A stretch of DNA of 55,133 nt. Source: Nitrosomonas sp. Its GTDB lineage: Bacteria > Pseudomonadota > Gammaproteobacteria > Burkholderiales > Nitrosomonadaceae. The translations under genes were made by a program, and so were the position numbers. Location of the stretch: the NCBI RefSeq assembly GCF_022842015.1, contig NZ_JALHQJ010000009.1, positions 1 through 55,133 of the forward strand, given 5' to 3'. The notes beneath the pieces were generated by a model. The model saw only the letters and a list, made by a program, of their open reading frames with translations. It was not told where the DNA came from and did not search any database. Below are positions 1 through 55,133 of this stretch, piece by piece. The stretch's first letter is position 1, and every line of letters begins with the position of its first letter.

Positions 1-435
1 GGCCCGTTTGGGATCATGGGGGAATATACAATTTCCCAACAGAATATTAAGATTGGAGCCATGAGTGATAAAGTCGCAAATGATGCTTTTCAAATTCAAT
101 TATCCTGGGTTCTCTTTAATGGCGATGCCTCATTTCGCAGGGTGCAGCCGCATAATCCGATAACGTTTGAAAATATCAGCGCATTGGGTGCCGTACAATT
201 GGTCACTCGCTACTCGGAACTCAATCTTGACACCAAAGCATTTGCGCACGGCTTATTTAATTTGGATCGCTCAGTCAACAAGGCTCAGGATTTTGGAGTA
301 GGCATTAATTGGTATCTCAACCGCAATGTTAAATTCCAATTAAGTTACAATCAGACGCATTTCAACGGCGCAATTGGCAGAATCGATCGGCCTACAGAAA
401 AAATATTATTCTCACGCATGCAACTCGCGTTTTAA
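1..435 (+). CDS. Outer-membrane porin, C-terminal part (partial; phosphate-selective porin O/P-like)
   Basis: The frame is open from base 1, so this is the 3' end of a longer gene that starts outside the window; the ATG at 16 is probably internal. The visible 145 or so residues alternate polar and hydrophobic positions as in beta strands. The chain ends with Phe (MQLAF), the usual C-terminal recognition residue of outer-membrane barrels for the BAM machinery. The segment GINWYLNRNVKFQLSYNQT matches the last strands of porins of the OprO/OprP type, in which the barrel passes phosphate or other anions. The substrate cannot be read from this fragment. A TusA-like gene follows 45 bp later on the same strand. 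Confidence 0.7.
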   Translation, partial: GPFGIMGEYTISQQNIKIGAMSDKVANDAFQIQLSWVLFNGDASFRRVQPHNPITFENISALGAVQLVTRYSELNLDTKAFAHGLFNLDRSVNKAQDFGVGINWYLNRNVKFQLSYNQTHFNGAIGRIDRPTEKILFSRMQLAF

Positions 436-486
436 TTCCTGACTTTATCAAATCGAAATAAGATCATAAAATTCATACTATTGAAA

Positions 487-717
487 ATGGATAAAATAGA
501 CAAAGAACTGGATGCACGCGGCTTGGTTTGCCCTCTGCCTATCTTACGCACCAAGCAATCACTTGCTGGCATGATCAGCGGACAAACCCTGAAAATCGTT
601 GCCACCGACCCAGGTTCTATGATTGATTTTCAGGTTTTTTCCGAGCAAACGGGGAATGAATTATTGTCTATGTCACAAGCAACCGGTGAATTCATCTTCG
701 TACTCAAGAAGCGATAG
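487..717 (+). CDS. TusA/SirA-family sulfurtransferase-like protein
   Basis: A small cytoplasmic protein of 76 residues with the family signature DARGLVCPLPILRTK; the Cys of the CPxP motif (Cys15 from this start) is the residue that carries persulfide sulfur in TusA. The two-layer alpha/beta fold fits the length, since family members are usually 75-85 aa. TusA proteins pass sulfur from cysteine desulfurases to tRNA thiolation or to molybdenum-cofactor and sulfur-oxidation systems. A cysteine desulfurase is encoded in this window at 16751, though far away. An in-frame TTG at 481 could add two residues; the ATG is preferred. No clear ribosome site is visible. The true TusA role rather than a TusA-like paralogue (YedF, YeeD) cannot be settled here. 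Confidence 0.85.
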   Translation: MDKIDKELDARGLVCPLPILRTKQSLAGMISGQTLKIVATDPGSMIDFQVFSEQTGNELLSMSQATGEFIFVLKKR

Positions 718-730
718 ATAGTCTCTAATT

Positions 731-780
731 AACAGACTGTTGGATAATGTTTTTGAAGCAACCAATGCAAAAGACAAAAG
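731..780. repeat. Dispersed intergenic repeat, copy A (partial)
   Basis: The block beginning AACAGACTGTTGGATAATGT matches blocks at 17927 and 48270. The shared pattern is AACAG-CTGTTGGAAAA-GTTTT followed by GAAGCAGCTGATGCAAG-CAAAA. Copy A is the most diverged and is truncated after about 50 bp. It lies directly downstream of the tusA-like gene. Confidence 0.55.
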
Positions 781-931
781 TTGCTTAACAACTCGAGTGT
801 GCAGAATTTGTCGATCACCTCATCCAATTGTTGTGTCACAAACAGATACCCAGTGTCACTGGTGTGATCGTTCAGCGGAAATTACATTCGCGCTTGCAAA
901 TCAGATGCTTTATAGAGCTCGTCGCCTATAA
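740..931 (+). CDS. Doubtful small ORF with two CxxC pairs (zinc-ribbon-like)
   Basis: A 63-residue reading frame starting with TTG inside repeat copy A. It carries CRIC and, 15 residues later, CHWC, which is the spacing of a four-Cys zinc ribbon. No ribosome-binding site is visible, the start lies in repeat sequence, and the 3' end overlaps the convergent gene at 882 by about 50 bp. It may be a chance frame or a remnant. I keep it only because of the paired CxxC motifs. Confidence 0.25.
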   Translation: MDNVFEATNAKDKSCLTTRVCRICRSPHPIVVSQTDTQCHWCDRSAEITFALANQMLYRARRL

Positions 932-1820
932 TGACATAATAATCACTCGAGTTAACCCGCTTATTATTCTGCACTCTGGTAAGAATTTCCTTGAGTTGTG
1001 AGCCGCGCACGAGTATCGCCTGATTGTAATTCACAGCCACGTCCACAACATCGGATATTGCCCTGGCTTCAATCTGGCCTGGTGCCTCGGCACCGCGCTT
1101 GATGAGAGCTACGGGCAACTCGGTTACTGGCTGATCCTTTATTGTTACATACTTGATATTCCGATCGCTTTTATAATCATCGCTCACTGCGTAACGCGTA
1201 TTATCAAGCCGGTTCAAGTCAAAATTCCCATTCACGACGATAAGATAGAGTTGATTTTCTGTCACATTGATATCCTCATCCCCGGACAGAGTGGCGATGG
1301 GAATGGGTTGCTGTGGATGAAATGGGCTATCGGCCGGAACCGCGTAACTCGCCACCTTGCGACAAGCAAGCAATGCGCGCGTACTGCCTGCAGCAAGGGT
1401 AGGAATTCTTTTGGGATCCATGCCATCTAGTAACTTCAACGATTCATCAGCTAAGCAGTGGCAGAAACTCGACTTGCCTAACTTCATTGCATCATGCAGT
1501 TTTGCGTAAGCGATGTTATACGTCATTCCGCATTTTTTTACCACCTGCGCACGAATCTTCTCCGGTTGCACGCACCCATCGACGTCCGTCGTCAGCACCT
1601 GGTTCACCACATTCGCATAACCAGTAGATGCATCTCGCTCTCGTGCCGCTTCAAATTTCTTCCCAATGCAATCGCAGTCATAGGCCACATTCAGCAGATT
1701 ATTATTTCTGCATTGCGCTCGCACTTTTTCCGTTTCTGTTTCCGAAGATGCAGGTGTAACCATCCACGCAAAACTAATTACGAGCACGTACAAAAAAAGA
1801 TTTATAACTCTCTTTGTCAT
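882..1820 (-). CDS. Exported cysteine-containing protein of unknown function
   Basis: I do not recognise a family. From the chosen start the protein has 312 residues. The N-terminus is a clear signal peptide (basic MTKR, then hydrophobic NLFLYVLVISFAWMV, then a small-residue region ending near PASSE), so it should reach the periplasm or beyond. The first 160 residues hold most of the cysteines (AQC, DCDC, GC, KKCG, FCHC, ACRK), which suggests disulfides. The C-terminal half is beta-rich with alternating hydrophobics. The longer start at 1826 is less likely: TTAGGA lies six bases before the ATG at 1820 and would overlap the upstream one. The gene stands alone between convergent and divergent neighbours. 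Confidence 0.7.
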   Translation of the reverse strand: MTKRVINLFLYVLVISFAWMVTPASSETETEKVRAQCRNNNLLNVAYDCDCIGKKFEAARERDASTGYANVVNQVLTTDVDGCVQPEKIRAQVVKKCGMTYNIAYAKLHDAMKLGKSSFCHCLADESLKLLDGMDPKRIPTLAAGSTRALLACRKVASYAVPADSPFHPQQPIPIATLSGDEDINVTENQLYLIVVNGNFDLNRLDNTRYAVSDDYKSDRNIKYVTIKDQPVTELPVALIKRGAEAPGQIEARAISDVVDVAVNYNQAILVRGSQLKEILTRVQNNKRVNSSDYYVIIGDELYKASDLQARM

Positions 1821-1989
1821 TATCATTCCTAATTCTCACGGTATTGCTGAGTAAATTGCTTCTGGGTCAAAATATCAGTCTCAATACAATTTTGAATCAC
1901 GCGATGTTCAGTATGAATGCATAATAAATTAAATCTGCGTTGAATGAAACTTGCGGATTAACCTGCATCCTTAAACGGGAAAATATGCT

Positions 1990-3687
1990 GTGAGTCAATC
2001 TTTGCTTTCATTTCTAGCGTTCTTGCCACTCCTGTTGGTTGCGGTGCTGCTAGTTGGATTCAACTACCCTGCGCGGCGCGCAATGCCGCTAACGTTTATC
2101 GTAACCGTTATGATTGCACTGATTGTCTGGGAAATGCCGGTCAATCGAGTGATCGCATCGACTCTACAAGGTTTGATTTTAACCGGATCTATTTTATGGA
2201 TCATTTTTGGCGCGATACTGTTGCTCAATACGTTGAAACATTCCGGTGCCATTACCACGATCCGGCAGAGTTTCTCTAACATCAGTCCGGATCGGCGCAT
2301 TCAGGTAATTATCGTAGCCTGGATGTTCGGCTGTTTTGTTGAGGGCGCTTCAGGGTTTGGCACGCCGGCGGCTATCGTCGCGCCGTTGCTGGTCGCTCTG
2401 GGTTTTCCAGCGCTGGCGGCAGTAATGGCGGGGATGATGGTGCAATCCACGCCGGTATCGTTCGGCGCTGCAGGTACGCCGATTATCGTTGGCGTAAGCG
2501 GTGGATTGGACCAGACAGGCATCACCGAGCAATTAATCGCGGCTGGCTCCAGCTGGGAAGATTTCTATCGTTTGATTACAGGTGAAATTGCCATAATTCA
2601 CGCCATGACCGGTGTATTGATGCCACTGCTGATGTGTATGATGTTGACCCGTTTCTTCGGACGCAACCAATCCTGGACGGAAGGACTTGCGATCGCGCCT
2701 TTCGCTATTCTTTCCGGACTCGCGTTTGTTGTTCCTTACGCATTGGCAGGCATATTCTTAGGGCCGGAATTTCCATCGATCGTTGGCGCACTGGTCGGAT
2801 TAGCCATCGTCGTGCCTGCGGCTCGAGCCGGTTTCCTGACGCCCAAAAAACACTGGGATTTTCCTGCTGCCAAAAATTGGCCGACAGAATGGATTGGCAG
2901 CATCGAAATCAAGTTGGAAAATTTGACTGCAAGATCCACTGTTACCACCATGTCGGCCTGGTTGCCCTACGCACTACTGGCAACCTTGCTGGTACTGTCG
3001 CGGGTCAACACCGATATGAAAACGTTATTAAGCCATCATCTGACATTCAATTGGATTGACATATTGGGTGAAGAAAGCATTTCCGGAAGCATCGAATTCT
3101 TATATTCATCCGGAGGCATTATGATGTTCGTGGTTATGGCGACATTCTTTCTGCATCGGATGCAACTCAGCGAGCTCAAAGCTGCACTCAAGGAATCTTC
3201 GCGTACTTTGCTCGGGGCAGGATTCGTGCTGATTTTCACCATACCGATGGTGCGTATTCTGATCAACTCCGGGGTCAATCTGGCCGATTTTCCAGCCATG
3301 CCGCAAGTGATGGCGCAATGGGTTGCCAGCACCGTGGGGAATATTTATCCGTTTTTCGCCCCAGCAGTGGGTGCGTTGGGCGCATTTATCGCCGGTTCCA
3401 ACACCGTATCCAATTTGATGATGGCGCAATTTCAATTCGATAGTGCACAATTGATCGGTGTATCCAGCGCATTGCTGGTCGCCGTGCAAGCGGTTGGTGC
3501 CGCTGCGGGTAACATGATCGCCATCCATAACGTAGTCGCAGCATCCGCCACAGTCGGCTTGTTAGGACGCGAAGGAAAAATCATTCGCATGACCATTATC
3601 CCAACACTGTACTACTTGATCATAGTTGGCGTGATCACGCTGATTGCAATCCATACTACTTTAGGTATAACCGACCCCCTCATGTAA
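1990..3687 (+). CDS. lctP: L-lactate permease family transporter (LctP/LldP)
   Basis: A 565-residue polytopic inner-membrane protein, close to the usual 550-560 of this family (TC 2.A.14), which imports lactate or glycolate with protons. At least twelve hydrophobic segments are visible. The family core [20 protein letters not shown] is present near residues 112-131, with a second conserved stretch [19 protein letters not shown] near residues 462-480. Translation starts at GTG; ACGGGAAA upstream is a weak ribosome site, and an ATG at 1985 is out of frame. No lactate dehydrogenase gene is adjacent, so the physiological substrate (lactate, glycolate or another 2-hydroxyacid) is open. Glycolate would make sense in an autotroph with Rubisco, but that is inference. 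Confidence 0.9.
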
Positions 3688-3852
3688 AATAAAATAACTG
3701 GAGAGGAATTGAGTTGAGGGATGTTATAACTAATATCCATAAATTGTATACTTACCCTTGTGCTTCTAAGAAGACCTCACTGCAGAAGGCCGAAGCATCA
3801 ATTTACATTCATTTAAAATAATGGCTATCGTTTTTTCACAACTTTTGACCCT
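3688..3852. other. Intergenic stretch with no recognisable feature
   Basis: 165 bp between lctP and the YdjM-like gene. I find no convincing hairpin terminator, tRNA or small ORF. Confidence 0.4.
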
Positions 3853-4863
3853 ATGGATTTAATAACTCAAGGATTGCTTGGCGCCACAATGGCGCAATCA
3901 GGTGCCAGGCAACAGGAAATGCGCATAGCAACTGGCATTGGTTTTCTGGCTGGTATTGCAGCGGATGCCGATATCCTGATTCAATCTGAGAATGATCCGT
4001 TGTTGAATATCGAATTTCATCGTCATTTTACCCATTCACTGTTTTTTGTGCCGCTGGGTGCCTTGATTGTTGCTCTGTTGTTGTGGCCGTTCTTGCGCAA
4101 ACGTTTGCCTTTTGCTCGTTTGTATCTTTTCACTTTTCTCGGGTATTGTTTGAGTGGTGTACTGGATGCGTTCACCAGTTATGGTACGCATCTGTTCTGG
4201 CCATTGAGCGACGAGCGCGTGGCGTTGAGTATCATTTCGGTATTGGATCCGGCTTTCACCCTAATTCTGTTGATCGCCGGAGTGATGGCATACAGGAAAT
4301 ACAGTCATAAAGCAGCCCGCATCGGATTACTGCTCGCAGCGGCCTATTTGTCGTTCGGCTGGATGCAGTTGCAACGCGCAGAAACTGTCGCTGAATCATT
4401 GATTGCAGAAAGGGGACAGCAAGCAGAACAACTACTGGTGAAACCAACACTTGCCAATTTGCTGCTATGGCGCTCAATTTATGAGTTTAAAGGCAAATTG
4501 TATGTGGATGCGATTCGTGTCGGCTTATTCTCTGAGCCACGCATTTATCCAGGCGAATCGATTGAAAAATTTGTTATGAAACGTGACTTGAGTACACTGC
4601 CGGTCTCTTCGGTACTTGCGCAGGATATTGCACGTTTCAGTCATTTTTCTGCGGGATTACTGGCGATTCGCCCGGAGCAACCCAATGTACTTGTTGATGT
4701 ACGCTATTCGAACTTACCCATGACGCTAGCACCGCTATGGGGCATCGAGATAAATCCGGAGCAGCCGGAACAGCACGCAAAATACACGCTCTATCGAGAT
4801 GCATCCGGTGGCACTCGGGAAAAATTTATCACCCTGCTACTAGGCGGGCATTTATTAGACTAA
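3853..4863 (+). CDS. YdjM/YbcI-family membrane-bound metal-dependent hydrolase-like protein (DUF457)
   Basis: The opening MDLITQGLLGATMAQSGARQ and the His motif HRHFTHSLFF (about residues 56-65) are typical of the YdjM family, described as LexA-controlled inner-membrane proteins and annotated as metal-dependent hydrolases; an enzymatic activity has not been firmly shown. Residues 1-180 hold four or five membrane segments. Residues 180-336 form a soluble domain with beta character, longer than in short YdjM proteins. The gene lies upstream of the cyclase gene on the same strand, 95 bp away, so co-transcription is possible. No LexA box was recognised upstream. Confidence 0.8.
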   Translation: MDLITQGLLGATMAQSGARQQEMRIATGIGFLAGIAADADILIQSENDPLLNIEFHRHFTHSLFFVPLGALIVALLLWPFLRKRLPFARLYLFTFLGYCLSGVLDAFTSYGTHLFWPLSDERVALSIISVLDPAFTLILLIAGVMAYRKYSHKAARIGLLLAAAYLSFGWMQLQRAETVAESLIAERGQQAEQLLVKPTLANLLLWRSIYEFKGKLYVDAIRVGLFSEPRIYPGESIEKFVMKRDLSTLPVSSVLAQDIARFSHFSAGLLAIRPEQPNVLVDVRYSNLPMTLAPLWGIEINPEQPEQHAKYTLYRDASGGTREKFITLLLGGHLLD

Positions 4864-4958
4864 ATCAATTATCGTAAGTCACCGGGAAACAGATTAACTA
4901 TCCGGTGTCTGCTTGTTTTTTTCCAACAATATGCGCTGCAGTTTATGCATGAATAAAC

Positions 4959-7214
4959 ATGGCTAGATGGCTTAAACACCTTCTCCTGGGCATTGTTATC
5001 GGCTTGACGGGAGTCATTGTGCACCTTTCTCCTGCGGGGATATGGATGGAAGAGAAATTTGGTTTGTATTGGTTGTTTCATTTGCGCGGAGCAATAACAG
5101 CCCCAGACAACGTCGTCGTCGTTGCCATTGACCAACCTTCTGCATCCCGGCTCAATTTACCTACGACTCCACACTCATGGCCGCGCGAATTACATGCACG
5201 GCTTATCGAGCAATTAACCCAGGCCGGGGCACGTATCATTGTATTTGATCTTATTTTTGATTCTCCCAGCACAATAGCTGCGTATGATCAGAAACTGGCA
5301 TTAAGCATGAAAACGGCGGGTAATGTCGTGCTGGTTGAAAGACTGGTCTATGAAGATAGCGCGCTTGCCACAGATGCAAACGAACAAAATTATAACCGGA
5401 TTGTTAAGGAAGGGCCTAAACAGCTCCTGCCGATTATTGCCAATGCAGCCAAAGCCCATGCACCTTTTCCTTTGCCCAAAATGGAAAGAGTCAATAATTA
5501 TTGGGTTTTTAAAGCCGATGCCGGCGATATCCCCACGATACCCACAGTTGTTTTACAAATCTTTGCACTGCCCATTTATGAGAATCTAGCCCGGTTATTG
5601 CATAGGGTTGACCCGGCCTATGCAGCGCAACTTCCAATTAAAGAAGAGGCTTTGGATATTGAAGATTTAATTTTTACACTACGTGATCTCCTCCACAATT
5701 CATCTAGCCTTGCGCATCGTTTGAAAATTGAACTCAATCGCGATGCAAATCTGGATCCCATCCAAAGAAATATGCTTCACGCGCTTCTGAATCTATATTC
5801 CGGAAGCGACACACGTTACTTGAATTTTTATGGCCCTCCGCGCAGCATCGATACCATACCCTATCATCAGGTCTTGCACCCTGGTGAAGATGAGGTCACC
5901 AAAAAATCTATCCCAATGAATTTTAGGAATAAAGTTGTATTTGTCGGATTCTCTGCAGCGACTCAGCCGGAACAAGACATTGTCCGGGATGATTATCACA
6001 CTGTATTCTCAAACCCCGATGGACTTTACATCAGCGGCGTCGAAATAGCGGCAACAGCGTTTGCCAATTTACTGGAAAACAAACCTATCAGACCCTTCCC
6101 TCTAGTGGGTAGTTTAGGTATTTTATTGGTATTAGGTCTTGGGTTGGGTATCGTTTTTATGCTCTTGCCTAATCGAAGCGCCATCGTGGCCAGTTTCGTC
6201 CTGATTTCTTCTTATGCAGGGAGTGCCTATTATTTCTTCAAAGAAATTAGCATCTGGTTGCCACTCATCAATCCGGTTTTTCTGCAGCTACCGATGGCGC
6301 TATTTGGTGCAATATCGCTCAAATATTACGAAGAAAAACATGAAAGCCAGCAACTAAAAAAAGCTTTTGGCTATTTTCTTCCTGATCGTGTCGTCAATGA
6401 TATTGTCAGAAATTCAGGAGCGATGGCACTGAATAATCAACTCGTGTATGGCGCTTGCCTTGCGACCGATGCCGAAGCCTATACCGCGCTTGCTGAAAAG
6501 ATGGAACCGCAGCAACTCGGTCAATTAATGAATAACTACTACGCTGTTTTGTTTGATCCCGTCAAGCAGCATAATGGCACGGTTTCCGATGTAGTTGGCG
6601 ATGCCATGCTCGCCATCTGGGCCAAAACATCCGCCAGCTCCGATTTACGTAAAAACGCTTGTCTTGCGTGCCTGGATATCGCTGCCGATATTGAACGCTT
6701 TAATCATACCGCTAACCAGCCAAAATTACCTACGCGCATGGGACTACATTTTGGCGAAATGTTATTAGGCAATATTGGCGCACTGCATCATTTTGAATAC
6801 CGCGCGGTTGGTGATATCGTCAATACCACTAGCCGCATCCAGGGCGTCAATAAATACCTGGGCACCCGCTTGCTGGTATCAGGTCAAGTGATCTCGGGTT
6901 TAGATGAATTTCTGATTCGTCCATTGGGAGATTTTCTCCTGACCGGAAAATCCACACCCGTTAACTTGTTCGAACTGGTCGCACACAAGCAATCGGCCAA
7001 TCAGTTGCAGTTATGGTTGTGTGAAACATTTTCCAGTGTACTCAAAGCCTATCAGAATCAACAATGGACTGAGGCTTGCGATGGTTTATATAAAATCCTG
7101 GATAAAATCCCAGAGGATGGCCCCTCAAAGTTTTTTTTAAACATTTGCAAAAAAAAACAATCAGTGCCTTCAGTTGATGCATGGAACTCAACTATACGCA
7201 TTGAAACCAAATAA
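4959..7214 (+). CDS. CHASE2-domain class III nucleotide cyclase (membrane sensor)
   Basis: 751 residues. One N-terminal membrane segment (7-22) is followed by a periplasmic CHASE2 sensor region (about 35-375), three membrane helices (about 381-403, 408-427, 433-453) and a cytoplasmic class III cyclase domain (about 495-675). Catalytic features visible: metal Asp504 in LATDAEAYT, second metal Asp548 in VSDVVGDAMLAIW, and Asn622/Arg626 in VGDIVNTTSRIQG. The positions that usually select adenine (Lys before the second metal motif; Thr or Asp in the later strand) read Ser/Asp and Arg, so cAMP versus another product is uncertain. CHASE2 cyclases are often encoded beside FecR-domain proteins, as here (7376). 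The signal sensed is unknown. A short C-terminal tail (675-751) may be helical-repeat-like. Confidence 0.9.
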   Translation: MARWLKHLLLGIVIGLTGVIVHLSPAGIWMEEKFGLYWLFHLRGAITAPDNVVVVAIDQPSASRLNLPTTPHSWPRELHARLIEQLTQAGARIIVFDLIFDSPSTIAAYDQKLALSMKTAGNVVLVERLVYEDSALATDANEQNYNRIVKEGPKQLLPIIANAAKAHAPFPLPKMERVNNYWVFKADAGDIPTIPTVVLQIFALPIYENLARLLHRVDPAYAAQLPIKEEALDIEDLIFTLRDLLHNSSSLAHRLKIELNRDANLDPIQRNMLHALLNLYSGSDTRYLNFYGPPRSIDTIPYHQVLHPGEDEVTKKSIPMNFRNKVVFVGFSAATQPEQDIVRDDYHTVFSNPDGLYISGVEIAATAFANLLENKPIRPFPLVGSLGILLVLGLGLGIVFMLLPNRSAIVASFVLISSYAGSAYYFFKEISIWLPLINPVFLQLPMALFGAISLKYYEEKHESQQLKKAFGYFLPDRVVNDIVRNSGAMALNNQLVYGACLATDAEAYTALAEKMEPQQLGQLMNNYYAVLFDPVKQHNGTVSDVVGDAMLAIWAKTSASSDLRKNACLACLDIAADIERFNHTANQPKLPTRMGLHFGEMLLGNIGALHHFEYRAVGDIVNTTSRIQGVNKYLGTRLLVSGQVISGLDEFLIRPLGDFLLTGKSTPVNLFELVAHKQSANQLQLWLCETFSSVLKAYQNQQWTEACDGLYKILDKIPEDGPSKFFLNICKKKQSVPSVDAWNSTIRIETK

Positions 7215-7267
7215 TCGGAACCGTTACATCCCCAAACCTTAATCTAGCGACAAGGTTACTTCTTTCG

Positions 7268-7273
7268 TATAAT
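7268..7273 (+). promoter_or_regulatory. Possible -10 element upstream of the first FecR-TPR-barrel gene
   Basis: A perfect TATAAT lies about 100 bp before the start at 7376. The -35 region at the right distance is poor, so this is weak support for a promoter separate from the cyclase gene. Confidence 0.25.
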
Positions 7274-7375
7274 CAAACCTCTGTTAGAACCTGAATTGCG
7301 AATACGAATTTCTCACGACTCAAGGCTACGCATCAGCATGCACTCCAGAATCTGGAACCATCATAATACATAATA

Positions 7376-10300
7376 ATGAAAATACCCCAGCGAACTGAAT
7401 CCAGCTTTAGCTGCCGGGGTATGTTGGCAATCTTGCAATCCGCATTTCTTTTCCTGTTGTTTCTGAGCTCTATGAATAGTGCACATGCGACCGGAAACTG
7501 CGAATCAGAAATAGCCAAGCTTATTTCAGTCCAAGGAACCATTGAATTGCGCCGTGCCAACGAACAGACCTGGCAGAAAACGGCCATGCACACCGCTGTC
7601 TGCCTGGGAGACACTATCCGCGCACGCTCGCATAGTCGGGCCGCGCTGTTGTTAAACAATGCCAGTGTGGTGAGACTGGATCAAAAAACCAGCATGGCGT
7701 TTCCCAAGCCAGAAAATAACAGCGCGACCTCATTACTGGAATTATTTGCCGGTGCAATCCATATCATTACCCGCACACCTAAGCCATTTAAGGTTAGAAC
7801 ACCCTTTCTCACCGGCGGTGTTGAAGGTACCGAATTTTTTGTTGGTGTCGATGAAAATAGTACCCGACTGATCCTTTATGAAGGAAAAGTGACTGTCAAT
7901 AATGATCAGGGAACTGCTGTACTTGCCGATCATGAAGCGGCAATCGCTAGTCGAAATACCGCACCGCAGAAAATAAACCTTATCAATCCAACGGACGCCG
8001 TTCAATGGGCTTTGTACTATCCGACCATTATTAATATTCATCTCGAACCGTTAACGACATCAAATGCACCCTCTGATCTACAGCAATCTGTCGAACTCTA
8101 TCGGCAAGGAAAAGCTTCCGAAGCGCTATCCCTGCTTGATGACATTGAATTACCCCATTACCCTGACAACCTGCCGCTCTACCGGGCCAGCCTGTTATTG
8201 GCAGTTGGTCAGGCCAATGAGGCCGAAACAATGATTGAGGAAGTACTCGTAAAACAACCCGATAACAGTGAGGCATATGCCTTACTGGCCTTGATCGCAG
8301 TTGTTCAGAATAACAAGGAACACGCGCTGGAATTAGCTACACGTGCAAATGCGCTGCATGCTAACTCTACGTCAGCACTACTTGCGCTTTCGTATGCGCA
8401 GCAAGCGCATTTTAGAATTGAAGCGGCCTTGGCGAGCGTTCTACAAGCGGCAACGATAGAACCCGACAATGCTTTGGTATGGGCTAGACTTTCTGAATTA
8501 CACATGTCCGTAGGTGACCTGGATCGCGCGCACGAAGCAGCGCAACAAGCAGTCAATTTAAACCCTAATATTGCCAGAACACAGGCGATTTTGGGTTATG
8601 CGCACTTATTGCAATTTCATACGCAGCTCGCGCAAACGGTTTTCTCCCAAGCCATCCTATTAGATCAGGCAGATCCTTTGCCAAGGCTGGGAATGGGGTT
8701 AGCGCTGATAAGAGAAGGCAGGCTCGAAGCGGGTCGGGCTGAACTGGAAATCGCTGTCAGTCTGGATCCGGCGAACTCGCTTATTCGCAGCTACCTCGGC
8801 AAGGCCTACTTTGAGGAAAAACGCTATCCGCTGGCCAACACGCAATTCGACCTAGCTAAAGCACGCGATCCGCACGATCCAACTCCCTGGTTTTATGATG
8901 CGATTCAAAAGCAAACTCAGAACCGACCAGTAGAAGCGCTGCAAGGCATCCAGAAATCGATCGAGCTGAACGACAATCGCGCAGTTTACCGATCCCGGTT
9001 GTTGCTGGATCGTGACGAAGCCGCGCGCGGAACAAGTCTGGCACGAATCTTCGAGAATCTGGGATTTGAAAAACGCGCCTTGATGGAAACTGCAAAATCC
9101 TTGAGTTTTGATCCGGGAAATCATTCGGCGCATCGGTTCTTATCCGATGCCTATGTCAATATTCCGCGACATGAAATTGCCCGTGTCAGCGAATTATTGC
9201 AAGCGCAGTTATTGCAGCCGATCAACGTTAATCCAGTACAACCGCATCTAGCTGTGGCGGATCTCAATATCATCACAGGAACAGCGCCGTCGGCCATAGG
9301 TTTTAATGAATTTGCTCCGCTCATGGAACGCAATAAGCCTCAGTTTGTGGCTTCCGGCATTGTTGGCAATAACGGCACTCTTGGGAATGAAGTGGTGGCT
9401 TCTCTTCAGCGTGACAGAGCTTCAATCAGCTTGGGGCAATTTCATCATGAAACGGATGGATTCCGCCCTAACAACGATCAAAGACATAATATTTACAATG
9501 CCTTCTTCCAGTATGCTTTAACTCCCAAGCTTAATATACAAGCTGAAGCCCGCACACGCGCATCAGAGCATGGGGACATTCAGTTGAATTTCTCTAAGTT
9601 CGGTGAAGATGGATTAAACGACAGATCGTATTACCGGAGAGAATTGAATGAGCAAGTTGCGCGATTTGGCGCAAGATACTCTATTTCACCTAGGCAGGAT
9701 CTTTTGTTTTCTACCAAGTATACAGCGCGTGACGAACGGATAGCTTTCAGTAAGACTGACGACCCTCTCAGGCTCGATTTGTCCGGATTGCAAATCGAAG
9801 CACAGCACTTGTTGCGGGAAAAATCTTTTAACTCGACCCTGGGTGGAGGAACCTACGATTTCGGGGGCATATATGATCGCAATACGATCTATACCTATAC
9901 CAACACGCACTTACCTAGAAATATTACGGGCACTCTTGGATTAAGCTACGATACATTTAGCAGCACCGTCAATTCCCATATAGACAAAATTAATCCCAAG
10001 ATTGGCTTGCAGTGGGATATGACAGATTTTTTTAGGCTGAGGGCCGCTTGGTTTGAGACTACAAAATCTCACATTATTGCGCAGCAATCGCTGGAACCCA
10101 CGCAAGTTGCCGGTTTCAATCAATTCTTTGACGAGCCCAACGGAACCAGAGCGCGGCGCATGGGTATCGGTTTTGATACGCGCGTTGCGGATAAGCTGTT
10201 CAGCGGTTTCGAGGCATCTGAACGCGACGTAAAAGTACCCTCAGCCCCTGCTAGTGAAGAAGTATTGTCGAAGCAAAATGAGCAACTATATCGCGCTTAT

Positions 10301-10744
10301 CTTTACTGGCTCCCCCATACCTTTTGGGCCATGCGGAGTGAATTTCAATACGAAAAGCTCGTGCATAATGGCGCAAATACGATTACCAATCCGGATCAGA
10401 TCAAAACAGTCAGCATGCCATTGAGTATTGAGCACTTTCATCCGAGCGGTTTGTTTTCCAGATTCACCGCAACTTTTGTCAAACAAGACCTGTTTCTTCA
10501 TGGTGATCATGGTCGAATCCGAGATCCGCAAAAAACTGCTTCAGGGATTGATTCATTTTTTCTGTTGGACTACGTCATTGGCTATCGGCTTTCCAATCGC
10601 AGGGGAATTTTGAGTTTGGAAGGAAAAAATCTGCTGGATGAGGCGTTTTATTACAGAAGCAGTTATCTTAATTTATCCGAGCCTGTTAACCCAATTTTTC
10701 TTCCAACCCGCACACTCTTTTTAAAACTAACCATGAATTTTTAG
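7376..10744 (+). CDS. FecR-TPR-outer-membrane barrel fusion protein, copy 1
   Basis: 1122 residues in four parts: a signal peptide (about 16-38, ending SAHA), a FecR domain (about 75-190, with VRTPFLTGGVEGTEF), TPR repeats (about 230-600), and a C-terminal barrel of about 470 residues. The chain ends NLLDEAFYYR ... PTRTLFLKLTMNF, like the last strands of TonB-dependent receptors, with terminal Phe. No TonB-receptor plug domain is seen, so the architecture resembles TPR-barrel exporters (PgaA, BcsC) as much as receptors. FecR here is exported and not tied to a sigma factor gene. The gene follows the CHASE2 cyclase by 161 bp. An inverted repeat, ATACCCC (7382-7388) with GGGGTAT (7416-7422), covers the start; ATG 7421 is an alternative start. 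Function unknown. Confidence 0.85.
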   Translation: MKIPQRTESSFSCRGMLAILQSAFLFLLFLSSMNSAHATGNCESEIAKLISVQGTIELRRANEQTWQKTAMHTAVCLGDTIRARSHSRAALLLNNASVVRLDQKTSMAFPKPENNSATSLLELFAGAIHIITRTPKPFKVRTPFLTGGVEGTEFFVGVDENSTRLILYEGKVTVNNDQGTAVLADHEAAIASRNTAPQKINLINPTDAVQWALYYPTIINIHLEPLTTSNAPSDLQQSVELYRQGKASEALSLLDDIELPHYPDNLPLYRASLLLAVGQANEAETMIEEVLVKQPDNSEAYALLALIAVVQNNKEHALELATRANALHANSTSALLALSYAQQAHFRIEAALASVLQAATIEPDNALVWARLSELHMSVGDLDRAHEAAQQAVNLNPNIARTQAILGYAHLLQFHTQLAQTVFSQAILLDQADPLPRLGMGLALIREGRLEAGRAELEIAVSLDPANSLIRSYLGKAYFEEKRYPLANTQFDLAKARDPHDPTPWFYDAIQKQTQNRPVEALQGIQKSIELNDNRAVYRSRLLLDRDEAARGTSLARIFENLGFEKRALMETAKSLSFDPGNHSAHRFLSDAYVNIPRHEIARVSELLQAQLLQPINVNPVQPHLAVADLNIITGTAPSAIGFNEFAPLMERNKPQFVASGIVGNNGTLGNEVVASLQRDRASISLGQFHHETDGFRPNNDQRHNIYNAFFQYALTPKLNIQAEARTRASEHGDIQLNFSKFGEDGLNDRSYYRRELNEQVARFGARYSISPRQDLLFSTKYTARDERIAFSKTDDPLRLDLSGLQIEAQHLLREKSFNSTLGGGTYDFGGIYDRNTIYTYTNTHLPRNITGTLGLSYDTFSSTVNSHIDKINPKIGLQWDMTDFFRLRAAWFETTKSHIIAQQSLEPTQVAGFNQFFDEPNGTRARRMGIGFDTRVADKLFSGFEASERDVKVPSAPASEEVLSKQNEQLYRAYLYWLPHTFWAMRSEFQYEKLVHNGANTITNPDQIKTVSMPLSIEHFHPSGLFSRFTATFVKQDLFLHGDHGRIRDPQKTASGIDSFFLLDYVIGYRLSNRRGILSLEGKNLLDEAFYYRSSYLNLSEPVNPIFLPTRTLFLKLTMNF

Positions 10745-10830
10745 CAAGAATACCAATTGTTCATGTATTATTTGATTAAAAATAATTGGTTATGCAGATT
10801 AATCTGTTTCTTTGATATTATTTGTTTTGG

Positions 10831-11133
10831 ATGAAGATTATGGCAATGACAGGACATACCACATTTGATACCTCAGTAATCCCTGTAAAATGTTGCGCAC
10901 ACCTAGAAACAACAGAACCTGGTCAACCAACCACCGATTTTCATGTCTATGCAAATGCAAATACCGCTATCCAATATCAAAATACCTGGTATTTTTTTGC
11001 CTATGATCCCACACAGCAGAGACCTAAACGCTGTTGTGTCTATTATGCAAAACAAGTGACAATCGGTGGGACAATAAGATATATCAAGGACAGTAATCGT
11101 CTTTTGTTTTGCGAAGATAGAACCCCGCTATAA
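10831..11133 (+). CDS. Hypothetical small protein between the two FecR-TPR-barrel genes
   Basis: About 100 residues, not recognised. There is no signal peptide or membrane segment. It has two Cys pairs (KCC and KRCC), an aromatic stretch NTWYFFAYDP and a C-terminal LLFCEDRTPL, and looks like a small beta-rich soluble protein. The start is uncertain: TTG 10822, ATG 10831, 10840 and 10846 are all in frame, and GGATGAAG precedes 10840. The gap to copy 1 is 86 bp. It may be a real accessory gene or a chance frame. Confidence 0.4.
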   Translation: MKIMAMTGHTTFDTSVIPVKCCAHLETTEPGQPTTDFHVYANANTAIQYQNTWYFFAYDPTQQRPKRCCVYYAKQVTIGGTIRYIKDSNRLLFCEDRTPL

Positions 11134-11476
11134 TCATCGTTAAATCTAGCTATTTACTATTAGGCGATATTCATGGCCTCTAACAACCCCTATCTCTTGG
11201 CAATTTGATTTCTACTTTTGCCATCCTGCATTACTTCATAGAAACTGAGCCTATCTTGCTCGCGCTAAAAGAATAAACGATTTATTTGCACGAGTATGAT
11301 TGGGTGTGTGAAATATCACATATTATCGAAAGGAAAAGCGTTAACATTTTCCAATGTGTAAGTTTCGCTATTTTTCTAAAGCCTCAATCAGCGCCAAACG
11401 TATCATTTTTGCAAAAGATGCAAATCGAGTGTTTTCGGAGGTGATTTCTGAGTGAGCAACAATAAGAAAGATCAAG
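11134..11476. other. Intergenic region upstream of FecR-TPR-barrel copy 2
   Basis: About 340 bp, rich in A and T. I see no tRNA, convincing hairpin or additional ORF. It probably holds the promoter of copy 2, but no confident -35/-10 pair was found. Confidence 0.35.
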
Positions 11477-14400
11477 ATGAAAATATGTTTACCATTTTTG
11501 CTACATCAGCGATTTGGAAAAGCATCAAGCTTGATGTTTATTCTTACCGCGATGCTTTTTTCACTGAGCCCTATCGGTTCACTGCATGCCGCAGCAGTGT
11601 GCACAGCGGAAACTGCTCGTGCTCGGATCGTATCCGTACAAGGCGTGATCGAGATCAAGCGTATGCAGGGAAAAACCTGGCAATCGGCCGATATGGACAC
11701 ACTGTTGTGTGGAGGCGACATGATCCGCTCCAGATCACACAGTCGCGCCGCATTAAGATTAAATAACGATAGCATGCTGCGGCTTGACCAGAAGTCGAAT
11801 ATTATTTTTCCGGCAATGCAAGAAGATAAGAGCATCTCGCTATTAGATTTTATTGAGGGCGCGATTCATATCATCACGCGGACACCGAAACCGTTCAAGA
11901 TCCGAACTCCCTTTGTTAACGCCAGTGTGGACGGCACCGAATTTCTGGTCAGCGTGTATGGGGACAATGCAGAAGTTGTGGTCTACGAAGGCAGGGTGTC
12001 CGTCAGTAATGACTGGGGTCATCTGGCACTGAATGATCATGAAGCGGCCACTATACACAAAGGTCAGGCACCCAAAAAAGAAATCACGCTATTCCCAATC
12101 GATGCGGTGCAATGGGCGTTGTACTATCCTACCATCTTGGATTACTGGCAGGATCGTAGCATGCAAGATATCAATGCATTAGTACATCAGGCAGGTCAAT
12201 TACTCCATACCGGGCAGGCTGAGGAAGCCCAGGCAATCATTCAGCGCGTGCTGCAACTGGAACCGGACAACAGTGATGCCTTTGCACTACTGGCAGTCAT
12301 TGCTGCCGTGCAAAATGACAAAGATCAAGCGCTCGAACTGGCAACCACAGCGGTTACCAACAACTCGGACTCGGCCGTAGCGCACATGGCGCTTTCCTAT
12401 GCCCAGCAAGCGCATTTTGAGATTCAAGCTGCGCTTAAAAGCGTACAACAAGCCATGCTACTGGATCCCCAGTATGCGCTGGCATGGGCGCGAATTGCGG
12501 AATTACAAATGTCGCTGGGCGAATTAGATCAAGCAAAGCAAGCCGCGCAACAAGCAGTCAGATTAAATCCTACTTTGAGCAAAACACAGATGATATTAGG
12601 CTTTGTACAGTTATTGCAACTCGAAACACAAGCTGCAAAAACAATTTTTCACCGTGCAATTGAACTCGATCAATCCGATCCGATGCCCAGGCTTGGACTT
12701 GGGCTTGCTTTGATTCGTGAAGGCAATCTCGAAGCAGGGCGCATAGAGCTTGAAATCGCTGCCAGTCTGGATCCGGCCAATTCGCTGATTCGCAGTTATT
12801 TGGGTAAGGCGTATTTCGAGGAAAAGCGCTATCCACTATCGAGCACGCAATTTGATCTGGCCAAAGAGCGCGACCCGAAAGACCCAACCCCGTGGCTCTA
12901 TGACGGTATCCAGAAACAAACTCAGAATCGCCCGGTGGAAGCGCTCAGGGATATCCAGAAATCGATTGAACTGAACAATAACCGTGCGGTATATCGATCC
13001 AAACTCCTGCTCGATCGCGATGAAGCGGCCCGTGGCTCCAGTCTGGCAAGAATTTTTGAGAACCTTGGATTTGAGAAACGCGCCCTCATGGAAACGTCAA
13101 AATCATTGAGCTTCGATCCATCCAGCCATTCGGCGCATCGTTTTTTATCGGATACCTATGCCAACATTCCGCGCCACGAAGCAGCACGCGTTAGCGAATT
13201 GCTGCAAGCGCAATTGCTGCAACCGATCAACGTAAATCCCGTGCAACCGCATTTGGTGGTAGCCGATCTCAATATCATAAATAACACAGGCCCATCGAAT
13301 CCAGGATTTAATGAATTTTCCCCCTTAATGGAGCGCAGCAAGGCACAATTGATCACGTCGGGTGTGGTTGGCAACAATGGCAGCTTGGGCAATGAAGTGG
13401 TTTTCTCTAAATTCAACGAGCGAACATCGATTAGCCTGGGACAATTTCATTATGAAACCAATGGCTTCCGCACCAACAATGATCAAAACCATGATATTCT
13501 CAATGCTTTCGTTCAACATGCACTAACATCCAGACTGAATTTGCAAGCAGAAGTGCGCACTCGTTCGTCGGATCAGGGCAATTTATTGCTGGATTTTGAC
13601 AGGGATTCCACAAATCTCAATCTACCTCAGAATAGATTCCGACGAAAAATCGATGAGGACTCGGTTCGCATAGGCGGCAAATATGATCTAGCACCTAATC
13701 AGAATATCATTATGTCGGGACAATACACTGATAGAAAAAGTGAGAATACGGATCCCATTCCTGTGGGGCTGATTAATAATTTAACCTCAGCTAAAAATGA
13801 AGCCTATCAGACTGAAATTCAATATCAGTTTCGTAGCAATCGGATTAATATGCTAGCGGGCTCTGGCATTTATCGTACCAATGTTGATCGGGACATTAGA
13901 GAAATAAGCTTGCTAACAAAACAAGTAAATTGCTGTTCAACTGAGAACTTCAACAATAACAAAACAAATGGCTATGTTTATACCAATTTGAATTTTAATG
14001 AGAACACAAATGTTACTCTTGGTTTTAGCTACGACTCTTATAAAGGAAGGGGCTTGCCAGTTGATGGATTTAACCCAAAATTAGGTTTACAGTGGAACTT
14101 TACCAAGCAATTAAGGCTGCGCATGGCGTTGATTGAAACAATTAAAGCGCCCCTCACAACTCAGCAGACTATTGAACCTACACAGGTTGCTGGGTTTAAT
14201 CAATTATTTGATGATCCTAATGGCACAAAATCCCATCGAATGGGAATTGGATTGGATGCTCATCATGGAAATAAAGTCTTTACTGGTTTTGAAATTTCCA
14301 GCCGTAATTTGAGAGTTCCTGTGCACTCTTCGAAAAGTAGCAGTTTCCAAGACCAGAAAGAAAATTTGTACCGAGCATACTTATATGGCTTATTGCATAC

Positions 14401-14791
14401 TTACTGGACTGCCAAAAGTGAAATTCAGTTTGAGAAATTTTCTCGGGCGGAAACATCTGCCGGCCCTCATCAAATTGACACTTTCAGTATTCCTACCGGA
14501 ATAGATTATTTTAATCCCAGGGGATTTTTTGCCAATTTGACCAGCACCTTTGTACATCAGAAGATTGACCGACAGGGGAATCAGAATGAAGGCGTCGATA
14601 AATTTTTCTTAGTTGATGCATCGGTTGGTTATCGACTCCCCAATCGCCGAGGAATTGTAAGTCTAGAAGCAAGAAATCTTTTTGATGAATCTTTTTTATT
14701 CCGCAATATCAATTTCCAAACATCCGAGCCTGTTAACTCACGTTTTGTTCCAACTCGTACAATCTTTGCGCGGGTAACATTAAATTTCTAG
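11477..14791 (+). CDS. FecR-TPR-outer-membrane barrel fusion protein, copy 2
   Basis: 1104 residues with the same order as the copy at 7376: signal peptide (about 12-40), FecR domain (about 80-190, IRTPFVNASVDGTEFLV), TPR region (about 220-600), then barrel to the end, NLFDESFLFRN ... FARVTLNF with terminal Phe. The TPR end and the barrel entry (about residues 430-690) are close to identical to copy 1, whereas the FecR domain and the barrel middle have diverged. That middle includes a Cys-Cys pair and Asn-rich loops absent from copy 1. AAGAAAG lies upstream of the ATG. A lipoprotein gene starts 18 bp after the stop, so the two are almost certainly co-transcribed. Expected location: periplasm and outer membrane. 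Substrate unknown. Confidence 0.85.
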   Translation: MKICLPFLLHQRFGKASSLMFILTAMLFSLSPIGSLHAAAVCTAETARARIVSVQGVIEIKRMQGKTWQSADMDTLLCGGDMIRSRSHSRAALRLNNDSMLRLDQKSNIIFPAMQEDKSISLLDFIEGAIHIITRTPKPFKIRTPFVNASVDGTEFLVSVYGDNAEVVVYEGRVSVSNDWGHLALNDHEAATIHKGQAPKKEITLFPIDAVQWALYYPTILDYWQDRSMQDINALVHQAGQLLHTGQAEEAQAIIQRVLQLEPDNSDAFALLAVIAAVQNDKDQALELATTAVTNNSDSAVAHMALSYAQQAHFEIQAALKSVQQAMLLDPQYALAWARIAELQMSLGELDQAKQAAQQAVRLNPTLSKTQMILGFVQLLQLETQAAKTIFHRAIELDQSDPMPRLGLGLALIREGNLEAGRIELEIAASLDPANSLIRSYLGKAYFEEKRYPLSSTQFDLAKERDPKDPTPWLYDGIQKQTQNRPVEALRDIQKSIELNNNRAVYRSKLLLDRDEAARGSSLARIFENLGFEKRALMETSKSLSFDPSSHSAHRFLSDTYANIPRHEAARVSELLQAQLLQPINVNPVQPHLVVADLNIINNTGPSNPGFNEFSPLMERSKAQLITSGVVGNNGSLGNEVVFSKFNERTSISLGQFHYETNGFRTNNDQNHDILNAFVQHALTSRLNLQAEVRTRSSDQGNLLLDFDRDSTNLNLPQNRFRRKIDEDSVRIGGKYDLAPNQNIIMSGQYTDRKSENTDPIPVGLINNLTSAKNEAYQTEIQYQFRSNRINMLAGSGIYRTNVDRDIREISLLTKQVNCCSTENFNNNKTNGYVYTNLNFNENTNVTLGFSYDSYKGRGLPVDGFNPKLGLQWNFTKQLRLRMALIETIKAPLTTQQTIEPTQVAGFNQLFDDPNGTKSHRMGIGLDAHHGNKVFTGFEISSRNLRVPVHSSKSSSFQDQKENLYRAYLYGLLHTYWTAKSEIQFEKFSRAETSAGPHQIDTFSIPTGIDYFNPRGFFANLTSTFVHQKIDRQGNQNEGVDKFFLVDASVGYRLPNRRGIVSLEARNLFDESFLFRNINFQTSEPVNSRFVPTRTIFARVTLNF

Positions 14792-14809
14792 AAGAAAGGA
14801 GAAAATAGC

Positions 14810-15523
14810 ATGCCAAATCTTAAGCACCCTTTTGTGATATTTTTATTATTCTTAGTATTTGTATTAACAGGATGTGAAACACATAAAATTCGTGATACGC
14901 ATCCTTCAAATTTATTTTCAAAAGACTTACCAATCGAACTTGCAAATGAGCTAGAAAAAATTTCGAATGTTAATTTCGGTTTTGTTGTACTCATCGATAG
15001 TACTAATGGGCAGAAAAGGTATTTGAAGCATGTCGATGCAGGTTCATATCGTGTAGTTGGCCCTGAAGCTGCGTCTGAAATAAGAAACATTGCATCAGTT
15101 TCCATAACCGGAGTTAGCGGGATAGAAATACAGGGAGCGAAATTTAATTCCTGTAATTATATTAGTATCAATGGTCAAATTGAACTCATTTGTCTAAAAA
15201 ATGAAAACCAGGAACCACGAGCTATTGCAAATTTAGTTACCGATATAGCTTTATTACCTTCTGAATTAGCTAGCAGACTTGAGAAAGCAGCGGAAATGAG
15301 CAATATTGGGTTTCTTGTTCTTGTTGACATAGTCACCGGTAAAGCAAAGCTTCTAAAACGAGAAAATTATGTTAGCTTGTCGGCAAGTTTTCCTCAATCC
15401 ATATCTGGAATAGTCAGTGGTAGCGCGTGGAACGTAACAACGTACAAGAAGAATCCATGCTGTTATTGGATTAATATTGATGGCGATCTGGGGTATGTGT
15501 GTAAGAAACATATTAATTGTTAG
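14810..15523 (+). CDS. Lipoprotein with two related repeat units, unknown function
   Basis: 237 residues. The signal peptide ends in the lipobox LTGC, with Cys at about position 22, so it should be lipid-anchored. AAAGGAGAAAATAGC before the ATG is a strong ribosome site. The mature part is an internal duplication. Unit 1 (about 43-136) reads LPIELANELEKI, then FGFVVLIDSTNG, then SCNYISINGQIELICLK. Unit 2 (about 150-237) reads LPSELASRLEKA, then IGFLVLVDIVTG, then CCYWINIDGDLGYVCKK. Each unit holds a helix followed by strands and ends with a Cys pattern. It follows FecR-TPR-barrel copy 2 by 18 bp, so I infer a partner role for the barrel. I do not recognise the family. Confidence 0.75.
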   Translation: MPNLKHPFVIFLLFLVFVLTGCETHKIRDTHPSNLFSKDLPIELANELEKISNVNFGFVVLIDSTNGQKRYLKHVDAGSYRVVGPEAASEIRNIASVSITGVSGIEIQGAKFNSCNYISINGQIELICLKNENQEPRAIANLVTDIALLPSELASRLEKAAEMSNIGFLVLVDIVTGKAKLLKRENYVSLSASFPQSISGIVSGSAWNVTTYKKNPCCYWINIDGDLGYVCKKHINC

Positions 15524-15564
15524 AACACTCAGGTATGTTCTTTTAGTGATGAATAGTAAAATCA

Positions 15565-15596
15565 TACATCAAGGCAATTTAGATTGCCTTGATGTA
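15565..15596. terminator. Bidirectional hairpin terminator
   Basis: A perfect 14-bp stem (TACATCAAGGCAAT with ATTGCCTTGATGTA) with loop TTAG, placed between the converging lipoprotein gene and the acidic protein gene. Short T/A runs flank it on both sides. Confidence 0.75.
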
Positions 15597-15622
15597 GAAA
15601 GATACCATTCTATAAATCTGTA

Positions 15623-16375
15623 TTAAGCTGTAGCTAATCCCAGAATGCTATGATCAAGCACTCCAACTAAATTGCTTTCCCAGTATTTATCGATAATGTT
15701 TACTGCTTCACTTGTAACTAAATCAACCAGTTCCTCCTCGCTCCAAGCAATCAGAGTAGGAGACTCACTCAATGCGTCAAGAATAAGTAATTGAAACTCC
15801 TCTTGATCATCATTTCTAGGAAAAGTGTTAATCTGATCCAGTTCAGTTTCATCAAGTGCTGAAAATATATTGATTATAGAGCCGTAAAATAGAGATTCTA
15901 TGCTTTCATTTGTTGCTGAAACATTGACTAAATGCCCTACACCTAATTCTTCAGCATCATATTTCCCATCATTAAGCTCAAAATCGGCGTACTCTACAAA
16001 AGTGAAATCATAATTTAGTGGCATATTAATTTCTGATCGGACTGTGTCACTCAATGATGAATTCGATAAAATGCCATCCCTTTCATTAAAACTAATAAGT
16101 CGTTCCAAAGAGCCTAAATCAGAATTTACTAGTAAACTGGTATAATCCACTTCCTTGTTGTTTAAACCAGCAACATCAAAATACTCTCGAATTACAGTAG
16201 TAGAGTGTCCAGAAATTTCGTTGAGCATATTTGTTGTTACACCATTTTCTCTGGCAGCGGCAAAAATTATTTCTGCTTGTCCAACATTTGCATTAATAAA
16301 ATCATTTGCTTGTTTAATGCTATACCCTAGTTTTGCTAAGTGTGCTTCAGCCGAAATGAATGATTTTACTGACAT
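15623..16375 (-). CDS. Acidic leaderless protein, unknown; possible type I secretion substrate
   Basis: 250 residues, strongly acidic, with no cysteine and no N-terminal signal peptide. The first 70 residues (FISAEAHLAKLGYSIKQAND, then NVGQAEIIFAAARENGVTTN, then MLNEISG) form a helical module of a kind I associate with the N-termini of large secreted RTX-type proteins of ammonia oxidisers; this is memory, not a search. The C-terminus is hydrophobic and small (HSILGLATA), compatible with an uncleaved type I secretion signal. AAAGGATTAAATC precedes the ATG. The gene converges on the lipoprotein gene across a shared terminator. No ABC/MFP secretion genes are in the window. Function unknown. Confidence 0.65.
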   Translation of the reverse strand: MSVKSFISAEAHLAKLGYSIKQANDFINANVGQAEIIFAAARENGVTTNMLNEISGHSTTVIREYFDVAGLNNKEVDYTSLLVNSDLGSLERLISFNERDGILSNSSLSDTVRSEINMPLNYDFTFVEYADFELNDGKYDAEELGVGHLVNVSATNESIESLFYGSIINIFSALDETELDQINTFPRNDDQEEFQLLILDALSESPTLIAWSEEELVDLVTSEAVNIIDKYWESNLVGVLDHSILGLATA

Positions 16376-16750
16376 GATTTAATCCTTTAAAAATTAATGT
16401 GGATTCAACATTGATGTCGCTTGTATATAGTAGTATATGATACTCTACGAATACATTTAGATGACGGTATAGTCCCTCATGCATACAACAGTTTTCTTGT
16501 CAATGGTTATTTTACAATGCCTGTAGCGCAGCTTCATTTAATTTGGAACTGACTCTTCTTTCGGGCAAACTAAGATTCGAGAGACCTTCGGACAAAGAGC
16601 CTTTTTTGACGATAATTCTAGTGCAGTTTCGAGAAAACATTCAGCAGATGCATGTGCTCCCGGTCAATACAGAAAGTAAGCACTTGGAATCATAAAAAAT
16701 CCCATTAAGGTTTATCATACTCTTCTTTGTTCAATTTACAGACGATCTGA
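16376..16750. promoter_or_regulatory. Divergent promoter region (acidic protein gene / cysteine desulfurase gene)
   Basis: 375 bp between divergent genes, A/T-rich near the minus-strand gene (TATATAGTAGTATATGATAC around 16425-16444). It must hold both promoters, but I could not assign -35/-10 pairs with confidence. No ORF or RNA gene seen. Confidence 0.35.
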
Positions 16751-17908
16751 ATGGAACCAGTCTATTTCGACCACAATGCCACCACCCGCGTCGATGACGC
16801 TGTGCTAGAAGCCATGTTGCCGTACTTTCAACAGGAGTTCGGCAATGCCTCCAGTCGCCATGGGTATGGCTTGAGCGCGCGGCGGGCAATTGATAAAGCG
16901 CGCAAGCAGGTTGCGGATGCAGTAGGGGTGCAACCGGTGCAGGTGATTTTCACCAGCGGTGGTTCGGAGGCGAATAATTTGTTTATCCGCGGCGCGGCCG
17001 ATAATCTGAAACCCGGCAATCTTTTCATTAGCGCGATTGAGCATCCTTGTGTGCTGAAACCAACCCAGGCGCTATCTCGCCGCAGTTGCGATGCGTGGGC
17101 GATGCACCAGTTGGCGGTTAATGCATCCGGACAAGTGGATTTGGATGCGGCGGGTGACGCGATGCAGAATCACAAGCCGGGATTGGTTGCAGCGATGCTG
17201 GCCAATAACGAGACCGGCGTGATTCAGGATGTTGCCAGTGTTGCCGAGCTGGCACGCTCGCATGGCGCTTATGTACATACCGATGCGATCCAGGGATTGG
17301 GGAAAATTCCGGTTGATTTTTCGGCACTCAGAGTACATGCGATGACACTTTCCGCACACAAGATTTATGGCCCCAAAGGCGCAGCGGCTTTGATCGTCGA
17401 CAAACGGTTGTTATTAAAACCGCTGATCTATGGTGGCGGACATGAAAACGGGTTGCGCTCCGGCACCGAGAACGTGCCTGCGATTGTCGGTTTTGGCGTA
17501 GCGTGCGAATTGGCACAAGCACGCATGGCCGAAACCTCGCAACATGTCTCTTTATTACGCGACCAGTTAGAAAAGGGATTGGTTCTCATGGGCGCAGTGA
17601 TTTTCGGCAGCGCTGCCACGCGCATTCCCAACACGTGCTATTTTGCGTTGCCGGATATTGAGGGTGACACACTGGTGGTTAAACTGGATAAAGCTGGTTT
17701 TGCCGTCGCGGCCGGGGCCGCTTGTTCCAGCGTGAATCCGGGACAAAGTCATGTGCTGAATGCAATGCAGGTTGATTCGATGCTTGCGCGGTGCGCGGTG
17801 CGCGTCAGTTTGGGGCGCAACAACACGCTGGAACAAATTGATAATTTCTTGCATGTTACGCAGCGCATTGTTGCAGAATTGAAGCAAACAAGCAGTCTTT
17901 CTTTTTAA
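16751..17908 (+). CDS. Cysteine desulfurase (NifS/IscS family, PLP enzyme)
   Basis: 385 residues, normal for the family. It converts cysteine to alanine and leaves persulfide sulfur on an active-site Cys for Fe-S cluster or thiolation pathways. Visible are the N-terminal FDHNATTRVD, the substrate/PLP His98 in AIEHPC, the Schiff-base Lys204 in SAHKIYGPKG, the RSGTENV loop and the persulfide Cys325 in AGAACSS. No iscU, iscA or suf genes are adjacent, so this is a stand-alone paralogue; its partner could be a TusA-like protein such as the one at 487. A dispersed repeat element begins about 20 bp after the stop. Confidence 0.92.
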   Translation: MEPVYFDHNATTRVDDAVLEAMLPYFQQEFGNASSRHGYGLSARRAIDKARKQVADAVGVQPVQVIFTSGGSEANNLFIRGAADNLKPGNLFISAIEHPCVLKPTQALSRRSCDAWAMHQLAVNASGQVDLDAAGDAMQNHKPGLVAAMLANNETGVIQDVASVAELARSHGAYVHTDAIQGLGKIPVDFSALRVHAMTLSAHKIYGPKGAAALIVDKRLLLKPLIYGGGHENGLRSGTENVPAIVGFGVACELAQARMAETSQHVSLLRDQLEKGLVLMGAVIFGSAATRIPNTCYFALPDIEGDTLVVKLDKAGFAVAAGAACSSVNPGQSHVLNAMQVDSMLARCAVRVSLGRNNTLEQIDNFLHVTQRIVAELKQTSSLSF

Positions 17909-17926
17909 AGCACACTTTCTACATCT

Positions 17927-18072
17927 AACAGGCTGTTGGAAAACGTTTTCAGAGCAGCTGATGCAAGCCAAAAACAGGTAAAAAAGCGCAATCTATACCT
18001 AATAAGTGAGCATTTTGAATCTGTTTTTAACACCGCAGCGGCAATGCAGATAGTTTTTCAATGACCTGCTAA
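17927..18072. repeat. Dispersed repeat element, copy B (longest, with imperfect terminal inverted repeats)
   Basis: Left end AACAGGCTGTTGGAAAAC; the right end (TTTTTCAATGACCTGCTAAA), read on the other strand, gives TTTAGCAGGTCATTGAAAAAC, which matches the left end at about two thirds of positions. The left 50 bp recur at 731 and 48270. This looks like a non-coding MITE- or REP-like element. Confidence 0.55.
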
Positions 18073-18074
18073 AC

Positions 18075-18104
18075 TTGGTTACAATGCTGCGTTGTTGCTA
18101 TTAT
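18075..18104 (+). promoter_or_regulatory. Candidate sigma-70 promoter of the nucleotidyltransferase operon
   Basis: TTGGTT (18075-18080), an 18-bp spacer and TATTAT (18099-18104), about 40 bp before the first start codon of a tightly spaced five-gene run. It lies just right of repeat copy B. Confidence 0.35.
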
Positions 18105-18144
18105 CAACGTCTGACATTGAAACTGCCTTAAAATCAATTCATCT

Positions 18145-18894
18145 ATGACGAATCAAACCACGAAACCGATCAAAGCCATCATTCTGAGCGCTGGGCAAGG
18201 TCGCCGCTTATTGCCACTGACTGAGAATACGCCAAAATGCCTGCTGCCGGTTTCCGAAAAACCCGTGCTAGCCTGGCAAATCGATGCTTTATTGGCGGTG
18301 GGTATCAATGATATTACGATTATCACCGGCTTTCAGGTGGCTTTGATTGAGGCGTTGCTGCAACAGCGTTACGAAAACCATCCCAAGATTAAAATTCTGT
18401 TCAACCCTTTTTATGAGGTAGCGGATAATCTGGCAAGCTGCTGGATCGCACGCGCAGAAATGAATGGCGATTTTTTGCTGTTAAACGGCGATACCGTGAT
18501 CGAATCGGCACTGTTGCGCAAAGTCTTGAATTCAGAACTCGCGCCCATTACACTGAGTGTGGATGACAAAGATACTTATGACGCCGACGATATGAAAGTA
18601 CAACTGGATGCCGATCGCTGGGTGAAGCAAGTCAGCAAGATCGTGCCGCCACATCAAGTCAATGCGGAATCAATCGGGTTAATTTACTTCCGTGACCAAG
18701 GCACACGCGCCTTTCGTGATGCTGTGGAAGTAGCTTTGCGTCACCCAGCGGAACTAAAATCATGGTATTTATCGATTATTGATCGCCTGGCCCAGCAGCA
18801 TTTGGTGAACTCTTGTTCTGTCAAAGGTTTTCGCTGGTGCGAAATTGATTTTATCGAAGATTTGTCCCGGGCGGGTATTATTTTTAGCGAGTAA
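18145..18894 (+). CDS. Nucleotidyltransferase of the sugar-/choline-phosphate (LicC-like) type
   Basis: 249 residues. The N-terminal nucleotide-binding signature AIILSAGQGRRLLPLT ... PKCLLPV is that of NTP:sugar-phosphate or NTP:alcohol-phosphate nucleotidyltransferases. The metal Asp is probably in LLLNGDTVIE (about residue 116), and the FNPFYEVADNLASCW segment recalls LicC-like cytidylyltransferases, which make CDP-choline-type head groups. The following genes, at gaps of 6, 22 and about -1 bp, encode a HIT protein, a desaturase and a phosphoglycerate mutase-like enzyme. A head-group or lipid-modification role is therefore attractive but unproven. The substrate cannot be read from sequence alone. 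Confidence 0.8.
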   Translation: MTNQTTKPIKAIILSAGQGRRLLPLTENTPKCLLPVSEKPVLAWQIDALLAVGINDITIITGFQVALIEALLQQRYENHPKIKILFNPFYEVADNLASCWIARAEMNGDFLLLNGDTVIESALLRKVLNSELAPITLSVDDKDTYDADDMKVQLDADRWVKQVSKIVPPHQVNAESIGLIYFRDQGTRAFRDAVEVALRHPAELKSWYLSIIDRLAQQHLVNSCSVKGFRWCEIDFIEDLSRAGIIFSE

Positions 18895-18900
18895 ATTTGT

Positions 18901-19356
18901 ATGATGCAGGATTCAGCCCGAACGAACTACAATGCGACCATGCTCAAATTCGGTGCGCCGCAAACGATAATCCGATCCTATCAATACTGGTCAGTGTTAT
19001 TGCGTCCGGCGCAAACCACGCTGGGTGCGCTGGTTTTAATTGCACATGAGCCAGCCAATGCCTTCTCGGAGCTGAGTTTGGCAAGTTTTAATGAGCTACG
19101 TGCAGTAACCCGGCATATCGAATTAGCACTAACCCAAGCTTTTCAGTATGACAAAATCAATTATCTGATGCTGATGATGGTTGACCCGGATGTGCACTTT
19201 CACGTGCTGCCACGCTACGCACAGCCTAAGTCATTTGCCGGCATGGAATTTATCGACGCAGGCTGGCCGGCCGTACCGAATTTGAGTCAAATCAACAAAA
19301 CGGACACAGATATCAATCAGCAGATCATGGAGCATCTCCAAACTTGCTGGCAGTGA
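18901..19356 (+). CDS. HIT-family nucleotide hydrolase/transferase
   Basis: 151 residues with the histidine-triad region DPDVHFHVLPRY: His99 and His101 are kept, and the first triad His is replaced by Asp97, as happens in some branches. His99 aligns with the catalytic nucleophile. HIT proteins hydrolyse or transfer nucleoside-phosphate groups (AMP-lysine, Ap4A, NDP-sugars). The gene starts 6 bp after the nucleotidyltransferase stop, so a linked role in turning over the nucleotidyl product is plausible. The start ATG at 18901 is followed by a second ATG codon; GTAAATTTGT upstream is not a clear ribosome site, so coupling from the upstream stop is likely. Confidence 0.85.
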   Translation: MMQDSARTNYNATMLKFGAPQTIIRSYQYWSVLLRPAQTTLGALVLIAHEPANAFSELSLASFNELRAVTRHIELALTQAFQYDKINYLMLMMVDPDVHFHVLPRYAQPKSFAGMEFIDAGWPAVPNLSQINKTDTDINQQIMEHLQTCWQ

Positions 19357-19378
19357 CCGTAATGAAGCGAGGCAACAA

Positions 19379-20464
19379 GTGACTGAACAGGCCACCGAAC
19401 AAAATACACCTTACGTCAAGGAATTTCCCTTGCGGGAAGCACATCATCTGGTGCGCGATCTGTTGGCACCCAATCCGTGGATTTATTGGATTGATTTTCT
19501 GTTTCATGTCACGCTGGGCTGGGCCGCTTTTTTCACTGCGCTGTTTTCTCCGTTTTTATCACTGTGGCAGCTAGGTGCTTTTGTGGTTGCGGTACTGGCA
19601 TTGTATCGCTCGGCGATTTTTGTGCATGAGCTGGCGCATCTGAAAAAAGGCACGTTCCAAAAGTTCCGTCTGGCATGGAATATCTTGAGCGGCATCCCAT
19701 TCATGATTCCTTCGTTTACTTATGATGGCGTGCATAATGATCATCATAAGCCGGATGTGTATGGCACCAGCGCAGATGGCGAATACCTGCCATTTGCGAC
19801 GCACAGGCCCGGAGAAATGGTGGTGTATGTATTATTGTCGTTGCTGATCCCGATTCTGCTAGCGATACGGTTTGTGGTATTGACGCCCATTGCTTACCTG
19901 ATTCCACCGCTACGCAAGATCGTATGGGAACGTGCATCATCATTGACGATTGATCCGAATTACAGGCGCGCTAAAGATGCTATCCGTAACGATCTCAATT
20001 GGCGGCAGCAGGAAATCGCCGCTTGTTTATTTGGCGCAACTGTTATCGCTTTGGTGATGCTGGAAGTTTTTCCCTATTCATTGTTGATACTCTGGTATTT
20101 GGTCGCAGTGACCGTATTTGTCCTTAATTCATTACGCACACTGGCTGCGCACGCTTACCGCAATCCCGGCGATCGAAAGATGACTTTGGCTGAACAATAT
20201 CTGGATTCGGTCAATATTCCTGGTAATGTCCTGATTACACCGCTGTGGGCGCCGGTCGGTCTGCGTTACCATGCCACGCATCACCTATTCATGAGCATGC
20301 CATATCATAATCTTGGCAAGGCCCAGCGCCGTTTGGTCAATAATCTGACCGACAATTCGCAGTATATCAAAACACTGCGCAGCGGCTTATGGCCAGCGCT
20401 AAAACAAATCTGGCGCGAATCCTCTGAAGCTGCTACGAATCCCTCGCAGCGACAAAACAATTAA
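19379..20464 (+). CDS. Membrane fatty acid desaturase family protein
   Basis: 361 residues with several membrane segments and the three His boxes of membrane di-iron desaturases/hydroxylases: HELAH (83-87), HNDHH (119-123) and HATHH (298-302). Enzymes of this family use O2 to insert double bonds or hydroxyls into acyl or related lipid chains in the inner membrane. The start is GTG at 19379, with GAGG seven bases upstream (GCGAGGCAACAA). The preceding HIT gene ends 22 bp before it, and the next gene begins on the last base of its stop codon. The substrate is unknown; its place in a nucleotidyltransferase operon points to a modified lipid. Confidence 0.88.
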
Positions 20465-21201
20465 TGCTAAAAGTTATCCCAGCGACAGAAACTTCCCGAC
20501 AAAGCGTGACAAAGCTGGTGCTGTTGCGCCACGGGCAAAGCATCTGGAATCGCGATAAAAAATTCACCGGCTGGAGCGATGTGGCGCTGAGCTCGAAAGG
20601 TGAGCAGGAAGCTGAACAAGCAGCTTACTTGCTGAAGCATGCAGGCTTCACTTTTGATTTGTGTTTTACTTCCGTCCTGCAACGCGCCACATCGACATCG
20701 CGCATTGCACTAGCAAGCATGCACTTGGATATTCCGATGCAGCAAACCTGGCATTTGAATGAACGCCACTACGGCGCACTCGAAGGCATGGAGCGTTGGG
20801 CGGCGATCAGAAAATTCGGCATTTGGCCGATTCTGGGTTGCCAAATCAAATTTGACGCTGCTCCCCCGAGCTTGAATCAAGAAGATTATCGCTATCCAGG
20901 CAATCAGCTCAGTTATGCCCATATTGATCGCAATCAACTGCCAACGGGAGAGAGTATGCGACAAACCCTCGCACGCCTCAAGCCCTATTGGCAAGACACG
21001 ATTCAACCGGAAATCCGGCAAGGAAAACACGTGCTGATCGTTTCTCATCGCAATACCCTGCGCGCGCTGATGATGTTATTGGATCATCTCACGCCCACAC
21101 AGGTCATGAAATTGAGACTGGCCACCGGTCGCCCTTTAGTGTATGAATTAGATCAGCAATGCAATGCCATACGGCATTATTATATCGACAAGCTTGTTTG
21201 A
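20464..21201 (+). CDS. gpmA: 2,3-bisphosphoglycerate-dependent phosphoglycerate mutase
   Basis: 245 residues, typical for dPGM. It isomerises 3- and 2-phosphoglycerate. The phospho-His signature [20 protein letters not shown] (RHG at 22-24), the [10 protein letters not shown] acid region and the second His in [11 protein letters not shown] are all present, including the length and FTGWSDVAL context that separate true GpmA from general histidine phosphatases. A 15-residue N-terminal extension precedes the core. The ATG overlaps the last base of the desaturase stop codon, so translation is coupled. Why a glycolytic enzyme sits in this operon is unclear. Confidence 0.88.
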
Positions 21202-21217
21202 TGCTCTTCGTTTCATT

Positions 21218-21733
21218 ATGCCAACCATCCACAGCTTTGCCCCCATAGCGGGCGTTCACGCAAAAATCCTGATACTCGGGAGCATACCCGGTGAAGCTTC
21301 ACTGGCAGCAACTCAATATTACGCACATCCGCGCAATGCCTTCTGGCCAATTATGGCACCACTGCTGCAAATCCAAGTAAGTTCTCCCTATGAAGAAAAA
21401 ATAACCGCCCTGAAATCATCGCCCATCGCGCTATGGGATGTGCTTAAATCCTGCAACCGCTCTGGAAGTCTGGACTCAATGATTGAAGCTGATACGCAGC
21501 TCGTCAACAATTTTCCAGCTTTTTTTGCCTTGTACCCACAAATTACCCACGTATTGTTTAACGGTGGAAAAGCAGAAGCCTGCTTTAAGCGCAACGTCAT
21601 TCCGGGCAATAAGTTAGGATCAATAACTCTGTCACGCCTGCCTTCCACAAGCCCCGCTAACGCAAGATTGCCATTCGATAAAAAATACAAAACATGGCAC
21701 CAAATAATCAAGTTAGCATTGGAGTCGCACTAA
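21218..21733 (+). CDS. DNA-deoxyinosine glycosylase (family 6 uracil-DNA glycosylase superfamily)
   Basis: 171 residues from ATG 21218; an upstream in-frame TTG at 21164 would overlap gpmA by 38 bp and is less likely. The superfamily motif is LGSIPGEASLAATQYYAHPR, followed by NAFWPIM, where classic UDGs have GQDPY; this pattern belongs to hypoxanthine-DNA glycosylases that remove deaminated adenine. The second loop is probably FNGGKAEACF with downstream LPSTSPANA, matching the Ser/Pro-rich DNA-intercalation loop of the superfamily. It is cytoplasmic and part of base-excision repair. It lies at the end of the run starting at 18145, 16 bp after gpmA. Confidence 0.85.
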   Translation: MPTIHSFAPIAGVHAKILILGSIPGEASLAATQYYAHPRNAFWPIMAPLLQIQVSSPYEEKITALKSSPIALWDVLKSCNRSGSLDSMIEADTQLVNNFPAFFALYPQITHVLFNGGKAEACFKRNVIPGNKLGSITLSRLPSTSPANARLPFDKKYKTWHQIIKLALESH

Positions 21734-21848
21734 CCATCTACTCAATAAAACAGTGCAAAATACTTGACGGCAAAGCCTCGGATGCGTTTTACTTACACGC
21801 TACAATACAGCAATGCTAATTAACATTTAACTGAAAGGAATTCATTCG
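21734..21848. other. Intergenic stretch before the small membrane peptide
   Basis: 115 bp. CTACAATA near 21800 could serve as a -10 region for the small ORF at 21849, but no good -35 was found. Confidence 0.25.
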
Positions 21849-21923
21849 ATGAAAAAGCTCGTGATTATTGTGCTTATTATTTTTGCCGCTGGATATATCA
21901 GCTTAATGGTTCAGTATTTTTAG
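21849..21923 (+). CDS. 24-residue single-pass membrane peptide
   Basis: The frame starts MKKLVIIVLIIFAAGYISL and ends MVQYF. It is a basic N-terminus followed by one uninterrupted hydrophobic helix and a short polar end. AAAGGA lies nine bases before the ATG, a good ribosome site. Nothing else in the 370 bp between the glycosylase and the VanZ gene is coding on this strand. Such peptides are often regulators or subunits of membrane complexes; no function is claimed. Confidence 0.5.
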   Translation: MKKLVIIVLIIFAAGYISLMVQYF

Positions 21924-22104
21924 ATCGGAAAGATAGCACCCAAATTGCTTTGTCCACAGCAATACACAGTGTACTGTGCTGCTCGCGCGCAAGAGAATCC
22001 GTCAAAAATGACACCACACAATGCAACAAAAGAACATGTTTATTTTTCCTGTACTTAATAGTTGCGGAGATTCTACTGTATCGCTGCGCGCCGGCATCTG
22101 ATGC

Positions 22105-23133
22105 ATGCCGCTGTTTAAAACGCAGTGCCTGCTTTTTATTTTATTGGCCGTTACCACCATTGCATCTCATACTTGGATCGCGCAATATGAACCAAATGGA
22201 TCTGAGCTGTTAACTGACTACTGGAAATACAAAACTTCAGAAAACAGTCAAATTAACCTCACCAACACTGGATTCAATCTTATATCCAATGATGCAACAA
22301 CGATAACCAGCATCTACCAGGACATCCCAAAGGTTGCGCCTGGTACGATTTTATTGTTATCCGCTGATGTAAAAAGCAGTGATGTATTAGCGGGCGAAAA
22401 GCCTTGGAATCAGGCCAGACTTCTGCTGCTGCAAGTTGATAAAAAGAAGGAGCGATGGGATTTGCCTTCGGTAGTAGTGTCGCTGACGGGAACCCATGAT
22501 TGGGAAAATTATCCAGGCATTTTTACTGTTTCACATGAAACCCAGAGCATCCGGGTAATCGCACAATTAAATCAAGCTACCGGATCACTCCAGATAAACA
22601 ATATTCAACTTTATCCCGTCCGCGAAGCCCAGTTGTTCGCAATAGCCAGGAACATCATGCTATCAGCATGGAGCGCTTTCTTCCTGCTGCTGATTGGCTC
22701 ATGCTTTATCAGCAACAAACAAGGTATTTTCTTGCGCTTATTACTGGTTTGCGCATTCATCTCCATTATCGTAGGAACCACACTGCCAGGAAAACTCAAG
22801 AATCAAGTGTCCGATGAAGTAAGAACACACATCCATACGCAAAGTGCGCAAAATAAAAACCCGATGACATGGGACTTATCCAAGATCTGGCATTTTTGTT
22901 CTTTTTTCTTGTTTGGTTTGATTCTATGCTTGATGATGACTCAAGAACGCTTAAGCCAAATGATATTCGCCATTCTTTTTCTAGCTGCTGGCACTGAACT
23001 TGCACAACTCTATATTAATGGCCGCACTCCCCTTATTACAGATTTTTTTATTGATGCAGCAGGCGGTATTATTGGTATCATCCTGATCAGGATTATTTAT
23101 ATAAAAAATAATTCTGATAACGCCTTCTATTGA
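22105..23133 (+). CDS. VanZ-family membrane protein with extracytoplasmic domain
   Basis: 342 residues. A membrane anchor (about 5-25) is followed by a beta-rich extracytoplasmic domain (about 30-175, possibly carbohydrate-binding-like) and then four membrane segments. The C-terminal third has the VanZ pattern KIWHFCSFFLFGLIL ... GTELAQLYINGRTPLITDFF with IDAAGGIIGI. VanZ was named for teicoplanin resistance, but most family members have no known role; the pattern is also common in exopolysaccharide loci. No van genes are near. The start at 22105 is chosen because it gives the anchor; the ribosome site is weak. Confidence 0.75.
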   Translation: MPLFKTQCLLFILLAVTTIASHTWIAQYEPNGSELLTDYWKYKTSENSQINLTNTGFNLISNDATTITSIYQDIPKVAPGTILLLSADVKSSDVLAGEKPWNQARLLLLQVDKKKERWDLPSVVVSLTGTHDWENYPGIFTVSHETQSIRVIAQLNQATGSLQINNIQLYPVREAQLFAIARNIMLSAWSAFFLLLIGSCFISNKQGIFLRLLLVCAFISIIVGTTLPGKLKNQVSDEVRTHIHTQSAQNKNPMTWDLSKIWHFCSFFLFGLILCLMMTQERLSQMIFAILFLAAGTELAQLYINGRTPLITDFFIDAAGGIIGIILIRIIYIKNNSDNAFY

Positions 23134-23231
23134 CTTTCAAGAGTTTGTATTTTAACTTGCTCGCTGTTTAATAGTTAAGTCATGACAAGAAAAGTGATAC
23201 TAAAAAGCACCTAAACAGAAGAACATATGAA

Positions 23232-24110
23232 ATGGAAATAACTACTGACATCTATCATGGCGACAGCGCAGAACAATTAAAACTGCTTCCCGATGATTCT
23301 ATTGACATGATCATTACGTCGCCACCTTACGCAGATCAACGCAAAAACACTTATGGTGGCATTCACCATGATAAATATGTGGAATGGTTTTTACCAATTT
23401 CGGCACAGCTTTTGAGGGTTCTAAAACCAACTGGAACTTTTGTGCTAAATATTAAAGAAAAAGTAGTTGAAGGCGAACGCAGCACTTATGTAATCGAGCT
23501 CATTTTAGAAATGCGTAAACAAGGATGGCTATGGACGGAAGAGTTTATTTGGCATAAGAAAAATTGCTACCCTGGAAAGTGGCCTAACCGTTTCCGTGAT
23601 GCTTGGGAGCGGCTTCTTCAATTTAACAAAAATAGAAAATTTAATATGTATCAAGAAGAAGTAATGGTTCCGATGGGTGATTGGGCAAACTCAAGACTAA
23701 AAAATCTTTCTGAAGCTGATAAAACTCGCGATAACTCAAAAGTTGGAAGCGGATTTGGCAAAAATATTTCAAACTGGCTTTATAGAGAGAAAGCATATCC
23801 AGCAAATGTTTTACATTTAGCCACGGAATGTAACAATAAAAATCATAGCGCAGCTTTTCCTGAAGAATTACCTGAATGGTTTATCAAACTTTTTACAAAA
23901 GAAAATGATAGAGTACTTGATCCATTTATGGGTTCTGGAACTACGTTAATTGTCGCGAATCGAATGAAACGAAATTCAGTTGGTATCGATATCGTTCCTG
24001 AGTACTGCGAAATGGTGAAAAAGCAATTAAAACCCGTTGAATTATGCCTCTTCGAACCCAGGGCGGTTTATGAAACAGTTAAACCTAAAAGACGTATCAC
24101 TATACGTTGA
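23232..24110 (+). CDS. Type II DNA methyltransferase (beta class, SPPY motif)
   Basis: 292 residues. The catalytic motif IV TSPPY (29-33) comes first and the SAM-binding DPFMGSGTT (230-238) last, with the target-recognition region between them; this order defines the beta class. SPPY favours N4-cytosine or N6-adenine methylation. The gene is visibly richer in A/T than its neighbours. It overlaps the downstream endonuclease gene by 41 bp, so the pair is translationally linked, a common way to keep methylase and nuclease levels in step. The pair has no visible control (C) protein gene. Recognition site not readable. Confidence 0.88.
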   Translation: MEITTDIYHGDSAEQLKLLPDDSIDMIITSPPYADQRKNTYGGIHHDKYVEWFLPISAQLLRVLKPTGTFVLNIKEKVVEGERSTYVIELILEMRKQGWLWTEEFIWHKKNCYPGKWPNRFRDAWERLLQFNKNRKFNMYQEEVMVPMGDWANSRLKNLSEADKTRDNSKVGSGFGKNISNWLYREKAYPANVLHLATECNNKNHSAAFPEELPEWFIKLFTKENDRVLDPFMGSGTTLIVANRMKRNSVGIDIVPEYCEMVKKQLKPVELCLFEPRAVYETVKPKRRITIR

Positions 24111-24801
24111 GGAAAATATTGGAATTTTCTATAAGAAGCGTATCCAAAGTCTTGACAGATTAAAACTGTCGCAAGTTCTCAAACGAAAAAACCCCTATCT
24201 GTTTAAAGCAAAAAATGTGCTAACTGCTGAGCAAATAATAAAAGGCTTGGTGGATGCGCATATCTCGTCAAACGAGGAAACTATTTTTGGCGACTGGCTG
24301 GAGGGACTGGCGATTTTCATTAATGATAAAGTTTATAGTGGTCGCAAATCAGGCATAACGGGTATCGATCTTGAATTCGATAACAACAGTATTAGAAACA
24401 TTGTAACGATTAAATCCGGACCGAATTGGGGTAACAGTTCACAAATAGCGAAAATGGTAACGGACTTCAAAACTGCAAAAAAGACTTTGAGAACCAGTAA
24501 CTCGCAATTGAACATCGTTGCTGTAAATGGGTGCTGCTACGGCAAGGATAGTAAGCCGGATAAAGGAGATTATTTCAAGTATTGCGGACAACGTTTTTGG
24601 GAATTTATATCCGGCAACAGCGAATTATTCACAGAAATAATTGAACCACTCGGACACAATGCAAAAGAAAAAAACGATGACTTCGCAAGATCTTATGCAC
24701 AAATGATTAACAAATTCACAAAAGAATTCTCAAATAGCTTTTGCAAGGATACTGGAGAAATTGATTGGGAGGGGTTAGTTCGATTTAATTCTGGAATATA
24801 A
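24070..24801 (+). CDS. Type II restriction endonuclease, PmeII-like family
   Basis: 243 residues from ATG 24070, eight bases after CAGGGC; a TTG at 24037 would add 11 residues. The protein matches my memory of the PmeII family: GIDLEFDNN ... VTIKSGPNWGNSSQIAK, then LNIVAVNGCCYG and DYFKYCGQRFWEFISG. Asp100 and Lys115 in the first stretch make a PD-(D/E)xK-type site (D-x14-K), with Glu75 as a possible third ligand. It cuts unmodified DNA at the site protected by the overlapping methylase. Composition is A/T-rich, suggesting transfer. The next gene converges 17 bp beyond the stop. Confidence 0.82.
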   Translation: MKQLNLKDVSLYVEENIGIFYKKRIQSLDRLKLSQVLKRKNPYLFKAKNVLTAEQIIKGLVDAHISSNEETIFGDWLEGLAIFINDKVYSGRKSGITGIDLEFDNNSIRNIVTIKSGPNWGNSSQIAKMVTDFKTAKKTLRTSNSQLNIVAVNGCCYGKDSKPDKGDYFKYCGQRFWEFISGNSELFTEIIEPLGHNAKEKNDDFARSYAQMINKFTKEFSNSFCKDTGEIDWEGLVRFNSGI

Positions 24802-24818
24802 TCCTAGAATTCTTTTAC

Positions 24819-26276
24819 TCAATACTTCACCTGAACGCGATAATTAAGTAACGCAGATCCTTCCGCAGGCACCTCTACTTTCCACTCGGCCATGTTGCTA
24901 GCAGGCTTGCTATGCGGCTGGTTTTCCGCAATAATTTTCCAGTCTCCGGGAATAGGTTCTTGAACAAGCACCGTGACCGCTTCCTTTTTCGCATTCTTAA
25001 GGGTTATCTCATAAGCGCTCTCAAAACGATTAATACTATTATTTCCAGAGCTTAACTGTTTAAAATCGGTTTGTTTTTTGGCTGCTGTGACATCAAACGA
25101 TTGCCCCAGTTTCAAGCGGGCGATCTCATTGATCGGTGTGTGATCAATCCAATCTTCACCGACGAACTGTGCATTATTCATTTTATCGCGCTTATACACA
25201 CGCATTGTGCCTTTGGGTAAAGGCACGCCTAACCGCACCGATTCTTTATTGTCAAATTGCACAAATACACTTACTTTTAGTTTCTGCCCGAGATCACCAT
25301 AGCTGGCAGCATAGTAATAATCGTTACCGACCAAAACAAGCTCCTTGCGCACGGGCACGTTGACAGCGTTAAGTAATGCAACTTGCTTGGTCTGATTTTC
25401 AGCCAGAGTTGTTGGCCTATTCAGGTTGTATAAGTGATATTCCATCAGAGATTCCTGATGCATTGAAACTTCCGCAACATCAAACGCAGCTTTGCCTCGC
25501 ATTGCCATGGGAGCGGCATGTTGCTGCTGTACCCGGTTAACATCGCCAGCTACCAATTGCAGTTTTGCCTGAGCGTAATGGGTGCCGCTGGTATTGGTCA
25601 GCGTGACCCAGCCGGACAAATCCATCTGATCATCAGCGTCATTCAGCTCGGCAACATAGTCGGCTTTCCAGGACAAGCCGGTTGTCAAATAACTGAGTTC
25701 TAATTCCTGCGTTGCAGAATCATTACGACTACCTTGAATCACCAGCGTAGGGCGGTCGCGCAAGTTATTTGGCACATTCTCAAAAACAATCCGACCGGGA
25801 ATGCCTGTTTCGATACGATCGGCCATTTTTAACACGACACCCCCGCTAGTAGCCAGTACCACTGCATTTTCCCTGCCTTCTACACCGGTTACCGGATTGA
25901 CTTTAATGATTGTCACCGTTTGTCCAATATATTTGTTGAGTAAGTTTTGTGGCGTCAGCAAATCAAAATTGAAATTCTGTTCAACTACCGTAATACTGCC
26001 CGGATGATTGACACTGCGCAGCAATGCAGTTTCCGGCCGTATTTGCGCGCTGACATCACGCCATGCCAGATTAAAGTCTCGACTGACGAGATCAATTTGG
26101 CGCAAATCCTTCACCAGAGCTAGGTCATTGTTGTAGATGGTGACCGCCACTGATTTCTGGTCTGAAAGAGTGCTTAGTTGCTCTTCCGTTTTGGCACTTA
26201 CCACCGAATCACAAAGGAACAGTACGCAGCTAATGGTCAACAAAGCTTGGTTTGAGATGCGGTTTAAAGTATTCAT
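24819..26276 (-). CDS. DUF4139-domain exported protein
   Basis: 485 residues. A signal peptide (about 1-28, ending SVVSA) is followed by a beta-rich protein with the DUF4139 pattern: VAVTIYNNDLALVKDLRQID near the start, ELSYLTTGLSWKADYVAEL in the middle (about 195-213), and EITLKNAKKEAVTVLVQEPIPGDW split over 425-450. Family members are periplasmic or secreted and of unknown function; some relate to mucoidy (DUF4140/4139). It is a single-gene unit, convergent with the restriction endonuclease and 62 bp upstream of a DUF454 gene on the same strand. Confidence 0.85.
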   Translation of the reverse strand: MNTLNRISNQALLTISCVLFLCDSVVSAKTEEQLSTLSDQKSVAVTIYNNDLALVKDLRQIDLVSRDFNLAWRDVSAQIRPETALLRSVNHPGSITVVEQNFNFDLLTPQNLLNKYIGQTVTIIKVNPVTGVEGRENAVVLATSGGVVLKMADRIETGIPGRIVFENVPNNLRDRPTLVIQGSRNDSATQELELSYLTTGLSWKADYVAELNDADDQMDLSGWVTLTNTSGTHYAQAKLQLVAGDVNRVQQQHAAPMAMRGKAAFDVAEVSMHQESLMEYHLYNLNRPTTLAENQTKQVALLNAVNVPVRKELVLVGNDYYYAASYGDLGQKLKVSVFVQFDNKESVRLGVPLPKGTMRVYKRDKMNNAQFVGEDWIDHTPINEIARLKLGQSFDVTAAKKQTDFKQLSSGNNSINRFESAYEITLKNAKKEAVTVLVQEPIPGDWKIIAENQPHSKPASNMAEWKVEVPAEGSALLNYRVQVKY

Positions 26277-26338
26277 GACATGAAAAACCTAAAGACGGGT
26301 TAAATGTAAACCCAATTAATTCGATCAGTGAAAGTGAT

Positions 26339-26794
26339 TCAGACTTCTCTTACAGGAATGCGCCAGATATAGAAAGCTAAAATACTTCCAATCACAAGTA
26401 GCATGATCTTTTGCCACAGCTCGGGCACGATTAAAATAGAACTGCCGAATGATAACGACATGAGAAAATAGACCCAGCGTTTGACGCGATATGGGATACT
26501 GTGATAAATATTCCATTCACGAATTATCGGTCCCGCTATCCGATTTTCCAGCAATTTACGATGAAAGCGCTCTGAACCACGCGCGAAACATGCAGCTGCC
26601 AGCAGCACAAATGGCGTGGTAGGTAACACCGGCAAGATCGCTCCTAACGCGCCAAGCAACAGCGCCAGAAAACCAGCGCTCAAATACAGGATGCGTACAA
26701 TTGGCGAGTCATGTAAACATAACAAATCGGCCACTTGCTCGGCCGCAACCTGCCGTTCGTTCTGGTTTGTTTTCTGCTGTTTCGATGTATACAT
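26339..26794 (-). CDS. DUF454 (YbaN-family) inner-membrane protein
   Basis: 151 residues. After a polar 30-residue start the protein has the YbaN pattern YLSAGFLALLLGALGAILPV with LPTTPFVLLAAACFARGS (about 41-75), then a pair of C-terminal membrane helices (about 110-145). Three or four membrane segments in all. The family is widespread and uncharacterised. The N-terminal extension (MYTSKQQKTNQNERQ) is longer than usual, so a later start cannot be excluded, although no better ribosome site was seen. Confidence 0.85.
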   Translation of the reverse strand: MYTSKQQKTNQNERQVAAEQVADLLCLHDSPIVRILYLSAGFLALLLGALGAILPVLPTTPFVLLAAACFARGSERFHRKLLENRIAGPIIREWNIYHSIPYRVKRWVYFLMSLSFGSSILIVPELWQKIMLLVIGSILAFYIWRIPVREV

Positions 26795-26979
26795 TTCTAA
26801 TTGAGCAACATGCTTTAGGAGAAAGATATTTATTTGTTGTTTATAACTTAATTAAGTTCGGCCCAAAAAGCAACCATCATTTCAATCGGCTGCAAACCAG
26901 AAAATAACGGTTAGCAGTTATAATGTCCACGGGCTCATTATTCCGATTAACCGGATTTTATTTTATTTTTGAGGAAATT

Positions 26980-27444
26980 ATGCGTAATATCAAAACACTA
27001 ATCAATTTAAGCTTCATGCTGTTCGCATTATTAATGCTATCCCATTCTGCATTTGCTTATAAAGAGCATGCAGCCGCAGATAATTCCGAATTGCAAAAAA
27101 TTGACACCAAAGTCGGCACAGGCGAAGAAGCAGAAGTTGGAAAAACGGTCAATGTGCATTACACCGGATGGCTTTATGATGAGGATGCGCCCGACAAAAA
27201 AGGCCCCAAATTTGACAGCTCTTTTGATCGTAAAGAACACTTTTCATTCATGCTGGGTGCCGGACGCGTCATCAAAGGATGGGATCAAGGTGTTCAAGGC
27301 ATGAAAATCGGTGGGCAACGCACGTTAATCATTCCACCATCGATGGCCTATGGTGCACGTGGTGCCGGAAACATCATTCCACCGAATGCTACCCTGATTT
27401 TTGATGTAGAACTGATTGGTTTTAAGAAAGATGCGCATTATTAA
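26980..27444 (+). CDS. FKBP-type peptidyl-prolyl cis-trans isomerase, exported
   Basis: 154 residues from ATG 26980, which has GAGGAAATT directly upstream; an in-frame ATG at 26923 lacks a ribosome site and would spoil the signal peptide. The signal peptide ends near HSAFA, followed by one FKBP domain with VHYTGWLYD, FDSSFDR, FMLGAGRVIKGWDQGVQGMK and the C-terminal NATLIFDVELIG. Key ligand-pocket residues (Tyr, Phe, Asp, Trp, Tyr) are in place, so isomerase activity is expected. It should assist folding of exported proteins in the periplasm. A monocistronic unit is likely, given a hairpin some 40 bp downstream. Confidence 0.92.
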   Translation: MRNIKTLINLSFMLFALLMLSHSAFAYKEHAAADNSELQKIDTKVGTGEEAEVGKTVNVHYTGWLYDEDAPDKKGPKFDSSFDRKEHFSFMLGAGRVIKGWDQGVQGMKIGGQRTLIIPPSMAYGARGAGNIIPPNATLIFDVELIGFKKDAHY

Positions 27445-27485
27445 GATTTGTTTTTCATTCAACCGTTAGACAAATATTAAAAATC

Positions 27486-27525
27486 GAGCTATTGGGTTAG
27501 TCGTTTTTTGCCGCCGCAATAGCTC
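27486..27525 (+). terminator. Hairpin downstream of the FKBP gene
   Basis: A perfect 9-bp stem GAGCTATTG / CAATAGCTC with a 22-nt loop that contains a T run. The long loop makes it an untypical terminator. Confidence 0.4.
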
Positions 27526-27629
27526 ATTTGCCCTTCAATTCTTAAATCCATTTGGTCGATGCGGATTTAAACTTCGCTCCTTGAGACCAGCGAGTTGAAA
27601 ACCCGCCAACCTAACTAAATAAAGAGTAC

Positions 27630-27651
27630 GCCTCGCCGGTTGCGGCGAGGC
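27630..27651. terminator. GC-rich hairpin upstream of the DUF748 gene
   Basis: A perfect 9-bp stem GCCTCGCCG / CGGCGAGGC with GTTG loop. No T run follows, so it may be an attenuator, a protein-binding site or a late terminator for the FKBP transcript. The DUF748 start codon is 53 bp beyond it. Confidence 0.4.
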
Positions 27652-27704
27652 ACTTCAATCAAACTGAGCGTTTCATAATCAACTGAAAATGACAGGAAAC
27701 TGCT

Positions 27705-30700
27705 ATGACTACGACCATACAGCAACGTTTCATTCGACACAAACGTCTGAACATAAGTCTCGGCGTGATAGCGATTCTAATTATTCTGTTGGCTGCGCTC
27801 AGCTATTTTTGGTTGCCCGGTTACGCAAAATCTCAGCTTGAGATACGTCTGTCCGAACTGTTGCAACGCCCCGTCACAGTCGCTTTGATTGAAATCAAAC
27901 CGCATAAGCTAGAGCTGATCGTGCATGGTTTCCAAGTGGGTGTAAAAGCTGATACTGGCGAGCCCAGTGAATCGCTGCTTTCCTTTGATAGGTTTTATAT
28001 TGATCTCAGTATCGAGTCGCTAAAGCAACGTGCGCCTGTCATAACCGCAATCACTCTGACAAATCCTAAATTTCATTTGATTCGAGAAACAAAGGATCAA
28101 CTGAATATTTCTGATTTACTGGAAAAATTTAGCCAACCCTCGGATGAAGAAGAGGAAGAGGATCGTGCCACGAGATTCTCAATCAGCAACATTACGATCC
28201 AGGGGGGGCATTTTGAATTTCTTGACCGTCACATGCAGACTGATCATCAAATCACTGAAATTAACCTAGGCATTCCAATTATCGCCAATTTCGAGAGTGC
28301 AATAACACACTGGGTAGAGCCTCACTTCAGCGCAAAAATTAATGGGGCGCCTTTTTCATTAGAGGGCAAGCTGCGCCCATTTGCCGTTCCACAGGAAGCA
28401 ACATTGGCGCTTAAATTCAATGAAATAGATTTATCCGAGTTTGATCGATATGCGCCCTTGCCTCAGGGAATCAAACTCCTCTCAGGCTATTTCGACAGTG
28501 ATTTACTCGTTACATTTACACAGCAGCCGGACCAAGCGCCCGCTATTACGCTAACCGGCAATACAACATTGCGGCAATTGGCCATAAAGGATGGCACGGT
28601 AACTGCGCCCTATCGAACTGATGTAAAAAAACTGGACATCGCACTGACCCAGGTAGATTTAATGCGTGAGAAACCATCGCAAATTAAATTGAAAATGGAC
28701 CAAGTCAAATTAACGCGCGAGGGCGAAAGTGAACCTGCATTATCGCTCGCTCAGCTGGCTATCGACCGCATCCTGATCAATACCAAATCGCGCCGGATTG
28801 CTTTGGATGAAATAGTTCTGGATCGCCTGAATACGACCTTACGTCGGGAATCTGACGGCGAAATAGACCTGACCCGAATGTTCGAGCCTACCGATGCACA
28901 AGTACAGTCCCAAACGCAGACTCAAACACCCGTCCAAAAAACTGAAGTGAAAGCGCAAAAGAATATTCCCATCCCTGGCAGAAAACCGGCTTATCCTGAT
29001 TCCGACAGGATCAAGGTAGCCGAAGGCAAAGCAACCTCTAGTGATTCCGTTGCTCCACCTGCATCCGCGAGCAAAGAAGCGCCTGCCAGCAATAACGACA
29101 CGCAGTGGACTACTCAAGTCAAACGCATAAAACTCAATGAAGCTGCACTGCGTTACGAAGATCTGACACTGGAAAAGCTTACTCCGATGGTTGTTGAGAG
29201 CTTGAATCTCACTGTAGATAACGTTGACTTGAGTGGCACAACACCGTCGAATCTTGCATTGGAAGCTAAAGTCAATCAACGCGGCCAAATCAAAGTCGAC
29301 GGTTCATTGGGCTGGGCACCGCTTGTGGTTGATTTAACTCTTAATCTTAATGACGTTGATCTGGTGTCCTTACAAGGCTGGGGCGGTGACAAATTGACTG
29401 CCTTGCTAACCAGTGGCGATATCTCCTTTGACGGCACCATCAAAGCTCAGGGTGACCCACTGAAAATTCAGCTTGGCGGACGTGGAAATCTAGCCAATTT
29501 CAATGTATTTGATCCAAAAACTACGCGTGACCTGCTGCGCTGGAAAAAACTGGATATCAACGACCTGAGCTTTGTCAACGACCCGCTCCGTGTGAATGTA
29601 AAGGCAATCAAATTAAGTGACTTTTATGCACGCGTGACAATCCGGCCGGACGGCAGTCTCAATCTCAAGCATATTGTTCGACAGGATACTCCGTTAGAAC
29701 CTGTCGAAGCGATCGCCGATGCATCCCCTGCGGATACGCAACCAAATGAACCCTCACAACCAGCATCCGTTCGCATTGATAGCATTTCTTTGCAACAAGG
29801 CAGTGTTCATTTCAACGACCGTTTTATTAAGCCGAATTACTCCGCCAGGTTATCCGCGTTGTCAGGCCAGATTGGCCCCTTGCAAACCGGCAAAATCGGG
29901 AAAATCGACATACGGGGCATGGTGGGAAAAACCTCACCGTTGAAAATCAGCGGCTCGATCGATCCATTCGGTACGGAATTGCAGATGGATATCATGGCGC
30001 AAGTTAAAGATATTGATTTGCCGCCTTTCAGCCCTTATTCGGGGAAATTTATCGGTTATGCGATTGAAAAAGGCAAATTGTCAGCCGATGTTAACTACCA
30101 AGTCGAGAATGGCGCTTTATCAGCCGACAACAAAATATTTCTGGATCAATTCACGCTCGGTGAAAAAATTGATCGCGAGGATGCCGTCTCTCTACCGCTC
30201 GACCTGGCAATTACCCTGCTTAAAAACCGCCGCGGTGAAATTGACATACACTTGCCGCTCAAAGGATCGATTAATGATCCCGAATTTAACCTTGGCGACA
30301 TTATTTTCCAGGCATTCGTAAATCTGATCACTAAAGCAATTACTTCTCCTTTTACATTACTGGGCGCAGCATTTGAAGGTGGCGAAGAATTATCTGAAAT
30401 TACCTTCACTCCGGGTTTTGCGACTATCGAAGACGAATCCCTACAACGTCTGCAAACCTTGGCCGAAATTTTAAATGACCGTCCGTCTCTGGAATTGGAA
30501 ATTTCTGGTCACGTTGACCCTGCCGCGGATCATGAGGGATTGAAACTCGCCATGCTGCAAAACAAGGTAAAAGCGCAGAAATTAGCCGAGGATGTCAAGA
30601 AAGGAATTACCAGCGCTACTCTTGCGGATGTGACCTTTGCTCCGGAAGAATATAGCGAATACCTTGAGATGGCCTATAAGAAAGAAACTTTCGAAAAACC

Positions 30701-30941
30701 CACCAATCTTATCGGGCTAACTAAAAGCATTCCTGATGCCGAAATGGAGCAACTCATGCTTGAGCATACCGAGATACATGATAATGATTTGGAGGTGCTG
30801 GCAGAAAACCGCGCCAATGCGGCGCGCAACTGGCTGATCGAGAATGGCGGGGTGGCCAGCGATCGGATATTTGTCATCAGTCATGAAGCAAAAGTAGATG
30901 ACCAAAAGGCAGGTAGTCGGGTTGAGTTTTCATTGAAGTGA
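27705..30941 (+). CDS. DUF748/AsmA-like giant envelope protein
   Basis: 1078 residues. One N-terminal membrane anchor (about 17-38, ending YFWLPGYAKSQ) is followed by a very long periplasmic chain of repeated beta strands, as in AsmA/TamB-type proteins proposed to carry lipids between membranes. DUF748-type segments are visible around 150-330 and 500-890. A low-complexity Gln/Thr/Pro/Ser linker lies at about 395-465. The C-terminal 200 residues (FATIEDESLQRLQTLAEIL ... RANAARNWLIENGGV) resemble an OmpA-like peptidoglycan-binding tail with a helical insertion. The start ATG follows GACAGGAAACTGCT. The stop lies 28 bp from the convergent hsdR stop. Confidence 0.85.
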   Translation: MTTTIQQRFIRHKRLNISLGVIAILIILLAALSYFWLPGYAKSQLEIRLSELLQRPVTVALIEIKPHKLELIVHGFQVGVKADTGEPSESLLSFDRFYIDLSIESLKQRAPVITAITLTNPKFHLIRETKDQLNISDLLEKFSQPSDEEEEEDRATRFSISNITIQGGHFEFLDRHMQTDHQITEINLGIPIIANFESAITHWVEPHFSAKINGAPFSLEGKLRPFAVPQEATLALKFNEIDLSEFDRYAPLPQGIKLLSGYFDSDLLVTFTQQPDQAPAITLTGNTTLRQLAIKDGTVTAPYRTDVKKLDIALTQVDLMREKPSQIKLKMDQVKLTREGESEPALSLAQLAIDRILINTKSRRIALDEIVLDRLNTTLRRESDGEIDLTRMFEPTDAQVQSQTQTQTPVQKTEVKAQKNIPIPGRKPAYPDSDRIKVAEGKATSSDSVAPPASASKEAPASNNDTQWTTQVKRIKLNEAALRYEDLTLEKLTPMVVESLNLTVDNVDLSGTTPSNLALEAKVNQRGQIKVDGSLGWAPLVVDLTLNLNDVDLVSLQGWGGDKLTALLTSGDISFDGTIKAQGDPLKIQLGGRGNLANFNVFDPKTTRDLLRWKKLDINDLSFVNDPLRVNVKAIKLSDFYARVTIRPDGSLNLKHIVRQDTPLEPVEAIADASPADTQPNEPSQPASVRIDSISLQQGSVHFNDRFIKPNYSARLSALSGQIGPLQTGKIGKIDIRGMVGKTSPLKISGSIDPFGTELQMDIMAQVKDIDLPPFSPYSGKFIGYAIEKGKLSADVNYQVENGALSADNKIFLDQFTLGEKIDREDAVSLPLDLAITLLKNRRGEIDIHLPLKGSINDPEFNLGDIIFQAFVNLITKAITSPFTLLGAAFEGGEELSEITFTPGFATIEDESLQRLQTLAEILNDRPSLELEISGHVDPAADHEGLKLAMLQNKVKAQKLAEDVKKGITSATLADVTFAPEEYSEYLEMAYKKETFEKPTNLIGLTKSIPDAEMEQLMLEHTEIHDNDLEVLAENRANAARNWLIENGGVASDRIFVISHEAKVDDQKAGSRVEFSLK

Positions 30942-30969
30942 AAGCGGCCTAAATTGTATTCGTTCCGAT

Positions 30970-33900
30970 CTAAGCTGCCCACTTCCTTCCATGGCTGGCG
31001 TAATCCAGTATCCGATAAAACACGTCATCGCATTTTTCGCGGAATAGCACACGATCGTAACTTTCCGGCAGGTTGTTATCCAGCACTTGTTCAACGGTGG
31101 AACGGACAACCCGTTGGGTTTGCGTATCCTTGTGCCAATCCTGCACCAGCACCGTGGGATGTTCTTGCAGCAAACGATGCAACAGGGATTTGGCCGCCAG
31201 CTTGACTTTCTGCGTTTCGTCCTGCGTCATCCGTTCTTTTTTCAGTAAATCGAACAACTCCAGCTCATCCTCAGTCAGCCCTTCACGAATATGACGCTCA
31301 TCTTCCGTGCGCAAATCTTCGGTGAATTTCATTAATTCTTCGTAGTAATTTTCGGTCGATGAACCGCCGCTGTTGTAAGTTTCGATAATCTGCTGCAAGC
31401 GTTGCGCAAAATCGGTGCGCGTTGCATTTTGTTGCAGCATTAATTCCAGTTTATGTTGCAGAAAAGCGCGCAAATCGGCAATTTCGATATGCTTGTAAGT
31501 TGCCTGTTTGAATTCCTCGCGCAATTTGTCGAAATTGATTCTGCTCAGATCCCAGGTTCTGCCTTTTTGAACAATCTGATATTCCGACTCATTCTGCCGC
31601 GTCTTGAGCGTATCCGTGCTATCCACCACCACGCTTTCATCCAGCAACTCGGCAATCTTCCGGCTGATGGCATCGATATCCTTTTGCTCGATGAGGCTGT
31701 CGATCACTCCGCGCAAGTATTGAAATGCTGCGACTGCCCGGATTCTGTCGCGGTTATACTGCCCCATGATTTCCGGTTTGCATGCCTCGTACAGCGACGA
31801 AATGGCATTCTCGTACACATTGAACGCCTTGCGCCATTCATCGTTGGTCAGCAACGCATCGGCAAATTGATTGAATTTCGCAATGTTCTTGAACACATCG
31901 TCACCGTCCAGCACTTCGTCCAGCGCCACTTTCTTCTCGTGGCAGAACGCAAGACCCTGTGTAATCGCATCATCCAGCAGCCGGAACAATTCGGCTTTCT
32001 CCTTGACCGGCGGTTCATCTTGCTCGTTCTGCCCCTGCGCGTAATCACGCAACGCCAGTTTCATGTTGCGGAACACATTGTAGTAATCCACAATCTCGCC
32101 ATTGCGTTTTTCCACCTGGTTGATTTTCCACGAAGTTACACGATTGGCACGAGCGATGGTCTGCATCAAGGTATGTCCTTTCATCGGCTTGTCGAGATAC
32201 AGGGTCGAAACCGTAGGCGCATCAAAACCGGTCAGCCACATCGCGCAGACAAACACCAGTTGCAGCGGGTGCTCCGGGTCTTTGAAGTTGTATTCGATAT
32301 CGTGGCCGTGTGGGTCGAGCTGGTTCATGCGTTCGCGATGCGGTTTGAAGTTGAGTCCCTGCCCCGCGAATTTCCTTTCTTCATCCGCGTCCTCGCTGAC
32401 AATCACTGCCATTTCCACCGACCGCATGTAATCGACCTGCTGTTTTAATCGCCGCTTCTCGATATCACTGGCGGATTTTGCGATCGTGCCGAGCAGGCTT
32501 TTGATCTGCTCCTTCCACAGCCGCTGCACCTTATCGTACATTTTCACCGCGGTGAATTTATCCACCGACACCACCATGCCCTTGCCCAAGTAGCCGCGCC
32601 GGGGAAAGTGATACACCATATCCTGCGCAATGACCTCCAGCCGGGCATCGCGCTTGATCACTTCGATTTCCTTGGAGAAACGGTTTTCCAGCTTGACCTG
32701 CTGCGCTTCATCCAGATTTTCGTCTTCCAGGATCTGGTAAAACTCCTCGCTTAAATCCTCGTTTTGGATCAGCACTTCCGGCACCCGCTTCTGGTAAAAC
32801 AGCGGCACCGTCGCACCGTCATCCATTGATTGCTGGAAATTGTATTCCGACACATAATCGCCGAACCATGCGTTGGTCTTGCGCTCGCGCCCGAGCAGCG
32901 GCGTGCCGGTAAAGGCAAGGTATTGTGCATTGGGCAAGCCTTTGCGCATGTTTTCCGCCAGCGATTTGTATTGCGTTCGGTGCGCCTCATCGACAATGAC
33001 GATAATATCGTCACGCGCCGACAATTCCGGGTATTCCTGTCCTTGCGGCCAGCGGAATTTCTGGATCAGCGTGAATATCACACGCTTGTTCTGCCCGAGA
33101 AATTTGCGCATTTCCTCGCCGTTTTTGGGCTGAGCGGCCTCGGCCTTGCCCACCGTTCCGGTATGCAGGAAGTTGCGGTAAATCTGTCCATCCAGATCGG
33201 CACGATCGGTGATTACCACGAACGTAAAATTCCCGGTCTGCTTGCGGAAGATTTTGCGCGCATAAAATATCATCGAAAAACTCTTGCCTGATCCCTGCGT
33301 ATGCCAGAACACGCCGAGCTTACCGGCCCGTTCTTCACGCCGGAGGAAAGCGCCATACGCGCGGTTTACGCCGATGAACTGGTGATTCTGCGCAATGATC
33401 TTGGAATGATTCTGATAGTAAAGAATGAAATTTTCCAGGTAATCCAATAGCCGGTGCGGTGGCAGCAAACCCGCGATGACGCCCTCCAGACTGGTGCCTT
33501 GTTCGCGTATCCGGCTACGGTCGATTTTTTCCTTTTCATCATCGGCGCGCAACCAGTTGAAAAAATGCTCCCACTGCGCGGTGATGCTGCCCACCTTGGT
33601 TTCGATCGCATTGGACAGCACGCAAAAAGCATTGGTCAGAAAAAGCTGCGGAATTTCTGCCTGGTACGTGGTCAGATTGTCGTCAAACGCGCTGCGCAGT
33701 TTCACATTCGAGTTTTTCAGTTCGATGAACACCAGCGGAATCCCGTTCACGTACAGCAACACATCAGGACGGCGGAAACCGCGCTCGCCTTTGACCCAGA
33801 GCTGCGTCACGGCCAAATAACGATTGTTTTCCGGCGCATTGAAATCCAGGAGATACACGCGCTGCTGCTGACGCCGCCCGGTATCGTCGTCAAATTCAAC

Positions 33901-34209
33901 CGGAATGCCGTCGCGCAGCAAACCATAGATTTCCCGGTTGGCGGCGAGCAATGTCATCGCTTGCCGCCGTTCGCTCAACTGCTCCAGAGCGCTCTCAATC
34001 GCGACGGGTGGAATATCCGGATTCAAACGGAGCGCGGCTTCCCGCACCCGGTCAACCAAGATTACATCGCGTTTGCTGGCGCGGTTGGAACCGTCGTTCA
34101 AATCCTCCGCGCTTTCCGTGTAGCAATCGATCGCGTCGAAGCCGTGCAGATGCTGCAGCTTTTGCACCAGCGCTTGCTCGATCTGATCTTCGGAAATAAA
34201 ATTAGGCAT
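30970..34209 (-). CDS. hsdR: Type I restriction enzyme R subunit (endonuclease/translocase)
   Basis: 1079 residues, a normal full length. It has an N-terminal nuclease core with Asp149 in FRRPDVLLY and Glu163-x-Lys165 in FIELKNSN, then superfamily 2 helicase motifs: HTQGSGKSFS (303-312, motif I), VDEAHRTQ (406-413, motif II) and FTGTPLLG (433-440, motif III). A C-terminal helical domain for binding the methylase core starts near 850. It translocates DNA with ATP and cuts far from the site. All catalytic residues are present, so the gene looks active even though hsdM of the same locus is interrupted. The start is separated from fic by a repeat element and a cluster of palindromes (34238-34470), so it may have its own promoter there. 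Confidence 0.95.
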   Translation of the reverse strand: MPNFISEDQIEQALVQKLQHLHGFDAIDCYTESAEDLNDGSNRASKRDVILVDRVREAALRLNPDIPPVAIESALEQLSERRQAMTLLAANREIYGLLRDGIPVEFDDDTGRRQQQRVYLLDFNAPENNRYLAVTQLWVKGERGFRRPDVLLYVNGIPLVFIELKNSNVKLRSAFDDNLTTYQAEIPQLFLTNAFCVLSNAIETKVGSITAQWEHFFNWLRADDEKEKIDRSRIREQGTSLEGVIAGLLPPHRLLDYLENFILYYQNHSKIIAQNHQFIGVNRAYGAFLRREERAGKLGVFWHTQGSGKSFSMIFYARKIFRKQTGNFTFVVITDRADLDGQIYRNFLHTGTVGKAEAAQPKNGEEMRKFLGQNKRVIFTLIQKFRWPQGQEYPELSARDDIIVIVDEAHRTQYKSLAENMRKGLPNAQYLAFTGTPLLGRERKTNAWFGDYVSEYNFQQSMDDGATVPLFYQKRVPEVLIQNEDLSEEFYQILEDENLDEAQQVKLENRFSKEIEVIKRDARLEVIAQDMVYHFPRRGYLGKGMVVSVDKFTAVKMYDKVQRLWKEQIKSLLGTIAKSASDIEKRRLKQQVDYMRSVEMAVIVSEDADEERKFAGQGLNFKPHRERMNQLDPHGHDIEYNFKDPEHPLQLVFVCAMWLTGFDAPTVSTLYLDKPMKGHTLMQTIARANRVTSWKINQVEKRNGEIVDYYNVFRNMKLALRDYAQGQNEQDEPPVKEKAELFRLLDDAITQGLAFCHEKKVALDEVLDGDDVFKNIAKFNQFADALLTNDEWRKAFNVYENAISSLYEACKPEIMGQYNRDRIRAVAAFQYLRGVIDSLIEQKDIDAISRKIAELLDESVVVDSTDTLKTRQNESEYQIVQKGRTWDLSRINFDKLREEFKQATYKHIEIADLRAFLQHKLELMLQQNATRTDFAQRLQQIIETYNSGGSSTENYYEELMKFTEDLRTEDERHIREGLTEDELELFDLLKKERMTQDETQKVKLAAKSLLHRLLQEHPTVLVQDWHKDTQTQRVVRSTVEQVLDNNLPESYDRVLFREKCDDVFYRILDYASHGRKWAA

Positions 34210-34237
34210 GCAGTTTTCTATCCGGATTTGTTTTGCT

Positions 34238-34386
34238 TTAAGAGCACCTCTGAAAATCCATATTTCGTCACAAAACGTTGTTGTTCACAAAAAATGTTTC
34301 CTTACATATCAATTATATGCTGCGTCAACATTTTTTGTTCTCGCCTCATTCTGTTTAAAACTCTGAATTTTTAGAGGTGCCCTTAA
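34238..34386. mobile_element. MITE-like palindromic element between fic and hsdR
   Basis: The ends are near-perfect inverted repeats: TTAAGAGCACCTCTGAAAAT on the left, and on the right, read on the other strand, TTAAGGGCACCTCTAAAAAT. Inside, ACAAAAAATGTT (34287-34298) pairs perfectly with AACATTTTTTGT (34327-34338), so the whole 149 bp can fold into one long hairpin. No ORF. This is the structure of a non-autonomous element mobilised by a transposase elsewhere; I could not assign a parent insertion-sequence family. Confidence 0.6.
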
Positions 34387-34470
34387 CTTAATCACCGCCC
34401 AAGTTAAGGGAAACCGATTTCCTTTAACTTGGGTGTTAAATAAGTTAAGGGAAATGGATTTTCCTTAACT
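34380..34470. promoter_or_regulatory. Cluster of five AAGTTAAGGG-like decamers forming two palindromes
   Basis: Copies in alternating orientation lie at 34380, 34401, 34421, 34442 and 34461. Two near-perfect hairpins result: 34398-34433 (16-bp stem, one mismatch, loop CCGA) and 34443-34470 (12-bp stem, loop TGGA). The second runs across the fic stop codon (34465-34467). This lies upstream of hsdR and downstream of fic on their strand, so it may be an operator array or paired transcription stops. Confidence 0.5.
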
Positions 34471-35598
34471 AACGAACAAAGTTAGGTAACGATCAAACGT
34501 ATACACTCTTCCCTTTTGCTGTCCGGTAATTTCCTGCAACAGCCCTAATTGTTCGAAATCCCGGATCAAGGCATTCGCCGTTGGCGAACTCACGGGCAGA
34601 TTTCGTTCAATGTCAGCCGCTGTCACAATGGGCTTACGATACAATAAATTCAACAACTGCCGCGCATTGGCAGAGCGTTTGCCCAATGTCAACACAGCAA
34701 GTTCCACTTCGGTGCGCAGCGCCAATACCTGCCGGAATACGTCGCGTCCCTTGGTGGCGGTTTCGGCCACGCCTTGCAGAAAGAAACGCACCCAGTGAAT
34801 CAGGTCGTTCGATACCCGTACACCCATCAGCGCATCATAATAACTCGCCCGGTTGCGTTCGAAAAAATCCGACAAATACAACGAAGGTTTCTCCAATAAG
34901 CCATGGCTAACCAGATACAAAGGAATCAGCAAACGGCCAATACGGCCGTTGCCGTCCAGAAACGGATGAATGGTTTCAAACTGATAATGACTGATCGCCA
35001 CGCGGATCAAGTGCGGTACCACAATTTCCTCATTGTGCCAGAACGCTTCCAGATCGCTCATCAGGTCAGGCACGCCATCCGGATGGGAAGGAATAAACGC
35101 GGCATCCGTCAGGCTGGAGCCGCCGATCCAGTTCTGGCTGGTGCGAAACTCGCCGGGTAGCTTATGCTCGCCGCGCACCCCATGCATCAGGATTTCATGC
35201 GTTTGTTTCAGCAGCCAGTTCGACAGCGGTAACTGCTTTAATTCAGCAACCGCGCTATTCACCGCATCGATGTAATTGCGCACCTCGCGCCAGTCATTGC
35301 GTTTTTCCGGTTGAATCTGATCTTCCGACATCAACGCCTCGTCGATACCGGTCTGCGTGCCTTCAATGCGGCTGGAAGTCTGCGCCTCCTTCACCACGTG
35401 CATTTCAATGAACAGGTCGATGTCCGGCACGATCAAAGAAAAAGCGTTCAACTCCCCGAGCGCCCGGTTGGCCGCTTCCAGCAGGGTATTGATGGTCGCA
35501 TCTTCCCAGACCCACTCATGATTCACCGGTACCGGCTCAAAGCTCTTATACTGATAGCGCTGCTGCCAAGTGCCGGCTGTAAAGGTTTCAAATTTCAT
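34465..35598 (-). CDS. Fic-family protein with N-terminal inhibitory motif and C-terminal winged helix
   Basis: 377 residues. Fic enzymes transfer AMP (or another nucleotide part) to target hydroxyls. The catalytic loop HPFLDGNGRIGR (211-222) is complete. TSSRIEGT (74-81) fits the (S/T)xxxE(G/N) inhibitory helix located N-terminally, so the enzyme is of the self-restrained class II kind. Residues about 305-377 look like a winged helix-turn-helix. Fic genes of this layout are often found within type I restriction-modification operons, where their role is not established. The start overlaps (ATGA) the stop of a decayed hsdS fragment, which shows that it was once coupled to hsdS. The gene lies between hsdS and hsdR. 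Confidence 0.9.
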   Translation of the reverse strand: MKFETFTAGTWQQRYQYKSFEPVPVNHEWVWEDATINTLLEAANRALGELNAFSLIVPDIDLFIEMHVVKEAQTSSRIEGTQTGIDEALMSEDQIQPEKRNDWREVRNYIDAVNSAVAELKQLPLSNWLLKQTHEILMHGVRGEHKLPGEFRTSQNWIGGSSLTDAAFIPSHPDGVPDLMSDLEAFWHNEEIVVPHLIRVAISHYQFETIHPFLDGNGRIGRLLIPLYLVSHGLLEKPSLYLSDFFERNRASYYDALMGVRVSNDLIHWVRFFLQGVAETATKGRDVFRQVLALRTEVELAVLTLGKRSANARQLLNLLYRKPIVTAADIERNLPVSSPTANALIRDFEQLGLLQEITGQQKGRVYTFDRYLTLFVS

Positions 35599-35671
35599 TG
35601 ATGCTTCTCCATGTCGGGCGGAAACCGGATGCCAAAATGTTCGATGGAAAGTTTACGGAAGAAGGAGCATA
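35595..35671 (-). pseudogene. Remnant of an hsdS 3' end overlapping the fic start
   Basis: Read on the minus strand, this short stretch encodes KLSIEHFGIRFPPDMEKHQ and a stop, clearly homologous to the end of the intact HsdS (KLSVEHLDIQFPPGMEE). Just upstream, TGCTCCTTCTTCC matches the LLLP codons of HsdS but in another frame, so about 14 bases have been lost. The TGA stop overlaps the fic ATG as ATGA. Confidence 0.7.
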
Positions 35672-35706
35672 GCCAATCCATCCAATCTGTGCTAAATTCT
35701 GCCCAG

Positions 35707-35716
35707 TCTGACCAGA
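35707..35716. promoter_or_regulatory. Possible operator of the phd-vapC pair
   Basis: The palindrome TCTGACCAGA lies 17 bp before the antitoxin start. Antitoxin-toxin complexes commonly bind such sites. GGGGGAG seven bases before the ATG is a strong ribosome site. Confidence 0.3.
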
Positions 35717-35732
35717 ATAATGGGGGAGTATC

Positions 35733-35984
35733 ATGCCTAAAGAATGGCAACTGCAAGAAGCGAAAAGCAATTTCAGCCAACTGATCAAACAAGCAGCCAG
35801 CGGCGATGCCCAAACGGTCACCGTGCACGGCAAACCGGCGGCGGTGGTGGTTTCGGCGCAAGAATACGCCCGCCTCACCCGCCGTGAAGGCAAACTCTCC
35901 GACGCGCTGCTGCAACCCGGTCTCGCTGCGGATGATCTGGATATTTCCCGCAGCCGTGACACCGGACGCGCCATCGTGCTATGA
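35733..35984 (+). CDS. Antitoxin, Phd/YefM family
   Basis: 83 residues. The N-terminal LQEAKSNFSQLIKQAASGDA with TVTVHGKPAAVVVSAQEYARL (written here in two parts, residues 7-49) is the Phd/YefM DNA-binding and dimerisation fold. The acidic C-terminus (LAADDLDISRSRDTG) would wrap the toxin. It neutralises the VapC-type toxin encoded next and probably represses its own promoter. The stop overlaps the toxin start (ATGA). The pair runs opposite to the restriction-modification genes on both sides and is G+C-richer than most of the window. Confidence 0.9.
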   Translation: MPKEWQLQEAKSNFSQLIKQAASGDAQTVTVHGKPAAVVVSAQEYARLTRREGKLSDALLQPGLAADDLDISRSRDTGRAIVL

Positions 35985-36403
35985 GCTGGCTGCTCGATAC
36001 CTGCGCGCTGTCCGAGTATGTCCGGAGAGCCCCTGCGCCGGAAGTCATCCGCTGGCTGGACGAGCAGGATGAATCCAGCTTGTTTATCAGCGTCATCAGC
36101 CTGGGAGAAATCGAGAAAGGCATCCTCAAATTGCGCGCCTCCGATCCGCGCCGCAGCCAGAAGCTCACCGCCTGGCTGGGTAAGGTGGAGCAGCGTTTCG
36201 CGAGGTGCATCCTGCCGCTCGATACCGCCGCGCTGCATGTCTGGGCGCAAATCGCCGCGACTGCCGAACTGGCCGGGCAACCGCTGCCGGTGATGGATGG
36301 CCTGCTCATGGCCATCGCCCAATGCCACGGCCTCACCATCGTTACCCGCAACGTGCAGGACTTCACGCTGTACCCGCAAGTATTCAACCCTTGGGCGCTG
36401 TAG
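35981..36403 (+). CDS. vapC: Toxin, VapC/FitB-type PIN-domain ribonuclease
   Basis: 140 residues. A PIN domain with the acidic metal site expected of VapC: Asp6 in WLLDTCALSEY, Glu43 in SLGEIEKGI, an Asp near 104 in LPVMDGLLMAIA and Asp near 126 in TRNVQDF. VapC toxins cut tRNA or rRNA and stop growth when the antitoxin is lost. The start overlaps the antitoxin stop. The gene ends 19 bp from the convergent hsdS stop. Insertion of a stabilising toxin-antitoxin pair inside a restriction-modification operon would penalise loss of the locus; this is inference. Confidence 0.9.
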   Translation: MSWLLDTCALSEYVRRAPAPEVIRWLDEQDESSLFISVISLGEIEKGILKLRASDPRRSQKLTAWLGKVEQRFARCILPLDTAALHVWAQIAATAELAGQPLPVMDGLLMAIAQCHGLTIVTRNVQDFTLYPQVFNPWAL

Positions 36404-36422
36404 ATCAAACACACTGATGGCT

Positions 36423-37727
36423 TCAATTGACATGCGCAGATTCCTCCATGCCGGGCGGGAATTGGATGTCGAGATGCTCGACGGAGAGTTTGCCGGAGAT
36501 GAGGCGGGGGAGAAGCAAATCCCTTGTACTTCGCAAGATCATCGTCTGTTGCAAGATATTTTCCATCTGAACAAATATTGGATTCACGAGCGCATGATAT
36601 TTGAGCACGATACTTTTATTTGGACGAAGAATTTTCAGAGAAGAAAACTTGCCTTTACTCAAATTAGTCATGGTCGCGCCTGTTGCACCAAACATTTGAA
36701 TTGCCTCTCTCAAGTTTCTAAGTGTAAAAAATGCCCATTCCAGGTCAGACAGATTTCTTACGACCACACTATTTATCTGTTGATTGGTCTGGCATTCACT
36801 GGTCGTGATCGAAACAATTCCACCAGTCCCAATGCAACTCACACAAATGCTGCCTCTGGGAATGGTTTGCGATGGCTGTGAATCAAGTCCATTTTGAGAG
36901 AGCCTTTCCTCAGTCTCTACAATAAAAATGTTTCCGTGCATGTCAGGTGTTTTGACAAAGGTATAAGGGCCCCCAAAATATCGAGGATTGTCTGTAGAGG
37001 GTGTTTTTCCCGTGACAATTTTGCCAATTGAGTCAACTCTATCAATTTCCCATCCTTCAGGTATTCCTTTAACATTTTTCACGTTTTCATGCCCGGGAAA
37101 GCGCAGGCGCACAAACCATTCTCGGTAGATTTCCTCGGCCATCTTTTCCAGCAACGCGATGCGCCGCTGATTATTTTCGATCAAATCATCATACGCTGAG
37201 ATAGTCGCTACGATTTTTTTCTGAACAGCCAGCGGTGGACATATAACTTGAAGTTTTTTGAGTATGCCAAGATTGATGTGAGGGACACCAGATTGTAGTG
37301 CATGGTTTTCTATGTATGCAACTGTACTCGGTAATCGAAAGTAGTTGTACAAATAGAGTGAATCAGCTCGGTTGGCATCAACCGTCATCTTCATCTGGCT
37401 TTGCGAGATCAGGAATCTAGAGTAGGGTGAGTTCTTCGGCAACAAACCAATCTGACCTAAAGTACCTCTCTGCGTGAAAACTAGATCACCTGGATGAGCG
37501 CAATTCAGATGATGAGCATCGGCTTTATTCTCTGTGACGAAAACCAGATCTTCAAACGAAAACTTTGCATTTTTCGGAAGATTGCTTCCGCGAATCACTG
37601 GAACGCCTGAAGCCACATAATCACGAGATACAAGATCTGAACCAAACGGCCCGCCAGCAATAGCTCCCTTTATGTCAACTGCTAGCGTTAATAATTTTAC
37701 TATCGGCCATTTGTTGGTGACGTTCAT
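36423..37727 (-). CDS. hsdS: Type I restriction enzyme S subunit (specificity)
   Basis: 434 residues, a usual length. Two target-recognition domains (about 8-150 and 215-400) are each followed by a helical spacer. The central spacer is conserved (TISAYDDLIENNQRRIALLE, then KMAEEIYREWFV, about 175-208), as is the C-terminal spacer (LRSTRDLLLPRLISGKLSVE). HsdS chooses the bipartite DNA site for both methylation and cutting. Its ATG overlaps the hsdM stop (ATGA), so translation is coupled. The downstream partner fic is now separated from it by phd-vapC and an hsdS remnant. Composition of the recognition domains is A/T-richer than hsdM and hsdR, as often seen when these domains are swapped. Confidence 0.93.
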   Translation of the reverse strand: MNVTNKWPIVKLLTLAVDIKGAIAGGPFGSDLVSRDYVASGVPVIRGSNLPKNAKFSFEDLVFVTENKADAHHLNCAHPGDLVFTQRGTLGQIGLLPKNSPYSRFLISQSQMKMTVDANRADSLYLYNYFRLPSTVAYIENHALQSGVPHINLGILKKLQVICPPLAVQKKIVATISAYDDLIENNQRRIALLEKMAEEIYREWFVRLRFPGHENVKNVKGIPEGWEIDRVDSIGKIVTGKTPSTDNPRYFGGPYTFVKTPDMHGNIFIVETEERLSQNGLDSQPSQTIPRGSICVSCIGTGGIVSITTSECQTNQQINSVVVRNLSDLEWAFFTLRNLREAIQMFGATGATMTNLSKGKFSSLKILRPNKSIVLKYHALVNPIFVQMENILQQTMILRSTRDLLLPRLISGKLSVEHLDIQFPPGMEESAHVN

Positions 37728-39793
37728 TCTTCTCCCGCCACCTGACGGGTGTTATGAGCAATCACCGCCTCTAACTCTCGTGCCACACTATTCAGGCTCG
37801 ATAATTCTTCGTTCATCGCCAACAATTCTTCAATGAACTCTTCCTCACTTTTCCCATCCTCCTCAATCACCACGCCAACATAACGCCCCGGATTCAGCGA
37901 ATAATCCTGTTCTTTGACTTCCTCTGGCGTGGCCAGTTTACACAGGCCGGTGACGTCCTCAAAGGCCGCGTTGGGAAAACGCTCTTGCAGCCAGTGGATA
38001 TGCTGAAAGTACAGTTCCGCGTTTTTCACATCCTGGTGCAGTTCTTCCAGCGCGGATTTGAGCGCTTTGGTTCTACGATCAGTTGAGGTGCGCTTGCCTT
38101 CCTGCTGCGCCTGCCCGGTTTGCTGTTTTTCGTGCTGCCGCACGGTCTTGTCGAGGCGCTTCAACCCTTCGTGGAGTGCGGAGAAGAAAGGATCGAATGC
38201 ATGGCGCAACTGGTGTTGCGCTTGGTTTTTCTTGTCGATTTCTGTCGCAATTGCATGTTCTGTGCGGTATTGCGCGTAATGGGTCTGTAACTTTTCCAAT
38301 TCCCTCCAGTGCTGTAACAGTTCTTCCACCGCTTGTTTGCCACCTGCATCGTCCAGCACGTCGAGCAGTTGCGCGCACACGGGTTCGATCTTTTCGTTGT
38401 TTTCGATCAGGCGCTCCATACCGGCAGCAAAATAGCGCTCGATGAGCCGGATGAATTTTTCGCGCTGGCCTTTGTGCAGGTGGCTGATGACGGCGATGTT
38501 CTGGATGTGTTCTTCGCTGAATTCGCGGTGGGCGCGGTCGATCTGGGTGAAAATGTTGCGCGCGTCGATGAACAAAATTCTGTCGTCGTTCTTGGCTTTG
38601 TCGAAAAACCAGAGCGTCGCTGGCAGCGTGACGGTGTAGAACATGTTCGACGGCAGCGTCAGCATGGCGTAGATCAGATTCTGTTCGATCAGTGTTTTGC
38701 GGATGTCGGCTTCGGAGTGGCGCGCATCTGAGGCGGAATTCGCCATGACCAATGCGGCGCGGCCTTGCGGTTTGAGCGAGGTGGCGAACAGGCTAATCCA
38801 CAGGTAATTGCCATTCGGCACGGTTTCCTTGCCTGCGTCGGCTTTCTTCACTTTCGATTTGTTGCGCGGGATACCGTAGGTGTTGAAACGCCGGTCTTTC
38901 TCCACGCTGGAAAGGCTCACGTCGTCGACGTTGAACGGCGGATTGGCGAGCACGTAATCGAATTACTCGAAGCTGTCATACGGGTCTTCGTAATAGGTGT
39001 TGGCCTGCTTGATTTCGCCGCGCAGGCCGCTGACCGCAAGGTTCATTTTGGCGAGCTTAACGGTATCCTGGGTTTTTTCCTGGCCGCACACATACACGCC
39101 GCTCTCCGCGCCTTTCAGTTCATTGCGGTGCGCTGCGATGAACTGGGCGGATTGCACGAACATGCCGCCGGAGCCGCAGGCGGGGTCGAACACTTTGCCG
39201 CCGTGCGGTTCGATGATCTCGACCATCAGACGCACCACCGAACGCGGGGTAAAGAACTCGCCGCCTTTCTGGCCTTCGCTGCGGGCAAATTCGGACAGGA
39301 AGTATTCGTAAATCTGCCCGAATAGGTCGCCGGTCGCGTTGGAGGGAATATCCGCGAAGGTTCTCAGCAATTGTTGCGGGATGGTTTTGTCGGTGCGCGT
39401 CAGCGCGGCGTATTCATCCTTCGGCAGCACGCCTTCGAGTTCCGGCTTGTATTCCTCGATGGCCTTCATCGCCTCCTTGAGCGCCTTGGCGATGTCCTTT
39501 TGTTCCGGCAGATTCAGCAGATAGTCGTAGCGGGTATGGTCGGGCAGGTAAAAACCACATTGCTCGATGGCGATTTCAGAAACCGGTTTCTCGCGCCGGG
39601 TGCCCTGCAACTTCTGATATTCCGCGAGAATGGCTTGCTCGTGGCGGCGGTAGTTATTGTCGGCAAATTTGAGAAAGATCAGTCCTAATACCGGTGTCGC
39701 ATATTCGCTCGACTTCAGATCGGAATTGGCGCGCAGTTTATCAGCCGCACTCCACAGATCGGCTTCGAGTTTTTTCAGTTGTTCTTTATTCAT
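37724..39793 (-). pseudogene. hsdM: Type I restriction enzyme M subunit, split by one in-frame TAA
   Basis: The coding sequence runs in a single frame from ATG 39793 to TGA 37724 (about 689 codons) except for TAA at 38963-38965, which follows ...YEDPYDSFE. Translation picks up with FDYVLANPPF in the same frame. The N-terminal part (276 aa) has the SAM motif VFDPACGSGGMF (201-212); the C-terminal part begins just before the catalytic NPPF motif and would need a GTG start at 38953. Both halves are otherwise intact. Unless the codon is read through, or the halves assemble, the methylase is dead while hsdR and hsdS look sound. A sequencing error is the simplest alternative. Confidence 0.85.
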
Positions 39794-39855
39794 GCATTCC
39801 CGGAACGGATGGCGTTTTTCTTCGGTCGTATGGCTTTATTCTTAGCGAATCGGTT

Positions 39856-39867
39856 ATAGTAAACTAT
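39856..39867. promoter_or_regulatory. Small palindrome in the hsdM/DUF2141 divergent promoter region
   Basis: ATAGTAAACTAT is an inverted repeat with a 2-bp centre, placed between the two divergent starts (hsdM at 39793, DUF2141 at 39899). It may be an operator or part of a -10 region. Confidence 0.25.
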
Positions 39868-39898
39868 TCATTCGTTGCAAACCAAAAAAATCATACCG

Positions 39899-40429
39899 AT
39901 GAAAACCATGAAATCCAAGATGCTACAACAATTGTCCGTATTTTCCAGACAACTGGCATGGGTGCTCGCGTTGGGCCTTTTGATCAACGCGCAGGCGCAT
40001 TCTGATGCTGATGAATCATTGAATATTAGACCAGACGAAGTCCCTGATGTCTGCAATGCGGAACTTGCGCAAATCAGGGTAACCGTTAATGGTCTAGCAC
40101 CAGGTGGTATTCTAAACGTTGAGTTGTACGATGACCCGGAGCACTTTCTGTTTAAAAAAGGGCGCGTACGCAAAGTTCGCACTGCGGCGGCAGAAGGGCC
40201 GCAGGAAGTCTGTATCAATCTGGAACAACCGGGCATCTACGCAGTGGCGGCTTATCATGATCTGGATGGAAACCGTAAATTAAGAAAGCGGTGGAATATG
40301 TTACCGCGCGAACCGTTTGGCTTATCGAACAATCCTGAACAGCACGTCGGTTTTCCGAAATTTAGCGATTCTGCTTTCACTACCAACAGCTTGGGTGCGG
40401 ATATCGTGATCGACCTGAAGCAACCCTGA
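39899..40429 (+). CDS. DUF2141 exported protein
   Basis: 176 residues from ATG 39899 (another ATG three codons later; no clear ribosome site). The signal peptide is about 1-36, with hydrophobic LAWVLALGLLIN ending at AQA. The mature part has the DUF2141 pattern: IRVTVNGLAPGGILNVELYD, then GIYAVAAYHDLDGNRKL and LPREPFGLSNN. Two Cys residues, one in each half, could form a disulfide. Family members are small periplasmic or secreted beta-sandwich proteins of unknown function. The next gene, a hydrolase, starts 11 bp after the stop, so the two are probably co-transcribed. Confidence 0.82.
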   Translation: MKTMKSKMLQQLSVFSRQLAWVLALGLLINAQAHSDADESLNIRPDEVPDVCNAELAQIRVTVNGLAPGGILNVELYDDPEHFLFKKGRVRKVRTAAAEGPQEVCINLEQPGIYAVAAYHDLDGNRKLRKRWNMLPREPFGLSNNPEQHVGFPKFSDSAFTTNSLGADIVIDLKQP

Positions 40430-40440
40430 TCGATCGAGCC

Positions 40441-41277
40441 ATGCGCATGCTGCTAAACCTGTTCATTTTTATTGCGGCAGCTTATCTCGCGCTGGTTTTG
40501 TTGATCTATCTGAGTCAATCCCGTTTGGTGTATTTTCCCGATAAGCAACTCAGCAATACGCCCGGAATGTTCGGCCTGGATTATTCTTCAGTGAGCATTG
40601 CCACTGATGATGGTGAAACACTGCATGGATGGTGGGTACCTGTGCCGGATGCCAAAGGCACGGTGCTGTTTTTTCACGGCAACGCCGGAAATATTTCACA
40701 TCGCATCAATTATCTGACCATGTTCAAGCGGTTGGGCTATAACACCTTGTTGTTTGACTACCGGGGTTATGGCCAGAGTAGCGGCACACCGTCGGAATCC
40801 GGCACTTATCTGGATGCGCAGGCCGTCTGGCGGCACTTGATCGAAACGCAAATGATTGCGCCTGAGCAGATTGCATTGTTTGGCGAATCGCTCGGCGGCC
40901 CAATCGCAGCCTGGCTGGCTGCCCGCGAAAAACCCGGCCTGCTGGCATTGGCTTCGACGTTTACTTCGGTTCCCGATCTGGCCACACAAATTTATCCGTT
41001 TCTGCCGGTACACTGGATCAGCCGTTTTGAGTACAACACGCTTGAATCACTACATTCGGTAACTTGCCCAGTTTTTATCGCACACAGCCCGCAGGATGAA
41101 ATCGTCCCGTTTCAGCATGGCCAGAGGTTGTTTCACGAAGCTTCCGATCCGAAACACTTTTTAACCCTGCAAGGCGGTCACAACAACGGTTTTGTTTTTA
41201 TGCAGCCTGAATGGCAAAAAGCTCTCGGAACATTTATGGATCAGCATCTAAACTCCCCATTGAAATTTTCAAGGTAG
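40441..41277 (+). CDS. Alpha/beta hydrolase, membrane-anchored (Bem46-like)
   Basis: 278 residues. One N-terminal membrane anchor (about 4-24) is followed by an alpha/beta hydrolase domain. The oxyanion region is VLFFHGNAGN (about 76-85), the nucleophile Ser lies in LFGESLGGPIAAWLA (about 144-158), the acid Asp in FIAHSPQDEIVPFQHG and the His in LQGGHNNGF. All catalytic residues are present. Relatives are serine hydrolases of unknown substrate facing the periplasm. It is part of a run DUF2141 - hydrolase - CinA-like with gaps of 11 and 7 bp. Confidence 0.87.
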   Translation: MRMLLNLFIFIAAAYLALVLLIYLSQSRLVYFPDKQLSNTPGMFGLDYSSVSIATDDGETLHGWWVPVPDAKGTVLFFHGNAGNISHRINYLTMFKRLGYNTLLFDYRGYGQSSGTPSESGTYLDAQAVWRHLIETQMIAPEQIALFGESLGGPIAAWLAAREKPGLLALASTFTSVPDLATQIYPFLPVHWISRFEYNTLESLHSVTCPVFIAHSPQDEIVPFQHGQRLFHEASDPKHFLTLQGGHNNGFVFMQPEWQKALGTFMDQHLNSPLKFSR

Positions 41278-41284
41278 CTTACCG

Positions 41285-41815
41285 ATGACCCGTGAGTCAC
41301 AAATTTTTGATGATGATCAAGCCATTTTTGATCTGGCAGTGCGCGTCGGGGAGGCCCTTACGCAGCGGGGGTGGACGCTGGTAACGGCTGAATCCTGCAC
41401 CGGCGGCTGGGTAGGTCAAGCGATAACCGCTGTGGCAGGCAGTTCAGGCTGGTATGAACGGGGGTTTATCACGTATAGCAACCAATCTAAATGCGAAATG
41501 CTGGGCGTGCAACAGACTACCCTAGATCAATTTGGCGCTGTTTCTCCGCAAACTGCGCAGGAAATGGTCATCGGAGCACTTAATCGAAGCCATGCGCAAA
41601 TAAGCTTATCCATTACCGGAATTGCCGGACCCGATGGTGGGACAGCAACAAAACCGGTGGGAATGGTGTGTTTTGCCTGGGCGAATAAAGACGGCATGGT
41701 GCAGCAACAAACTTATCACTTCAAAGGCGACCGTCAAACCATCAGGTATTTGGCGGTGGAAACTGCATTGCGCGGGATTCTGAGTTTATTGGACAATGCA
41801 ATTGCTGTAGGATGA
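41285..41815 (+). CDS. pncC: Nicotinamide-nucleotide amidohydrolase PncC (CinA C-terminal domain)
   Basis: 176 residues corresponding to a stand-alone CinA C-terminal domain. It removes the amide from NMN in the pyridine nucleotide cycle. Signature stretches: LVTAESCTGGWVGQAITAVA (the catalytic Ser/Cys loop near residues 36-55), GFITYSNQSKCEMLGV and ISLSITGIAGPDGGTATKPV. It is cytoplasmic. It starts 7 bp after the hydrolase stop and is the last gene of the run, with about 300 bp of non-coding sequence after it. Confidence 0.9.
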   Translation: MTRESQIFDDDQAIFDLAVRVGEALTQRGWTLVTAESCTGGWVGQAITAVAGSSGWYERGFITYSNQSKCEMLGVQQTTLDQFGAVSPQTAQEMVIGALNRSHAQISLSITGIAGPDGGTATKPVGMVCFAWANKDGMVQQQTYHFKGDRQTIRYLAVETALRGILSLLDNAIAVG

Positions 41816-42060
41816 TGCTAACCGATGAAATTATTGGATAATCACAAAATTGGCTGCGGTTAGCACAGGCGTCGGTAATGTCAAAAATTCTATGTCAGAG
41901 GAAGGCCAAATAAGATCTTCTTCATGTGTTGTTTGAAGAAACAGAAACTTGTTATAGGTATTCGATAGGTTTTTTCCTCCATTTGCTTGATAACTATAAA
42001 TATCAAGTTTAGTGCGGCATCTGAATTGGGGAAGCTATTGACACGAGAGCATTCGATGGG
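41816..42060. other. Non-coding stretch between pncC and mtkB
   Basis: About 245 bp between convergent genes. No RNA gene or supported ORF was found; the only structure is the hairpin that follows. Confidence 0.4.
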
Positions 42061-42104
42061 ACAACAAGAAACCCAGAAAATGGTACTCCCGGGTTTCTTG
42101 TTGT
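42061..42104. terminator. Long hairpin between the convergent pncC and mtkB genes
   Basis: A perfect 14-bp stem ACAACAAGAAACCC / GGGTTTCTTGTTGT with a 16-nt loop, 11 bp beyond the mtkB stop. It is probably the end of the mtkAB transcript, though no pure T run follows. Confidence 0.6.
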
Positions 42105-42115
42105 GAGAATGACTA

Positions 42116-43003
42116 TTACAGTTTCGCCAGCACTTCCGCAACCGTTTGTCCCATCAATGACGGTGTCGGGCAGATGGTGACACCGAGTTCTTTCAATATC
42201 GCAACTTTTTCTGCGGCGCTTTCTCCGGCGGAGGAGATGATCGCTCCGGCGTGCCCCATGCGCCGCCCTTCCGGTGCGGTCAAGCCAGCAATGTAAGCGA
42301 CCAGTGGCTTGGTCATATTTTCCTTGGCGAATTTACCCGCTTCGACTTCCTGCGGGCCGCCGATTTCACCGATCATCAGCGCAACTTTGGTTTCAGGGTC
42401 TTGTTCCAGTCGTTCCAGAATATCGCGGTGCGAGCTGCCGGGAATCGGGTCACCACCGATGCCGACCGAGGTGGAAATGCCGATACCGAGCAAACGCATC
42501 TGGTCGGCAGCTTCATAACCCAAGGTACCGGAGCGGCCAACCACACCGATATTGCCGCGAACATAAATATGGCCTGGCATGATGCCAAGCATGGCGCGGC
42601 CTGGGCTGATGGTGCCGGCGCAATTCGGGCCGGTCAGCAGCATGCGCTCTGCTTTTGGAAAGCGGCGCAGGAAATTCTTGACCGTCATCATGTCTTGCGT
42701 CGGAATACCGTCGGTGATCGAGACACAGTATTTGATTCCAGCATCGGCGGCTTCCATGATCGAATCTGCAGCGAAGGCCGGCGGCACGAAGACAATGCTG
42801 GCCTCTGCGCCAGCTTGCTTGACCGCTTCCTTAACCGTGTTGAATACCGGCAACCCTAGGTGTGTTTGTCCGCCTTTTCCGGGCGTGACACCGCCAACCA
42901 CGTTGGAACCGTAGTCAATCATTTCCTGTGCGTGAAAGGTGCCGATTCTTCCGGTAAAGCCTTGCACAATAATTTTTGTTTTTTCGTTGATTAATATGGC
43001 CAC
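42116..43003 (-). CDS. mtkB: Malate--CoA ligase (malate thiokinase), alpha subunit
   Basis: 295 residues, succinyl-CoA-synthetase alpha fold: CoA-binding VQGFTGRIGTFHAQEM near the start and the phospho-His251 in RRMGHAGAIISSAG. The sequence pattern (YGSNVVGGVTPGKGG, TPGK-type loop, ISPGRAMLGIMPGHIY) is closer, from memory, to MtkB of serine-cycle methylotrophs than to SucD. With MtkA it makes malyl-CoA from malate, CoA and ATP, reversibly. The malyl-CoA lyase gene lies just upstream (44287), which supports this assignment over succinyl-CoA synthetase. It starts 9 bp after the mtkA stop; a strong hairpin follows its own stop. Confidence 0.82.
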   Translation of the reverse strand: MAILINEKTKIIVQGFTGRIGTFHAQEMIDYGSNVVGGVTPGKGGQTHLGLPVFNTVKEAVKQAGAEASIVFVPPAFAADSIMEAADAGIKYCVSITDGIPTQDMMTVKNFLRRFPKAERMLLTGPNCAGTISPGRAMLGIMPGHIYVRGNIGVVGRSGTLGYEAADQMRLLGIGISTSVGIGGDPIPGSSHRDILERLEQDPETKVALMIGEIGGPQEVEAGKFAKENMTKPLVAYIAGLTAPEGRRMGHAGAIISSAGESAAEKVAILKELGVTICPTPSLMGQTVAEVLAKL

Positions 43004-43012
43004 TTTGTACTC

Positions 43013-44194
43013 CTAGGCTTTTTGTGCGACGACTTCGTTGCGGGCGCGAACCACTTTTTCCGCGGCCTCCGCTAACGTATCGGCGGTGATAATGGGCAGG
43101 CCGCTGTTCTTGATGATGCTGCGACCTTCCTCGACGTTAGTCCCCGACAGACGAACCACCAACGGGATTTTCATATCGATGTTCTTGACAGCCTGCACCA
43201 CGCCTTCCGCAATCCAGTCACAGCGGTTGATACCGGCGAAAATATTCACCAGCATCGCTTTAACGTTGGCATCGGCGAGTACCAGACGGAACGCTTTTTC
43301 AGTACGCTCGGCGGATGCACCGCCACCGACGTCGAGAAAATTGGCAGGCTCGCCGCCTGCCAGCTTGATCATATCCATCGTCGCCATCGCCAGGCCTGCG
43401 CCATTGATCATGCAACCGATGTCACCATCCAGTCCGACATAACTTAAACCGGCCTCGGCGGCGGCGACTTCGCGACTGTCCACTTGCGTATTGTCACGCA
43501 GTTCAGCGATCTTATGACGGCGGAACAATGCATTTTCGTCAAATACCATTTTGGCGTCGATTGCCACGATTTCGTTATTGGCGGTTATGGCTAGCGGGTT
43601 GATTTCCAGGGTATTAGCGTCGAGATCCCGCAATGCGCGGTAACAGCCTTTGATGGTTTTCACCGCGTGATTCAGTTGCGCCGGGTCGATACCTAAACCA
43701 AACGCCATTTTTCGCGCTTGAAAATCCTGCAACCCGACGGCGGGTTCAATATAAATCTTAATGATCGCCTCTGGATTGGTCTCTGCCAGCTTCTCGATTT
43801 CCATCCCGCCTTCGGCAGCACCGATCATGATGATGCGCTCACTAGCGCGGTCGACCATGAAAGATAGATACATCTCCTTGCTGATACTGGTTCCGGCTTC
43901 AACGTAGATCCTGGAACAAATTTTTCCAGCCGGACCGGTTTGATGCGTCACCAATTTTTTGCCGATTAACTCCTCGGCGGCTTGTTCGACTTCCGCATGC
44001 GTTCTGCACACCTTAATGCCACCCGCCTTGCCACGTGCACCTGAATGAATTTGTGCCTTAACGACCCATACATCGCCTTCTATTTCTCTGGCTCGTTGCA
44101 CTGCTTCGACGATGCTGTAGGCGAGACCACCTTCAGCAATCTTGACGCCGTACTGCGCCAGAATTTCTTTTGCTTGATATTCATGAATGTTCAA
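43013..44194 (-). CDS. mtkA: Malate--CoA ligase (malate thiokinase), beta subunit
   Basis: 393 residues. An N-terminal ATP-grasp domain ([20 protein letters not shown], about 44-63, binding nucleotide) is followed by a C-terminal flavodoxin-like ligase domain ([20 protein letters not shown], then [17 protein letters not shown]). The 340-360 region reads [11 protein letters not shown] where SucC proteins usually read RLEGNN; SGTNV and the [16 protein letters not shown] stretch recall MtkA of methylotrophs. It pairs with the alpha subunit next to it. A rho-independent terminator separates it from the upstream mclA gene, so it has its own promoter, probably within 44195-44261. Confidence 0.82.
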
Positions 44195-44261
44195 TTCAAT
44201 TTCCCCACAATCGCAATAACTGCGTTAACTCAATAAGTTCAATTCATTGCATCATAAAAAC

Positions 44262-44284
44262 AAAAGCCGCAATCTGCGGCTTTT
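44262..44284 (-). terminator. Rho-independent terminator of mclA
   Basis: A perfect 10-bp stem AAAAGCCGCA / TGCGGCTTTT with a 3-nt loop, starting 2 bp after the mclA stop and followed on the minus strand by a T-rich tail (TTTTGTTTTTAT). Confidence 0.85.
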
Positions 44285-44286
44285 AA

Positions 44287-45240
44287 TCATCGACCGTTTT
44301 TGGCGGCAATCGCATCCGCGACTTTCACCACATTATTGGCCATTCTTTCGGAAGCCGCATCTATTAAACGACCATCCAATGCTGCAGCGCCCTTACCTTG
44401 GGCGGCAGCTTCCTTGAGCGCAGCCAGAATACGTTTGGCTTTTTCAATCTCTCTTTCAGGCGGGGTGAACACATCGTTTGCAAATTCAACCTGTGTCGGA
44501 TGAATGGCCCATTTACCTTCGCAGCCTAGTGCAGCTGCGCGTTTCGCCGCCAGCACGTAACCATCCGGATCTTTAATGTCGCCAAATGGGCCATCGATAG
44601 GGCGCAAGCCATAAGCACGGCAGGCCACGATCATGCGACTGATGGCAAAATGCCACTGGTCACCGGGATAATCCGGGTTCAAGCCGCCGATGTTGGTGGT
44701 TCTGGCACGGTTGCTAGCGGCGTAATCAGCCACGCCAAAATGCAAGGCTTCCAATCGCCCCACTGTACCGTGACGCGCAATATCTTCCACATTGGCCATA
44801 CCCAGAGCGGTTTCGATCAATGCTTCCAGACCAATGCGGTTGGTCAGACCTTGTTGCTTTTCAAGCTGCGTCACCATGGCTTCCACCATGTAGACATCCG
44901 CATAAACGCCCGCTTTCGGGATCAACAGCGTATCAATCTTACTTCCGGCCTGTTCAACCAAGTCCACTACATCTCGCACCATGTATTGCGTATCAAGACC
45001 GTTGATGCGCACGGAAACTGTGATGCCATGACCTTTCCAATCCAAATCATTAAGCGCCTGAATAACATTTTTACGCGCTTGGACTTTGTCGTCGGGAGCG
45101 ACTGCATCTTCCAAATCGAGAAAAACAAAGTCTACACCGCTATTCAATGCCTTCTCAAACATCCCTGGGTTGGAGCCCGGTACGGCCAATTCACAGCGTT
45201 GTACTCGCTGCACGGTGGTTTCATAAAGCGTGTGACTCAT
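44287..45240 (-). CDS. mclA: L-malyl-CoA lyase (HpcH/CitE family)
   Basis: 317 residues. It splits malyl-CoA to acetyl-CoA and glyoxylate, or condenses them. Near the start are CELAVPGSNPGMFEKAL and FVFLDLEDAVAPDDK, with the metal/CoA residues of the CitE fold; later come RINGLDTQYM, LEALIETALGMANVEDI, HFGVADYAAS and CRAYGLRPIDGPFGDIKDPD. These stretches follow the malyl-CoA lyase of methylotrophs very closely and are unlike citrate lyase beta subunits, which would have citC/D/F beside them. GGAGGAAAA precedes the ATG. It is cytoplasmic, with its own terminator before mtkA. Confidence 0.9.
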   Translation of the reverse strand: MSHTLYETTVQRVQRCELAVPGSNPGMFEKALNSGVDFVFLDLEDAVAPDDKVQARKNVIQALNDLDWKGHGITVSVRINGLDTQYMVRDVVDLVEQAGSKIDTLLIPKAGVYADVYMVEAMVTQLEKQQGLTNRIGLEALIETALGMANVEDIARHGTVGRLEALHFGVADYAASNRARTTNIGGLNPDYPGDQWHFAISRMIVACRAYGLRPIDGPFGDIKDPDGYVLAAKRAAALGCEGKWAIHPTQVEFANDVFTPPEREIEKAKRILAALKEAAAQGKGAAALDGRLIDAASERMANNVVKVADAIAAKNGR

Positions 45241-45672
45241 TTTTCCTCCAGAATTAATAAATTTTTAAGTAATCAATAGGGCTAACAACGAACATGCCGG
45301 ATGGATTATGGTTTATTGTGTACCATTTCACCTGATCTGCCCTCAAAAGCAAGCATGGAATAAAGCATTCTGTGTTTCGTGGATTAGCAACGCAGGTAAT
45401 CTTGATGAGGTGAACGGTTAGAATATATGGTTTTGGTTTTTTGTTTTAAAGGCTAATTATTCAGCGAATTATATCTTCTCTATGAGAATTTATCTACTGA
45501 CAGCCTTTCCCCATGTGAAATGCGTCTGAGCAAAAGGATTCTGAATCGGGCATTATGCGGGCTAAATTGATCGATAGGGTGCAGCAAAAGCTACCGGTCA
45601 TTAAGCGTCACAATGCTAAAATGACCCAGTGAAAGTCTATCCATAAAACCATAACCACCCTGATTTTTTCTA
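45241..45672. promoter_or_regulatory. Divergent promoter region between mclA and tsaD
   Basis: 430 bp without a supported ORF, tRNA or strong hairpin. The middle is T-rich (around 45430-45450). It must carry the promoters of mclA and tsaD. The rpsU gene often found beside tsaD is not here. Confidence 0.35.
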
Positions 45673-46707
45673 ATGCTTGTTTTAGGAATTGAAACTTCTT
45701 GTGACGAAACCGGAATCGCACTTTTTGACACCAAGCGCGGTCTGCTGAGTCACGCATTGTATTCTCAGATAGAAATGCATAGCGAATATGGCGGCGTGGT
45801 GCCCGAACTGGCATCACGCGATCATATCCGGCGCGTGTTGCCCTTGATTAAACAAACATTAGCAGCCGCGAAATGTGACTTGCACCAAATCAATGCCATA
45901 GCGTATACGCAGGGTCCCGGTTTGGCCGGCGCGCTTCTGGTCGGTGCCAGTATTGGCGCAGCAATGAGTTTTTCGTTGAAGATTCCTGCTCTGGGCATTC
46001 ATCATCTTGAAGGACACTTACTGTCTCCGTTATTATCTACGCCAGCACCAGACTTTCCATTCATTGCTTTGCTGGTATCGGGAGGGCATACGCAATTGAT
46101 GCAAGTGGATGCAGTTGGCCACTATAGGCTGCTGGGCGAGACTGTAGACGACGCTGCCGGTGAAGCATTTGATAAAACAGCTAAATTACTGGGATTGGGT
46201 TATCCGGGTGGCGCGGCTTTATCCAAACTCGCGCGGCGAGGTCGCCCAGGACAATTTAAACTTCCGCGACCAATGCTGAATAGCGGGGATCTCAATTTTA
46301 GTTTCAGTGGGCTAAAGACTGCAGTGCTGACTTTAGTCAACAAACAGGAAAGTACCGACCAAATCCGTGCGGATATTGCTTTGGCATTTCAAGATGCGGC
46401 GGTGGAGGTATTGACGGAAAAATCATTGGCCGCTTTATCGCAATCAAGGTTAACACGACTGGTAGTGGCCGGAGGTGTCGGCGCCAACGAGCAATTGCGC
46501 GAAAGTCTCAACCATAAAGCGGCCTTAAAAGGCGCGATGGTTTTTTATCCAGAACTTGAATTTTGTACTGACAATGGTGCCATGATCGCATTTGCCGGTG
46601 CCATGCGACTCCAGTCGATGCCGGAAAAGAATTGGCAACCAGCCAGCAGTTTCACCGTCAAGGCACGCTGGGACCTAGAAATGCTTGAGAAGCCGGAAGC
46701 TGATTAG
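45673..46707 (+). CDS. tsaD: tRNA threonylcarbamoyladenosine transferase subunit TsaD
   Basis: 344 residues. It acts with TsaB/TsaE to place the threonylcarbamoyl group on A37 of ANN-decoding tRNAs. It has the ASKHA-type ATP-binding fold: [17 protein letters not shown] at the start, metal-binding His111 and His115 in [19 protein letters not shown] (about 133-142), [18 protein letters not shown] and [16 protein letters not shown]. Full length with no gaps. It converges with plsY, and the two genes overlap by 4 bp at their stops. Confidence 0.96.
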
Positions 46708-47318
46708 GTGCCGGGAGATTTTTTCTCACCAATGCGCCCTTCCTTGCCAGCAAGTAAATTAACGATATTCGACTGATGCCGCCAAATCAATACCAGCGAC
46801 ATCAACAACACAGCCAATGTACTGCCTTCAAAGCCAAGTATGGCACCGGCATATACTGGCGCCAACGCGGCGGCAACCAAAGCCGACAACGATGATATGC
46901 GCCAGATCAGTACAACCAGTATCCAAGTTCCGATGGCCATCAGACCTATCCACAAGTTCAGGCCCAGCAGCACTCCCACTGCAGTTGCCACACCTTTGCC
47001 ACCCTGAAAACGTAAAAATACCGGAAATACATGCCCAAGAAACACCGCCAAGGCAACCACAGCCACTGTTTCGTTTCCCAATTCCCAGGTCGTAGCGTAC
47101 GTTTGCGCCAGAATTACTGCAACCCAGCCTTTTCCTGCATCGCCCAGCAAGGTTAAAACTGCTGCTGCTTTCTTGCCGCTGCGCAAGACATTGGTTGCAC
47201 CCGGATTTTTTGAGCCGTACGTGCGCGGGTCGGGTAATTTAAAAATCCAACTGGATATCACGGCAAAGGAAACCGATCCCAGCAAATAAGCCAGTAAAGC
47301 AAATACCAATAACGTCAT
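46704..47318 (-). CDS. plsY: Acyl-phosphate:glycerol-3-phosphate acyltransferase PlsY
   Basis: 204 residues, five membrane segments. It transfers an acyl group from acyl-phosphate to glycerol-3-phosphate, the first step of phospholipid synthesis, in the inner membrane. The three conserved loops are visible: [11 protein letters not shown] near the start, [18 protein letters not shown] (about 36-53) and [19 protein letters not shown] (about 95-113). The C-terminus is polar. It overlaps tsaD tail to tail; folB is transcribed divergently 107 bp away, the usual plsY-folB neighbourhood of proteobacteria. Confidence 0.95.
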
Positions 47319-47425
47319 GTGATCAGCACCACCCAGACAAAATAGAATAGAATCGCGTATTGCTCATAACAATGAAGCCTCCGGCACTCCCAGATTAACC
47401 CACACATTTTAGCGCCTAATCAACG

Positions 47426-47821
47426 ATGGATATTATTTTTCTGCACGACTTTAAGGCCAAGACCCTGATTGGCATTTATCCCTGGGAGCGGATAGTTCCA
47501 CAAACTATCCAGATAGACCTGGAAATCGCGTTGCCCACCAGCCGTGCATGTCAATCCGATAACATCCAAGACGCATTGGATTATGCGCTGATCATCGAAA
47601 GAATTAACGAAATCCTGACAAAGCACCATTTCTCACTACTAGAAGCATTGGCTGAGCATATCGCGCAAACTATTCTGACGGAATTTCAATCACCGTGGGT
47701 TAAAGTTAGCGTTGCCAAACTTGGGATCATACGCGGGGTCAAGAAGCTGGGGGTGCGCATTGAACGGACACCGGATGCTGTATCCGATATCCGGTCGCGC
47801 ATAGGTCTAGTTAAGAACTAA
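47426..47821 (+). CDS. folB: Dihydroneopterin aldolase FolB
   Basis: 131 residues, expected for the family (about 120). It cleaves 7,8-dihydroneopterin to hydroxymethyl-dihydropterin and glycolaldehyde in folate synthesis. Visible: FLHDFKAKTLIGIYPWER (the catalytic Glu is probably in the YPWER stretch, about residue 21), DYALIIERINEIL, LLEALAEHIA with the pterin-binding Glu, and the C-terminal VSVAKLG ... catalytic Lys region. It is divergent from plsY. About 170 bp of non-coding sequence follow. Confidence 0.93.
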   Translation: MDIIFLHDFKAKTLIGIYPWERIVPQTIQIDLEIALPTSRACQSDNIQDALDYALIIERINEILTKHHFSLLEALAEHIAQTILTEFQSPWVKVSVAKLGIIRGVKKLGVRIERTPDAVSDIRSRIGLVKN

Positions 47822-47911
47822 TTGAGGGTTTCTCTGATGGATTCAGTATAATTTCTTGTGATACTGTGGGGTGCATGAAACTTGTATTGGTTCCATGATT
47901 CGTTACCAGAC

Positions 47912-47933
47912 TCTACCAATCAGCCTTGGTAGA
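47912..47933 (+). other. Small hairpin between folB and the 92-residue gene
   Basis: A perfect 8-bp stem TCTACCAA / TTGGTAGA with a 6-nt loop, 60 bp before the next start codon; no T run. The function is uncertain. Confidence 0.3.
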
Positions 47934-47992
47934 ACTCGACACTAATATCCGACAAGTTTTAATTGCTTGGCTAACAGGTTGAAGGATAAGCG

Positions 47993-48271
47993 ATGAAATA
48001 TGAATTGCTGGGCGAATATCACGCCTTTATGAAACAAGCTAAGGATGCAGCAGAAAAACGCTTTGCTCTGCTTTACAACCTTTCGACACAAATACGCAAC
48101 TTAGCCGAAGATCCGACAAAAACAATTGATATGGAGGCGGAAACAATAAAAACTGCGATAGCGGAAGCCAAGGCGGCAGAATTTGAAATGACTGCCGCAA
48201 TCGGCTGCGTCAATGAAACCGCCAAGCTGTGCGGAGAAAAAGAAATCACGACAGATAGTTTCAGACGTTAA
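47993..48271 (+). CDS. Hypothetical 92-residue helical protein
   Basis: Not recognised. It is a soluble, charged, almost wholly helical protein (KQAKDAAEKRFALLYNLSTQ, AEAKAAEFEMTAAIGCVNE) with two Cys near the C-terminus and heptad-like spacing, so a coiled coil is possible. GAAGGATAAGCG before the ATG is a good ribosome site, which supports a real gene. The dispersed repeat copy C begins at its stop codon. Confidence 0.6.
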   Translation: MKYELLGEYHAFMKQAKDAAEKRFALLYNLSTQIRNLAEDPTKTIDMEAETIKTAIAEAKAAEFEMTAAIGCVNETAKLCGEKEITTDSFRR

Positions 48272-48320
48272 CAGCCGTTACAAAAAGTTTTTGAAATAGC
48301 TGATGCAAGGCAAAAGAAAA
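48270..48320. repeat. Dispersed repeat, copy C
   Basis: AACAGCCGTTACAAAAAG, then TTTTTGAAATAGCTGATGCAAGG (in two parts), then CAAAAGAAAAAACG. It matches copy B at 17927 over about 50 bp and copy A at 731. It starts at the stop codon of the 92-residue gene and ends shortly before the convergent sbcB stop, so it may act as a transcript end. Confidence 0.55.
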
Positions 48321-48342
48321 AACGTCTCTGGATGTAAGGTAT

Positions 48343-49785
48343 CTATGACGAATCCATTAAGTTACTACCCCACGCTTCCAATTCATTCAATATCCGCTTA
48401 GCATTCTCATCTGCCTTATACGGTTCCCGCAATAACGCAATTTGCGCCGAGAATTCGTCAAAAGTGATGTTTCCACCGCCATTTGCTTGCGTCAGGCGCT
48501 GCAAGCGCAACAATTCCCACCGCTCCGCTTCTACTGGCTCTAATGTTTCCGGCCAATTACGGGCGCGATAGCGAAACAACAATTCAGGCAATCGCTTGTC
48601 ATGAAAATCAAATTGCATTTTTGCCAGCTGTTTCGGTGAAGCTGCCCGTATTTGTACTAGAGATGCTGCATCCGCATTGTTCAGAAAACCATCATACAGG
48701 GCCACATCGACGTCACCGGATGACTCAAATGTGCGACTGGTATAAGCAGTAGCCACGCGCTGAAAGAAATCGGGAGTCGCGCATAATGCTTGCCAATGTT
48801 GATAACAAGCATCCAGATCGAGTGCGATACGTTCGGCGGCTTCATTATCTAAAGTACTGCGTGGCGCAAGTGCCGGGCATTTGTTGATCTTTATTGATTT
48901 GACCGGCAGCCGTTGCATGCCTTCGGGCAGGTCGTCGTTACGGGTAAACAGCAATTGGCTCAGTTCGTCTACATTCAGCTGCAGGAACATTTCCGGGTCA
49001 TGGCGCAAGTCATACACCAGTATGCTGTTATTATTTCCCGGTTCCATAATCAAGGGCATGGCCAGCGAAGTACAACCGGTTTTAGCCGGATACATGCGCG
49101 TCGTGTGCAATACCGGGTTGCGCGTAGTTAGATCAAGTTGTGTCGTGACCTTGCGCTTATCGCGTAGCTGCAACAACCAGTCAAAGAGGCGCGGCTGTTG
49201 CGTGCGTATCAGACGCGCCAGGGCAATCGTGGCACGCACGTCGGACAAGGCATCATGCGCGGACTCATGCAGAATACCGTTGGCGGCGACCAGATCCTGC
49301 AGTTTGAAACTGGGCTGTCCGTCTTCATGTTGCGGCCAGGTGATACCAGCAGGGCGCAACGCATACGTCATACGTACCAGATCAATAATGTCCCAACGTG
49401 AATTACCTTGCTGCCACTCGCGCGCATAGGGATCATAAAAATTGCGATACAGGGTAAAGCGCGTCACTTCATCGTCAAACCGCAGCGAGTTGTAGCCAAC
49501 GCCACAGGTACCCGGTTGCGCCAATTCAGCGTGGATACGTGCGATGAATTCCGGTTCTGGTAGTCCTTGCGCATCAGCCAGTTGTGGCGTAATGCCAGTA
49601 AGCAGGCAAGCTTCCGGATGCGGCAAAAAATCCCGCGCCGGTCTGCAATAGATCATCAGCGGTTCGCCAATTTCATGTAAATCTTCATCGGTGCGCACCC
49701 CGGCAAACTGCGCCGGACGATCACGCCGCGGATCGGCACCAAATGTTTCGTAGTCATGCCAATAAAATGTCGTCGTCATGGTCAT
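48343..49785 (-). CDS. sbcB: Exodeoxyribonuclease I
   Basis: 480 residues, full length. It degrades single-stranded DNA 3' to 5' in recombination and mismatch repair. DEDDh active site: Asp11 and Glu13 in WHDYETFGADP, Asp104/105 in YNSLRFDDEVTR, and His177 and Asp182 in ESAHDALSDVRATI. The ExoI-specific C-terminal SH3-like and helical domains are also present (for example YPAKTGCTSLAMPL and RYRARNWPETL). The ATG at 49785 is followed two codons later by another ATG. It is divergent from the RidA gene. Confidence 0.95.
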   Translation of the reverse strand: MTMTTTFYWHDYETFGADPRRDRPAQFAGVRTDEDLHEIGEPLMIYCRPARDFLPHPEACLLTGITPQLADAQGLPEPEFIARIHAELAQPGTCGVGYNSLRFDDEVTRFTLYRNFYDPYAREWQQGNSRWDIIDLVRMTYALRPAGITWPQHEDGQPSFKLQDLVAANGILHESAHDALSDVRATIALARLIRTQQPRLFDWLLQLRDKRKVTTQLDLTTRNPVLHTTRMYPAKTGCTSLAMPLIMEPGNNNSILVYDLRHDPEMFLQLNVDELSQLLFTRNDDLPEGMQRLPVKSIKINKCPALAPRSTLDNEAAERIALDLDACYQHWQALCATPDFFQRVATAYTSRTFESSGDVDVALYDGFLNNADAASLVQIRAASPKQLAKMQFDFHDKRLPELLFRYRARNWPETLEPVEAERWELLRLQRLTQANGGGNITFDEFSAQIALLREPYKADENAKRILNELEAWGSNLMDSS

Positions 49786-49893
49786 TTACAGATTTGAAAG
49801 CGCTGGCTCAAAACTCGTTTTACAATAAACGCATTGCGCCATTATAGAAATATCTTGCGCAAAACTTTCTCAATCAGACAAAAAGGACACAGT

Positions 49894-50286
49894 ATGGCAC
49901 GTAAACTCATCAGCTCAGGTTCAACATTTGAAAAGGAAATCGGCTACTCTCGCGCAGTGGTCGAAGGTGATTGGGTGTTGGTATCCGGCACGACCGGCTT
50001 TGACTACAGCAAAATGACTATCTCAGATAATTTGCTGGAACAAGCGGAACAATGTTTTCAGAACATCGAATCGGCATTGCAACAAGCCGGTGCAAGCATG
50101 AAAGATGTGGTGCGCGTCACGTATGTATTTCCCAAAGCCGAAGACTTCGAGAAATGCTGGCCGGTGATGCGCAAATATCTCGGTGATGTCAGACCATCGG
50201 CGATGATGCTGGCGGCCGGTTTGTCCGATCCGCGCATGAAAATTGAAATTCAGGTGACAGCCTACCGCAATACCGGAGCTGAATGA
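49894..50286 (+). CDS. RidA-family protein (reactive enamine/imine deaminase-like)
   Basis: 130 residues from ATG 49894, with AAAAGGAC upstream; the in-frame ATG at 49834 has no ribosome site. It has a trimeric RidA/YjgF fold: VEGDWVLVSGTTGFDYSKM, ALQQAGASMKDVVRVTYVFP, VRPSAMMLAAGLSDPRMKIE. The conserved catalytic Arg of classical RidA (SRPARATV... then EIEAIAV) is replaced by the PSAMMLAAGL context, so this is one of the Rid subgroups of unsettled activity. Cytoplasmic, single gene; it converges with the secretion operon. Confidence 0.88.
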   Translation: MARKLISSGSTFEKEIGYSRAVVEGDWVLVSGTTGFDYSKMTISDNLLEQAEQCFQNIESALQQAGASMKDVVRVTYVFPKAEDFEKCWPVMRKYLGDVRPSAMMLAAGLSDPRMKIEIQVTAYRNTGAE

Positions 50287-50327
50287 TACGGGAATACGAT
50301 TGGCGATATCTCAAAATTTCCGCTGAG

Positions 50328-51257
50328 CTATTTCGATCCGAAAGGCGAAGCGCCTTGAGCGGGTGCTGGAGAAGATTGCGGCGCGAAAGGTGAAGCAGAT
50401 GAACCGGACGAACCCGATGAGCCTTGGGAGGATTGCGGTGAAAAAGGCGAACCTTTCGCTGGCGCTGCTCCAGGGGTACTGGGCTGATTCTGTGGCGATG
50501 CTGCCCCTTTTGCAGCGGCGCCTTCTCCAGGTTTATAGATAAATTTCCAATCCTGATAAGTTTTAGCTTCCGAGAACTTGGCATAAACCTCGGGAAATTG
50601 GTCTTTTTTTATGGGCCTCTTCTCCGAAAGACTATATACCCCGATGATTCTCTTCCCAATATTAGAGCTCATTCCAGAGCTGGTGCTCGTTGCCGGATTA
50701 CTGCCGGAAGCTTGCCCAGCAGCGCCCGCCGTTTGATTAGCATTAGGAGCTAAGCCGGGGCTCGCTGCTGCGCTCGGATTGGCAGCGGCATTGGGATTAT
50801 TTGGGGTTACATTTGGACTTGAAGCTGCACCCATTCCTGAAGTTGTATTTGGATTCGTAGCTGAACTTGGATTTGTCGCCGATCTTTGATTCGACGCTGC
50901 GTTGTTTTGTGTTGCTGCCGCACCGGCGGCGGTATTGGCCGGAGTTTCCTCAATCAGACCCCATTCCTCCGAGTTGGTGATCGGGTCCAGATAGATTTTA
51001 CGTAAATGACGCTGAACGTTTATTGCACGGCCATCTTGCAGCAAGTCTTCCAATTTTTCCGGGTATTGCTTTGTGCCACTATTATGATAAGACATGATGG
51101 CTTTGCGGAACTGTTCGCCAATAAACAACAGCTCAGCTTCCTTATCGCGCTGGGATTTGGCTTGCCATACCTGCGCTGCCCCAGCCATGATAACGCCAGC
51201 CAAAGCGATAGAAAACAACGCCCAGAGATAGACAAAGCCATTTTCTCGCGGAGACAT
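50328..51257 (-). CDS. Minor pseudopilin-like protein with low-complexity insert (lacks Glu5)
   Basis: 309 residues. The N-terminus RENGFVYLWALFSIALAGVI looks like a prepilin (Gly7/Phe8 cleavage, long hydrophobic helix), but position +5 is Trp, not the Glu of major pilins; minor pseudopilins of the GspK type also lack Glu5. Residues 30-110 (QRDKEAELLFIGEQFRKAI, YPEKLEDLLQDG, LRKIYLDPIT) match a family found in type II secretion-like loci. Residues about 118-205 and 250-309 are Asn/Ala/Ser/Pro/Gly-rich and of low complexity. It is the last gene of the operon in this window, 37 bp after the GspG-like gene. Confidence 0.75.
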   Translation of the reverse strand: MSPRENGFVYLWALFSIALAGVIMAGAAQVWQAKSQRDKEAELLFIGEQFRKAIMSYHNSGTKQYPEKLEDLLQDGRAINVQRHLRKIYLDPITNSEEWGLIEETPANTAAGAAATQNNAASNQRSATNPSSATNPNTTSGMGAASSPNVTPNNPNAAANPSAAASPGLAPNANQTAGAAGQASGSNPATSTSSGMSSNIGKRIIGVYSLSEKRPIKKDQFPEVYAKFSEAKTYQDWKFIYKPGEGAAAKGAASPQNQPSTPGAAPAKGSPFSPQSSQGSSGSSGSSASPFAPQSSPAPAQGASPFGSK

Positions 51258-51294
51258 TCTAGCTCGCTAAAAAATACGACTCAAAAAGAATCGC

Positions 51295-51678
51295 CTACCA
51301 TTCTTCATAATAGGTACCGTCCGCTGATTGCCCGGTGTGACCACTATGAACATCATAGACACCTGATTCCATTTCATTCTTGGGCGGCATCACAATCCAG
51401 GTTTGATTGTTCTCAGTAAATGGATCTATCGGAACCTTGCGTAAATATTGCTTGTCCACCAACTCCTCCAGATCAATCGGATATTTTCCGGTGTCGGAAT
51501 AAAACTGATCGATTGCATTTCGCATAATCAAGAGATCTTGCCGCAATACCGCTTCTTTGGCTTTGTCGAGCGAACTGAAATAACGTGGGGCGACAAGGCT
51601 CAGTAACGTGGCAACAATGGCCATGACCACCAGCAATTCGATCAAGGTAAATCCCTGGTGTCTCAGATTTGCTGACAT
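51295..51678 (-). CDS. Type II secretion pseudopilin, GspG-like (second)
   Basis: 127 residues from ATG 51678, just after the stop of the upstream pseudopilin gene; an ATG at 51708 would overlap it and give an over-long leader. RHQGFTLIELLVVMAIVATL is a classic prepilin start, cleaved after Gly with Glu at +5. The C-terminal half has GspG-type features: YSDTGKYPIDLEELVDKQYL, VPIDPFTENNQTW and a closing DGTYYEEW. Major pseudopilins form the piston filament of the secretion system. It needs a prepilin peptidase encoded elsewhere. Confidence 0.88.
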   Translation of the reverse strand: MSANLRHQGFTLIELLVVMAIVATLLSLVAPRYFSSLDKAKEAVLRQDLLIMRNAIDQFYSDTGKYPIDLEELVDKQYLRKVPIDPFTENNQTWIVMPPKNEMESGVYDVHSGHTGQSADGTYYEEW

Positions 51679-51682
51679 GCGG

Positions 51683-52201
51683 TCACCATTCCCGGTAAGG
51701 GACGCCATTCATGCCGATGGCTTCCGAGCGTGAAAAAACATCAAAAACATCATCGCCTTCTTTGGGGCTATCCCAGGGACTTTCATAACTTCGTTTCCCC
51801 CAGGTTTCTTCTGCCGGAGTTAACTGTATGCCCATGCCCATAACATCCAATTCTGTGAACATGGGATCTCTGGGCAGACGGCGCAAAAAATAAATAATTT
51901 TCTTTTTAGGGTCTTTGATATCCGGCACGCCCATATAGAGTTCTTCAAGCCTGGGAGGATAACCCGATTCATCGACTTTTTTGGCGATGCGTCCCTCGTC
52001 GGTAGCCAGCTTGTAGGCATCGATTGCGGTGCGTATCTGGCGCAATGCAACGCGCAGCTCTTGCTCCTTTTCTCGCTTTACCATGAGTTCACGTAACGGC
52101 ATGGCCGCTGTCGCCAGAATCCCCATAATCGCGAGCACGATCATCAACTCAATTAGTGTAAAACCTTTATGTTTACGAAAGAACGTCAATGAACTCCGCA
52201 T
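51683..52201 (-). CDS. Type II secretion pseudopilin, GspG-like (first)
   Basis: 172 residues. KHKGFTLIELMIVLAIMGIL is the prepilin motif with Glu at +5. The C-terminal part (GYPPRLEELYMGVPDIKDPK, YFLRRLPRDPMF) is longer than in standard GspG and matches a pseudopilin subgroup common in Nitrosomonas- and Geobacter-type secretion loci. It is tandem with a second GspG-like gene (4 bp apart), suggesting two different subunits of one filament. The upstream secretin gene ends 5 bp before its start. Confidence 0.88.
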   Translation of the reverse strand: MRSSLTFFRKHKGFTLIELMIVLAIMGILATAAMPLRELMVKREKEQELRVALRQIRTAIDAYKLATDEGRIAKKVDESGYPPRLEELYMGVPDIKDPKKKIIYFLRRLPRDPMFTELDVMGMGIQLTPAEETWGKRSYESPWDSPKEGDDVFDVFSRSEAIGMNGVPYREW

Positions 52202-52206
52202 GAAAA

Positions 52207-54471
52207 TTATTTAAAATTGACAGTTGCAGTTGCAGGCAACATCACATCGATCGACTCTCCGGTCTCTAGATCTTCAGCAGTGGCATTCTGAATATTGATT
52301 TCCGTGATGCCAGGGTTGGCCGCAATCACTTTAAATCGTATTTGCGTAGCCAGGCCGGTCGTTTGGTCTCTACCCAGCCTGATAGTGCGCGTACCGGACT
52401 TATCCCCGCCATCGAGCGCTTCCAAGACGCTGGATTCGTAATTTAATTGGAGCTCCGTATTGACCATCGGTTTTGCACCGACCAGCCGGACATTGACCGA
52501 AAATTCCTTATCCAAGCCAACCGTAGTTGGCGCCTGCATCGTCAATGTAGGCGTCATCGTTGCAGCAGCGGCAAAAGGATTGGGAATATCCGATTCTTCC
52601 CGTGTCGCAGCAAAGGCATCCAAGCCTCTTGCAGCAGCTGAACCAGAACCAGCTGGTGCAATTGCCAGGGATTGTGCTGCGGTTTTGTGAATTTTGACTG
52701 GCAATTTACCCGCTTCACTAGCGGTACCAAAGTGGTATTCGTTTTCCAAGTTAGATGGTCTGGCAAGATTGCGAATAATACGAGGAGTTATGAGCAACAC
52801 CACCTCATTTTTTGTTCTGTCAATGTTTTGATTGGATGTCAATCGATCCAATCCTGGAATATTCAGCAATCCAGCAAGACCTGTAACGCTTTTCCTATCC
52901 CGATTATCAAGAAGCCCTGCTATAATTTGCGTTTCCCCATCTTTTATAGTAAGCAAAGTTTCGGCATTTCTCGTTCCAACACGGGGAGCGGTTGCTCCTT
53001 GCGGACTTTGAATTGTGTCTAACAGAGAACTTACTTCCAAAGTAACTTTTAACGTAATATCGTCATTTAATCCGATACGAGGTTCAACATCAAGCTTGAC
53101 ACCCAAATCGATAAAAGTTGGTGTTGAAGTAACAACGGCTGAAACACCAGCCTGCACATTAGCTGTAAAAAAAGGCTCCTTGGTACCCACATGAATCTTC
53201 GCTTTTTCTCGATTATTGACTCGAATTCTGGGGTTGGCCAGGATATCTCCCGATGAGAAATTTTGTAGAAAATCAATCTGAGCTTGCCTAGTCATACCAA
53301 AACTTTTGAGGCCATCAAAGCCAAATGAACTAATTAAAGCCGGTGCAGGAGCTACAGCTGCTGCTCCTGCCCAGCTAAATTGCAGTGATTGAGGAAAATT
53401 AGGTCCCACTATAAATTTGTTATTCCGAGTAATATCCAGAATCAATACCTCAAGCATGACCTCGGGTTCTGCATAGTCATTTAGACTTACCAAGCGCTCA
53501 GTTAAACGGATTGCTTCCAGCGTATCGCGCATGATAAACAGATTAAGCTGTTCGTTAACATAAATGTCTTTAGCCTTGACGATACCTCTAACCATCGCAA
53601 CCATCTGCTTCACATCGGTATGCGCGATCTGGAAGCTGCGCACTACCAGTTCCTGGTAATCTTTCAACTTGGCTGGTGTATTCGGATAAATCAATAATGA
53701 ATTATTATTGAGTACCTTGTAAGCCAATTGATTGGTCGTCAAGATTAATTTAAGAATATCTTCGATGGTGTTGTCGCGCACAAAAATAGAAATTTTGCTA
53801 TCCTGCCGAATATCCTTGTCAAACACAAAATTGATGCCGGCGGTGCGCGACATGATTTCAAATACCGATCTCAAATCAGCATCTTTAAACTCCATCGACA
53901 CTGATTTTTTAAAGGAGGATTCCAACGCCAAGTCAGTAACTTCAGGTCGCGATAGTCTCGAATTAATTTCTGCGATCAACTGACGCGCATGCAACTGTTG
54001 GGGATTCTCTTGCAAAATGGCACGAATCATTGTTTCCGCACCTAACGTATCGTTGCGTGCCAACAATGCTCTTGCGGTATCGATTGCAGCAATATGGCGA
54101 CGCTCCAGTGCTATCTGCTCGATACCCTCTTTAGCGCGTTCATTAAACGGATAGAGATTTAAGATACGTTGGAATGCTTGTTCGGCACGTTCCAGATCTC
54201 CAGATAAGCGTAAGTTCTCAGCATCAAACTGAAGTTTACCAATCACTTCTTCGTATAAGCGTATTGATACCGCTTGAATCTCCTTATTTTCAGGCTCTTC
54301 ACGTCGAGCTTGTTCTAATTTTGTAAGCCCGCTCTCAAATTGGCCTTGTGTAATCAGCTTTTTTCCGTCATCAAACGCAGTGTTCCGGGTATCGAATGTT
54401 CGGTTATTGATCGCACATCCTGCGATAGATATGGACAAAATGATAAGGACAATCGTATTCCAGCTTCTCAT
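52207..54471 (-). CDS. Secretin (GspD/PilQ-like lipoprotein) with TPR start and cohesin-like tail
   Basis: 754 residues. Lipobox SIAGC with Cys19; TPR-like helices (about 35-170); N domains (about 190-335, with MEFKDADLRSVFEIMSRTAG); secretin core (about 335-565, with SGDILANPRIRVNNREKAKI, then PTFIDLGVKLDVEP, then ETQIIAGLL and NEVVLLITPRII). A low-complexity linker follows (600-640). The C-terminal domain (about 640-753, LTMQAPTTVGLDKEFSVNVR ... LNYESSVLEALDGG) resembles a cohesin fold. Secretins form the outer-membrane gate. The cohesin-like tail is not found in standard GspD. The start overlaps the upstream stop (TGATG). Confidence 0.9.
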   Translation of the reverse strand: MRSWNTIVLIILSISIAGCAINNRTFDTRNTAFDDGKKLITQGQFESGLTKLEQARREEPENKEIQAVSIRLYEEVIGKLQFDAENLRLSGDLERAEQAFQRILNLYPFNERAKEGIEQIALERRHIAAIDTARALLARNDTLGAETMIRAILQENPQQLHARQLIAEINSRLSRPEVTDLALESSFKKSVSMEFKDADLRSVFEIMSRTAGINFVFDKDIRQDSKISIFVRDNTIEDILKLILTTNQLAYKVLNNNSLLIYPNTPAKLKDYQELVVRSFQIAHTDVKQMVAMVRGIVKAKDIYVNEQLNLFIMRDTLEAIRLTERLVSLNDYAEPEVMLEVLILDITRNNKFIVGPNFPQSLQFSWAGAAAVAPAPALISSFGFDGLKSFGMTRQAQIDFLQNFSSGDILANPRIRVNNREKAKIHVGTKEPFFTANVQAGVSAVVTSTPTFIDLGVKLDVEPRIGLNDDITLKVTLEVSSLLDTIQSPQGATAPRVGTRNAETLLTIKDGETQIIAGLLDNRDRKSVTGLAGLLNIPGLDRLTSNQNIDRTKNEVVLLITPRIIRNLARPSNLENEYHFGTASEAGKLPVKIHKTAAQSLAIAPAGSGSAAARGLDAFAATREESDIPNPFAAAATMTPTLTMQAPTTVGLDKEFSVNVRLVGAKPMVNTELQLNYESSVLEALDGGDKSGTRTIRLGRDQTTGLATQIRFKVIAANPGITEINIQNATAEDLETGESIDVMLPATATVNFK

Positions 54472-55037
54472 CAGAAAGTTCCTGCGATTTGATTGTTGAT
54501 CGTAAGCGTCTGTTTGATATTGAGCGGCAAATAAGTCACTGTAATGGCATTGTCATTGACCGAGTCCAGCCGGTATGTATCGTTAATTTTTCCGCCAATC
54601 TTGGTAATGAGATTCTCTCCGGATTGCGACAGGAAAACCCATGTTTCATTGTCCGCAATCGCTTTACCCGCATATTTAAATTGCAAAGGCGGTGCAGTCG
54701 GTACAGGAGGCTCCGAGGTTCTTGCGGCCTGTGCCATTCTGATTGCTTGTTCTTCTTCATGATCGTCGATAACAGTCCGTTTCGGTACCCAGTTCGTAGA
54801 TGCAAACAACTCACCGGCAACCGGGCTAAATTTCCGTTGCCCGAGCTTACTCACATCCAGTTGCGCAGCGTTCGATTCAGTTTTTTTAGCTCTGTCCTGA
54901 GCTGTTCTTCCTGATTGCAGGGTCTCTGGAACATGCAATTCAGGCTCGTCATCAACTTCGACCAAAGCCGCAGCGATCACTGTCCCTACCAGCACCCCTC
55001 CAATGATCATTTTCCGTTTTTTTTCCGCTGCATCCAT
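54471..55037 (-). CDS. PilP/GspC-like inner-membrane protein of the secretion operon
   Basis: 188 residues. One membrane anchor (about 9-27, KMIIGGVLVGTVIAAALV), then a proline/charge-rich linker, then a small beta domain (about 115-188, QFKYAGKAIADNETWVFLSQ, GGKINDTYRLDSV, ITVTYLPLNIKQTL) of the HR/PilP type that in related systems links the inner-membrane platform to the secretin. Its stop overlaps the secretin start, which supports a direct partnership. The gene upstream ends 4 bp before it. Sequence similarity to named families is weak, so the call rests on layout and position. Confidence 0.65.
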   Translation of the reverse strand: MDAAEKKRKMIIGGVLVGTVIAAALVEVDDEPELHVPETLQSGRTAQDRAKKTESNAAQLDVSKLGQRKFSPVAGELFASTNWVPKRTVIDDHEEEQAIRMAQAARTSEPPVPTAPPLQFKYAGKAIADNETWVFLSQSGENLITKIGGKINDTYRLDSVNDNAITVTYLPLNIKQTLTINNQIAGTF

Positions 55038-55041
55038 TTTA

Positions 55042-55133
55042 TTATTTATTCATATAAAGATTAATTTCCAGTCGCACTTCAAGCTTATCACTGGCCGTAC
55101 TCTCACGCTTTATAGCGATCGCCGATATCGCCA
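55042..55133 (-). CDS. C-terminal end of a PilO/GspM-like gene (partial)
   Basis: An open frame enters from beyond the window and ends at TAA 55042-55044: AISAIAIKRESTASDKLEVR, then LEINLYMNK. It is a short beta-strand ending, 4 bp before the PilP-like start. From its position I infer the PilO/GspM-type subunit; the fragment is too short to prove it. Confidence 0.5.
   Translation of the reverse strand, partial: AISAIAIKRESTASDKLEVRLEINLYMNK

Follow-up and report, generated by a model that had tools for sequence, protein, structure and literature searches.

The closest described counterpart of the locus analysed here is the NsrA-CyaK pair of Sinorhizobium meliloti. NsrA, whose barrel is placed at 600-1200, is reported to be needed together with the cyclase CyaK for the perception of a plant signal (PMC7529298). 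Two further systems are on record. A Campylobacterota cluster is described as containing a CHASE2 adenylate cyclase, a phosphodiesterase, a FecR outer-membrane protein and a TPR protein (PMC9239204), and the Burkholderia BiofilmReg operon is reported to encode a LysM-FecR protein with a CHASE2 histidine kinase (PMC5192318). Synechocystis Cya2 is given as a CHASE2 guanylate cyclase (PMC5995499). In the open-licence literature, no paper was found that joins CHASE2 with Nitrosomonas.

The window, which is the whole stretch of 55,133 nucleotides of Nitrosomonas sp. DNA that was analysed, contains four genes in series on the forward strand. The ORF list and the translations bear out the preliminary description, which had placed a CHASE2 cyclase, two FecR-TPR-barrel proteins of more than 1100 residues and a lipoprotein in this order on one strand. 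The first gene product, P0001 (4959-7214, 751 aa), is a CHASE2 class III nucleotide cyclase with a CHASE2 domain at residues 36-397 (5064-6149; PF05226, E 7.9e-31) and a Guanylate_cyc domain at residues 503-666 (6465-6956; PF00211, E 2.6e-11). It is followed by P0002 (7376-10744, 1122 aa), with its FecR domain at residues 79-172 (7610-7891, Pfam), and by P0003 (11477-14791, 1104 aa). The latter comprises a FecR domain at residues 82-174 (11720-11998; PF04773, E 6.2e-15, likewise hit in the genome scan), a TPR array at residues 231-581 (12167-13219; Pfam matches and helical repeats in the model) and a 22-strand barrel at residues 623-1103 (13343-14785), for which the model strands, the PDB matches and the turn and loop lengths are the evidence. 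P0002 and P0003 are 56% identical, and TPR matches are numerous in both. The lipoprotein P0004 (14810-15523, 237 aa) begins after a gap of 18 bp, as had been noted. The other gaps of the module are 161 and 732 bp, across which the genes may or may not be co-transcribed. An Rfam search of 3500-17000 at gathering thresholds matched no RNA element in the gaps, and a promoter scan was uninformative, giving 11 sites, fewer than the shuffle mean of 21.9. The module probably signals from the outer membrane to the cytoplasm in the manner of NsrA-CyaK.

The pSymB frame adjoining cyaK (P0005), which was reached through comparison of the cyclases and not through P0003, was taken as nsrA. According to Pfam, it has a FecR domain at 85-179, TPRs and a long C-terminal part as in P0003, with no PF00593 match. 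The profile match between P0003 and NsrA scored 99.8% over 961 columns at 21% identity, a kind of score that TPR repeats raise, and the printed alignment ends early in the barrel. BLAST aligned mostly FecR and TPR, together with a single 59-residue barrel stretch at E 5e-4. In a comparison of P0003 with plasmid records, 42 matched, none of them with a single place covering 80%, and pSymB was absent among the 40 listed. The two systems share a large exported protein with FecR, TPRs and a C-terminal barrel (the NsrA barrel being that reported in PMC7529298), the gene of which directly adjoins that of a CHASE2 class III cyclase. They differ in order, nsrA lying upstream of cyaK whereas the Nitrosomonas module starts with the cyclase; despite this reversal, nsrA and cyaK touch. 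The Nitrosomonas module also adds a second barrel copy, a lipoprotein and a small ORF, and a CRP-like gene lies near it in the loci of 20 relatives. Because the purine-selecting Lys and Ser of CyaK are missing in P0001, which has Asp544 and Arg615 instead, the module is, as judged from the residues, a variant of the NsrA-CyaK pair and not a plain member. The proposed outer-membrane-to-cyclase relay is not new in kind, with NsrA-CyaK as the precedent.

The other systems are more distant. In the Campylobacterota cluster, compared here by its published description, FecR and TPR are named as separate genes and a phosphodiesterase is included (PMC9239204). BiofilmReg likewise has an exported FecR-bearing protein encoded beside a CHASE2 sensor; the available account describes neither a barrel nor a TPR array, and the output is a histidine kinase (PMC5192318). 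Its resemblance is to another pair of this Nitrosomonas genome, LysM-FecR with CHASE2-PAS-GGDEF-EAL, in which GGDEF-EAL is the output; both CHASE2 genes of the genome adjoin FecR genes. In the FecA-FecR-FecI system, too, FecR acts together with a barrel of the TonB-dependent-receptor type, FecA being among the PDB matches of P0003. It differs in that Nitrosomonas has FecR and barrel in one chain, no plug family and, as the proposed inner-membrane partner, a cyclase. The Fec-type arrangement of an ECF sigma gene beside the FecR gene was not found, and the six matches to sigma-70-type genes (PF04542) in the genome all lie outside the contig of the module, in agreement with the sigma factor gene having been called absent.

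The linkage of barrel and cyclase genes extends well beyond this genome. Loci resembling P0003 were collected with P0003 as the query, and 78 from the best 80 of 135 relatives were joined with the window to give 79. A P0001-like cyclase lies immediately upstream on the same strand in 53 of these 79; in the remainder it is convergent downstream (2) or missing from the flank (14), or the locus is truncated upstream (10). Measured from where the cyclase ends, the barrel-gene open frame lies at -70 to 1212 bp across paired loci, which include Brocadia and desulfobacterial MAGs and the N. europaea record L058. Linkage among related Nitrosomonas is non-independent evidence. A separate count was made in 41 class-level genomes of at most 80 contigs, hand-picked from 66 CHASE2-bearing ones among 114, to which this Nitrosomonas genome was added; two others, G008 and G058, had suitable contig numbers and were left out. 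Of 76 CHASE2 rows 73 were used (three piece rows of G031 being omitted), along with all 65 FecR rows. Among FecR frames of 900 aa or more, selected by length alone, 7 of 11 lie within 5 kb of CHASE2, with 0.07 expected, and among all FecR 27 of 65 do so, with 0.51 expected, under random placement with contig ends ignored. FecR-CHASE2 co-occurrence is well above chance, which passes one of the two tests that the preliminary description had set for its relay; the other, a C-terminal part predicted to be an outer-membrane barrel, was passed as well. Together with the genetic precedent of NsrA-CyaK (as reported in PMC7529298), which that description did not name, both results lend support to the relay.

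The C-terminal part was examined in an AlphaFold2 model of P0003 (mean pLDDT 86.7, pTM 0.85), the P0002 barrel resting on sequence. The model has 22 strands within 623-1103, and its best PDB matches include the TonB-dependent receptors Fiu, FptA, OprC and FecA; against BtuB, Z is 20.3 with an rmsd of 3.5 over 430 aligned residues. TonB_dep_Rec_b-barrel (PF00593) matches P0003 at 51.1 bits and P0002 at 27.0 bits, exactly the cut-off. TonB-dependent receptors are expected to have an N-terminal plug domain as well as a 22-strand barrel, and Pfam detected no Plug family in P0002 or P0003 at E<=0.001. Model and Pfam together support a 22-strand barrel of TonB-dependent-receptor type with no recognisable plug, in line with the plugless outer-membrane barrel of the preliminary description. 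Only 41 residues separate the end of the TPR array from the first strand. VIA matches to several receptors start at residues 519-536 of the model, and the last TPR helices and the linker might take up some of the room of a plug. Conservation in the family is highest in the TPR array and the linker. In the barrel, mean residue conservation is 0.52 for outer loops and 0.51 for inner turns, which differ in length alone.

A barrel that the model assigns to a transporter type could also be a TonB-independent uptake or export channel, to which the cyclase is linked as its regulator or by co-regulation. This is unlikely. The partial filling of the plug space suggested by the VIA matches would suit a channel, as would the three genomes that keep the barrel with no CHASE2 match at all, and a family of about 690 aa found upstream of the cyclase in 14 loci looks TonB-dependent-receptor-like by eye. 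Against it stand the missing plug family and the short stretch before the first strand, as well as a barrel that is less conserved than the FecR-TPR part. Furthermore, the linkage reaches MAGs from other phyla, in which the frames lie close together or overlap, and NsrA is reported to be needed for signal perception (PMC7529298). Transport is less likely than signalling as the role of the module.

It is still less probable that the two proteins have separate functions, the barrel protein being an envelope or assembly factor, CHASE2 sensing independently and the neighbourhood reflecting shared inheritance. The loci are mostly of one family, so that descent inflates the counts. When the cyclase is missing from the flank, a P0001-like cyclase is encoded elsewhere in 11 of the 14 genomes; in Nitrosovibrio L042 and Nitrosospira L052 and L054, both a P0001-like cyclase and any CHASE2 match are absent from the genome, and the barrel protein therefore has some CHASE2-independent role there, which counts against the signalling reading. 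Conversely, no FecR lies within 5 kb in 46 of the 73 CHASE2 rows, and FecR matches are absent from 12 of the 41 CHASE2 genomes, so CHASE2 also works without FecR. Common descent, however, does not readily explain the 16 loci outside the Nitrosomonas-like set (L065-L080), of which 11 are paired at distances of -70 to 119 bp, 3 are truncated and 2 have no pair in the flank, nor the S. meliloti genes, which touch in the reversed order.

The barrels of PgaA and BcsC have 16 strands. In NCBIfam, P0002 matches PgaA (E 2.2e-7, 29.5 bits against a cut-off of 366.65) and BcsC (E 5.6e-7, 27.7 bits against 858) far under the cut-offs and in the TPR repeats only, neither model matching across the full length. 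In the first 24.8 kb, Pfam found one nucleotidyl transferase and no glycosyltransferase or polysaccharide synthase family among 18 proteins. A cyclase-controlled polysaccharide export porin of this kind, with TPRs guiding the polymer into the barrel, would account for the union of TPRs and barrel in a single chain and is nevertheless highly improbable, the modelled barrel having 22 strands and TonB-dependent receptors as its listed matches; since the barrel is of that type, the comparison with PgaA and BcsC made in the preliminary description was wrong.

At the Lys/Glu column, class III adenylate cyclases have Lys and guanylate cyclases Glu. P0001 alone matches PF00211 in this genome and is hence the one class III cyclase found; a class I cyclase was looked for there and none was found. 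Its catalytic residues are Asp504 and Asp548 (metal), Asn622 and Arg626; alignment with CyaK places the acidic Asp544 (codon 6588-6590) at the Lys/Glu column and Arg615 (codon 6801-6803) at the second purine-selecting column, where Cys or Ser is the guanylate-cyclase criterion. Residues were counted in 50 frames longer than 700 aa out of 57 P0001-like matches, seven shorter pieces (two each from L024 and L035, one each from L031, L070 and L077) being excluded. All 50 retain the pair of metal Asp residues as well as the Asn and the Arg. The Asp544 column reads D 36, E 9, N 3, G 2, with the adenine-selecting Lys of CyaK in none of the 50, and the Arg615 column reads R 40, N 5, T 2, H 1, S 1, V 1. 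The guanylate cyclases known so far are reported to have Glu, not Asp, at the Lys/Glu column (PMC5995499, PMC7384201), and the second column is said to differ among them (PMC7384201). Cya2 (2w01, the best PDB sequence match) aligns with Glu at the Asp544 column and Gly, in place of Arg615, at the second. The absence of the CyaK-type Lys hints at cGMP. Because the purine-selecting residues of P0001 differ from those of adenylate cyclases, its product would be at least as likely to be cGMP as cAMP.

P0004 has the lipobox LTGC, no Pfam family and a model (mean pLDDT 82.6) with a two-fold repeat, consistent with the repeat lipoprotein described earlier. Its family numbers 22 copies in 21 loci, of which 21 were aligned, that of L008 being excluded. 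An assignment as a triphosphate tunnel enzyme was rejected, the best PDB matches having E 8e-3 and TM about 0.2, with none at E<=0.001. An ORF overlooked previously lies 3' of P0002 on the same strand (10840-11133, about 97 aa, two CC motifs). It has neither a Pfam nor an NCBIfam match, and its relatives adjoin barrel genes in 5 further loci (6 with the window). The CRP-like gene in the flanks of 20 loci was defined by a single-linkage cluster, in which the members from L025 and L066 look more distant, and a relative at 82% identity is encoded elsewhere in this genome.

In the signalling unit proposed here, the FecR-TPR-barrel protein, whose architecture follows from the sequence and the model, would lie in the outer membrane exposed to the surface. 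A ligand or an envelope change at the barrel would act by way of the conserved linker and the TPR array on the FecR domain in the periplasm. FecR may there contact and switch the CHASE2 domain, also periplasmic, of the neighbouring cyclase, as the linkage and the NsrA-CyaK genetics suggest. The switched cyclase would then make a 3',5'-cyclic nucleotide, with cGMP at least as likely as cAMP, and the CRP-family regulator is its likely reader. The second barrel copy may be a second receptor, and P0004 may be an accessory factor. A more specific version is offered tentatively, as a possible but doubtful one: a plugless receptor-type barrel with its own FecR-TPR transducer drives a guanine-selecting CHASE2 cyclase, surface sensing in ammonia oxidisers, as well as in relatives among anammox bacteria and sulfate reducers, runs through cGMP as the sole 3',5'-cyclic mononucleotide of the genome, the linked CRP-family protein reads it and the lipoprotein tunes the receptor.

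If the signalling reading is right, Nitrosomonas would offer a clean host for addressing the ligand class, the FecR-CHASE2 contact and the choice between cGMP and cAMP; no cyclase besides that of the P0001 type was found in this genome. NsrA-CyaK would then be no oddity of symbiosis. It would be one case of a widespread outer-membrane-to-cyclic-nucleotide route, which carries a signal to the cytoplasm and needs neither sigma factor nor kinase.

The coordinates and the Pfam matches confirm the module as it had first been described: a CHASE2 cyclase, two FecR-TPR-barrel proteins and a lipoprotein are encoded in this order on one strand of contig C9 in a 3.06 Mb genome. The cyclase, P0001 (4959-7214, + strand, 751 aa), joins a CHASE2 domain to a class III cyclase domain. 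The barrel proteins, P0002 (7376-10744, +, 1122 aa) and P0003 (11477-14791, +, 1104 aa), each match FecR, numerous TPRs and the barrel family of TonB-dependent receptors, the last with scores of 27.0 bits, which is exactly at the Pfam cut-off, and 51.1 bits, respectively. The Plug family is absent from the Pfam matches of the scanned module proteins at E<=0.001, in keeping with the original account of a barrel without a TonB plug domain. Neither the lipoprotein, P0004 (14810-15523, +, 237 aa), nor a small ORF with two CC motifs (10840-11133, +) matches a Pfam family. Proteins like P0004 are encoded in 21 loci, where their genes stand downstream of the barrel genes or between them; the 21 aligned copies share two invariant Cys, and a two-fold repeat is seen in the P0004 model. 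Relatives of the small ORF, which by eye has no evident signal peptide, adjoin barrel genes in five other loci.

Downstream of the module, 15623-16375 (-) encodes a 250-aa protein with nothing at E<=0.001 in Pfam and NCBIfam. With the window included, 27 loci have relatives of it near the module, 34 copies in all, most of them downstream and opposite in strand. An inverted repeat with a 14-pair stem (15565-15596) separates this gene from the convergent P0004 gene. At 23232-24801, an N6/N4 DNA methylase gene overlaps an EcoO109I-type restriction endonuclease frame. The other nearby genes scanned are ordinary by Pfam (YdjM-like protein, lactate permease, class V aminotransferase and others). In other loci, a CRP-like gene lies inside the 7 kb flanks of barrel genes (20 loci); its closest relative in the window's own genome, on contig C27, is 82% identical to the copy of locus L038. 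In 14 loci of one group, a gene upstream of the cyclase encodes a protein of ~690 aa that by eye is TonB-dependent-receptor-like.

The association of the CHASE2 cyclase with FecR-TPR-barrel genes, which the preliminary description had proposed to count, exceeds chance. Among the best 80 of 135 P0003 relatives, the scan with P0003 alone gave 78 loci, mostly of Nitrosomonadaceae, the closest being Nitrosomonas with protein identities of 94% and 85%. Further loci belong to MAGs named Brocadia, Desulfobacula, Syntrophobacteraceae, Desulfosarcina, Nitrospirales and gammaproteobacteria, names taken from the records, where mis-binning is possible. With the window included, and within the same best 80 of 135, a P0001-like cyclase is directly upstream on the same strand in 53/79 loci and convergent downstream in 2; it is not in the flank in 14, and 10 loci are truncated. 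Outside the Nitrosomonas-like set (L065-L080) the pair is present in 11 of 16 loci, with three truncated and two without the cyclase. Across 41 genomes of the class, 11 FecR frames reach 900 aa or more, and 7 of them have a CHASE2 match no farther than 5 kb away, vs 0.07 expected; for FecR matches of any length the figure is 27 of 65, vs 0.51 expected. Of the four large frames that lack such a neighbour, two are the second members of tandem pairs, one is close to a contig end and one is unlinked. In the same 41 genomes, 46 of the 73 CHASE2 rows lack a FecR match inside 5 kb, and 12 genomes have no FecR match. Both CHASE2 genes of the window's own genome adjoin FecR genes. The second pair (G000:C2, L090, 8360-12918) encodes a LysM-FecR protein followed directly by a CHASE2-PAS-GGDEF-EAL protein, whose output domains are those of c-di-GMP.

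The C-terminal outer-membrane barrel is supported by a predicted structure. P0003, modelled by AlphaFold2 from 66 sequences (mean pLDDT 86.7, pTM 0.85), begins with a beta domain, continues with an array of helical repeats (231-581) and has 22 strands within 623-1103. TonB-dependent receptors are its top PDB matches in Foldseek (Fiu 2.7e-16, FptA 3.5e-16, OprC 1.7e-15, FecA 3.6e-15; TM by target 0.50 to 0.57). VIA-align returned TPR proteins and TonB-dependent receptors, among them BtuB (Z 20.3, rmsd 3.5, 430 aligned residues). Since several of the receptor match ranges start at residues 519-536, the end of the modelled TPR array may partly occupy the place of the plug. If the N-terminus is placed in the periplasm, the inner turns are 2-5 residues long, and 9 of 10 keep a constant length across the 66 sequences; 8 of the 11 outer loops vary in length, within 0 to 43 residues. 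Mean residue conservation does not differ (0.52 outer loops vs 0.51 inner turns), and the long loop 890-917 is well conserved. The linker and the TPR array are the best-conserved regions (mean majority fraction 0.80 and 0.76; FecR 0.64, barrel 0.55). P0003 is a putative receptor at the cell surface, whose conserved inner part would serve as transducer.

The relay proposed earlier, in which the barrel protein would signal through its periplasmic FecR domain to the cyclase, is an already known kind of system. Plant-signal perception by Sinorhizobium meliloti is described as requiring the outer-membrane receptor NsrA, with its barrel at residues 600-1200, and the adenylate cyclase CyaK (PMC7529298; also PMC13001267). 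LysM-FecR proteins are reported to adjoin CHASE2 histidine kinases (PMC5192318, 2016). The pSymB locus was reached via the cyclase, in a record without a gene table. The frame beside the cyclase encodes 1219 aa with FecR (85-179) and TPRs in Pfam, and its last base overlaps the cyclase start. The two are taken as nsrA and cyaK because other S. meliloti records name the cyclase cyaK and the described architecture fits. BLAST matches P0003 to the 1219-aa protein over FecR (E 4e-11), the TPRs and a 59-residue barrel stretch (E 5e-4); Pfam finds no barrel family in the pSymB protein. A profile match has a probability of 99.8% over 961 columns, with the repeats helping the score, one profile built from two sequences and the printed alignment stopping early in the barrel. 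The window module shares the architecture and the receptor-cyclase pairing, but differs in gene order (the cyclase comes first, whereas nsrA is first in S. meliloti), in having extra parts and in the cyclase, which lacks the adenine-selecting Lys of CyaK.

Alignment of 50 cyclases of the P0001 family shows that two metal-binding Asp, an Asn and an Arg are kept in all. The column of the adenine-selecting Lys holds Asp in 36, Glu in 9, Asn in 3 and Gly in 2, and Arg fills the second purine column in 40/50. Cya2, a CHASE2 guanylate cyclase, is described with Glu488, and its E488K form serves as an adenylate cyclase (PMC5995499). In another guanylate cyclase guanine is apparently contacted by a Glu, and the second purine position is said to be variable (PMC7384201). 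The acidic residue and the Arg are therefore compatible with GTP as a possible substrate. P0001 is the sole class III cyclase found in its genome (99.95% complete, 130 contigs), where no class I cyclase was found.

The main factual point against the relay comes from a Nitrosovibrio and two Nitrosospira genomes (L042, L052, L054), in which the barrel gene is present and no CHASE2 match is found anywhere. Of the 14 genomes behind the cyclase-less loci, these three have no P0001-like cyclase; in the other 11 one is encoded elsewhere. All three of L042, L052 and L054 have a convergent downstream protein with a TIR-like start, and L052 and L054 an AAA+ activator-like gene upstream, both by eye. A putative barrel-FecR-CHASE2 relay is the best reading, and probably the right one. 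No published account of CHASE2 in Nitrosomonas was found in the open-licence literature, and the window module is a variant of the NsrA-CyaK kind.
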